Positions 1 through 50,705 of a DNA stretch of 50,705 nucleotides are shown in pieces. The DNA is from Chalciporus piperatus (taxonomy: Eukaryota > Basidiomycota > Agaricomycetes > Boletales > Boletaceae): positions 1 through 50,705 of the forward strand of contig JBBPTG010000178.1 of the NCBI GenBank assembly GCA_038093975.1, in the 5' to 3' direction. Numbering within the stretch: position 1 is the stretch's first letter; each line of letters begins with the position of its first letter. The translations under genes and the position numbers were made by a program. The notes under the pieces are model-generated. The model was not told where the DNA came from and ran no database searches. It was given only the letters and a program-made list of their open reading frames with translations.

Positions 1-181
1 CGGCCTTCGCCACTTGGATCCTTCAACTTGTTCACCAACTCCCCCTCAAGCTCAAGTTTTGATTTCGGATTCACCAGTACCCTGTCTGCTAGCCGTCTCC
101 ACCGCACGATCTCCCAACACTTGCAGTGATCTCTCAAGTCAGTGACCCCATTGACATCGCGGTCAGCGGATCTCGTCGAAT

Positions 182-1748
182 ATGAACTACATTCAGGTGT
201 GCACCAACTATCGCCACTCTGCATTTCAATACTAACATCGTCTAGTTAGAGAAACTAGGTAATGATCTTGTCTTTGTTATGCAACCATGGCTCAATTAGC
301 TGTACATTACCCAGGCGAGGGTACATACGCTACTGTCTACAAGGTGACTAGCCCGCCACCTCCCTTGAACCTTCTCTCACTTTCTGGTTAGGGACGCTCG
401 AGGACAACCAATGAAATCGTCGCTCTGAAAGAAATTCACCTCGATGCCGAGGAAGGCACCCCATCCACCGCCATCCGGGAGATCTCCCTCATGAAAGAGC
501 TCAAGCATGTCAATATCGTGCGCCTCCACGATGTCATCCACACCGAAACGAAGCTCGTTCTCATATTCGAGTACTGTGACCAAGATCTGAAACGGTATAT
601 GGATCAACACGGTGACCGCGGCGCCCTCGATGCTGCGACAGTTCGAAGTTTCATGTACCAGCTCCTGAAAGGGACCTCTTTCTGTCACGAGAACCGTGTC
701 TTGCACCGTGATCTTAAGCCACAGAATCTTCTTATCAATCGCAAAGGCGAACTCAAGCTCGGTGATTTCGGATTGGCGCGGGCTTTTGGAGTCCCCGTCA
801 ACACTTTCTCGAACGAGGTGTGTTTCAGGATATTTGTCTCTACCCATTTTCTGAACGCGAATTATAGGTCGTTACCTTGTGGTATCGTGCACCTGATGTG
901 CTCTTGGGTTCTAGAACATACAACACGTCGATCGATGTATGGTCTTGCGGCTGCATATTCGCAGAAATGATCTCCGGAATGCCTCTTTTCCGCGGTCGCG
1001 ATAATCAGGATCAGCTACTCCACATCATGCGAATCATAGGCACTCCAGATGACCGTGTACTCAGGAAGATAGCTACCGATTCAGTAAGTCAGGAGAAAGG
1101 TTAGCTGGGTTTACATCCAATGCTCATCTTCCTAACAGCCAGAAATCACCATCAAGCAATACCCCAAATACCCAAAGATTTCCTTCCGACAAGTACTTCC
1201 TAAAGCAACGGATCAAGGTACTTTTCCTCCAGTTTTTTGGTCAGTTTTTTTGGGCTGACTTGCTCTCGGCAGCGATTGAGTTGCTGGAGCTTCTTTTGCA
1301 CTTTGATCCTAGCAAGAGGATCACTGCCACTGAAGCGTTGTCGCACCCCTACTTTACATCGACGGCAAGCCCATCGTACGGTCCATCTGCGACGCCTGGC
1401 TTAATGCCGCCCCCTCCATTCAACTACCCTCATCCTCACGCCCATCATCAACAGCAACCCCAGCAGCCCCAGCCACCACAGTCGATTATAGTTCAGCCTC
1501 CAGTACAGCAAGCTCAGTACCCCCCTCATGCTCAAGCAATGTACGGGCAACAAGACGCCGCACGTATGCAGGCGCAGGCGCAAGCTCAGGCTATGGCCCA
1601 GGCCCAGGCCCAGGCCCAGGCGCAAGCTCAGGCGCAAGCACAAGCACAAGCCGCTCATGCCCAGGCTCAGGCCCAGGCCCAGGCGCACGCTGGCCAGCAA
1701 GCCTACGGGGCGAGTGGGTACCCGGCACAATATCAGCACCCCCGATAG
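182..1748 (+). CDS. PHO85: PHO85-type cyclin-dependent kinase
   Basis: Serine/threonine kinase of the CDK family. Seven exons read through six short GT-AG introns (197-245, 259-314, 344-391, 818-867, 1084-1138, 1218-1272). Seen in order: start MNYIQ, glycine loop [10 protein letters not shown], the cyclin-binding helix as [14 protein letters not shown], catalytic [17 protein letters not shown] with [20 protein letters not shown] in the activation segment, and the C-lobe ending [26 protein letters not shown]-like helix plus the NTFSNEVVTLWYR segment is the signature of the Pho85/CDK5 branch, which acts with Pcl cyclins in phosphate, glycogen and cell-cycle control. After the kinase domain comes a low-complexity tail rich in Pro, Gln and Ala-Gln repeats (about 130 residues), as in other basidiomycete homologues. 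The 5' exon boundaries rest on splice consensus and the conserved N-terminus; the last intron/exon junction near 1272 is the least certain. Confidence 0.93.
1566..1695 (+). repeat. Gln-Ala hexanucleotide repeat in the kinase tail
   Basis: Degenerate repeats of the codons GCN CAR (CAGGCC/CAGGCG/CAAGCA units) encode an alternating Gln-Ala run in the C-terminal tail of the PHO85-like kinase. Slippage could change its length between strains. Confidence 0.8.
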
Positions 1749-1998
1749 TTGGTGCATGTCTCGAGTGTTTTTTATGCACGTGAATCCCCTTGTTCTATAC
1801 TGTCCGATTGAGGCGCAAGAGCAGTAATTGTAATTGTACGATGTAGATTGTTTTGGACCCACTGTCTGTTGTAGTTTTTGATCGGTTCCATTTGGGTCGT
1901 CGACCACGTGGGATAGTCTTGTCTTGATTCTCCATAAAGCAAGGCAAAGGCAAAGGCACCTGAAATTCAGCAGACTTTGCTTGTCCTTGTCCACGACG

Positions 1999-2993
1999 AT
2001 GTCGACCTTTGAATCCCTAGTGGGTGACCTGACCCGCGACGTCCATCGTGTACAGCCCAAGGATGCTCTCCAGTTTTGTGCGAATTGGTTTCAATTACGC
2101 TTGGAGGAGCAGCGCACACGCACGCGGGACGCGCTAGCCCACCATGGCCTCCCCTTCATTCACGAGCAGCAGCTCCCTGCAGACTTTTACGTTGACACTC
2201 CGGTTAATGTTGCTCCTCATAGCACATCCCCTGCATCCCTCTCCCCGTTCTCAAACATCCCCTCGCAACGTCGCGCATCTTCTCTCCCCTTCTCCCACAG
2301 CCCTTTTGGCACGCTCAATGTGCCCGGGAATGCCCTGCTCTCCCTCGATCCAAACGGTCCTAGCAACGGCATGGGTCCGCCCACTTTCACACTCGACGGT
2401 CGCGAACTCCCTCCTACGTCTCCCCTTTCCACTGACCCGTCCAACTCTTTTGCACGGTTCGATCCCACATTTACGCCCACGATGTCCAACTCGCTCTCTT
2501 TGAGTCCAGGCGACTATCTACAAGCCCCCTCGGCTACCATCCTCGCGCGTCGGACATCTGTTAGCGCAGAACCGATTGCCGTTGACAGTGGTTACGATGA
2601 TCCGTTACCCGTTTACCCCAAAACACCTGATCAACTTCGTCGTATCAAAACCTCCATCGCAAACAACTTCATATTCCGTGACCTCGATGAAGAACAGGAG
2701 ACTGGTGTGCTGAACGCTATGCAAGAGCTCCACGTGAACAAAGAGGATGTCGTCATCCGGCAGGGTGACGTAGGAGAATACTTTTACGTCGTTGAATCTG
2801 GCCTTTTCTACTGTTACATCCACCCTGAACCTCTGCCACCCACATGGATCACCGATAACCCATCATCCACTATGTCATCTCAATCCGAGAAGTTCCTGCA
2901 GCCCGGTTACCATCCTGTGTATGGTCGCAAGGTCATGGAGTGCAAGCCAGGAAATTCTTTCGGAGAGCTTGCTCTGATGTATGGCCATCCTCG
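1999..2993 (+). pseudogene. bcy1: cAMP-dependent protein kinase regulatory subunit, 3'-truncated
   Basis: Begins MSTFESLVGDLTRDVHRVQ, 250 bp downstream of the kinase gene and on the same strand. Visible parts: an N-terminal dimerisation/docking segment (about residues 1-50), a Ser/Pro-rich linker, the inhibitor site RRTSVSAEPI (about residue 180), and most of cyclic-nucleotide-binding domain A, including RQGDVGEYFYVVESG and FGELALMYGHPR. The family normally continues PRAATV..., completing the phosphate-binding cassette, and then has a whole second binding domain. Here the reading frame passes after HPR straight into Ty3 protease sequence, so domain B and part of domain A are missing. No remainder of the gene was found elsewhere in the window. 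In-frame sequence extends upstream to 1924, but the conserved start is the ATG at 1999. Either a real breakpoint allele or an assembly chimera; the true allele may lie elsewhere in the genome. Confidence 0.85.
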
Positions 2994-5900
2994 ACTTAAG
3001 CCTATTCGAGTCCGAAACGTCGACCAGACCGCAAACAAAAGCGGGATGATACTCTTTACCACCACCCTCTTCCTTGACATCGAAGGAATCGCACAAGAAG
3101 TAATCTTCCACGTCATGAATTGCGGAAACGAGAACGTCATCCTAGGACTCCCATGGCTTGAAAAAGCTAATCCAACCATCAATTGGCGCCGACGTACCCT
3201 GTCGCTGTCGGAATCCATCGACGAGTCGAAGAAGTTGTATACCATACATGCTGCAGCCTGTAAAGCCAACGACCAACTCTTCGCTCGACCTACCCCTCCT
3301 CCTCGACACTCTTATGTAACCCCGGAAGTCGATCAACAACTCTATGACTACCTGGACTCTGAAACCGAATCCACCTTTCTTAACCGCGCTTACGAAAACC
3401 ATACCCTGAACCGCATTATTCGTTGCGGTTCACGCTTTGTCCCCAATCATGTTGTCGCTCGCCTTACCCGAGCTACTGAACTCGCAATCGCAGCCGAACT
3501 GGCTAAACCCAAACCTATCCTCCCAAAAGAATATGCCAGATATGCCTCGGTTTTCGATGAACCCTCAGCTGGTCATCTTCCTCCATCTCGGGTTTATGAC
3601 CACAAGATTAACCTGAAGGAATCCTTCGTCCCTAAAATTGGAAAACTTTATCTGCTATCTCCGGATGAAAAGAAAGCCACAGAAGACTTTCTCGAAGAAA
3701 ACCTGCGTACGGGAAAGATACGTCCTTCCAATTCCCCCCAGGCATCCCCCTTCTTCTTCGTCAAGAAGAAAGATGGAAAACTCCGCCCTTGCCAAGACTA
3801 TCGATATCTCAACGAACATACTACCCGAGACGCGTACCCACTTCCCCTCATCGGGGATCTTGTCAACAAATTGAAAGACGCCAAAGTCTTCACCAAGTTT
3901 GATGTGCGATGGGGTTACAACAATGTCCGCATCAAAGACGGACACCAGTGGAAAGCCGCTTTCCTCACCCACAAAGGCCTCTTTGAACCAACTGTGATGT
4001 TCTTCGGACTGAACAACTCCCCAGCCACCTTCCAACGCTTCATGAACGACTCTTTTCGAGACATGATAGCTGAAGGATGGCTTGTCATCTATATGGACGA
4101 CCTTCTCATCTTTTCTCCCGACGATGCTACTCACACCGCTCGCACACAACGAGTCCTTGAACGGATGCAAGAGCTAGATCTCCATCTTCGTTTAGAGAAA
4201 TGCAACTTCGCCGTAAACGAAGTAGAATATCTTGGCATGATCGTCCGCCCCGGAGAACTTGCCATGGATCCCGTCAAACTCGACGGCATCTCTCAATGGC
4301 CCATTCCCACTACCGTCAAAGAAGTTCGCTCATTCCTTGGCTTTGCCAACTTCTATCGACGCTTTATCCCAAATTACTCCTTAGTCGCCCGCCCTTTGAT
4401 CGATCTGACCAAAAAGGATCATCGATGGGACTGGAACAATGCCTGCCAAGATGCCTTCGCCCGTCTAAAACAGATGTTCCTGGCAAAACCCGTCTTACGC
4501 TTCCCAGACCTTTCCAAACCCTTCGCCATCGCAACCGACGCCTCTAAATTTGCCTCTGGAGGTATACTCCTCCAAACTGACGCCAACGGCGATTGGCACC
4601 CCTGTTCCTACCTCTCCCAATCCTTTGGTGACGCTGAACGGAACTACGATATCTATGATCGTGAACTCCTCGCCGTGATCCGTGCACTCAAAACCTGGCG
4701 ACATTATCTCCACGGCTCTCCCTTCCCTGTCCAAGTCTTCACTGATCACAAAAACCTGACCTACTTCCGCCAACCCCAGAATCTAAACCGTCGGCAAGCC
4801 CGCTGGCTCCTCGATCTTGCTGACTTTGACCTGAAAATGATTCATGTTCCTGGCTCATCCCTCGCCGGTCCCGATGCCTTATCTAGGCGTGCTGATCACT
4901 TTCCCATCAACGCCGATGACAATGCGGGTACCACTCTACTACCACCCTCCCTATTTGTCCGTGTCATCGACGCCGCCATGAACAACCACATTTCCAGTCT
5001 TTCCAAAGATGACCCGTTTCTCCTCACCGCATTACAAGCCATTGACGGCGATATCCCTGCGCCATTCCGATCCCGGCTGGCTGACTGGCAGATGAATAAC
5101 GGTGTCCTGACCTACCAGGGTCGCGTTTACATCCCACCGGACGAAAGCTTACGTCGCACTGTCGTCCAACGCTGCCATGATCACCCCACCGCCGGCCACC
5201 CGGGTTATCTCAAAACTAGACAACTGGTTGCTGCTGAATTCTGGTGGCCTGGTCTTGCACAGTTTGTGCGCAAATATGTCGAAGGATGCGCAACCTGCCA
5301 ACAGAACAAAGTGAACACACATCCAACTACTCCACCCTTAATGCCTATACCGTCAAAGAGCTCCAAACCGTTCCAGCAAGTGTCCTGTGACCTGATCACC
5401 GACCTGCCCATTTCCAGTGGCTTCGATTCTCTGTTGGTCGTGGTCGACCACGGGCTTACAAAGGGGGTAATTCTCTGCCCTACTAAGAAAACTGTCACCG
5501 CCAAAGGGATTGCCTCCCCTTTTTCCACAAAGTCTACCTGAGATTCGGTCTTTACGACAAAATCATCAGCGACCGAGGACCACAATTCGCATCCGAGTTC
5601 GCTCGTGAACTAGGACAAATCCTTGGATACGACCTTTCCCTCTCCACCGCCTACCATCCCCAATCCGATGGGGAAACTGAACGTGTCAACCAGGAAGTAG
5701 AAACCTATCTCCGAATCTACTGTGGAGATAACCCCATATCCTGGGCTGATTCTATCTCCCACGCCGAATTTGCACACAATCATCGACCCCACTCTGTCAC
5801 CGGCAAATCCCCGTTCTATCTCATGATGGGATATGAACCCTGTCCTCTTCCTTCGGTGATTGCTGACTCCGCTCTACCCGCTGTCGAACTTCGCCTTCAT

Positions 5901-6470
5901 TCCCTCACTGCTGCCAGAGACGAAGCACTCGCCTCACACGAGCTTGCCAGACAAGTGATGTCCGCACGAACTCGACAGAAGTTCAAACCATTTGCCAAAG
6001 GAGACAAAGTCTGGCTAGAAGCAAGAAACCTCAAACGGTCCCTTACTTCCCCAAAGTTCGCCCCGAAACGAGAAGGACCCTTTACCATCACGCAGGTCTT
6101 ATCCCCACTATCTTATAAACTCCGCCTCCCACAAACGTGGAAGATCCACCCCGTGTTTCATGCTTCTCTGTTATCGCCCTATCGCGAAAACCCCGTACAC
6201 GGACCGAACTTCCCGGCTCCACCACCTGACTTGATAGAAGGCGAAGAAGAGTATGAGATCGAAAAGATTCTCCGACACCGAAGTTTCTCCGGACGCCACT
6301 CGTACCTGGTTCGCTGGAAAGGATATACTGCTGACGAAGATCGCTGGCTCAAAGAGACTGACCTTACCCACGCCAAGGATGTTCTTGAAAACTATAAGAA
6401 AGCTCATCCATCCGCCTTCCCTTCTTCCTCAAGATCCCCATCTTCTGTCAGACGCAAAACTCGCCGCTGA
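2994..6470 (+). pseudogene. Ty3-A pol polyprotein (protease remnant-RT-RNase H-integrase-chromodomain), one frameshift
   Basis: Two overlapping frames make one pol. Frame 1 runs to the stop at 5541, frame 2 from about 5520 to 6470. Seen: the protease C-terminal part with ILGLPWLEKANPTINW; RT with QDYRYLNEHT, FDVRWGYNNVRI and the catalytic VIYMDDLLIF; RNase H with IATDASKFASGGIL and YDRELLAVIRALKTWRHYL; the integrase zinc-binding H..H..C-x2-C region ending CATCQQNK; the integrase core with CDLITDLP, ISDRGPQF and the glutamate in GETERVNQEVE; and a chromodomain (EEEYEIEKIL...YLVRWKGY...W). The switch falls at a C4T5 run near 5516-5524, where one base appears to be missing, so a single homopolymer indel (real or sequencing error) explains it. 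The protease active-site DSGA motif lies in the lost 5' part. Confidence 0.88.
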
Positions 6471-6474
6471 AACT

Positions 6475-7641
6475 ATGTCTGCTCCTACTACCCCTTCGTC
6501 AACCACTATGTCTTCCATCTCTTCCCTTTCTCGTTCTTCTTCTTCTCCTACTTACCCCCCTGGTTTACCTATTCGTTCTCTACCTATTCAACCCACTCGT
6601 CCCTCTTCCCCCGAACCCGCTAGCCCAACCGTCGCTGAGGCTGGATGGAATACCACTGGTCTTCCACTAATCTCCGCTGGATGGCCAGTCTTACAGGAAG
6701 ACCTAGATGCCCCCACTCATATTGCCGCTATTCCCACCGTCAGAGTCTTGTCCGTTGAATTACCACTCGCCGCCCATCGTCTTCGTGACGAGTTGATGGA
6801 CAATGCCGTCATGGATCGTATGTCCCAATTCTTACTTGACTCACGTCTCTCTGTACCCATCGGCGCCCACCTTGATCTGGGGTCACCCCTCTTTGCCCTC
6901 TACCGTGCCTACCTGCAAGCATCTCGTCTTGCCAATCTTCCTCCTTCCCTGACGACAGTTCACCAAGCTCATTCAGAAGCTGCCTCCCTCCGCAACATCC
7001 ACGGTGATCTAATTACCAACCTCAGCATTGCTCTCTATGAGCTACGGATGCCGGAGTTTCTGAATGACCTAGATCGCTACCTCAGAGAATCCGCCTCTGC
7101 GGCTCAATCTCCAACCCCTGTCATCGGAATTTCTACCTCATCTCTCCCCTCGTCGACTCCTTCCGCGTCTAGCTCCCCTTTGAACGATGAAGAGGAAGCA
7201 GTCTTCTTTCGTGCAGAACGTAACCACATTACCTCGCAACGACAACGGACTGGCACCATACCTCTATCCACCTCACATCCCCAGTACCACGATGCCTGCT
7301 TCGTATGTCACCGACTGGGCCATATACGTGTCCACTGTCCCGTATACCAGTGTCCCACGTGCTTCCGCTGGGCACCCGGTCACATTCAAGGTCGTTGCCC
7401 ACTTAGGCGTGGACAAAGACATACAACCACGCCACCTGTTGCACCCTCTTCCCGTTCGCGCCGATCAACCAATACCAATCGAGCTGCTCGACGCCCCCCT
7501 CCACTCTATACCCGTATCTCGGGTGAGGCTAATTCACGCGACGACGACGACGCCACTCTCTATGACGGAGATGATCCAACCGACGATGTCGGATATGCAA
7601 ACATGACCGGTTCTCCTGGTCATTACGGGTTAAACATTTGA
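6475..7641 (+). CDS. Ty3-A downstream ORF with two zinc knuckles (gag-like, placed after pol)
   Basis: Starts at the ATG four bases after the pol stop (6468-6470) and encodes about 388 residues. The N-terminal two thirds are Ser/Pro-rich with predicted helical stretches (LPLAAHRLRDELMDNAVMDR and onwards). Near the C-terminus are two tandem CCHC-type knuckles: C-x2-C-x4-H-x4-C (CFVCHRLGHIRVHC) and C-x2-C-x6-H-x4-C (CPTCFRWAPGHIQGRC), followed by an Arg/Ser-rich tail. Zinc knuckles are the usual mark of nucleocapsid in gag, but gag normally precedes pol. The ORF lies inside the element, ending 46 bp before the LTR, so it belongs to it. It could be a relocated gag/nucleocapsid or an accessory RNA-binding protein. 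Confidence 0.75.
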   Translation: MSAPTTPSSTTMSSISSLSRSSSSPTYPPGLPIRSLPIQPTRPSSPEPASPTVAEAGWNTTGLPLISAGWPVLQEDLDAPTHIAAIPTVRVLSVELPLAAHRLRDELMDNAVMDRMSQFLLDSRLSVPIGAHLDLGSPLFALYRAYLQASRLANLPPSLTTVHQAHSEAASLRNIHGDLITNLSIALYELRMPEFLNDLDRYLRESASAAQSPTPVIGISTSSLPSSTPSASSSPLNDEEEAVFFRAERNHITSQRQRTGTIPLSTSHPQYHDACFVCHRLGHIRVHCPVYQCPTCFRWAPGHIQGRCPLRRGQRHTTTPPVAPSSRSRRSTNTNRAARRPPPLYTRISGEANSRDDDDATLYDGDDPTDDVGYANMTGSPGHYGLNI

Positions 7642-7686
7642 CTAGTTTTTATCTTCGTCGATGACTTGATTCTAATACGGGGGTAA

Positions 7687-8155
7687 TGTTACGATCACTC
7701 ATTCTTTCCTTCTTTGTTACCTTGTACTAAGTCCTAGTCGCTGGTTCAAGTCCTGCCTAGGCCCCTTATTTCTTACCTTGCTTTAGTCAGCGAACATTCC
7801 TTAATGTTCTTTCACCTTCCACGCTTCGTCATCGCTGACTCGTATACTTACCGAGCATGACTCATTCCTATTCGTCATGACTTGTTCTTACGTATTCTGA
7901 CTTGTTCTATGCCTGCCCTTAACTCGTTCCTTCACTTATATAAACCCTCGAGTTTCCTCCTGTAACCCTAACTTAGACCTACGCAATCTAGCTTGGTCAT
8001 TCCCCGCTTCCTTGAACCCTCTGAGAGTCACCGTCCCACTCTTGAACGGACGCTAGGCCTTAACGTGGACATCCCATTGTTAGGCTACCTTTGAAACCCT
8101 TGTCTTTGACTAGGCTTTGCGTCTACGCTTTGACCTACCCGGTACAAGCGTAACA
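7687..8155 (+). repeat. 3' LTR of Ty3-A (469 bp)
   Basis: Starts TGTTACGATC and ends AAGCGTAACA, so the termini are perfect 6-bp inverted repeats (TGTTAC/GTAACA) with the canonical TG...CA. A G-rich stretch (ACGGGGGTAA) lies just upstream. No second copy of this LTR occurs in the window. It contains a TATATAA-like motif near 7937. Confidence 0.88.
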
Positions 8156-9359
8156 CCCGTGGTTCATTGTCTCTTTGAGCGGCTGGAGGACAATGTCTAA
8201 GCAATGATGGAAGAGACGCTCGCTAAGGAGTGTACGCATTCTGGAGGATTCGTGGAGAAATTCTGGGATTGGCATCAGCGCAAGGAGAAGAAAGCCATGC
8301 GCTGAACCCTTATTCCTCACATGCATCTTGATGTTTGCAAGGCTAAGCAGTAGGGGATGGGCAACTTTGCCTCCGCAAATGTTCGTGATGTGGGTTTTGT
8401 CTGATGACAGGATGACACCACATAGGGTGCCGCCAACAGGAATTTTCGTCTGTGGGGAATGATTAATTTACGGTTTTCTTCAGGATTGTACTCTTACCTG
8501 CAGTTCCCAAGCACCGTCGCTGCTCATCCATTCAGAGTATACCCTGACATCACGTTCAGCAGAGGTGTACTGTCGAAAGGGGGCGAATTCCATCTTGTTT
8601 GCGAAAAACGGGTGGTTGAAAAGTAGCTTGACACAGTCTAGGGCGTCACGATAATATAAACACACAGGATCCTTTGTCTGATGATTGACGGAGACGACTC
8701 TGTACGTCCAACGTGGCCCTGACGGGAGTAACTCAATACGGGAACGCAACTCCCGTGCCGTGTGGAATGAGAGAGGCAGGTCCTTTGTCTGTCAAAGTGT
8801 GAGTCTTCAGGAAAGATTAAAGGCCGGATTCACGTACAACATCCATCGATAAGCATTCGTCAATTAACGCCATGCTGAGTCCCGATTTTGAAAGAAAATT
8901 AGCCTCCTGCCAGTCTTTCGAGTCTGCGAATGGATAATAGAGATTGTGACGTCGATGTTCTGAATATTGGTCCTGATTGAACTGCGAGAGGAAGGTATCG
9001 CCTATACCATATACAAATGATGCACCCTCGAAGTAATCCACAACCCATGGATATGAATCCTGGGCCTCTGGGAAGGGTAGAGCATCCATCTGAACGCCAG
9101 CCTCGTCATTTTCAAAACCAAGTGGAGCGGCGGCAAGTGCTTCATCTGGTGGATTGAAGTCCGGTGACTGTGACGAGAAACGTGTAGAAGATGCAACGTC
9201 CTGGGAAGCTGAGTCTTTAGAAGGACGGGGTGAAAGATGAGGGACTTCAAGTTCATAGGGATAGTTGTTATCGTGGCATGCAGAACGGGGTTGAGAGAGG
9301 TGGGCTGCAACACCTCTTTCACTGGAGAAGACCTTGAGACACCTAGGGCAGTTAGGCAT
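8156..9359 (-). pseudogene. Plavaka-family transposase, N-terminal part, cut by Ty3-A
   Basis: Three exons on the minus strand: 9359-8838, 8788-8498 and 8449-8156, with clean GT-AG introns and phase kept throughout. The start MPNCPRCLKVFSSERGVAAH is the C2H2-type finger typical of Plavaka proteins. Then come the conserved N-terminal block (HNLYYPFADSKDWQEANFLS...SGLSMALIDECL), the block with LYYRDALDCVKLLF and MEFAPFRQY, and VGGTLCGVILSSDKTHITN, where the family has its PGATVIPVILSSDKT-like segment. The frame is open until KETMNHG, where the Ty3-A LTR interrupts it. The catalytic part is missing. Family assignment is from recognition of these blocks; no alignment could be run. Confidence 0.8.
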
Positions 9360-9551
9360 ACTGAACAGCGAAGAAAGAGCAGTGGGCACGTACCATTTTG
9401 ACCGATCTGTTCCGAGTGAGCTGACACTACATCGTGGTTGCAACGTGTATGATGAGATCAACGCATATCGCCAATGACCGTAGCGATTCTGGCCGTGAGA
9501 CCTCTGCAGATTTCTTCTCCCATCCTCAACGTTCACTCTTTCAGATCTTCA

Positions 9552-10413
9552 ATGGCGGCCAAAAATCAACATCACTCAGATTCATCCATGGCAGATCAAG
9601 AGAATTCCGATTCTTGCAGCTTGAATGGTGTTCCACAACAACTTCATGCTGAACATTCCATTAGCCTCAGCGACGTTCTCGGGACACCTGGTGCAGACTC
9701 TATCGGTTCCCTCCCCCCTTCAGATATCGTACCAGCATCGCCCCTTAAAATCCGACTGACAGAACTTGCTCGTTGAGTAGCACCTACCAACTCAATGGTC
9801 GGCACTCCAAGTGCAGTTGGTGCAATCCGGAAGTCGAGGACGTTCGCGCAATTTGCAACACCTGCACCCGCCAGAGGATCACCGTTGGCGCCGCAGCGTT
9901 TGGATGCCTCATGGGTAAGCATTCCAATCTGCTCATTCTTGCTAGTAGTATACTCACATGAACACCAGAAGCCAGGCCAACACGACCGCTTTGCGATTAA
10001 CAGTGATGTTGGGCCGACCGACTCAGAGTTCGATGACATTGATGCTCAGTTAGTACTCGAGGTCACAAGGGCTCGTAGGACTGTCTGTTGCCTCGAGCAG
10101 CAGCTTGCCGAGGCCCGATGTGTGGAGAGTACTACCCTCATCAATCTGTACAAGCATCGGGCTGAGGAAGCAAGCAAGCGAGTGGACTATGCGGAGTATG
10201 ATCTAGGTCTTGCCCGAGACATGGTGTCCAACGGCAGCCAAGACCATATTGAATCGAAGTTGGCTGTATCTAGGCCAATCAAGCGACCCCGCTTGTCCAC
10301 TGGCAGTGTCAGTGAACATCGGTACGGTAGTGAGTACTTTCATTCATGTGTTGTCTCATCACTGACACGATACCACCCCTTTAGCTGTGCTGTCGGGCTC
10401 TCCGGAGGTGTAG
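9552..10413 (+). pseudogene. Small coiled-coil protein, one in-frame TGA
   Basis: I do not recognise this protein. It starts 192 bp from, and divergent to, the Plavaka gene. The ATG at 9552 gives MAAKNQHHSDSSMADQ. The frame holds to a TGA at 9774-9776 and continues in the same frame as VAPTNSMVGTPSAVG..., through a 54-nt phase-0 intron (9915-9968). A heptad-rich stretch follows (about ARRTVCCLEQQLAEARC... through KHRAEEASKRVDYAEYDL), then a basic segment PIKRPRLSTGS that could be a nuclear localisation signal, a second intron (10330-10384), and the end GSPEV. The TGA reads as CGA if a C-to-T change at a CpG is reversed. An alternative is that translation starts at the internal ATG 9795. Confidence 0.5.
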
Positions 10414-10576
10414 TCTTAATCCATCACACATTTTACGATTATCGTGGACGTGTATACCTGCTTGATGTCAATATCACCTAGTAGTATTGTGTTTTTTCTG
10501 GACATTTGCGAGATCCTGTGGGAGCCGTACTAACTGTAGCTACTTTGTCATTCTGCAAACCCGTAGTTAATGTGAG

Positions 10577-10790
10577 CTCTGTCGAGGATCGAACGACTGT
10601 CATACTGTGCAGTTGTCAGCCGGTGAGGTGATGTAACCATATATAATTGATGTGCCCTTGTCCGACTGAGTGCCTGAGATCCTGAATGGACTGTCGAGGA
10701 TTGAACTGCTGTCACTCTGTGAAATTGTCAGTGAGTGACATAATGTGATCTAATGTGAGGTGATGTACCCTGATATATCCTTGCCGTATT
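10577..10790. repeat. Two diverged tandem copies of a roughly 110-bp unit
   Basis: Both copies share CTGTCGAGGATYGAAC, an ACTGYTGTCA-like block, GTTGTCAG/ATTGTCAG and GAGGTGATGTA followed by ATATA. The stretch 10414-10896 holds no gene that I can see; these repeats are its only structure. Confidence 0.5.
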
Positions 10791-10896
10791 GTGGACCTGG
10801 AACCCTGAGCGCCCGTGAATTCACTGTCAGTTACTGTACATAATGCTGTAATAGTCGAGCGGCTGTGTATACTGTCACTAAATCAGAGATTTGCTG

Positions 10897-11787
10897 ATGA
10901 TGGAGCAGACCAAGCGGCTGGGAGACAAAGGGCAGGCCGGCCGGAGCACAATGAAGAAGAGACCAAGGGCTCAGTCGGCATCAGAGGAGCCAAAGGTGAA
11001 GAAGGTGAAGCCAAGTGAGTTCATAGGTCATTCAGGTCTCTATGTGACGTTAACATAGTCTACCAGCCCCAGTGGTCGAGGTCCCGACCTTCCGGCAGGT
11101 GATCTTGAAGGTCGTCAGAGAGCAAGGACACCTTCCAGGTGTCTTGGCGGTCTCTCGTCCTTCGAGCGAGTCGACCGACTATGCCGAATGGAGGGACTAT
11201 GCACTCAGGCGGAGGGCGCCATCCATCCCTCGGCCGCTCGCTTCGACCAAATGGAGGCTCGCTTCTCCAAGCTGGAGTCAGGGCTTTCGGTGGTATCCCA
11301 GCAGGTCAGCGGGATGTCGAGGGTGTTGGAAACAGTCAGGCAAGTACAAGCCGTCGATCATCGTCCATCACCGGCCGCGTCGTTTGTCTGGCAACCTCGC
11401 CCATCTCCCTCTGCCTCTCTCCCCCTTCGCTCCCCCTCGGCTTCGGCTCCCCCACGATCCGCTGTGTCCCGCTCGCCCTCAGTGGCTGCACACCTCCCTG
11501 CGCCCGAGATCGTCGCTGAGGCCAGCACGGTCACTTTGGAGGCCGACCCGACTCTGGACTCAAGGCCAGTCATTGAATCTAGTGACCAAGGGACAGCCGC
11601 ACCGCCGGCCGACACCAACACAGAGCCTGACATGGGTACAGCCATGCAGGCTTTGTTCCAATACCCGTCCCAGCCGTCCAGTCCGGCCGCTGAGTCAGAT
11701 GACCGTCCATTGGGCGAAGATCGTGATACCACTGACAAGGTTCCCTCAGGGGATGATCAATCAGAGCCGATGGACACTGAGGAGTGA
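10897..11787 (+). CDS. Basic-to-acidic coiled-coil protein of unknown function
   Basis: Unrecognised. The ATG at 10897 begins a Lys/Arg-rich exon (MKKRPRAQSASEEPKVKKVK), a likely nuclear localisation signal, ending at the donor at 11015 with acceptor AG at 11065-11066. Two frames are open after the intron: one reads VVEVPTFRQVILKVVREQGH, the other joins smoothly to RFDQMEARFSKLESGLSVVS, a heptad-like helix, then a Ser/Pro-rich region and an acidic C-terminus ending SEPMDTEE. Reaching the second from the first needs a one-base shift at about 11190-11230 or a splice I did not resolve, so the gene may be damaged. It is convergent with the AT-hook gene, whose stop lies 123 bp beyond. Confidence 0.5.
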
Positions 11788-11909
11788 GGGCAGGGCCAAT
11801 GTATATCATCGTTATCTTGTACTGTATATACATCGCAATAGAGTGTTTTCTTTGCAGTCCATTCAAAACGCCTACTTAAGCAGTCAAGTCTGAAAGAAAG
11901 AAACCTAGA

Positions 11910-14589
11910 CTAGGGTCTCTTTTTGGTAGGTGTTACTACACCATCGTCCTTGCGAGCTGGAGTCTTCCTTGGTCTACCTGACCTGCGAGCCGATGCCTCA
12001 GGGACTTTATGGAATGTTTCATCGGCCGCACCCTGGATCAAATCGTCATTTGTCAGTCAAGCTCAATATACACATATGTGCACTGCGGCTGCCCTGAATC
12101 CTTCTCTTTGCGAACTCTCTTGGTGAGCCTGTCATCGGCCGACGAATCGGCGGCTGAACCATCCTCTTCAGTCAGAGGACGTTTATTCTTCCTACCCTTT
12201 GTTGAAGTTTTCTCCTTCCTGTCATCGGTGGCACCCTGGGTCACATTGTCATTTGTCAGTCAAGCTCAATATACACATATGTCCACTTACCTTGTCAGCC
12301 TTGAATGCGGCCGGCTGCTTGTCAGCCTTGGTTCCAGCTGGCTGCCTTGAATCCTTCTCTTTGCGAACTCTCTTGGTGATCCTGTCATTGCTCGACGGAT
12401 CAGGGACTGAACCATCCTCTTCAGTCAGAGGACGTTTGTTCTCTCTACGGCCCTTTGAACCTTTCTCCTGGACCCTTGGCTTAGGAGGCTGGGGTTTAGC
12501 CTTAGACTTAGGGTCCAATGGCTGAGGCTGTAGCTTCGGCTGTGGCTTCGGCTTCGGCTTCGGCTTCGGCTGGGACTCTGAGTTAGACTTTATGAGATAA
12601 AGTTGTTATGTATTACCCCGTCAGTCCCCTGAGACATTTTCTCCTTGGATGCTGACTGTTCCTTGTAAACCTTGGACGGTTCACCTTGTTTGGTTCTGAC
12701 ATCATGCCAGCTGGAAGGGGCTGGGGTCTTTCGGGATGCAGTACGATGTTGATCGAAAGCTGGCAAATCTGTCGGCCGATTAGCATGCTCTCATCAATGC
12801 CAATGCTGCATGGACCCACTGTAGTCCCCCATTTCATTGTCTTCATCCTCCTCGGCCGATGACACATCAGACATGATGGGTACCTCTTGTGCTTTCCCTT
12901 TCCCCTTTCCCTTGGGAGTCTGCACAGAGACAAATTCATTGTCAGTGAGTTCTGGCGAGGGAGCTCTCTGACGACTCTGGAGCCGTTTGCTCTTGTCTAG
13001 CCGTTTGCTCTGGTCATGTGTTACCTGGAATCCCCCTTTCGCCCCTCCCACCTGACTCCAAGCAAATATCGGCACCTTCCTGGCCTGCTGTCTGCTCTGC
13101 CAGAAACTAAGCAAGCTTTCGACTTGCTTTTGCCTCATCTTCGATGGATCAATCATCACAAACCCTTTCGGCAGATAGTCCGCATGGATGAAGGCGGCTT
13201 GTCGTTTAGCCACCTCGCCAAATGGGACCTTGGCCTTGTGGCTACCCGACTCTAGTCCTGTCGACCTGCTCAGCCGAGATCCATTCAACATCGGCCGACT
13301 CACTGTAATGAGCAGTCAAGAAGGCTCGCACCACATCCTTCATCTGGTCAAGGTTCATCAGCTTGATATCAGGAATGATTGGAGGCTCATTCGCTGTCCA
13401 ATCAGGCTTGAGCAACTTTATCATCGCCTCAACGCTATTCTTCTTCTTCTTCCTAGTAATGACCGGCAAGCCTTCCAAAGACCCTTCATCTTCGCTCCCT
13501 TCTTCGGCTGGCCTGTCGTTCACCCCAAAGGCTGTGTTGGCCCATTTGTTCCATTTAGGGCGAATGCTGTCCCAATGTTCAAACGGCGGGCCATTGTCCA
13601 ACTCGTCGTTGTAATCGAAGCTGAATTGTATGGTTAGCTTGAGATCGACAGCGGCCGATGAAGCTAACTGACTGAGAAATAAGGACATCGTCGTCTTTGT
13701 CCTTCCATGCACTCATGACCATGATCCGCGCTCCACAGTTCTTCCACATATCCTTAGCAAACGCAAGGACCATGTTTGGAGCTTTCTTCGACGCATTGCT
13801 GATCACATAGCCATAGAGGTCAATACCAGCCGATCAATCAGACAGTCAGAGGACCTACTCAGCTTGGACTTCGGCCGACGGCTTGTCTGCATTCCATTCT
13901 TCGACCTCAGCCTCTAGTTGCTCCCTGTCGTCCTTGGAAAGTGATTCCAGGAATTTAGTGATGCCAGCCTGCCAATGCTTGATCATCCCCTGGGACCCCC
14001 GCTTCTCCTGAAACTCGTGTTCGATGATTGTCATCACCTCTTCTTTGTTCCTTCGGGATACGACTTTGCGGGCCGTCCAGCGCTGACTATACTTTGGCTT
14101 GTCCTCGGCTCGTTTGCGAGACTTGCTGTACAATCATAATGTGTATTGCTAGTGTATTGTTGCAATCAACATCTCAGGGCTTAAAACACTGGATTCACTC
14201 ACATTTTTGCGGTATTTGAAAGCCTCAAGTCCAAGCCCCTTGACAGACTCGAGCTCAGCTAACCTGCCCCACATATTCTTCATGATCAACGCCTTCTTGG
14301 CCTTCTCTGAATTTTTCCAAGGCGTGACGAACTCCGCCATAATAGCCAACTCTTCCTCTGAAAATTCCGTCAGCCGCTTCTTCGGCTGGTTCGGCCCATC
14401 TTCTGCTTGCTCAACATCCTCCTCGTTAGGGTTCTCTTCCTCGGATTCATCCTCTGCCAGAGAATCTATATTACCGTCACCTGGGTGGTCTATATCACCC
14501 GGTTCCTCAGAGTCATGATCGCTGGAGGGAAGGTCCTGCTTATCATAGGAACGTTCAGCCGTCGTTTGGGTGGCAGACTTCATGACCAT
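11910..14589 (-). CDS. Putative KDZ-associated nuclear accessory protein with acidic, NLS and AT-hook-like segments
   Basis: Minus-strand gene, head to head with the KDZ transposase (437 bp between the ATGs). Exons can be chained with consistent phase: 14589-14203 (acidic stretch EEENPNEEDVEQAEDGPNQ and the helical FSEEELAIMAEFVTPWKNSE), then segments with RWTARKVVSRRNKEEVMTII, APNMVLAFAKDMWKNCGARI, NKWANTAFGVND, VEAMIKLLKPDW and VAKRQAAFIHADYLPKGF, a basic/acidic segment TPKGKGKGKAQEVPIMSDVS, then a Pro-Lys repeat region and two near-identical blocks with NKRPLTEEDG and KRVRKEKDS, and finally RRSGRPRKTPARK, an AT-hook-like motif, ending at TAG 11910-11912. Introns are 50-60 nt with GCTAAC/GCTAAT branch sites. 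The splice near 12600-12630 is short and uncertain, so the region could be two genes (12794-14589 and 11910-12720). No known domain recognised. Its position suggests a helper for the KDZ transposon. Confidence 0.6.
12057..12470. repeat. Tandem duplication of an exon-intron unit in the accessory gene
   Basis: Two blocks about 200-250 bp apart share GAACTCTCTTGGTG, ATCCTCTTCAGTCAGAGGAC and CAAGCTCAATATACACATAT. In protein terms the block with NKRPLTEEDG and TKRVRKEKDS is present twice, together with the adjoining intron. The duplication doubles a candidate nuclear localisation signal. Confidence 0.75.
12530..12578. repeat. GGCTTC hexanucleotide repeat
   Basis: Short run of GGCTTC/GGCTGN units coding on the minus strand for an alternating Pro-Lys stretch in the accessory protein. 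Confidence 0.75.
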
Positions 14590-15025
14590 CTTTCTGTTGC
14601 TTCAAGTGCAAGAGAAACAAATCCTGGTGTCAGTGCAGTCAGGAACCTTGGTTGCTGGTCATTGGCTCCTTCAGTGTGATAGGTCCCAATGATGTCGGCT
14701 CTGGGTCAATTTATCAGACATCTAATATATGTCCGAGGACGTCGGGTGTGAAGCTGCCAATCAGACACTTGTCACCTTTCAGCCATGTCTGCATCTTACA
14801 TCGTCCTGATGACGTCGGATAAGAAGCTGTCAAGATATCGGCTAATGCATCTGATGTCAAGCGGCTGTTGTTCGGAGGAAGGATCTGATGGCTCTGACGT
14901 ACAAATGCTTCCGCGAGTGATCAAAGGCTCCGGCCCGTTCATCTTGTCACCTATGCCCCTGGGTGGCCTGAAATATGCTAACCTGCCAATGAGGCAAACA
15001 TTATCACCAAGTATCCGATTGTACA
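14590..15025. promoter_or_regulatory. Divergent intergenic region between the accessory gene and the KDZ transposase
   Basis: 436 bp between the two start codons. It must hold both promoters. A CATCTGATGTC(A/C)-like motif and GATGTCGG/GACGTCGG recur (about 14692, 14738, 14811, 14852). No convincing TATA box. The shared region would allow joint expression; that is inference. Confidence 0.4.
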
Positions 15026-18000
15026 ATGGTCAAGCCCAAGATCGAGAAGGCCACACCATGGACCCCAGTGCAAGAGGTCAAGTTTCTCAAGAAGGGATCA
15101 AAGATCAAGATGGTCAAGCTCACCCCGCCAAGCCACAAGAGCAAAAAACACAAGGCTGCTATCCCTCAATCATCACCTCAGATGCCGAGACTGGAAATGC
15201 CACTGGATCGTGGCCTCACACCAAGCACTGCTGATCGGATGTATGACGCAGCTGATGGAGAGTATGTTCTGCCTTCTTTGAAACTACCAAAACCCAAGGT
15301 ATGCTCGGCTGTGTGGGTGCCCAGATTTAATGACTGAGTGTATTTGCATAAGACCCAAAATGATTATTTGAGGGAGTCCCTGGACATGAAAGATAAATAC
15401 CTCGCTGCTTGGCTGGATATGGAGGCGCCTTCTGAGAGAATTTGCAAGATCTATCAGGGAGGCAGAGTGTATAAGTGCCAGGACTGTTTTATGCAACCGG
15501 TCTTCTGCACAGGTTGCTGCAGAAAGCAACACGAACAACACCCTCTTCATAGGGTGTTACAATGGACCGGAGATTGTTTTGAGGAATTCACACTCCATTG
15601 GGTATGTCGTTTGAAGCACTGACAAATCGGTCAATGACAGACTATTCGCACAGACAGAGTTGGAACTCCATCTGGGACATTTAGGAAGTCCCTGTCTCTA
15701 CCTCCAGTCACCTTGGAGGACGAGGCTTGGGAGGATGATGATGTTGCCCATCGGCCGGCTCATTTACAGCCTCCGGCTGAGCCAGGCTTTCTCCTGGTCA
15801 TAGATATATCTGGGATACACTATGTGAACATGAGATTTTGCAACTGTCCAGAGGCCGATGCAGCTCATAAACAGCTCTTTCTGGCTCAGCTTTTACCTTC
15901 CACCATCAAAGAGCTGAGCACTGTATTTACCTTTCGGCTGCTCGACGACTTCATCCGAGACAATCTGGAATGTGGCACCTCTCCTTCAAACTACTTTAGC
16001 AAGATTCGGCGGATAACATCCAATGCATTCCCACATTTGGTGCCTGTGGGTGGCTTTATTGCTCAGCCAAAGCCCAGCCTGTTATGATCTCTCACAACAC
16101 ACGGCGGGGACTTAGGTCACACTAGACCTTGCGAAGGATATGCTGAGTACTAAAACTTAATGATGGTGAAGTCACAAATGGATTAGACTGGGGTCTGTGA
16201 TAAGTACAGGGCTACTTATATACTATTGAGAAGTGCGCACAGACCAACAGTCAAATAAGGAAATCACAAAGGAAAAGATAGATAAGGTAAATGGGACGAT
16301 GATAAGAAAAGGTACCAGGCACGGATTAGGGTCTAGGCCATGACATCATTGCTGACTCATCTAAGTCTGGACCTTTGTCACATGACCTGATTATGTAATA
16401 GATTACATAATGCTACAGGGCCTACCGGAGCGAATAAAGATGAATCCGGCTTGACCTTTAAGTTGTAGACAAAGTCCAGTGTTTGAATACTGTTGAAGGC
16501 AAAAGTTTGAAAAGTTTTTAAATACTATAACACTATCCCCTCTCTAGGAATCGCATTCCAGGCGATTCTGCAATTTGCGCTCAGGAACCTCTGTCAGATT
16601 TTCGTATTTTTGAAACAAGGCCGAGAAATTTCCCATGGTCATGTTAATGCGGCGTGGGGCAGACGGGTGCTTTTTGTGAAAAGCTTTGACAGCTTCGGGT
16701 GCATTTGACAAATGCGCTGCCTTTTCCCATGTGTGGTCCGATATGTCCCAGCCTTTCCAATGAACCAGGTACTCTAACTGTCCTTGTTTAACCTGAGACT
16801 TCACTACGTAGTCCACTTCGTACTCCTCTTCTCCTTCTTGGTTGACTATTACCGTATCCGGAAGACGGACCGATTGCCCTTCCAACGGTTCTCGAGTCGG
16901 TTTGACTCGTTTGACGTTAACCGTGGGATGTATGTGCATGGAATTAGGCAAGTCGAGTGTAACTGCATTTGGAAGGACCTTCGTGATCTGATAAGGTCCA
17001 ATCCAGTTCTGCGTTATCTTTTTGGAAGGATAGGGAAGTTTGAGATTGTCCGTGGATAACATAACGAAATCTCCGATTTGATAATCTGGAGCTTCGGACC
17101 GATGCTTGTCTGCTTGCTCTTTCATCCGGTTCGGAGTTTCTTCTAATGCCTGCTCAACTTCTTTGTGTGCCTTTCCACATTTTTCTAAAAATGCCCCAGC
17201 CGGAGATAAATCGCCTTCAAATCCCATGCATGGGAAGTAGTTGTGTGTGATAGCGAAGGGGATCGTTCCGGTGGCGGTGGAGAGGGAGGAATTGTGATGG
17301 AACTGTGCTATCTTCAACCAATCAGCCCATTCCGTTTGTTGTTTAGCCACGTAAGCGCGGAGATACTGCTGGAGTTCTCGGTTCATATGCTCCGTTTGGC
17401 CATCGGTTTGGGGATGATAAGCGGTTGACAGCTTCTGTTCTATTCCTAGAAGGGTGCAAAGCTGCGAAGTAAACTCCGATGTGAATTGCGGTCCTCGATC
17501 TGAAACAATCGAAGAGGGAAGTCCGTGTCTACACCAAAAATTGTCTCTAACATGAAGGATTGTAAGTAATTTAGTACGTAAGGAAATAGGAACGAAAACT
17601 TTGTTTTTGTCATTTTTAAATACTATAGATCCCTCGTCAAAAATGAAGCCATCTACTGTATCATTTTTTATTTTTTCTGATTCGTTTTGTATTTCGTCAT
17701 AAATAGGTGAAGAAAGAGTAACCATATTAATGAACACAGAAGCAGGAAGTACAGTAATGTTTTTGTTATGGTCGGGATCTGCTTCTCCGTGATCTTCTCG
17801 ACGAGATAAAGCATCAGCCCTTCCATTTGTAGCACCAGGTTTATAAATAATAGAGTGATTATACTCTGAGAGCAACACATTCCAACGTGCTTGACGTGGG
17901 CTCAGAGTTTGGGGAGATTTCCAATATTCGAGATTCTTGTGATCAGTCCAAATCTCGAAATGTTCTCGACCCATTAGATAATGTCTTCATTCCTGCAAAG

Positions 18001-21000
18001 CCTGAATGACAGCTAGAAGCTCCTTGTCATAAACCGGGTAGTTCTTCTCGGCAGAACTGAAGGAATGGGAGATGAAGGCACAAGGCCTCCAGAGGCCATC
18101 ATCGCATTTAACCGAGAGCATAGCTCCCGTTGCAATATCACTAGCGTCCGTTTCTACTCTGACTTCTTTAGAGCGGTCAGGATAAGCTAAAAGCAGAGCG
18201 GTAGTGAATTGCTGCTTCAGCTTGTCAAAAGCTTGCTGTTGCTCCGGTCCCCACTGGTATGGTGTGTCCTTTTTGGTAAGGTCATTCAAGGGACGAGCAA
18301 TGTCAGCGAAACCCTGAATGAAGCGTCGATAGAAGTTAGCCAATCCTAAAAAGGACTGAACACCCTTCAACAGAGTTGGCGCCGGCCAGTCCAAAATAGC
18401 CTGCATCTTTGAAGTGTCCATCTCTACGCCTTTCTGGGAGATAACCATTCCCAGGAAATCTACGGATTCTACTGCAAAACTGCACTTTTCTGGTTTTACG
18501 TAAAGATCGTTCTCTCTGAGATGTTGCAATACGGTTTTAACTATCTCTAAGTGCTCTGCTCTAGTTTTTCCGAACGTAAAGATCATGAGATCGTCGATAT
18601 AAATAATCAAAACTCCATGTAGATCGCTAAACAGATCGTTCATCATCTGTTGAAATGTAGATGGAGAATTGGTAAGTCCGAAGTACATAACGACTGGTTC
18701 GTAAGCGCCGAATGGAGTAACGAAAGCCGCTTTCCATTCGTCGCCTTCTTTTATTCTAACATTATTATAGCCCCAACGTAGGTCCATTTTTGTAAACATA
18801 TCAGCTCCTTTGAGCTGGTCGATAAGTCCGGAAATGAGGGGAAGAGGGTAAGCATTCTTGACAGTTCCCTCATTTACGTGACAATAGTCCATAACTAATC
18901 TCTTTTTACCATCCTTTTTTGGAATAAAGAATACAGAAGATGTTTGAGGGGATTTCGACGGACGAAGATATCCTTTCGATAACTCCTTATCAATGAACTT
19001 TTTGATGTCATCTAGTTCCTGTTCGGACATCGGAATCACCCGACCCTTCTTGGGAACGAAATCAGGCTTGAGATCTATTGTGTGGTCCCACGCCTTTCGG
19101 GTAGGCATACGCTCACTCTCTTGCTCTGAGAAGACGTCTAAGTACTCGTGGAGTTCTACTGGGACTTTCTCGGTGAGCCCCGCCTCAAACACTCGACAAA
19201 TAGAAAAAGACCGATTCAAATGATAATTAACTACTTTGCACTGATCTGTACAGCGTGTGAATCGTACTTGTTTGGCTACCCAATCGATTTCAGGGTTGTG
19301 CCTTTCAAGCCAATCATAGTCGATGATCATATGATGTGTGCCAAGTACAGAAACAAAAGCGTCCATATGCTCAAAATGTCCTTTGTGTCCCAAAACAAGT
19401 GAAACCTTGTGAGTGACACCGCCTATCGCTCCCTCTGAGCCGTCGGCGTTGTACACTGGAATAGAAAAAGGAAGTTCTTCCAGTGTCAAACCATGTCGCT
19501 CACAGAACGATTTATCTATAAAAGTTTCGGTTGCGCCGGAATCCAACAGAGCGGCAAACTCCATTTTCTTCCATTGCTCCCCTTTGTCGTACATAATAGT
19601 AATAGCGAGATCCAGCTCGTTTTTCCGATTCTGATTCCTTACATGTATTTTTGATGGGATTTCTTTTTTCGAATAATTTACCTTAAGGGAATTAAGCACG
19701 AATTGTTTTACTTCTGTCGCCACGCCTTTAAGGGACGCCCTTTCAGAAGAAGAAGAAAAGTTATATATAAACGGAACATGAGGCCCGGTACTAATACAAC
19801 CATTGGGTAAACTAAGTCCATGCCTTTGAGAACCCATCCCTCTCATCGGCTGCTTTCTTTTAAAGCCTTGGCTGCCTGTGCCTTAGCTTCTGACTCAATG
19901 CGGTCGCGCCAGTACGCTTCCGCTTCTTGGTTTGTATATGCCGCTTGATGCAACATGTAACTTGTGCTGGTGGACGGACCAGCGGGATAGGGGGAAGATT
20001 GGGGAGGGTAGGGTGCAGGGATGGTACCTGCGAAGGGCATCTGCCGGTTGTCAAACAGCAGGGAAGTTTCAACATATTGTTGCGAATAAGGGTCCCACAT
20101 AACAACCTGTCTCTGACACGGCCTTTGGGGCTTTGGGCACGCGTTTGCAAAGTGACCTGGTTGGTCGCAATTGAAACAGTTTCCCCGAACGGGGGATCTT
20201 GGCATTTGCTGTGCCGACAGATCCACCGGGGCTCCACGACCTGGCTGTGTGCCAGTGGGAGTGAAACGGGGTGCTGCATACGAAGCGGGGGGACGCGGAA
20301 GAGGGCAAGATGCAATCGGGTAACGAGGGGGAAGGTACAGATAAGATGAAGAAGGCCTTGGCGCTTGAGCTGGTGCCTGGCGAACTGGTGCACCACATTC
20401 TACGACGATACGCTCGAAAGTACGACCTAGCTTTCGATAGGTATCTAGCGTATCGTGGTAGTTTTGCTCATCAACATCGGTGTTGATTTGCGCTTGGTAA
20501 TAGATTTTGTAGTCTATTGCCTTCTTCAACAGCTCTTTAGCATGAGCATCTGCTATTTCCGCTTCTGCCTTCAACAACTCAAACTCTTGGACGAAGAGAT
20601 CCACAGGTTTCCCAGCTTGCTTCAACGCTTCTAATTTCCTGAGACTCTCATGAGCGAGAATGTCTATCTGGAAATAGTCCTTGAGGAGTTTTGCGAACAC
20701 TATCCAATTTGGCCATGCTGCCAAGCCCATCGGCGTACGATCCGGGTCTGGAGCCAATGGATTTTCTTCTGTAGGAGGAGGCGGTGGCAAAAGTTCAAGT
20801 CGAGACCAGGTCTCGATCATCATTTGTGCATAGCCGGCCGCCTTTCCTTCTAGTCGTGAGAGGACAGCGAGACAGCGGACCTTGTTATTCTTCCATGTAT
20901 GGACGGACTGCCAGGCATTCACCTGCGCCCACCATAAATGGAACTTGGATTGATCATCATCCCATTTTCCCGGGTCGGCAACCTTTTTGGACACAGAGTC

Positions 21001-24000
21001 CGAATTGTCTGAAATGAGCGCCTTCAGAGCGGCGGTGAGGGCGGTGATGGGATCGACTGGATCTACCATTGGGGATTCGGGACGAGGAGTAGGAGGTGGA
21101 GAGCTTTCGGATGACGATGGAAAATGTTGTGGGGGAGATCTGTAACCTTGATCTTGTGGTTCCTGATCGTTTAACTCTTCTGACATATATCCTTACCGAA
21201 CCCTATCTTCCAAAGGTTCTCTGGGCACAACAGACACGAGGACGAAGGAAGTATTTTTTGGAGTGGAGATAATATCTGCGACGCTTATCGGAATCTTTGC
21301 AGACCTTCTGAGGAATTTTCCCAAGATCTGTTTGGATTTTACACATGCACTACTCTCGAACTTCTATTTTTCGAGCAGCAGCAAAGAACTATCATAATAC
21401 AATATATTTATTTTTGTTTTCTATTTTTTACCTCGGCGGTGCTGCCGGCTTACGTTTCTACGTATGACTTAGCCAAGGGGGCGGCAATGCACTGTTCCCT
21501 TGTCGTCCTTCGCAATTGGGCACGACCCCAATTCGGTCTTCGAACAAAAGCTAACGTACGGAGGGTAACAGAGACGGGGCACTAAAGGCTGGCCCAATAG
21601 AAGTGAAATGCCAGAAGGCGAATGTGTGACGTTACGGGTGATCACACGAACCCGAGTTGTGTCTACAGTCAGAGGGCTAGCGCGTGAGCGGACCCCAAGA
21701 CGTTTCGAACAATCAAAGAACCACTAGTGCACTATGGGGAGCAGCAACATTATCCTTATTTATGACGGCGGACAACCGTATATGCAACAGTGGACGGAGT
21801 TGTTTTCTCCTGTGTGTCACGTACGCAAACGATGCTTATAGATCTACTCTTTAGCCCTAGAGTCCAGGCGGTGTGTTCAAGTCTAATCCAAGTGTTATGA
21901 TCTCTCACAACACACGGCGGGGACTTAGGTCACACTAGACCTTGCGAAGGATATGCTGAGTACTAAAACTTAATGATGGTGAAGTCACAAATAGATTAGA
22001 CTGGGGTCTGTGATAAGTACAGGGCTACTTATATACTATTGAGAAGTGCGCACAGACCAACAGTCAAATAAGGAAATCACAAAGGAAAAGATAGATAAGG
22101 TAAATGGGACGATGATAAGAAAAGGTACCAGGCACGGATTAGGGTCTAGGCCATGACATCATTGCTGACTCATCTAAGTCTGGACCTTTGTCACGTGACC
22201 TGATTATGTAATAGATTACATAATGCTACAGGGACTACCGGAGCGGATAAAGATGAATCCGGCTTGACCCCTAAGTTGTAGACAAAGTCCAGTGTTCAAA
22301 TACCGTTGTAGGCAAAAGTTTGAAAAGTTTTTAAATACTATAACACAGCCGAAGCCGAGCTAATGGTGATAACAGAACCGATATCGAGAGCTCATCTGTG
22401 CCGCTCGACTGTGGAGGCTGTTAAAGCTGCTCAAGTGGAATGGATATGGGCATACCAAGGGGTCTCCTGGATTGAGTGCTCTGGCTTTGTTCTGTCTGGC
22501 ATGCCCTCAGCCAGGGATCAACATGGACATTAATTGTGTTGGGGGAGTGGCTCCGTGAGTGTATTAGCAACCTTGACCAATGCACTAGCATCTCATGATC
22601 CTAAAGGTGGATGATCACCCGAACCATCGTTATGGACGGCAATTTCAAGGCGGAGCATTTGCCTGACAAGAGGCCTGATGACCAAGTATGGCTGATGCCT
22701 GGGACAGGGTTTATGATAGAAAGCCAGAGATACAAGGAGTACCTTGAAGTCACAAATCATCCCGTCGAGGTATTGACATTTTGGCTTTCAAAGACATTGC
22801 TGACGGCGTCGGGCAGAAGTCGAACTGTAACAACCATCGAGCAGTCAATCAGGCCAATGCCAACCGACAAAAGTTAGAGGCCACAGGAATCGGGGGGTGC
22901 GCGTGTGCCAGACATGGATGCTTCATTCCCCATGCAGTGGTGGACTTCCAGGTAACAAGTTCGGCCGCCGGCCGAGAAACATATGCATTGACCACAATGA
23001 CAGGCAGGTCAATATGGATTATGCATTGGCACATGCATTGGAATACAACATGGCTGGCATTCTAAGGGTGATCCTCTTCTATGACATCAATTGCCAATAC
23101 ATGAAGCGGCTGAGGCTGCGGCTCAAGGGCAACGAATATGTCAAAATACCATCGGCCGTGGAGTTGGTGCCAGGGATAGGCATATGGCATGTGCATGGTC
23201 ATCAGGCTGAATGTTTCCAGAGATACGCACCCAACTTTATTCGAGGGGCAGGGCGGGTGGATGGGGAGATAATCGAAACCTTATGGGCAAACTTGAACAT
23301 TGTGTCCCCATCCACAAGGGGAATGAGCAGCCCTCACAGACGGGAATTGCTGGACTTCCAAATGGCCGACTCCAACTTTGTCAAAATGATAAGGATGGGT
23401 GGGTGACCTGCATTCTGTAATGACAGATCGCCTAACGCCTCGGATTTGTAGCTCAGAGTCTCAAGAGAAAACACAAGCAAGCAGTCAAAGGGCTTGTCGA
23501 AGCCGAGAAAGCTTTCCAAGAGTTGGATGATGGCATTCCAGAGGCGGAAAGAAATGAGTGGCAAGCTTTGGAAGATCAGGCTCACAGAAAGAGAGTGAAG
23601 GACCCGACGGCCATGGACGTCTACGAGGTGCATTTGAAAAAGGTTTGTGGCCAGTCCTACTGAGCCGAACAGAGTCTATCAAATTGATTGGAATCCCAGC
23701 ACCATCGGCCAAGGCAATCGAGCTTCAGCTGCTACAGAGTAGTCAAGGTGGCAGAAATCAGGCAGTGTCATTGATCGCACGCGGTATGCAGCTACAGGAG
23801 ATGAAACTCGGTTGGGCATCAGAGAGCCGCAGGCTTCCGATGCGGCCGACTGAACAACAGCAATTGGTGATCGCCCGAAAGAAGGAAAGGTTGGCTGGGC
23901 TTATCCATGCTTTTATTACAGAGACAGCCGCATTCTGGGGGGATGTGGGAGAGTCAAGCGATCTGGAAAACGATCTGGAGCAAGAAGCGACCAATGCGGC

Positions 24001-24792
24001 CGATGTCGAACTCTGGGAGGATGAAGATCAGAGAGATAGAGCATTGGCTGACGTTCCAGATGTTCCTTTGCCATCGACCCTCGGCTGGAAGTTTTGCACT
24101 GCGCATGGGTTGCAGGATGTGGCAGACAAGGAGAAACAGTTGCGGATAGGCCAAGCAAACGACGCCCTCCATGAAATTCATCTGGGTCTGGCAGACAAGG
24201 CAGTCCTCTTTCGGACCGAGGTCAGGCATGCTGGGAGCTACACCATGACAACACGGGCATGGTCAAGGGTGACCATGGTCGAGGAAACAGTAAAAAAGAA
24301 TGTGGCCATTTATCGAGCAGCCAGGAAAGCATTACAAGACTTGGACACTAGCCAGGAAGACTTGGAGAAGTATCGGCCGATCAGCAAGAAAGACTTGAAG
24401 GTGTCAACGGCCGTGAGCAATCCGAATGCTCGTGGACATCGAGATGATACCCTCGCTTGGTTCTGGACCATGGATATACCGAGGGACGTGGTCATGAGTA
24501 ACTGGATGTCCGAATGTGAGAGTGCTTCTCTGCTTCTCGGCTCGGCTGAATCTCTATGCTAGTCTATCGGGTGCATTGGCTCAGAGCAAAGGCCCAAAGA
24601 GATAGATGGAAAGAAGAAACTGAGCTTTTGGTTCAAGAAAAGGTTTGGACCGCGAACTTCTTTGCTCATAAGGCAGGCGATTGGAGCGAAAAAGGGAACA
24701 ATGCGAAAGAACAGGGAAGGGTGGGAGCCGGGGCATATGCAGACCGACAGAAAAGGATGTATGCCAGGCTCAGAGATCATTGTCAGGGTTAG
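15026..24792 (+). CDS. KDZ (Kyakuja-Dileera-Zisupton) transposase with N-terminal CxC2-like cysteine cluster, interrupted by Ty3-B1 in an intron
   Basis: DNA transposase gene with many short introns; exons 15026-15298, 15353-15601, 15654-16045, then 22376-22554, 22607-22769, 22817-22951 and further to the stop at 24790-24792. N-terminus basic (MVKPKIEKATPW). A Cys cluster follows (YKCQDC, PVFCTGCCRKQHEQHPLHR), matching the CxC2-type zinc cluster fused to fungal KDZ proteins. Catalytic-core blocks: LLVIDISGIHYV; LFCLACPQPGINM; VMDGNFKAEHL; CARHGCFIPHAVVDFQ; FYDINCQYMKRL; HQAECFQRYAPNFIRGAGRV with GEIIETLWANLN; and MADSNFVKMIR. The C-terminal part ends YRVHWLRAKAQRDRW...YARLRDHC. The Asp in MDGNF, the Asp in YDINCQY and the Glu in GEIIETLW fit a DDE-type core. 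Flaws: a one-base frame change around 15680-15715 (the LGHLGSPC frame must meet the WEDDDVAHRP frame), and an unresolved junction near 23640-23700. The retroelement in the 16046-22375 intron may or may not block splicing. The stop is one base from the TET/JBP stop. Confidence 0.9.
16080..16532 (-). repeat. 3' LTR of Ty3-B1 (453 bp)
   Basis: Lies at the left end because the element reads on the minus strand. Paired with the LTR at 21893-22345. Also related to the solo LTR at 50058-50511. Confidence 0.95.
16533..16548 (-). other. Polypurine tract of Ty3-B1
   Basis: Minus-strand reading CCTAGAGAGGGGATAG touches the 3' LTR directly and would prime plus-strand synthesis. The pol stop codon (16544-16546) lies inside this tract. 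The same sequence survives at 34150-34165 in copy B2. Confidence 0.8.
16544..19846 (-). pseudogene. Ty3-B1 pol polyprotein, one nonsense codon and an integrase deletion
   Basis: Starts at the ATG 19846, which overlaps the gag stop (ATGA). Seen: protease with ALLDSGATETFIDKSF; RT with MDYCHVNEG, MDLRWGYNNVRI and IIYIDDLMIF; RNase H with VETDASDIATGAML and YDKELLAVIQALQE, then TGA at 17987-17989 where copy B2 has TGG (Trp). The same frame resumes at once (MGREHFEIWTDHKN). Integrase: the zinc-binding module and first catalytic Asp are missing, because TILH is joined directly to VRDNFWCRHGLPSSIVSDRG near 17550; copy B2 keeps about 340 bp at that point. The remaining core has SDRGPQF and QTDGQTEHMNREL. 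The C-terminus has a chromodomain (EEEYEVDYVVKS...YLVHWKGWD...W). Confidence 0.9.
19843..21186 (-). CDS. Ty3-B1 gag with CCHC zinc knuckle
   Basis: About 447 residues starting MSEELNDQEPQDQGYRS. The N-terminus is Pro/Ser-rich; the capsid-like middle includes WWAQVNAWQSVHTWKNNKVR, WIVFAKLLKDYFQ and LRKLEALKQAGKPVDLFVQE. The nucleocapsid knuckle is CFNCDQPGHFANAC. The ORF is intact. Its TGA stop (19843-19845) shares two bases with the pol ATG, so pol is one frame back; this suggests stop-restart or -1 decoding of pol rather than a read-through fusion. Confidence 0.9.
   Translation of the reverse strand: MSEELNDQEPQDQGYRSPPQHFPSSSESSPPPTPRPESPMVDPVDPITALTAALKALISDNSDSVSKKVADPGKWDDDQSKFHLWWAQVNAWQSVHTWKNNKVRCLAVLSRLEGKAAGYAQMMIETWSRLELLPPPPPTEENPLAPDPDRTPMGLAAWPNWIVFAKLLKDYFQIDILAHESLRKLEALKQAGKPVDLFVQEFELLKAEAEIADAHAKELLKKAIDYKIYYQAQINTDVDEQNYHDTLDTYRKLGRTFERIVVECGAPVRQAPAQAPRPSSSYLYLPPRYPIASCPLPRPPASYAAPRFTPTGTQPGRGAPVDLSAQQMPRSPVRGNCFNCDQPGHFANACPKPQRPCQRQVVMWDPYSQQYVETSLLFDNRQMPFAGTIPAPYPPQSSPYPAGPSTSTSYMLHQAAYTNQEAEAYWRDRIESEAKAQAAKALKESSR
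21187..21874 (-). other. Ty3-B1 untranslated leader
   Basis: About 690 bp between the primer-binding site and gag. No ORF of note. As expected for a retrotransposon leader it should hold the packaging signal, but no specific structure was identified. Confidence 0.6.
21875..21890 (-). other. Primer-binding site of Ty3-B1
   Basis: Two bases from the 5' LTR the minus strand reads TGGATTAGACTTGAAC. Its complement, GTTCAAGTCTAATCCA, looks exactly like a tRNA 3' end: T-loop GTTCAAGTC, acceptor stem, CCA. The tRNA species is not identified. Confidence 0.8.
21893..22345 (-). repeat. 5' LTR of Ty3-B1 (453 bp)
   Basis: Right-hand LTR, TGTTATGATC...ATACTATAACA on the plus strand, followed by the target duplication CAGCC at 22346-22350. 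Confidence 0.95.
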
Positions 24793-24793
24793 T

Positions 24794-26105
24794 TCAAGTA
24801 CGGTGGACAAGATTTTCTACGTCATCTACATTGACCCAATCTACATCGAAGAGGTTCATGGCCTGTTGAACGTTCTCCCTCATGTAGTATGCCAAGCAAA
24901 CCCGACTTCCTTGAACCACAGGAACGCCATGCCGGATGATCCGCCCAGAAAATGCTACCACGGTGCCTGCAGGATAATGAAGGGTCATGCCGAGCGTAGG
25001 CAGCTCCATTGTTAAGCCAGGATCATAGTCACCAAAGGATGCCAGCAGATCTAACCCCTGTGACATAGATCCCGAGTCTCGATGCAAAGGAGTCGCTCGA
25101 TTGACCATGACCGACATGGCATTGAAGACCGAGCCCCACTGCCTCATGATGGCAGTCATCTCCGTGCGGCCGCTCGTTAAGGCCCATGTGGCCAACCTTC
25201 CCTGAGCCACCCTTGCAGATTGGTAAGCCCTGGGATGCATAACACTGTAGGCGGCCGAGAGGATTGCGTTTGGGACCAACATGTCTTCTAACCAAGCCGC
25301 AAGGCTCGGGTCTGCTAGATTGACAGACGGCGCTGGACTTGAGTTACTGGCCTGCAAGAGATCAGGTCGTTGAATTGAATAAATCAAGGTGAATTGGACA
25401 TACGTTATGAGCTTGGGGAAACCAGCCAGGCGAGATGTTCAATGACCCCTGGAATGCAGCTTCCTGGGAAAAGAGGGCATTGGCTGTCCGCCAACCATGA
25501 CGCGATGACAGCGGGGTTGTGATGGTGGATTGGAGAAGCAGTTGGATTGCAGGCAGAGTGTTATGCACCCATGACTAGGCAGCCGAGTGAGGCTTGAAAA
25601 GACACATTCAGCAGACTAGGCCTACCTGAAATTCGGAGGTGAGTGGTGATGGGAGATACCAAAGTAGGATGCGGCCAGCTTGATCTGTGACAATGCAAGG
25701 CGAATCTATGAAAGTGGTCGGAAGGGAGGGAAGCCGCTCGGAAATCCTTTGTTCGTGATCTGGATTTATGCCTGACTCGATATATCCTAGAACCGATGCA
25801 AGTTGTTCTGCTTGAATATCCAGGCGGACTGCGGCCGAACATCAGCTGCCTGAATGGCCTTTCATGGATAATAGCTTGCCTGGACGGCTGAAGGCTGAAA
25901 CCATCGCAACCACCATGCGTTCGGCCTCAATGACAGCATTAACAGGAATTTGAACATCTGGCAAGACAGGTTCGGTGGTTTGATTGCGGAAGCGCAGCAT
26001 CTCCTCCCGAAAACGTGCCTGGACATAGGTTGCCAACAGATCGTTGAGATAGAGGGCGAAGTTCGTATCAGTTAATTCCTCGGAGGTAACATGAGGTGGG
26101 TCCAT
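24794..26105 (-). CDS. TET/JBP-family 2-oxoglutarate/Fe(II) dioxygenase (one in-frame TGA)
   Basis: Enzymes of this family oxidise methyl groups on DNA bases (5-methylcytosine to 5-hydroxymethylcytosine and beyond) in the nucleus. Three exons with consistent phase: 26105-25626, 25574-25404, 25351-24794, about 402 residues. Seen: TDQAGRILLWYLP, RTANALFSQEAAFQGSLNIS with PGWFPQAHN, the catalytic NRATPLHRD (iron ligands H307 and D309), LPTLGMTLHYPAGTVVAFSG, the second His in RIIRHGV (H358), and the 2-oxoglutarate Arg in GSRVCLAYYMRENV (R367). All expected active-site residues are present. The ATG at 26105 follows an in-frame TGA, fixing the start. A TGA at 25842-25844 interrupts the N-terminal part; reversing one CpG C-to-T change gives CGA (Arg). 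The gene meets the KDZ transposase tail to tail with one base between the stop codons. Confidence 0.88.
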
Positions 26106-26336
26106 AGTGAATCAAGGGAGTCGTGGTGTAACCCTCGACAGATAGGTAGAAATGGGAGCGTCTGCGGGTCCTTCGGGGCCGTCGGGTCGGTTCCTCGGTT
26201 CCTCGGCTCCAATGCGCTATCAATATCCGGCCGACACTTTGGGAATACATCCATGACAGGCGTGGGAAACCCATGTGCTTGGACTCTGGAGCAAAGATAG
26301 CCTGGCCGAAAGTCAGCCTTCTCCATCAAACATCCG
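26106..26336. promoter_or_regulatory. Divergent intergenic region between the TET/JBP gene and the plus-strand pseudogene
   Basis: About 230 bp between oppositely directed genes, so probably a shared promoter region. A minus-strand ORF crosses it but I judge that a shadow. No clear TATA box. Confidence 0.35.
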
Positions 26337-27574
26337 ATGCTCACTAAAGTTGAAACATACACTTTGTTGGTGTACTTCGGCTGCAGATTACAGGCAGCCG
26401 TTGGAGAGGCAGGACAATGGCCTCCTGCAGCAATGGTCTCCCTGAGGGAGGAAGTGGTGAGTATGGATTTGCACACTTCCTGCAGGATTGTTAACTGCCA
26501 AACAATAGGCTGTAGTGAATCGGTTGATGGCATACAAATCAATCACTCACAACGATCTGCCACACATCCCTCTGTTGGATCGGGTCATCTTGCTGATTAT
26601 TGTGAGCGATCTAGAGGATGGCCAGCTCCGCCAGGAAATTTCAATGACACCTGGGAGCCAATTGCATATAATGCAACAAACATCGCTGAGGTGCGGCTGA
26701 GCATTGTCGGCCATGGATTTGCAGCACAAGTGGTGGTTAGAAGGCAGCAACGGCTTGCCTGCTGACCTGCCGTGACCGTGGCAGACGTGCGATGGTAAGA
26801 AATCTTTTGTTCGGTTGGATTGATCAACTTACTGATATCATATAGGTGGCAACTCATCGGCGTGATCCGCAGACGATCGATGCCTTCGAGAAATTGTTTG
26901 AAGTCCAAGGCGCTGCTGCACTCGTTGACACCGACTTCAGCTCCAACTACCTCACTTCTCCAGAAGATACCCTGAGTGATGACTCAAAACACCGGCGGAA
27001 AGAACAGGACATTGGGAAGGATGCCACATGGCAGTTGGGTTACATTGGTGGTCGGTTGATGTGAGTGTTATTGTCAATCACGTTGATCGTCTGTGTTCAA
27101 ATGACAACCCACCAGTATGCCAGTGTTTCATTTCTTCGCGTTTTGGATACCATCCGCAGACACCAACAAACCAACATCACTTCGACCTCTCAACCCGCTG
27201 CTGAAACAGCTGCTCTCCCTATGGATGCCACATCAAATCCCCCGGCAAAATGTCGCAAGACAGGCAACAAGGATGCCCATAAGATTACATGGGATTCTCA
27301 CCCGTCAAAGATGTCTGATCGTTACCCTGATCATGACACCGGCTCATCTCCCTTTCGCTTCATGGTCAATCCGGCATGGCTAGTTGAATATCCATCGCAC
27401 AAGGTCACCGACTCAGATGGCTTGAAGTAGTTAGAAGGGTTTTACACGAAAGCCTTAGAAAAGGGTGAATTGACGAACGAAGACAGAGGTTATTTAGATG
27501 AGCTCACTGCCTGGTTTACGCTCCCAGGTGCTGCTAACTTCCCATCAGTGAATGAGGGGATGTCTACTAATTGA
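26337..27574 (+). pseudogene. KDZ-neighbourhood protein of unknown function, three nonsense codons
   Basis: Unrecognised gene, divergent from TET/JBP. An exon ending VSLREEV (donor near 26455) joins one starting at about 26511, which reads AVVNRLMAYKSITHNDLPHI, DRVILLIIVSDLEDGQLRQE and MQQTSLRCG, then TGA at 26698-26700. The same frame continues with ALSAMDLQHKWWLEGSNGLP to a second TGA at 26773-26775. A later exon reads THRRDPQTIDAFEKLFEVQG and SPEDTLSDDSKHRRKEQDIG; the next has YASVSFLRVLDTIRRHQQ and WDSHPSKMSDRYPDHDT up to TAG at 27428-27430, after which LEGFYTKALEKGELTNEDRG continues to TGA at 27572-27574. Reverting single C-to-T changes would restore CGA, CGA and CAG. Two exon joins (near 26795 and 27060) do not fit in phase and may carry further damage. 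The start is uncertain. Confidence 0.6.
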
Positions 27575-27836
27575 TTTTTTTTGGACACGATCACATAACA
27601 TCCTTTTCACACATCAGAACAAACCTCTTGAAATCTTACAAAAAAAAACTATCCTGTAGATTACTACGGGATCTTAGTAGTCATTTTTGTACCTGATGCA
27701 TGTATGAGATCGTACCTTTGCCAAAGTTATAGTTGCCCAAACCTTTGACCGTGCACTTCCTACAAGTACAGTTTTAAGTGCTAACTGACCGTTAACCCAT
27801 CCTGGTGATATTAACAGCGGCAACTGGGTGCTTCGG
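27575..27836. other. Intergenic stretch, nothing recognised
   Basis: AT-rich spacer between the preceding pseudogene and the Tnp2 transposase, which are convergent. No repeat, ORF or terminator motif that I can support. Confidence 0.5.
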
Positions 27837-30800
27837 TTATATATTCCTCAAGCTCCCATAATTTGACACCAATGTTTTCACTATAAGATTGGCATTAAGT
27901 TCAGCTGAAAAAAGAAAACGAAAAGCATACAAAGTATCCCATATATTTTCGTGTTCACCACTCCATCGCTTTAGCCAACGCATACGAGCGAACCACATTG
28001 ACTCGTCCATGTGGTGGATGTCTTGATTGAACTGTAGGATTTCTAGAATCTCACTGTACGCGAGCGTGATAGTTGAACCCGTGGGTATTGTGACCTCAAC
28101 AAATGACGATGACTTCGTGCCGGCTGATCTCAATGTGTAATAGCGTTTTCCTCGCACGATCACATAGTCGAACAACAGAGCTTCCCGGTCCAGTGGAATG
28201 CTGTTAGAAACGACGGGGCAGTTATAGTGGCAATGAACTGGTGTGGATGGAGATTGACGGAAGATCGTGGCCGCAAGAAGTTCATATGTCTCCAGGGACA
28301 TAATTTGACGTTGTCGCTGTGGACTGAGTCCGTAGACTGTACCGGCTATCCCAAAAGTCATTAGTGATGATGTGTTTATACAACAATGCAACCTACCATC
28401 TGAACTCGCATTCTCAAGATCTTTTGAGAGCATGGCAAGTCCAGCAACTGTTCCGCGTTCCTCTGACGATGTCTTTAACATAATTTCGGCCACTTGGTGT
28501 AAAAGGCCCTCTTTCGGTCCTTGAAGAAGTTGATATGTCTGAAAAAAATGAAAATCATCATCTCGGTGGTGTTCGGTATCAACAGAATAAAAACCCACCA
28601 AACGGCTTGAGTGGGATGTACGATGGAACTCTTCAAAGAATGTTGCCTCTAGTTCACCTCCGCTATGGTTATTCGTTTTGAAGGATTTGAGGATTTTATT
28701 CAGGCGCTCAAAAAGAAAGGTCCAAAAGTCATGGAGTGGTCCGAAGTTACGAACGAAAGTTGCTATGTGAGTCACATAGTGATGGTTTGGTTTAAGAGAC
28801 ATTGATCCATAGAGCTGGATTTGTTCTGTCACATCCGAATTAACGAAAACAAGTAGATCCAAATCTCACCTGTATTAATTCTGTGCAGTACTCTCGGATC
28901 AGGGTATCTGCGATCTCAATGTTGTCGTCCGAAATTGTGTGTTTCATAAGTATATGGAGCGTGCTCGATAGCTTCAGAAAATTGATGGGATCTTTGGGGT
29001 GGAGCTTGAACTTGAGGTCGATATCGTCATTATCGTCAATATCTGGGATGGGAAGCTCTTCATCACGATCGATAACTGGTTCCTGAGCTGAATTTTGATG
29101 GAGCAGCCCTTGTTTGCCTTTTCCAAGCTATATACATAGAACATTCTTAGAGATTAGAGTCAATTGAACAAGGTGATGTGCCTGCTTTTGCGCCTTCTTC
29201 TCAGCTGTGATTCTGGCTTTCTCAGCTTTTTTTAGCTTCCTTGAGATGCTATTTCTCCACTTTCTTTGCCTCGTCCTCCTCCGCTTTCTCCCGAGCAATC
29301 TGTGCCTTTTCTGCTGCGAGTGCGTCCTTACCTTTAGCTTTCGCGGCCTTCAGAGCTGTGGTGTTGGCCAATTTGGAATCAGTGACCGCATTCTTTTCGG
29401 CCTCGTGACGTGCGATGAGCTTGATGCGACCATCGAGCATGTCCTGATCTGCCGTGCTAGGAAGGCAAGCTTGCCAGAGTTGAGGTACCTAGGAACAACA
29501 TGAGTAGTAACTGCACGAACACGACTTTAGTAGATACTTACAACAATAGGTCCATAAGCAGTTGCAAGGAGAAGCCACTGATCGGCCGTAAGAGATCCTC
29601 CGGATGGCATGCCGATATCTGTGGGTAATTTTCCACATGATGCGGGTACAACAAACTTGATATGATCTTAGCAACTTGGCAGGGCACAGATGAGAGGGAC
29701 TGCATACCTCAGGAAGCATTTGATGAAGGCGCCATAGTTCGTGATTCGGCCGAAGTATCTTATTTTGAACCCATATATTATAAAAATGAGTCTTGACAAG
29801 ACCTTGAATAGAAACTTGAAGTGAGACACTGTCAGATAATTACGAACTAGGAACAACCTAGGAACAGATTATACATCGGATCCACAACAACTTGATTGAC
29901 AATGTCAAAGTACGGTAACCTTGACAGCTGTGTGAATCGTGTGGCATACTCCTTGACAAAGTTCTTGCGCGCTGTTGGATTAGATAGATTACGGTATTGT
30001 TCTCCGAGCTCCTGATGTCGCTCATTAGAGCGAGGCCGAAATGCTACAAAGATAATGGTAACAGTAACTCAGGGAGAACGATGAGGTGAGAACTTAGAAT
30101 CTTTCATAAAGGCAGATGGTTTGTCCTTCTCGGCTTGGGTGATCCAACATAAGGTACAAGAATTAGTATGTGAGTGAGAAGCAAAACCGCCTATTTTATG
30201 AACAGCTGGTTTGTCGCAAACAATGGCAACAAGAATTACCCGCACACGGCGGCCTATATGAGAATGTATAGAGCATTGTATGAACAAAAGAAATTGATCT
30301 ACCTTGTGGACAGGATGGAGTAGGGACCATGATCCCATGTCGCCAAAGACGAAGTAAGTCGGATACGATAGGCCACAAGAATCATTGTATTTGATCTGGA
30401 TTTTGTTCTTTTGGTCCTGGAAGGATGCTTGTGAGCAGCAGATTTGATGTGCGGTACCTGAGTAGATCGGAAGAGTTCAAGTTAGTAGAGACCAGAGATA
30501 CTTGGAGTTGTGATGGAAGGTACTACTTGCCGATACTCTGGTGGTAAATTACATATTGAAAACGAAGTCGGACAGGAGGAGTGAGACAGAGCAATGTTGC
30601 TCCGAATGTACGAGAACCTGTCAAAGCGGAAGCATGAATATCAGATGTTCGATAAGATGGTTGAGCACTCGACCAATCTACACTGAGGTTAACACCAATT
30701 CGCAGCTCCCCATTCGGCCCTTTGGGTTCATTCTGACCGAGAAAAAGAGGGATCTATCCGGTGCCTTGAGCTTTGAACGACACATATCACCGTCGAAGAT

Positions 30801-32009
30801 GTCGGTATATTGACCCTGAACGCGCGGTTTGATTCGCCAAAGGTTGAGCGTTTCTTCGAGACCAGGAATAGCAAGCAAGCAGTGGATCTGTTGGAAAAGC
30901 GAGAGATATGGATATTTGAAACACGGAACTTTCTTTGCCTGACTGTTACCACGTCGAGTTTTGTCGGGAAGAAAAAGATCGAGAGAGCATGCAATGCAGG
31001 AGTCTTGAGTATGCATTGAATTTGCAGGCGGATATACTTCCCGACATCCAGGGCAGACAGGAAGGACGACCGAAGCTGTGTCAAGTCCAAGAACACGGGT
31101 TGCTGACTGTAGGGTAACGAAAGGTGGTGTGAGATGGGGGCACAGAGCTGTGAGAAGACAGGCCATGATGGCGAGGAAAGTGTTGCATGCAATCCGAGGA
31201 TGGTGGAACTGAAGGTGAAGCCATGTTGCGAGCGCATAGATGATGACAAGGTGAGGAGGCTGGTTGACGGTGGCACATTCTCTGTGACTCGGATGTTGAA
31301 AGGAATTTGCTGTGGGCTCGAATGGATTGGGGTTGTCTTCGTCTGGCCTAGTAGAGACCTCGGGTGTGGTCTCATCATCGTCAGGAATGTCGATATCATT
31401 GTCATCGAGATCGGCCATGTTTTCATCATCAAAGTTGATAGGATTGTTATCATGATCAATCTGTATTTCAGGTTGACCCTGAGCCGAGCTCGCCTAGTCG
31501 AGAACCTTTTGAAATTCACGATCCATTATGTGATCTTCTGGATCTACAAGGGGAAGACCATGGGTGAGATACAAGTTGAGTGGCCGAGCTCCTGCTGCAG
31601 TAATCATGTTATAACGAGAGAAGTGGTCGACAGCGTCAAGTAAAGCTTCAGGTGAATGAAAATTTGGGCCAAGGTTTGGGAGATCGCTTCCATGGATTTG
31701 AATATCAATATCTTCTTGAGTAAGAGTCCCGTGGTCGAGCATTTCTTGCTCAATAGCACATGGTGAGCTTGCAGGAGGATCGGGGAAATGAAAGACAGGA
31801 GGTAAGATAGGTTGTCAACTGGGATATGGAGTATTGAGAGAAGGATTCTTCCCTGACGGCTGGGGTATGATCAAACCGCGATGAATCGTTTGGGAGATGA
31901 CAGTCGTAAATCGTAAATCATTTCGCTCGTGGGTTCTTTTGGTTGAAGAAGATACGAACGTGCCTTTGCATTTATGAGTCTGGCAGAAGAAACGAACAAG
32001 AGCAGGCAT
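27837..32009 (-). CDS. Tnp2-family (CACTA-like) transposase, multi-exon
   Basis: Large minus-strand gene split by many short introns; only exon cores are certain. In order: MPALVRFFCQTHKCKG (short Cys/His N-terminus, 32009); a charged segment with IHGSDLPNLGPNFHSPEALL; CPGCREVYPPANSMHTQDSC (paired Cys); IFDGDMCRSKLKAPDRSLFF; RVILVAIVCDKPAVHKIGGF with SHSHTNSCTLCWI (about 30240-30130); TRFTQLSRLPYFDIVNQVVV and DPMYNLFLG (about 29880); THFYNIWVQNKILRPNHELW (29780); PSGGSLTADQWLLLATAYGP (29600); a Lys/Ala-rich helix (29440-29200); and the C-terminal block HYVTHIATFVRNFGPLHDFW, TFLFERLNKILKSFKTNNHS (28770-28660). The DKPA..K..G, DPMHNLFLG-like and SLTADQWL blocks are characteristic of fungal Tnp2 proteins. 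No nonsense codon was obvious in the cores, but I did not chain every exon. Terminal inverted repeats were not found. Confidence 0.8.
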
Positions 32010-32162
32010 GGATGAAGGTGTGGAGGTCTTGAGATGTTGTGCTTAGGTGTAGGTATGCGTTATGCTTAAGCTCACGTGCTCATGAGACGATTGAGTTCGA
32101 TACACATCAACGATCAACAAAATACATTGAATTTCAAGAGTTATTGACAGTCATTTGAATGA

Positions 32163-33148
32163 TCATTTATGGACGGGTGAAACAAGGGGAGAAAAGGGCA
32201 TTGGGTGGTCTTGCTTGACATCACTAGAAGCAGCTTTTGAGGTACTAGTATTGCACTGGAGAAAAGGGAATAGATAGCAGAGGATGTAGAATATTAAGAG
32301 ATAAAGACCTACCTGGTTGATAGCGTGGATACCTACCGAAATCTCAGAGTCGCTCTCAGATTCTGTTTCGCTGGAATCGACGGCATCTGGAGATTGCTTA
32401 GCATTAATTCTCGAGAATATAGAATACACACCATCTTTTTTTACTGGCATGGAAGACTTTGGGGGTATGCTGAGCATGTTCGCTTCATTAGGTTGCGCTG
32501 ACTGGGGAGAAGGAAAGGGAGGTGATGGCTGAACTTCGATAGTCTATACGAACCGTTAGGTGTGCTTATGGAGAGAGAATCTACTTACCAAAGGGCCGGG
32601 AAATTCTGAGTTATGAGTAAACCGGTATATGTCTTGATGTTTGAGCGGTAGTTCTATGTATACTTTGTGTTGCAGCCAAAGACTTGCAGGGGGTGACTAG
32701 CCAGTTGCTAGGTCGACTCAAGAGTCTATTGGAGGCTTGGACTTGAGTCCAATGTGAGTAACTATGATATATTTGAGTGAAGAAATAGGTAACAGTACCT
32801 AGAGTCCAATGTGAGTAACTGAAGGTTAGCTACAATGGACTCTGGAGGAGTGTGCGCTTCAAGGTAAACAAAGGTAAACAAAGTGTCAAGGAAGCACCAC
32901 ACAAGTGTAAGGTAAAGCTCTGCTAGTGCAGAGCGAAGGGAACAACACTAGGTAACAAACCAAGTTGGTACCCTAGGTAAAATGACCTGAGGAATCGATC
33001 TAGATAGTTTAAAAGTCGAACGGAGCGCTAGGTAGCGCTGTATGAGTGAACGGAAAGTAAGTAAGTAGGACAAGGTAAGTTGGGAAATCACCAAAAGCAA
33101 CACTTTGTTCTGGAAAAGTGCAGCTATAAAGTCATCGGAGGAGGACAT
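32163..33148 (-). pseudogene. Small acidic protein gene split by a solo LTR
   Basis: Unrecognised. Starts at 33148 (MSSSDDFIAALFQNK). Directly after this the LTR 32669-33102 intervenes. Beyond the LTR and one copy of the CTTTG duplication, the same frame continues as VYIELPLKHQDIYRFTHNSE and FPGPL to a donor near 32588. Further exons give ANMLSIPPKSSMPVKKDGVY, a Ser/Glu/Asp-rich stretch (VDSSETESESDSEISVG), a short intron ending near 32253, and the C-terminus to the TGA at 32163-32165. About 140-150 residues are visible. Its start lies upstream of, and in the same direction as, the Tnp2 gene, 154 bp from it, so it could be that transposon's accessory gene. Confidence 0.55.
32669..33102 (+). 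repeat. Solo LTR, family C (434 bp), target duplication CTTTG
   Basis: TGTTGCAGCC...AAAAGCAACA, so the ends are TGTTGC/GCAACA. CTTTG flanks it at 32664-32668 and 33103-33107. Interrupts the small minus-strand gene. Internal landmarks: two copies of AGAGTCCAATGTGAGTAACT-like sequence, TAAACAAAGG tandem, and GAGCGCTAGGTAGCGCT. Confidence 0.95.
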
Positions 33149-33225
33149 GTTAGAACGAGCGAGAGATAGCGAAAAAAATAAGGTGCTAACACACAAAAAG
33201 TGGACTTTCCGGATAGTACGATAAG

Positions 33226-33450
33226 TAGTGTTTTAAAGTCCGGTCCGGTCCGGTTTTTTTCCTTATTAGGAAGGCGACCGGACCGAGACCAGTTTTTTTA
33301 ATTAATTAATTCAAAAAGACTGGACCAAAACCGATAAAAACCGGTCTTTTGGCGGTTGCAACCGGTTTTTCGCTACGCGTGGGAGAGACCAAAAATAGTA
33401 ACGGTTCCTGGCTATAAATCGGTTCCTGGGTTAAGCGAAATGGTTCACAC
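33226..33450. repeat. Degenerate palindromic repeat (CCGGTCC / GGTTGCAACCGG type)
   Basis: AAGTCCGGTCCGGTCCGG, ACCGGACCGAGACC, AAAACCGGTC and GGTTGCAACCGG occur in both orientations within 225 bp, mixed with T and AATT runs. Looks like a decayed miniature element. The same motifs recur at 33750-33912 and 44640-44830. Confidence 0.6.
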
Positions 33451-33735
33451 ACCACAGAGATATGAGCATTTCAAAACAGCATTGTTTGTAGTGACACATC
33501 AGATATTATCAAGTTACATGTGAAGTCAATACCAATCAGAGACTCAATTCTCAACACAGACTAATGAAATATAGATTAACATGTAACTCAGGGAGTGTAT
33601 ATACATGATTGAATGAATTCTATGACATGTTAATCAATATTGTCATTGGCTAATTTCAATATTCATCAAAGAACTCAAATAACATCCATAAAGGTCCAGA
33701 AAAATCAGAAAAAATCCACAATAGGGTAATACATA
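33451..33735. other. AT-rich stretch, nothing recognised
   Basis: No ORF of coding character, no repeat shared with the rest of the window that I can see. Confidence 0.4.
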
Positions 33736-33912
33736 GGGGGTGGCTGTGCATTGGTTGCAACCGGTTTCAACTGGTCTTTTTTTCGGTTGCAACTGCAGTC
33801 TTTTGATCTCAAATGCCAGCAACCGGCAACTACAGTCCAGTTGCGATCAGTTGCGGTCCAGTCCAGTTGCCAGTCTTCGTACCAGTTGCCAACTGGACTT
33901 CGAAACACTAAC
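33736..33912. repeat. Second copy of the GGTTGCAACCGG palindromic repeat
   Basis: Contains GGTTGCAACCGGTTTCAACT, CGGTTGCAACTGCAG, CCAGTTGCGATCAGTTGCGG and CCAGTTGCCAACTGGAC. It ends TTCGAAACACTAAC, mirroring the GTGTTTTAAAGTCC start of the 33226 copy, which fits the two ends of one element type. Confidence 0.55.
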
Positions 33913-34158
33913 GATAAGGAGTAACAAGAGTCGAGTTGATGGCCAGACAACTGGAGTATCTGGACGAGTTGAGATTGTGAGGTATGTGGGTATCCGTGGT
34001 TCTGGTTATAGTCTGTTTTTGTCCGTGTTTTTTTCAAGCTTTTGGCTCGTCGAATTTGGGTATGGTTAGACAAGACAAACGGGGGTCGTCTAGCTACAAG
34101 TCTTATCAGACTCTGGTTTGTCCCCAGCTAAAAACTTGTTTCCGCAGTGACTATCCCC

Positions 34159-34960
34159 TCTCTAGGAATCGCATTCCAAGGCAGAGAAGTTTTCCATGGT
34201 CATCTTGATTCGGCATGGGGCGGACGGGTGTTTTTTGTGAAAAGCTTTGACAGCTTCAGGTGCATTTGACAAATGTGCTGCCTTTTCCTATGTACGATCC
34301 GATATATCCTAGCCTTGCCAATGAACCAGGTACTCTAATGGCCCTTGTTTAACCTGAGACTTGATTATGTAATCCACCTTGTACTCTTCTTTTCCTTCTT
34401 GATTGCCTTCAAATCCCATGTGTGAGAAATAGTTTTTTGTGATAGTGGAAGGGATTGTTTCAGTGGCAGTGGAAAGGGAGGAATTATGATGGAACTGTGC
34501 TATCTTCAACCAATCAGCCCATTCCGTTTGACGTTTAGCCACGTAAGTGCAAAGATACCGCTGGAGTTCTCTATTCATATGCTTCATTTGGCCATCAGTT
34601 TGGGGGTGATAAGCGGTTGACAGCTTCTGTTCTATTTCTAGAAGGGTGCAAAGCTGTGCAGGAAACTCCAATGTAAATTGCAGTCCTCAATCTGAAACAA
34701 TCGAAGAGGGAAGTCCGTGTCTACACCGAACATTGTCTCTAAATACAATAGCTAGTTCTTTTGAAGAAATTGTCTTTTTACAAGGAATGAATTTGACTGC
34801 TTTAGAGAAGCGATCTACAATAACGCAAATGGAATCAAAGCCACGTGATTTAGGAAAACCCGTGGTAAAGTCTATAGATATATCCTTCCAAGGTTCTTTC
34901 GGAACAGGAAGGGGAATTAATTTGCCACCTTGTGCAGTTGACTTTCCCTTCATGAGCGTG
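34159..34960 (-). pseudogene. Ty3-B2 integrase and chromodomain remnants
   Basis: Minus-strand pieces: VPKEPWKDISIDFTTGFPKS, KAVKFIPCKKTISSKELA and CRHGLPSSIVSD (34953-34687), then in another frame QLCTLLEIEQKLSTAYHPQT and MNRELQRYL (34671 downwards), then EEYKVDYIIKSQVKQGPLEY and LVHWQG, the start of a chromodomain. Stops and frame changes separate the pieces. Confidence 0.8.
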
Positions 34961-35147
34961 CACGGCTGACAATGTTCTACATATGTTTTGACATCCTTTG
35001 TGACACCAGGCCACGAGAAATAGCGAATAACAAGATGTAAAGTACGTCCTTGACCACCGTGACCATCAATGGGAGGATCATGAAGTATCGTAAGAAGTTT
35101 AATACATAAAGAAGTAGGTACAAAAACATGTTTATCATTTTTAAATA

Positions 35148-37265
35148 CTATAGACCCCTCGTCAAAAATGAAGCCAGTTCCAGTATTATTTTTGACTTTT
35201 CTGATTCATTTTGTATTTCGTCATAAATAGGTGAAGAGAGAGTAACTGTATTAATAAACACTGAAGCGGGAAGTACCGTAATGTTTTTGTTATAATCGGG
35301 ATCTGCTTCTCCGTGATCTTCTCGACGAGATAAAGCATCAGCCCTTTCGAGATTCTTGTGATCAGTCCAAATCTCGAAATGTTCTCGACCCATTAGATAA
35401 TGTCTCCATTCCTGCAAAGCCCGAATGACAGCTAAAAGTTCCTTGTCATAAACCGGGTAGTTCTTCTCGGCAGAACTAAAGGAATGGGAAATGAAGGCAC
35501 AAGGCCTCCAGAGGCCACCATCACATTTAAATGAGAGCACAGCTCCCGTTGCAATAGCACTAGCATCCGTTTCCACTCTGACTTCTTTAGAGCGGTCAGG
35601 ATATGCTAAAAGTGGAGCGGTAGTGAATTGCTGCTTTAGCTTGTCAAAAGCTTGCTGTTGCTCCGGTCCCCACCAGTATGGTGTGTCCCTTTTGGTGAGG
35701 TCATTCAAGGGACGAGCAATGTCAGCGAAGCCCTGAATGAAGTGTCGATAGAAGTTAGCCAATCCTAACAAGGACTGAACACCCTTCAACCGAGTTGGCG
35801 CTGGCCAATCCAAAATAGCCTGCACCTTTGACGTGTCCATTTCTACGCCTTTCTCGGAGATAACCATTCCCAGGAAATCTACAGAATCTACAGCGAAACT
35901 GCACTTTTCTGGTTTTACGTAAAGATCGTTCTCTCTGAGACGTTGCAATACGGTTTTAACTATTTCTAAGTGCTGTGCCCTAGTTTTTCCGAACGTAAAG
36001 ATCATAAGATCGTCAATATAAATAATCAAAACTCTGTGTAGATCGCTAAACAGATCGTTCATCATCTGTTGAAATGTAGGTGGAGAATTGGTAAGTCCGA
36101 AATACATAACGACTGGTTCGTAAGCGCCGAATGGAGTAACGAAAGCCGCTTTCCATTCATCGCCTTCTTTTATCCTAACATTATTGTATCCCCAACGTAG
36201 GTCCATTTTAGTAAACATATCAGCTCCTTTGAGCTGGTCGATAAGTCCAGAAATGAGGGGAAGAGGGTAAGCATTTTGTACAGTTCCCTCATTTACATAA
36301 CGATAGTCCATAACTAATCTCTTTTTACCGTCCTTTTTTGGAATAAAGAATACAGGAGATGTCTGAGGGGATTTCGACGGACGAAGATATCCTTTCGATA
36401 ACTCCTTATTGATGAACCTTTTGACATCATCTAGTTCCTGCTCGGACATCGGAATCACCCGACCCTTCTTGGGAACAAAATCAGGCTTGAGATCTATTGC
36501 GTGGTCCCACGCCTTTCGGGTAGGCATCCGCTCACTCTCTTGCTCTGAGAAGATGTCTAAGTATTCGTGGAGTTCTACTGGGACTTTCTCGGTGAGCCCC
36601 GCCTCAAACACTCGTCGAATAGAAAAAGAACGTTTCAAATGATAGTTAACTACTTTGCACTGATCAGTGCAGCGTGTGAATTTTACTTGTTTGGCTACCC
36701 AATCGATTTCAGGGTTGTGCCTTTCAAGCCAATCATAGCCGATGATCATGTGGTGTGTGCCAAGTACAGAAACAAAAGCGTCCATATGCTCAAAATGTCC
36801 ATTGTGTCCCAAAACAAGCAAAACCTTGTGAGTGACACCGCCTATCGCTCCCTCTAAGCCGTCGGCGTTGTACACTGGAATAGGAAAAGGAAGTTCTTCC
36901 AGTGTCAAACCATGTCGCTCACAGAATGATTTATCTATAAAGGTTTCGGTTGCGCCGAAATCTAATAGAGCGGCAAACTCCATTTTCTTACATTGCTCCC
37001 CTTTATCATACATAATAGTAATAGGGAGATCCAGCTCGTTCTTCCGATTCTGATTCCTTACATGTATTTTTGATGGGATTTCTTTTTTCGAATAATTTAC
37101 CTTAAGGGAATTAAGCATGAATTGTTTTACTTCTGTCGCCACACCATTAGGGGACACTCTTTCAGAAGAAGAAGAAAAGTTATATTTAAACGGAACACAA
37201 GGATCAGTACTAATACAACCATTTGGTAAACTAAGTCCATGCCTTTGAGAACCCATTTCTCCCAT
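35148..37265 (-). pseudogene. Ty3-B2 pol (protease-RT-RNase H part)
   Basis: 705-residue frame starting MGEMGSQRHGLSLP. The protease reads ALLDFGATETFIDKSF, so the catalytic DSG has become DFG (Ser to Phe). RT is complete, with MDYRYVNEGTV, MDLRWGYNNVRIKEGDEW and IIYIDDLMIF. RNase H has VETDASAIATGAVL and YDKELLAVIRALQEWRHYLM, keeping the Trp codon mutated in B1, but is deleted after TDHKNLE. The frame ends at 35148 after SKIILELASFLTRGL. Confidence 0.88.
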
Positions 37266-38259
37266 CGGCTGCTTCCTTTTAAAGCTTCGGCTGCCTGTGC
37301 CTTAGCTTCTGATTCAATGCGGTCGTGCCAGTACACTTCCGCTTCTTGGTTTGTATATGCCGCTTGATGCGACATGTAGCTTGTGCTGGTGGACAGGCCA
37401 GCGGGGTAGGGGGAAGATTGGGGAGGGTAGGGTGCAGGGATGGTACCTGCGAAGGGCATCTGCCGGTTGTCAAACGGCAGGGATTGTTCAATGTATTGTT
37501 GAGAGTATGGATCCCACATAACAACCTGTCTCTGACGTGACCTGTGGGGCTATGGGCACACGTTTGCAAAATGACCTGGCTGATCGCAATTGAAACAGTT
37601 TCCCCGAACGGGAGATCTTGGCATTTGCTGTGCAGACAAATCCATTGGGGCTCCGCGACCAGACTGTGTGCCGGTGGGAGTGAAACGGGGGGCCGCATAC
37701 GGAGCGGGGGGACACGGAAGTGGGCGAGATGCAATTGGGTAACGAGGGGGAGATAAGGATACGAAGAAGGCCTTGGCGCTGGAGCTGGTGCCTGACGAAC
37801 TGGTGCACCACGTTCAACGACGATACGCTCGAATGTACGACCTAGCTTTCGATAGGTGTCTAACGTGTCGTGGTAATTTTGCTCATCAACGTTGGTGTTG
37901 ATTTGCACCTGATAATAGACCTTGTAATCTATTGCCATGTTCAGAAGCTCTTTGGCGTGACCATCTTGAATCTTCGATTCCGCTTTCAGCAACTCGAATT
38001 TCTGGATGAAGATATGCACAGGTTTCCCAGCCTGCTTCAATCTTCTAATTTCCTGAGACTCTCGTGAGCGAGAACGTCAATCTGGAAATAGTCCTTTCGA
38101 GAAAACTGCCCAGTCTGGCCATGCCCGCATCCCCATCGGTTCACAGTCTGGTTCCACTGCTAATTCCTCTTCTTCTGGTGGTGATGGAGGTGGTAATAAC
38201 TCTAACCGAGACCAAGTTTGTATCATGATCTGGGCTTTTCCTTCGAGGCGTGAGAGAAC
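37266..38259 (-). pseudogene. Ty3-B2 gag, frameshifted and 5'-truncated
   Basis: Matches B1 gag in pieces: ALKGSSR at the end, QQMPRSPVRGN-type nucleocapsid region, TYRKLGRTFERIVVE and SRLEGKAQIMIQTWSRLELL. A frame change lies near 37750 and another near 38050. The B1 gag stop TGA has become TGG here, so gag runs on without stopping at the usual place. The 5' quarter is replaced by the LTR-C fragment at 38260. Confidence 0.8.
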
Positions 38260-38780
38260 TGTTGCAGCCAAAGACTTGCAGGGGTGGACTAGCCAGTTGC
38301 TAGGTCGACTCAAGAGTCTATTGGAGGCTTGGACTTGAGTCCAATGTGAGTAACTGTGATATATTTGAGTGAAGAAATAGGTAACAGTACCTAGAGTCCA
38401 ATGTGAGTAACTGAAGGTCAGCTACAATGTACTCTGGAGGACCATCCAACAGGCAACAATGAAACGTGCATCCTGGCCTGATCCCACAATCCACACCATG
38501 CTCGACATTCTCATGGAGCATAAGTAGTAGCAAGCAGACTTGGGACTCCGGATAAAACCCCATCAAAGGTCTCCAGCAAGTGGACCGGTGTACCATGTTT
38601 TCTCAGCATTGACTTTCACCATTCATTCCATTGACAGCTCAAGAAAACATGGAGATACAACAGGTCAGGTACCTAGCCCTTCAAGGTAGACAAAGGTAAA
38701 CATAGTGTCAAGGAAGCGTCATACAAGTGTAAGGTAAAGCTCTGCCAGTGCAGAGCGAAGGGAACAACACTAGGTAATGA
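38260..38780 (+). repeat. Broken LTR-C copy inserted in Ty3-B2 gag
   Basis: TGTTGCAGCC... up to CTCTGGAGG (38260-38440), then about 239 bp of foreign sequence (38441-38679), then the LTR resumes at TTCAAGGTAGACAAAGG and runs to AGGTAATGA near 38780, lacking its 3' third. The variant GCAGGGGTGGACTAGCC is shared with the fragment at 41347. Confidence 0.85.
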
Positions 38781-38795
38781 AGCAGTGGATGGGAG

Positions 38796-39230
38796 TGTTG
38801 CTTTTGGTGATTTCCCAACTTACCTTGTCCTACTTACTTACTTTCCGTTCACTCATACAGCGCTACCTAGCGCTCCGTTCGACTTTTAAACTATCTAGAT
38901 CGATTCCTCAGGTCATTCTACCTAGGGTACCAACTTGGTTTGTTACCTAGTGTTGTTCCCTTCGCTCTGCACTAGCAGAGCTTTACCTTACACTTGTGTG
39001 GCGCTTCCTTGACACTTTGTTTACCTTTGTTTACCTTGAAGCGCACACTCCTCCAGAGTCCATTGTAGCTAACCTTCAGTTACTCACATTGGACTCTAGG
39101 TACTGTTACCTATTTCTTCACTCAAATATATCACAGTTACTCACATTGGACTCAAGTCCAAGCCTCCAATAGACTCTTGAGTCAACCTAGCAACTGGCTA
39201 GTCACCCCCTGCAAGTCTTTGGCTGCAACA
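38796..39230 (-). repeat. Solo LTR-C, minus orientation (435 bp), target duplication GGGAG
   Basis: TGTTGCTTTTGG...GGCTGCAACA on the plus strand, the reverse complement of the 32669 copy. GGGAG is found at 38791-38795 and 39231-39235. Confidence 0.95.
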
Positions 39231-39835
39231 GGGAGTCCCTGAACTCAATGACTATAGGGAATTCTTGTTACTCAACAAGGAGATCAATCAGGCAAACAGA
39301 TTGGATTCCAAATGGTTATGCAGTTTTCAATACTGGATCCGCGCTGCAAACTCTTCATGACACACTGGCTCGCACTTCGCCCACTCTGGATTAGTTGGCT
39401 CAACCATGCCCAGGGGCCCCGCTCAATTTCCAACCATCCAGCTGTGGAGAGAGAGTCTCTCCACTGCATTCCATCAAGGGACTTGCTCGAGGTCTACGTT
39501 CTACGTAAACTCACAACCACTACAGTAGTAGTTCCTCACGGGAACCCTCTCAACAGCTTATGAGCCCTGAGTAGCTCGTGAAAGCGCCACTGACTACCCT
39601 GGTGTTCTTGCCTAGAAGAACGTCTGGTCGCTCTGTGCGGTGTACCGCTAAGCATCCCTCATGATGCGGTCACACTCAGATGGGACATGACCACTGTGAG
39701 TCAAATCCTATGGGGAGACTATGTCCCGCTGGGATAAGGGCTCTGAGCGGTCGCGCTGATGCGGTACCAACCGCTCCCTTGTTTCCTCTTCGTTTAAAGA
39801 CAACGCTGATGTCTCATCCGGCTAGATACTCTATC
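39231..39835. other. Retroelement leader or remnant, no gene recognised
   Basis: Short frames such as ELNDYREFLLLNKEINQANR look protein-like, but no family is recognised and stops follow soon. The last 250 bp run into the gag ATG at 39836 and could be its leader. Confidence 0.35.
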
Positions 39836-40200
39836 ATGTCTTCAACACTCAAAGACATCGCCCGTCTCAACGGCACCAACTACTCGCGCTGGGCCGAAGG
39901 ATTACATACGCTCTGGCGATCATCAATACCCCTCCTGCCACACAGGTTCAGATCAATGCATGGCAAGACGATGGCGACAAGGTACTTGGCTCCATCCGCA
40001 TGTGCCTCGAAACACATGTAGCTAGTCAATTCCCGCTCGCCACTTATGCTGACTCCCATGCGCTCTGGGAAGCCATCAAGACGCGTTACAACTCCACATC
40101 CGACGCCACCGCATATACAGAGATACAGAAGATGCTCGCACTCAACGTCACGAAGGAAGACCATCCCGGAAAGTCCTTCACCGCGCTACACAGCTCATAA
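39836..40200 (+). pseudogene. Copia-type gag remnant (frameshift)
   Basis: ATG 39836 gives MSSTLKDIARLNGTNYSRWA, a typical copia gag start (LxGxNYxxW). About 80 bp later the frame shifts by one (near 39915), and the continuing frame reads AIINTPPATQVQINAWQDDG, DSHALWEAIKTRYNSTSDAT and AYTEIQKMLALNVTKEDHPG, as in UBN2/copia gag. It ends at TAA 40198-40200. No copia protease, integrase or RT follows. Confidence 0.65.
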
Positions 40201-40559
40201 GTCCGTCAAGGAGAGATCCGTCCCCACAGGGACCGTCGCCACCACTGCCACTCCTGCCACTGCTGCACCTAATTTAGTGCAAATCGAACAGCGTGTCGTC
40301 GCTGCTCATCAGTAGCACATCTCCCGATGTGCGCCTAAGAATGCCCAGCATGCTCAGCAGGCCAATCAGGTCTCCGCTATCAAGCGGAAGGGGGAGGACC
40401 CTAACTTCACCTCGCAACAGGAGTCTTCTGCTTCGCAGAAGCCAGATGGCGACCACAAGAAGAAGAATTCTTGTGAAGGTAAACGCTCAGAGGAAGGCAA
40501 GCAGAAGCGCGACGACCGTCACGCTAATGCGAACGACGCATCCGCCTCCTTCGCCTTCT

Positions 40560-41346
40560 CCTCATTCTCCAATGCGCCGGTACTTAGTCCCGCCTCCACT
40601 GTCTTCACAACTACCACCGTCGACCCTCACACCATTGCGCATACCATGGGCGCCCAACAATACGGGCCCCCGCTTTCCCTCACACCCAGACGCCATATCC
40701 CTCGCGGACCAGCTAGGTGTTACTCCTACAATCGAGACAGTCCGTCCACTCGACCCCGCCCCATGAACCCCAACGTTCTCCACTCCTCCCCCTCCCACAC
40801 CCGTGTTTGCACCAGGAGCTTATCAAGCACCTGCTACCTTCGTAAACCCCATGTCTACTTCCAAACCCACAGAACTCCGCATTGGAGCTCCAGACACCTT
40901 TGATGGCTCCTTCAAGAAAAGCACCGCCTGGATGAACTCTATCCAATTCTATCTCGCGGTCAATGGTAACGTGTACAACACTGATCCCAAGAAGATCGCC
41001 TTCGCGCTATTCTACATGTCCAAAGGATCAGCAGCCACTTCGGCTGCCACCTTCCGCAGAAAAGCCATCACTGGCACCACTGTCGCAATGGGAACCTGGA
41101 CCCAATTCATCGCCAATGTTGAAACTGCATTCAAACACCATGATACTGTAGGAAATGCCGTCGCCTGGCTTTCCACCAAACGAATGAGACCTCTCAAGAA
41201 CACAGAATACTCCCCCTCTCTCTCAGAATTCATTTCGAGTGTTCAGAACCATGTCGCCTTATCCGGCATTACCGATAACAATGTCTTAATCGGATACTTC
41301 TCAGCAGGAATACCCATCTCCCTTAGGCAGAAGAATAGAGCGATAT
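40560..41346 (+). pseudogene. Ty3-type gag remnant, one TGA
   Basis: An open frame with LADQLGVTPTIETVRPLDPA stops at TGA 40764-40766 and resumes in the same frame as TPTFSTPPPPTPVFAPGAYQ, then ELRIGAPDTFDGSFKKSTAW, IQFYLAVNGNVYNTDPKKIA, FALFYMSKGSAATSAATFRR and IANVETAFKHHD, the capsid-like region of basidiomycete Ty3 gag. The TGA would be CGA before a CpG C-to-T change. Cut at 41346 by an LTR-C fragment. It follows copia-type gag directly, so 39.8-41.3 kb is a patchwork of two element types. Confidence 0.7.
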
Positions 41347-41430
41347 TGTTGAAGCCAAAGACTTGCAGGGGTGGACTAGCCAGTTGCTAGTCCAATGTGA
41401 GTAACTGAAGGTTAGCTACAATGGACTCTG
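41347..41430 (+). repeat. LTR-C fragment with internal deletion
   Basis: TGTTGAAGCCAAAGACTTGC... through GCCAGTTGCTAG, joined to TCCAATGTGAGTAACTGAAG and ending at GGACTCTG. Missing are about 95 bp inside and the last 250 bp. Confidence 0.85.
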
Positions 41431-42434
41431 TCTGACCCCAGAGGACCAGGGAACATCAGCATAGTGTGTCACATCATCTCCATTTGTTATATTTGAACAT
41501 CAAGTGCTCGATACTAACTCGAATTTTGCAAATGAAACAAAAACAAAAACACAAACACAAACACAAGGGCAGGCTAGCTTTTGCAGGATGGGCCCTCTCC
41601 TTTCCAAGCCAGCTCTGCAAACAAAAGTACATGACAATTTCTACAATCTAAAAATGCGATGGAAACAGAACACTTGATGTAGTCTTGACCAGTTGGTCTA
41701 CCATAGATCATCATCATCTTTTGAAAAAAAGTGTGAGCAGTGTGAAAGAACCACAGTGAAGACTTGCTGAGCAATTTGCGAGCAAGGTCAGACAGGATAT
41801 TAGAAACCCAACGAGCGAGGCCGCAAGCACAGGACCAAGTGTCCCGATACACCACGCCCTCGCCAAAATCCAACGAGGACACAAGCCTGTGACAGGACCA
41901 AGCGTCCTGATACCCTGTGCCCTCGGAAATCAAGCCCCTGAGAAAAAAAGAGTTAGCATCAAGGATTAAAAGTGTACTGTGAGGGTAAGCCAGCTCCCCG
42001 AATAGAGAATCTGTAGAATTGTAGAACGAAAAAAAATCAGTAATGAGACTACACACCTTAAAAGGCAACAAGCATTTTTTGATTATCTTGGTTGCGTCCT
42101 AAATAATAAAAAGGTGGTGTGCCAGGTTGAAGTGTGGTGAGGGATTGTATGTGTGAGATATGGGATTGTATGTGTGAGATATGAAGGATAGCATGAGTTG
42201 AAAAAAAATGGGAAGTTGGACTTCTCTAGCCAAAATTGTAAAGTAGAGTGTTGTGTTTGAATATCTTTGTATCACGTGATCATAAACCACATGACATTCA
42301 CGATGTGTGTCATTTTCTGAAGTCCGCATATGCTGTCAAGTACAGGACAACTGTTCTACTAGGCCACTACTACATACCCCAGGCTTGTGCCATTCAGCTC
42401 CCAGCTTCCCTTTTTCGTATCTGCTCTGATCACC
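41431..42434. other. No gene recognised; contains short repeats
   Basis: ACAAAAACAAAAACACAAAC microsatellite near 41535. At about 41825-41930 a diverged direct repeat (GGACCAAGYGTCCYGATAC ... GCCCTCG, twice). A 21-bp unit GGGATTGTATGTGTGAGATAT occurs twice in tandem at 42141-42182. The last 150 bp lead to the ATG of the next gene and should include its promoter. Confidence 0.5.
42141..42182. repeat. 21-bp tandem repeat, two copies
   Basis: GGGATTGTATGTGTGAGATAT repeated without change. Confidence 0.9.
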
Positions 42435-43226
42435 ATGGCCAAAACTAAACAGACAGCTAAGAAGACCACAGGTGGAACCGCCAAGGGAGTCCGACTGATG
42501 GGCTCGCGCGACCAGAACTTGCCAGCTCTGCTGGCTCGAAATGGCCACACTTGGCAATGCTACCAAGGAAGGTTCAGGTAAGCATAAATCTCATTCAGTT
42601 ATCTTTCTATTGACCATTGGATAGTCAGACAAGCAACAACTGGCAACCAAGTGTTCACGGTTGTCGGGGCCCAATGAACCACTGCTGTTCGACCCAGATA
42701 CCGAGGTAAGTATATTGTATATCACATCCAACTACTAACTCTATAGATACTAGTTCTGCACCCTTTGCCAAGATAATGGCATGCTCTTCAAGTGCGACAA
42801 GCCCAATTGTGACCGTGCAGATTGTAACCGCTGCCTTGAAATCCCCGCAGACCTGCTCGATAAGGTAACGGCTCCCAGGGTGTTTCGTGCGAGTGGCTGG
42901 CCTGTCGGCCAAAAAAGCGTACAGAGTTCAATCCCTACATTGTACGTTTGTGGCATTTCCTGTCATCTGATTTGAACTAACTCTGGTACAGGGTTTCACG
43001 CTCGATGGTCGTCCTGTCCTCCCCACTTTCCTCACTGTGAAAGGGAGGTTTCAAGCATCTCCCACTTTGTTGGTGCTCTCGCCCCCCACGCTCCTCATCC
43101 ACTATCGCCTCAAAACAATCACCTACTTTGGCCATTTCTCGTTAATAGAGAACCTGTTGGGCGACTACTGTACAGGCGACCGGCTTCAAGGTATCGATGT
43201 TCCTTTAGATGTCGGCAAGTCGAAAG
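42435..43226 (+). pseudogene. Histone-H3-tail-mimic protein with PHD-like Cys cluster, truncated by LTR-C
   Basis: The ATG at 42435 gives MAKTKQTAKKTTGGTAKGV, which matches the first residues of histone H3 (K4 context TKQT, K9 context AKKTTGG) with Arg changed to Lys at positions 2 and 8. Exon 1 ends at a donor at 42578. The next exons give QQLATKCSRLSGPNEPLLFD, then a Cys-rich module FCTLCQDNGMLFKC, DKPNC, DRADCNRC and CEWLAC: four Cys pairs spaced like a PHD finger with Cys in place of His. A C-terminal part follows (GFTLDGRPVLPTFLTVKGRF, LLVLSPPTLLIHYRL). Exon 1 meets exon 2 in the wrong phase and one frame change lies near 42870, so either splicing is not fully resolved or the copy is decayed. 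At 43227 an LTR ends the gene. I recall similar H3-like N-termini in agaricomycete predicted proteins, but cannot check. Confidence 0.7.
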
Positions 43227-43662
43227 TGTTGCAGCCAAAGACTTGCAGGGGGTGACTAGCCAGTTGCTAGGTCGACTCAAGTGTCTACTGGAGGCTTGGC
43301 CTAGAGTCCAATGTGAGTAACTGTGATATATTTGAGTGAAGAAATAGGTAACAGTACCTAGAGTCCAATGTGAGTAACTGAAGGTTAGCTACAATGGACT
43401 CTGGAGGAGTGTGCGCTTCAAGGTAAACAAAGGTAAACAAAGTGTCAAGGAAGCGCCACACAAGTGTAAGGTAAAGCTCTGCTAGTGCAGAGCGAAGGGA
43501 ACAACACTAGGTAATGAACCAAGTTGGTATCCTATGTAAAATGACCCGAGGAATCGATCTAGATAGGTTAGAAGTCGAATGGAGCGCTAGGTAGCGCTGT
43601 ATGAGTAAAGGGAAAAGTAAGTAAGTAGGAAAAGGTAAGTTGGGGAATCACCAAAAGCAACA
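43227..43662 (+). repeat. Solo LTR-C (436 bp) without target duplication
   Basis: Full length, TGTTGCAGCC...AAAAGCAACA. Left flank GAAAG, right flank GTTCT: no 5-bp duplication, unlike the other complete copies. This suggests that recombination between LTRs at two sites joined unrelated flanks. Confidence 0.9.
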
Positions 43663-44635
43663 GTTCTTCGGTGAGGCCAAGCTCTGTGTGAGAAAAAAGT
43701 CGGTGGGGATATCTTGATCCATGGCAGACCACGCAAGAATACTCTCAGAACTTTCCTTGGGCTGCAATGATTCCTTGCAAAGGTGAGTTATTAAGGGTAA
43801 TTGCTTGCACCCCGTCCTGACCACTTGGCCAGGTTCTATTGTGTACAAGGAGATCCAAGACGCCCTACCATATCTCTGGAGAACGCCTGACCTGGAGCAC
43901 ACTCGCCCAGAAAATGACCTTCGACAATTGGAAGGTTGGTTTTACGGAGCTCTGGAGGATGTTGGCGGGACTCTCACAGATGAGGTCCAGAATTCGATTG
44001 AAAATCGCGGACCACCCAGTGGTGTTGCAGAGACCGTGATCTTTGCCCTGCGTAGAAACCTTCAACATTTCTTTCGCCCCCTCCGTCTTGCCGTGGCCGA
44101 TTTCCAACGCTGCTGGCTCGATCTCTACACATTTCTCCAATTTGAATGGGATGTGAAGAATTGTGGCCGTAATTTTCATCCGACTTCCACTTCCCAGCCC
44201 ATCAATCCTGCGTGGATGGGCACATTTACAGATCGCAATTCTCTTGCTGTCACTCTGTGGCAGGCCGCTGTGACTTTTTGGCACATTCACAAGATATCAG
44301 ACCTGCCGAAAGACATGCGTGTCGGCAACCGTGCCGTCATGACATGGGATCCCGACATTGAAACTCATCACAATCCCGACACTCCTCACGCTCCTGTCCA
44401 CACTGGCTTTGGTGGTGAAGCCAGGGCCGAACTTTGCCGACCGATCGGCTTTCTCGTGTTAGGTGGATATGTCCCCCTCATCCCGAAGGAGACATGGGAG
44501 CACTGGGTGATGCGAATCCAGCCCCCCAGTGTCAATGCTGCCAAGCTCGCTCCAGCTCCTGAGGCTGCTCAGATCGCTCAGGATGCTCCTCTTCCCCCTC
44601 CATCTCCCATCATCTTCCAGGCCTGTCGCCCCTAG
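43663..44635 (+). CDS. Unknown protein, 5' end missing
   Basis: Unrecognised. A frame with YSQNFPWAAMIPCKG is joined over a short intron (about 43792-43841) to SIVYKEIQDALPYLWRTPDL, then LEGWFYGALEDVGGTLTDEV, RRNLQHFFRPLRLAVADFQR, LDLYTFLQFEWDVKNCGRNF, WQAAVTFWHIHKISDLPKDM and GFGGEARAELCRPIGFLVLG, a Pro/Ala-rich tail, and TAG 44633-44635. Soluble, no membrane segment. The even, stop-free reading over 790 bp and the intron make it a real coding sequence. The start is unknown because the LTR at 43227-43662 sits directly upstream; the first methionine in the joined frame is in WAAMIPCK (about 43771). Confidence 0.6.
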
Positions 44636-44835
44636 TATTTCAAAGTCCAGTTGCAGGACCGCAAAAACACTGGCAACCGAACTGAATCGACATCGGTTGC
44701 AACCGGACTGCGGTTGCCAGTTGCCAGATTTTCTGGTATGTATTGGTCTGGTTGCCAAGAAAATCTGAAACATAATAGACTGGTCCAAGACCGGTTGCAA
44801 CCGGTTGCATCACGGACTGGTTGTAGGTTATTTTT
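44636..44835. repeat. Third copy of the GGTTGCAACCGG palindromic repeat
   Basis: Starts ATTTCAAAGTCCAGTTGC and contains ATCGGTTGCAACCGGACTGC, GGTTGCCAGTTGCC, and ACCGGTTGCAACCGGTTGCA. Same motifs as at 33226 and 33736. Confidence 0.6.
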
Positions 44836-45147
44836 CACGCTGATGCGCTCCTTGTGCATCTGCGCATACCATGTATTTCTACATTTTGTGATGTTTTCCC
44901 TCATTTTAAAATGTTTTAATAATTATTTTTGGTCGTTTTCCCATGCAGATGCACCCTGGGTGCATCTGCGCGTTTTTGAAAATATTAACAACATTGTTTT
45001 TCCAGCTGAAAATGTCATATATTCACAACTAAGACCAAAATATGTATTCTATGTGGCTTGGCCATTTTGGGTGTGAATCATGACAGACAATCATCTGGGG
45101 GATACCCTACAATAAAATACACAGGGGTGGAGTGGGTGGGTGACGGG
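44836..45147. other. Intergenic region with a 25-nt perfect hairpin
   Basis: 44945-44969 is GCAGATGCACCC, a single T, then the exact reverse complement. A related half-site (TGTGCATCTGCGCAT) lies near 44853. No gene recognised here. Confidence 0.6.
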
Positions 45148-46903
45148 CTATAGCGAGGCCCAGTCATCTATATACCTCGCAAGAAGGTGGTAGTTCGGTT
45201 CACTGCCAGGGCCAAGGCCAAGGCAGTGCCGGACGAACATCTCACAAGGTACAGGGAGACCTACACATAGCTCAACGCTGCTGGTCTGATCCTTGTGTTG
45301 CTTTTGGTGATTCCCCAACTTAGCTTTTCCTACTTACTTACTTTTCCTTTTACTCATACAGCGCTACCTAGCGCTCCATTCGACTTCTAACCTATTTAGA
45401 TCGATTCCTCGGGTCATTTTACCTAGGGTACCAACTTGGTTCATTACCTAGTGTTGTTCCTTTCGCTCTGCACTAGCAGAGCTTTACCTTACACTTGTGT
45501 GGCGCTTCCTTGACACTTTGTTTACCTTTGTTTACCTTGAAGCGCACACTCCACCAGAGTCCATTGTAGCTAACCTTCAGTTACTCACATTGGACTCTAG
45601 GTACTGTTACCTATTTCTTCACCCAAATATATCACAGTTACTCACATTGGACTCTAGTCCAAGCCTCCAATAGACTCTTGAGTCGACCTAGCAACTGGCT
45701 GGTCACCCCCTGCAAGTCTTTGGCTGCAACACCTTGACGTCCGCAAGGATGGTCCTTGGAAGGGAAGCCTCCCATGGCAAGCCTCCCTTTGCAAAGTATA
45801 CCAACGAGTAGGCCAATGGCAACATGTCGTCCCTTCTTGACAGCGCTGCATGGGGCTGTCAGCACCGACTGAAGCATGGGTGGGCTGGGGAAGCACATTC
45901 TTGCCTGAGGGAATAGGAGCTTGCCCAGTAGGGCGTAATTACCTGGTCCCCGCCAAGTGTTGGGAATCTTTGCAAACTTGCCAGGTCAATGACGGAGACC
46001 TGTCTTGACGGCACTCGTTTGGCATTGAGGCAGAAGTTTTGGGGCTTTACGTCCCCATGAATGAAGCCTGCCTGGTGAATCAACAGTAACTGGTTGAGCT
46101 ACGAAGCTTTCGGTTAGCTAAGACCGTGTAGGAGCAAAAGCCACATACCATTCCGGAGACAAACTCAGCAACTGTTCGGAGCCTCAGCGGTGTTTCTGAG
46201 GGCTGTAGCTGAGCCAGGCTCAGCCCAACATCCTGGAGGACCAAGTATTCCCAGTCCCCAGCTTTGCCAAGGACAAGGACCTTTGGCACGTTGACACTCC
46301 TCAGCTCAAGCTCCCTGTATCTATGGGCTTCGTCTGACAGCAGGGGCCGGTTGTTGAACAGCCTAAGCTGAAGCTTTGCAAAGACCCTGGCTCCTTTGAA
46401 TTTGACGTCTCCGAAAACCCCTTTAACGCGTCAGCAAGCAGATTCAAGAGAGAAAAAAACGACCAACTCCCTGTGAGCTGCAGTCTCTCTGGGTCGTAGC
46501 GGGCATAGAGGGGATGCCCATCCAGAGATTTTGGAATCGAAGGGGACCAGTTTGAGGCCCGTTCAATTCTGACGAACAGTCGGCTGGGCAGAGCGTCTAA
46601 GCAGCCAAGGGGGAGGAGGGTTGTTGGAACTCACATGGCCCCTGCAATGGCCTCTATGTCAAATACAGCAGAGCTGACACACTCTTGATCGGACCCAGGC
46701 CGTCTAGTTGTCATGCTGGTGGGGGGAGGGGAGGGGCAAACCAGGTGGGTCACTCCCGTATCAACAGGGAGACCGTAGGTGAGGCTACCCAACTCATTCC
46801 TCCGCCGACCCCATGGCTTTCCGTGACAGACGGGCCAGAGCCCATCAGTTGAAGCTTCTTGATGTGGCGCTCGCCGTGATCGGGAACCTGTGTTTATGTA
46901 CAA
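45148..46903 (-). pseudogene. Casein-kinase-1-like kinase gene split by a solo LTR
   Basis: Minus strand. Exon pieces: SDQECVSSAVFDIEAIAGAM (about 46640), RLFVRIERASNWSPSIPKSL (about 46570), a segment with ARVFAKLQLRLFNNRPLLSD, VPKVLVLGKAGDWEYLVLQD and VGLSLAQL (46370-46190), then FIHGDVKPQNFCLNAK and VSVIDLASLQRFP (46070-45990), SRRDDMLPLAYSLVYFAKGG and LPWEA (about 45840), ILADVK at the LTR edge. Beyond the LTR the frame continues KDQTSSVELCVGLP, CEMFVRHCLGLGPGSEPNYH and LLARYIDDWASL to TAG 45150-45148. The SRRDD..PLAYSLVYF..G.LPW block and C-terminal layout are those of casein kinase 1. Catalytic HRD reads HGD and DFG reads DLA, so activity is doubtful. The N-terminus is uncertain. Confidence 0.75.
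45296..45731 (-). repeat. Solo LTR-C, minus orientation (436 bp), target duplication CCTTG
   Basis: TGTTGCTTTTGG...GGCTGCAACA with CCTTG at 45291-45295 and 45732-45736. Removing it and one CCTTG rejoins the casein-kinase-like frame exactly, so it is a clean insertion in coding sequence. Confidence 0.95.
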
Positions 46904-47077
46904 TCAAACTTGCCGTCTGCTTCTAATCAGTCAATGGGTTACCATCGGGGCAGCCCCCTCCGTTGAGCCTGGCGTTGAAGGCAGCTCGCCTGATCCCCGG
47001 ACCAACAGCCGACGGTAAGGAGGGGCTAAAAGCCAAGTCCTGCCTGCCCATTCCTCACCCTTCTATCCACCCCCAAA

Positions 47078-47931
47078 ATGCTAGTTGAAATTGCAATAAC
47101 AGGGGGCCGAAAGGCTGCCTACGAAGTAGGGCTGGAGGACGCAGCCCCCATAATTCTTTCTGAGGTTAGGGGAAGGTAAGTGCCTCCTTTTATAGGCTGA
47201 CCATGGGATGACTTACTGCCTTCTGGGTGTTAGCTCCAGTGTCTGGGTGTGGTTGGCTGACCCAACCCCCCAGTTCAGATGACCAGTACGCCCCCCTCAC
47301 TCACCCACTCACCGGTCACAGGTGTACATCACAGCGTTCAGGACCACCCCAGGAGCAACACCCCCTGCACCAGATTCGGTAGGTGCTAGGCCAGCTCCAG
47401 GCGCTGCAGATGTGGGGCCTGCCAAGGAGGGGGAAGAGAGGGAGGAGGAAGGGGAGGAGGAGGAGGAGGAAGGAGGGGAGGGGGGGGCAGGGTGATGAGG
47501 GGGGAGAGGACACTGATGATAAGGACCTAATGGCGGCGGTGAGGGAGCTCTCGGCGGAGCGCAAGCATGTGTCTGCCAAGGCAATCTACACCCTTGCTCA
47601 GATTTTCCATGTCACGGTTGCGCAGGGCATCCCCCTGACTGCAAAGCCGCGCAAGGATGTTATTGAACAGGTAAGTCATATCTGAAGCTTCTCAGCTCTA
47701 CCTCACCCTTTCCAGTTCCTTAAAAGCGTCGAGAACCTGGTTTCACCGGAGATGCCAGGGGAAGAAATCAGGCTGGCACGTCCAGCTATAACCAGGATGT
47801 TCGTGGACATCCTCGGCGCGTGCAAGAACATAGAGTCCCTTGGAAAGGCTCTTCAGGCCCTTCCAAGAGATTTAGACCATACAGCATCAATCTCCAGCAT
47901 GACCCATGCTGTGGGCGTGCTGTCCCCGTAG
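47078..47931 (+). CDS. Unknown acidic-linker protein, possible frameshift in a poly-G/Glu tract
   Basis: Unrecognised, divergent from the casein-kinase-like gene. Exon 1 starts at ATG 47078 (MLVEIAITGGRKAAYEVGLE) and ends at the donor near 47176. A later exon reads VYITAFRTTPGATPPAPDSV into a Glu-rich run coded by GGAGGAGGAA repeats. In that frame a TGA follows an 8-G run at about 47480; the next frame continues through DKDLMAAVRELSAERKHVSA and IYTLAQIFHVTVAQGIPLTA to a donor at 47671, then an exon FLKSVENLVSPEMPGEEIRL, FVDILGACKNIESLGKAL and the TAG at 47929-47931. One base more or fewer in the G run would join the frames, so this may be a polymorphism or sequencing error. Confidence 0.55.
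47440..47492. repeat. GA-rich low-complexity tract with poly-G
   Basis: GGAGGA/GGAAGG units ending in an 8-G run; codes for poly-Glu in the unknown gene. Confidence 0.8.
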
Positions 47932-48385
47932 CCATAGTCCAAAACCTGTACTTAGTTGCTTGACCAGTAGCATCATCTGTCCACCAATTTACTAGACAGC
48001 CACCGTGCCCAGGCGTGCCAGGGTTTGCCTCGACAAGGGCAGGGGCTGTCTTGATGCGTTGGGGAGCAGAAGGGCCTGTAAGCTGCTGCGATAGTCCATA
48101 TGTGTTGGCGGCATCACTGCCAACACCCTACCGCTATAAGCCCTTGTGTGACATTGCTGATGTGACCAATGTCACACAAACTTGTGGCCACCAATGTCAT
48201 TATTTCGAGCATGCATAAACAATGTGCAATGAATTACCCACTCAGCTCACAACGACTGAGCTTGTTACGAGGCCAAGCCACTGTCAAAGCGACTGTTCTA
48301 AGGTTCAATCCCAGAGCACGTTAAACAATCAGATTGTTCAAGCAAGTCATATTAGAAAAAAGCATCAAAATCACTGTCGTCAGAA
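47932..48385. other. Intergenic stretch, nothing recognised
   Basis: About 450 bp between a plus-strand and a minus-strand gene that are convergent. No repeat or ORF I can support. Confidence 0.4.
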
Positions 48386-49438
48386 TCAAGACATCAGAAA
48401 ACCCCGTCCCTGTGAATGGTGTATTTCCTGTCGCCATGTCCTCAGGATTTCTACCTTGCCAGTCATGGGCTGCAATCCAATGAATTCTTCTGCCCTCATA
48501 GGATGCCACGAGGTACTTACGCAGGTCCAGCTCGTCCAGAAGTCTATTTTTGTTTTCCCTCCGATCATTCGACGACATGATAGCTGGGATGTCAGCCGAT
48601 GGAATATCCTGCTCATCGGCCTCGGCTGGATCACGGCCCGACAAGGTAAGAAAATGCGTCATGAAAGCCGCGTTGATAATCGATGAGTTCTGGGCCATTT
48701 CGGCCCACATCCTCTGGCCCCTGGTTTGATACGTTGCCCCTGATTCGGCTGACCTCTGTTGAAACCATTCGGCCACCCTTGCTGCGTCGGCACGGACTGT
48801 CCTGATATCCTCCTCTGAGCCATTACCCAGAAGGATTCGAACGGTTCTCTCGGCCGATACGATGTGATTCCACAAAGGCATTCTGGGGACCTCCAAAAAC
48901 CAGCTCAAAGGGAAGCCATCTCTGGGGCCGTCTGCTGGCAAATCTTGCAGCGCATGTTCTCTGATACGACCAAAGGTCTCTGAAACGGATTCATTGACCT
49001 CGGCTGTTCAGGCGATCAGGCCAACTTGCCAAAGAACATCCATTGAAGCTCTTACCAGCAGCCGATGAATCCTGTTGCCTCAAAGGTGACATGCGGAATG
49101 TGAACTCTGTTCTTGGCATTCCTGCGGCCGTGCTATCTTCTGTCTAGAGAATGTCATCTGAATCCCTCCCAACATTTTCCTTGACATACCTGAAGAAGAA
49201 TCACCACCTTCACTGTCAGAGATATTGGCTATGATTGGTTGTGAATCCCTCGGAGAATCTGCAGACATCCTGGTGTCTGCGCCGGCCGATGATGATTCAC
49301 TTGAAGTTGCCATTCTCTCGTCTTCGCTTGATTCCGGCTCTGTGTCATTGTCAAATCCTAAGTCACTCAGGGGTCAGCGTTCCTAAGATGATTTTCGGCT
49401 GACAACTTACCTGCGAATCTTACTTGCTTTGGTGCCAT
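48386..49438 (-). CDS. Unknown nuclear-type protein of the KDZ-neighbourhood style
   Basis: Unrecognised, but the exon chain is clean. Start 49438 (MAPKQVRFAG), then an acidic Ser-rich exon (FDNDTEPESSEDERMATSS, IANISDSEGGDSSSG), one with AGMPRTEFTFRMSPLRQQDS, a long exon (VSETFGRIREHALQDLPADG, LSWFLEVPRMPLWNHIVSAE, VAEWFQQRSAESGATYQTRG, MWAEMAQNSSIINAAFMTHF, DIPAIMSSNDRRENKNRLLD) ending at the donor 48520, and a last exon PMTGKVEILRTWRQEIHHSQ to TGA 48386-48388. All introns are GT-AG, about 50 nt. Codon and TCGGCCGA motif usage match the 9.5-27 kb transposon block. Divergent from the gene at 49738 (299 bp between ATGs). Confidence 0.65.
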
Positions 49439-49737
49439 GTGTCTGTTGCAAAATAGTCAAGGACAGACCAGGGGAGATAGAACCCATCGGCTGAGCCTAA
49501 TCACAGATCAATCGGATCAACAGCACCCGAGACTCCAGTTTCCCATGTCACCTGCTCCCTATGAGACTGCAAGTACATTTCCAGCTCCGCTCACCCAACT
49601 GGGACAAACACATTACGTCACTTTCTATAGCTTTTATTCTCGGCCGTCACTCATCCACAACCTTTGAACACTTCATTTGATCTCACCTCTCTAACACCCT
49701 GCTCGTCACCTCTTCTCTACTCGCTATCCATACCAAC
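49439..49737. promoter_or_regulatory. Divergent intergenic region
   Basis: 299 bp between two start codons, presumably holding both promoters. TCGGCCGTCACTCATCC and CT-rich stretches before each ATG; no TATA box evident. Confidence 0.4.
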
Positions 49738-50705
49738 ATGATGTCTGCTCAGAAAGCCAATGCCTCTGCTCAAGCTCTTGCAGAGTTCATCAAGATCACC
49801 ATCGAGGCCATCATTCAAAGTGGCGAAGGCCGAGGGAGCCGCCTTTCAAGCTCGGAGTTGGAGGCTCGCAGCCAAGACTGGGAGAGGAGATTGGATTTGA
49901 TGAGGGCGGCACTGGTGTGTCCAGACTACTCCCTCCTACCCTAACCTATGCTCATCTTTCTCACTCCCCACAGCATCGTTTTCGCCCTATGGCTGAGGCT
50001 GCCACCATCATCCCTCCGATAGTCATCGCTGCCGACATTCGGATCCCCAGCCGCACCTGTTATAGTATTTAAAAACTTTTCAAACTTTTGCCTACAACGG
50101 TATTCGAACTCTGGACTTTGTCTACAACTTAGGGGCCAAGCCGGATTCATCTTTATCCGCTCCGGTAGTCCCTGTAGCATTACATAATCTATTACATAAT
50201 CAGGTCACATGACAAAGGTCCAGACTTAGATGAGTCAGCAATGATGTCATGGCCTAGACCCTAATCCGTACCTGGTACCTTTTCTTATCATCGTCCCATT
50301 TACCTTATCTATCTTTTCCCTTGTGTTTTCCTTATTCGGCTGTTGGTCTGTGCGCACTTCTCAATAGTATATAAGTAGCCCTGTACTTATCACAGACCCC
50401 AGTCTAATCCATTTGTTGCCTCACCGCAATTAAGCTTTAGTACTCAGCATATTCCTTCGCAAGGCTTAGTGTTGCCTTAAGTCCCCGCTGTGTTGTGACT
50501 CAGTCATAACAGCACCAACGTCAACAGTTGGCCGGTATGGGAGTCCATCCTCCATCCTGGCGACTCCATCCAGTTCCACCACTGGTACCGGCCATCTGAG
50601 GCCGCTCACTCGACAACGCCCCCCCCTGCCACTGCTGAGTTGCCCACCGCCCTGCCTTCGACGGCTCCTCGCATCACCTCGCCGCCGCCAGCTCGTCAAG
50701 GAAAG
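49738..50705 (+). pseudogene. Unknown protein gene split by a solo Ty3-B LTR; runs off the window
   Basis: Unrecognised. Exon 1 (49738-49914) gives MMSAQKANASAQALAEFIKI and SQDWERRLDLMRAAL. A 59-nt intron follows, then exon 2 from 49974 (HRFRPMAEAATIIPPIVIAA, DIRIPSRT) up to the LTR at 50058. After the LTR and one GCACC the same frame continues NVNSWPVWESILHPGDSIQF, HHWYRPSEAAHSTTPPPATA and a Pro/Ala-rich stretch to the window end at 50705, still open. Without the LTR the gene would be intact, so the insertion is the only visible lesion. The short conserved WPVWESILHPGDSIQFHHWY patch may define a family. Confidence 0.65.
50058..50511 (+). repeat. Solo LTR of the Ty3-B family (454 bp), target duplication GCACC
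   Basis: TGTTATAGTATTTAAAAAC...GTCATAACA, the opposite orientation to the LTRs of Ty3-B1 on the plus strand. GCACC occurs at 50053-50057 and 50512-50516. It has more differences from the B1 LTRs than these have from each other, mainly in the last 100 bp. Confidence 0.95.

Follow-up and report, generated by a model that had tools for sequence, protein, structure and literature searches.

The question raised by this locus is why a gene of a bolete, lying among transposons, should open with what looks like the tail of histone H3, and what kind of protein stands behind that likeness. The window, that is, the whole stretch of DNA that was analysed (50,705 nucleotides), is contig C178 of the 35.5-Mb genome of Chalciporus piperatus. 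An ATG at 42435 of its + strand opens MAKTKQTAKKTTGGTAKGVRL, and the H3 genes of the same genome begin MARTKQTARKTTGG. Over residues 1-13, the window's MAKTKQTAKKTTGG at 42435 differs from the host's MARTKQTARKTTGG only by R2K and R8K, with 11 of the 13 residues after the Met being identical. A preliminary description of this DNA had reported a near copy of the H3 tail in which both arginines were replaced by lysines, and the comparison with host H3 confirms both statements. The anchored chance of 11 or more matches in 13 is 2e-12 for average protein composition, and 5e-10 for a composition rich in K, T, A and G. Judged from the sequence, the H3-like start is real and beyond chance, and it recurs in proteins of Paxillus, Boletus and Suillus, as well as in paralogues within the C. 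piperatus genome.

The copy in the window

The features of the locus are given below, with exon borders that follow those of a close copy on another contig (C388), to which the window copy was compared over 729 matches, 63 mismatches and 26 gap positions.

41450..42434, + strand: upstream stretch common in pieces with the C388 copy, 78-89% identity
42435..42500, + strand: H3-like N-terminus, codons 1-22 (MAKTKQTAKKTTGGTAKGVRLM), counterpart of H3 1-21 by comparison with host H3
42435..42577, + strand: exon 1, 143 nt, frame shifted by an insertion; 135 nt in C388
42495..42502, + strand: 8-bp insertion relative to C388, breaking the frame
42578..42624, + strand: intron 1, predicted (GTAAGC...ATAG), same borders in C388
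42625..42705, + strand: exon 2, variable linker, with a non-conserved QQLATK at 42634-42651
42754..42941, + strand: exon 3, Cys finger of the PHD type, of whose eight Cys six are in frame
42879..42880, + strand: site of a 13-bp deletion relative to C388, last two finger cysteines lost from the frame
42992..43227, + strand: exon 4, truncated; start of the predicted caspase-fold domain
43223..45735, strand not assigned: another element, with a 282-aa ORF flanked by 440-nt inverted repeats (97% complementary)

The preliminary description had treated 42435..43226 as a gene; the actual gene is longer, and these coordinates take in its exons 1-3 and a portion of exon 4. The window copy itself, as its sequence reads, is a dead relic and not a working gene. 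The 8-bp insertion shifts the frame, and therefore its tail and finger are not joined; the 13-bp deletion before 42880 leaves only six finger cysteines in frame; and the gene is cut at about 43222-43227, where the element with inverted repeats starts, an element whose 282-aa ORF has no Pfam match.

The likeness to H3 extends in the family to H3 residue 20 or 21, the counterpart of H3 14-21 being TAK(R/G)VRL(A/M), within exon 1. An H3 query aligns to the C388 copy with H3 residues 1-42 only, and the first 30 positions of a whole-protein profile gave weak matches to H3 itself (E 0.08 or higher). No histone fold follows the tail, and PHD-type and caspase-like parts stand in its place. A second H3 motif, QQLATK in exon 2, had also been put forward; the corresponding stretch of C388 reads EQQPATK and the linkers of the other lineages hold no clear counterpart, so this motif is probably due to chance. 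At the DNA level, saturation of synonymous sites against host H3 (pS 0.95) prevents a demonstration of descent from an H3 gene. Among the host H3 genes, an intron interrupts codon 13 on C53 and C88; in the one on C16 it follows Q19, near the point where the likeness of the mimic fades.

The family and its tail

Copies of the gene in this genome, whose numbers are lower bounds, fall into subfamily A (the window and C388), subfamily B (C166, C47, C36, C1 and C216) and subfamily C (C149, C132 and C46, with fragments on C46 and C250). The C388 copy is open in a six-exon reading of 468 codons, in which the border at intron 5 is uncertain, and the C149 copy is fully open, with five exons, GT-AG introns and 517 codons; B copies bear stops, insertions, a changed splice site or a truncation. 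Three protein searches retrieved five relatives, all of which start like H3, from Paxillus rubicundulus (P0001), Boletus edulis (P0002), Suillus subluteus (P0003 and P0004) and Suillus placidus (P0005); the three genera all belong to the Boletales. The refuting condition set in the preliminary description, a lack of intact homologues or of a conserved H3-like start in them, does not hold, given these five proteins from three bolete genera and the open C149 copy with its split H3-like core. All three queries included the tail, and the second and third searches were limited to the 7,998 and 7,994 candidates that shared most words, so tail-less relatives may have been missed.

We compared eight N-termini (the window, C388, one B sequence, Boletus, three Suillus and Paxillus), which are not independent and count as five lineages, because the window and C388 nearly duplicate each other and Suillus supplies three of the rows. 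Their identity to host H3 1-21 ranges from 11 to 14 residues out of 21. As in H3, a small residue follows the start Met and position 10 holds Thr or Ser; T3, Q5 and K9 are kept in all eight, and T6, A7, G12, G13, A15, R17 and L20 in seven. Conservation of K4 and K9, which the preliminary description had made a point to check, is complete for K9 and partial for K4 (6/8). Unlike H3, the family has mostly replaced R2, lost in six rows, and R8, lost in seven and kept in one; K14 has become Thr or Ser, and K18 has become Val, in every row. In P0005, which begins MAHTKQTARKSNGGSAPRVNLK, H3 residues 3-10 are as in animal H3 (TKQTARKS), and APR is found as in H3 15-17. Subfamily B reads QKPNKT around K9. 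Subfamily C starts with MART, followed by a 38-residue insert and then by KQTGSKASGGQAPRVDL, so that in the first exon of C149 the H3-like KQT...GGQAPR resumes only behind the insert, which itself contains a GKAP. C123, a divergent copy, lacks a clear H3-like start.

The linker between tail and finger can hardly be aligned among lineages. For the four regions compared between subfamilies A and B, dN/dS comes to 0.37 (first 22 codons), 0.08 (finger), 0.14 (exon 4) and 0.20 (exon 6); these ratios are rough because dS lies between 0.8 and 3.2.

Finger, predicted caspase-like domain and probable mobility

In the relatives, the full protein consists of the H3-like tail, an eight-Cys PHD-type finger, a predicted caspase-fold domain and a C-terminal zinc ribbon. 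We consider the three-part architecture of tail, finger and predicted caspase-fold domain to be very well supported. The eight cysteines of the PHD-like module noticed in the preliminary description, six of which are in frame in the window copy, are invariant in PHD spacing in all five rows that were aligned (A, B, C149, Paxillus and Suillus); the annotated models of Boletus and S. placidus skip part of the finger. Against the PDB, the profile of these five rows matches SP140 best (E 3e-5), followed by ATRX, AIRE PHD1, CHD4, PHF21A, Sp100, MLL, NSD3, TRIM33 and TRIM24. Several of these fingers read H3 with unmodified K4, and MLL reads methylated K4.

The Cys spacing and the GG-x-L core are shared with the fingers of SP140, ATRX (ADD), AIRE, CHD4, PHF21A and TRIM24/33 (profile E 3e-5 to 0.065), whereas the bolete finger stays below the Pfam cut-offs: gathering scores were not reached for PF21255 (20 bits against 27) or PF00628 (13.4 against 24), the DNMT3 ADD and PHD profiles match two of the five rows each (E 0.0013 and 0.0054) and CK_II_beta matches all five (best E 0.0011), all below the curated cut-offs. 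Where PHD fingers usually have a His, the family finger also has a Cys. The ADD domains of DNMT3 and ATRX carry a GATA-like zinc finger before the PHD, which the family lacks, and no two Cys pairs occur between tail and finger in the A, B, C149, Paxillus and Suillus sequences. Since the finger is closest to the PHD fingers of H3-tail readers, its binding of an H3-like tail, even its own, is plausible.

The C-terminal domain is predicted to adopt a caspase fold, and in P0005 a His-Cys dyad (His209 and Cys263) stands where core strands 3 and 4 end. Both residues are kept in A, B, C149, C123 and P0004. The domain is a likely protease. Pfam searches of the family gave no match to CHAT (PF12770) at the curated cut-off, and none of the 46 matches to the CHAT profile listed in the genome, a large number for one fungus, falls at a family copy. 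The family differs from caspases, SAVED-CHAT, MALT1 and C11 in having no Pfam CHAT match and in combining the domain with a PHD-type finger and an H3-like tail.

At least five B copies, spread over five contigs, resemble one another at about 94-98% in long blocks and less in shorter, repeat-rich ones. A companion gene lies downstream of the B copy in C166, C47, C1 and C216, the fifth copy (C36) sitting at a contig start; a diverged companion is present on C388 (54% identity in the longer piece), and none of the 11 companion-gene matches listed falls on a contig of subfamily C. The Suillus model P0003 joins the H3-like protein to a sequence that, by eye, resembles the companion gene. One right end is common to two insertions. 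No Pfam family was found in three ORFs downstream in B copies, and no transposase was recognised. With five B copies dispersed and alike, four of them with the companion gene, the gene behaves like cargo of a mobile element; in view of the missing transposase, we infer this as likely. That the gene lies among transposons, as had been described, is correct, and the family is itself repeated. The preliminary description mentions neither the caspase-like domain nor the companion gene, nor the replacement of K14 and K18.

Several other elements are found in the window:

1882-6470 (+), 16544-21192 (-) and 34687-38076 (-): gag-pol-like ORFs of LTR retrotransposons, by eye
12794-14601 (-): ORFs resembling later ORFs of the B element, by eye
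22831-23406 (+): KDZ transposase fragment, Pfam E 9e-28
24794-25438 (-): TET/JBP dioxygenase fragment, E 2e-21, beside KDZ, a known fungal pairing

A possible tethered-ligand switch and its rivals

As a tentative reading, it is possible that the family protein belongs to a mobile-element-like family and uses its built-in tail as a latch on a likely chromatin protease. The H3-like tail would sit in the protein's own finger until the H3 tails of nucleosomes, or modifications placed on the mimic lysines, displaced it, and its release would switch the protease on at chromatin. Because relatives keep the tail, the protein would then be a chromatin-controlled switch. Binding to H3, the latch itself, the activity as a protease and a part in relaxing silencing near the element are all inferred. 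The latch mechanism taken alone is doubtful. Several points speak against it: the tail has no predicted structure in either of two models, R2 and K4 vary, C149 carries an insert, and the start of C123 is unclear. The full scenario is unlikely: a captured H3 tail would gate the caspase, nucleosomes would open it, and the enzyme would clip H3 tails or silencing factors, letting the element escape heterochromatin.

A precedent is offered by BAZ2B, in which an H3-like linker binds the PHD finger of the same protein (PMC5663869). The linker of BAZ2B has lysine-rich stretches, whereas the bolete family has a near copy of the H3 N-terminus, and the abstract of that work names a PHD and a bromodomain and no protease. 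Histone clipping is the subject of PMC12269491. Fungal transposons carrying TET/JBP genes, thought to escape silencing, are described in PMC12730594; they resemble the present case as mobile elements with a chromatin-acting gene and differ in the gene carried, and the words PHD and mimic are absent from the main text of that article.

With K9 as the best-kept lysine, the main rival, close to the idea of the preliminary description, is a decoy, which we regard as rather unlikely: K4 and K9 of the tail would be methylated or read by the H3 enzymes and HP1-like proteins of the host, so that silencing factors are drawn off the element or recruited to the protein. It would fit the invariant K9, present in subfamily C as well, together with the nearly constant Q5, T6 and A7; it would also fit the replacement of K14 and K18, acetylation sites in H3, in every row while K9 stays, and a conservation that reaches R17 and L20, residues that lie beyond the usual PHD footprint. 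The loss of R8 in all rows except one speaks against a decoy, R8 being important for several K9 methyltransferases, and so does the QKPNKT of subfamily B, whose copies are the most alike. A basic leader serving only nuclear import or general nucleosome or DNA contact strikes us as decidedly unlikely. H3 tails do carry import signals and the tail region is basic, but such a leader would not need T3, Q5, G12-G13, R17 and L20, held in seven or eight rows, while arginines 2 and 8 vary.

Bait for an attacker or modifier of H3, integrated in a host protein of defence or self-recognition with the caspase-like part as death effector, would account for a predicted caspase-fold domain joined to a bait-like tail, in a genome with so many CHAT matches; CHAT in fungal immunity is treated in papers, according to their titles. 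This explanation appears improbable, as no nucleotide-binding or NLR domain is found among the Pfam matches, and the B copies, scattered, similar to one another and damaged in differing ways, look like those of mobile elements. Chance or convergence without function, already disfavoured, is highly improbable: the saturated synonymous sites and the tail-bearing queries would allow it, yet the anchored chance is minute, and five lineages retain the tail, whereas the linker that follows it can barely be aligned.

Viruses and a small number of chromatin proteins supply most of the known cases of histone mimicry. The present family is a candidate histone mimic by likeness of sequence, and its architecture was not found in a survey of titles and abstract openings, largely outside the subscription literature. 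Here a repeated fungal family keeps about 20 residues of the H3 tail conserved, beside a finger of the H3-reader type and a predicted protease. Should the latch work, the protein would be a chromatin sensor complete in itself, whose output is proteolysis, and it would represent a new way for mobile DNA to fight silencing.
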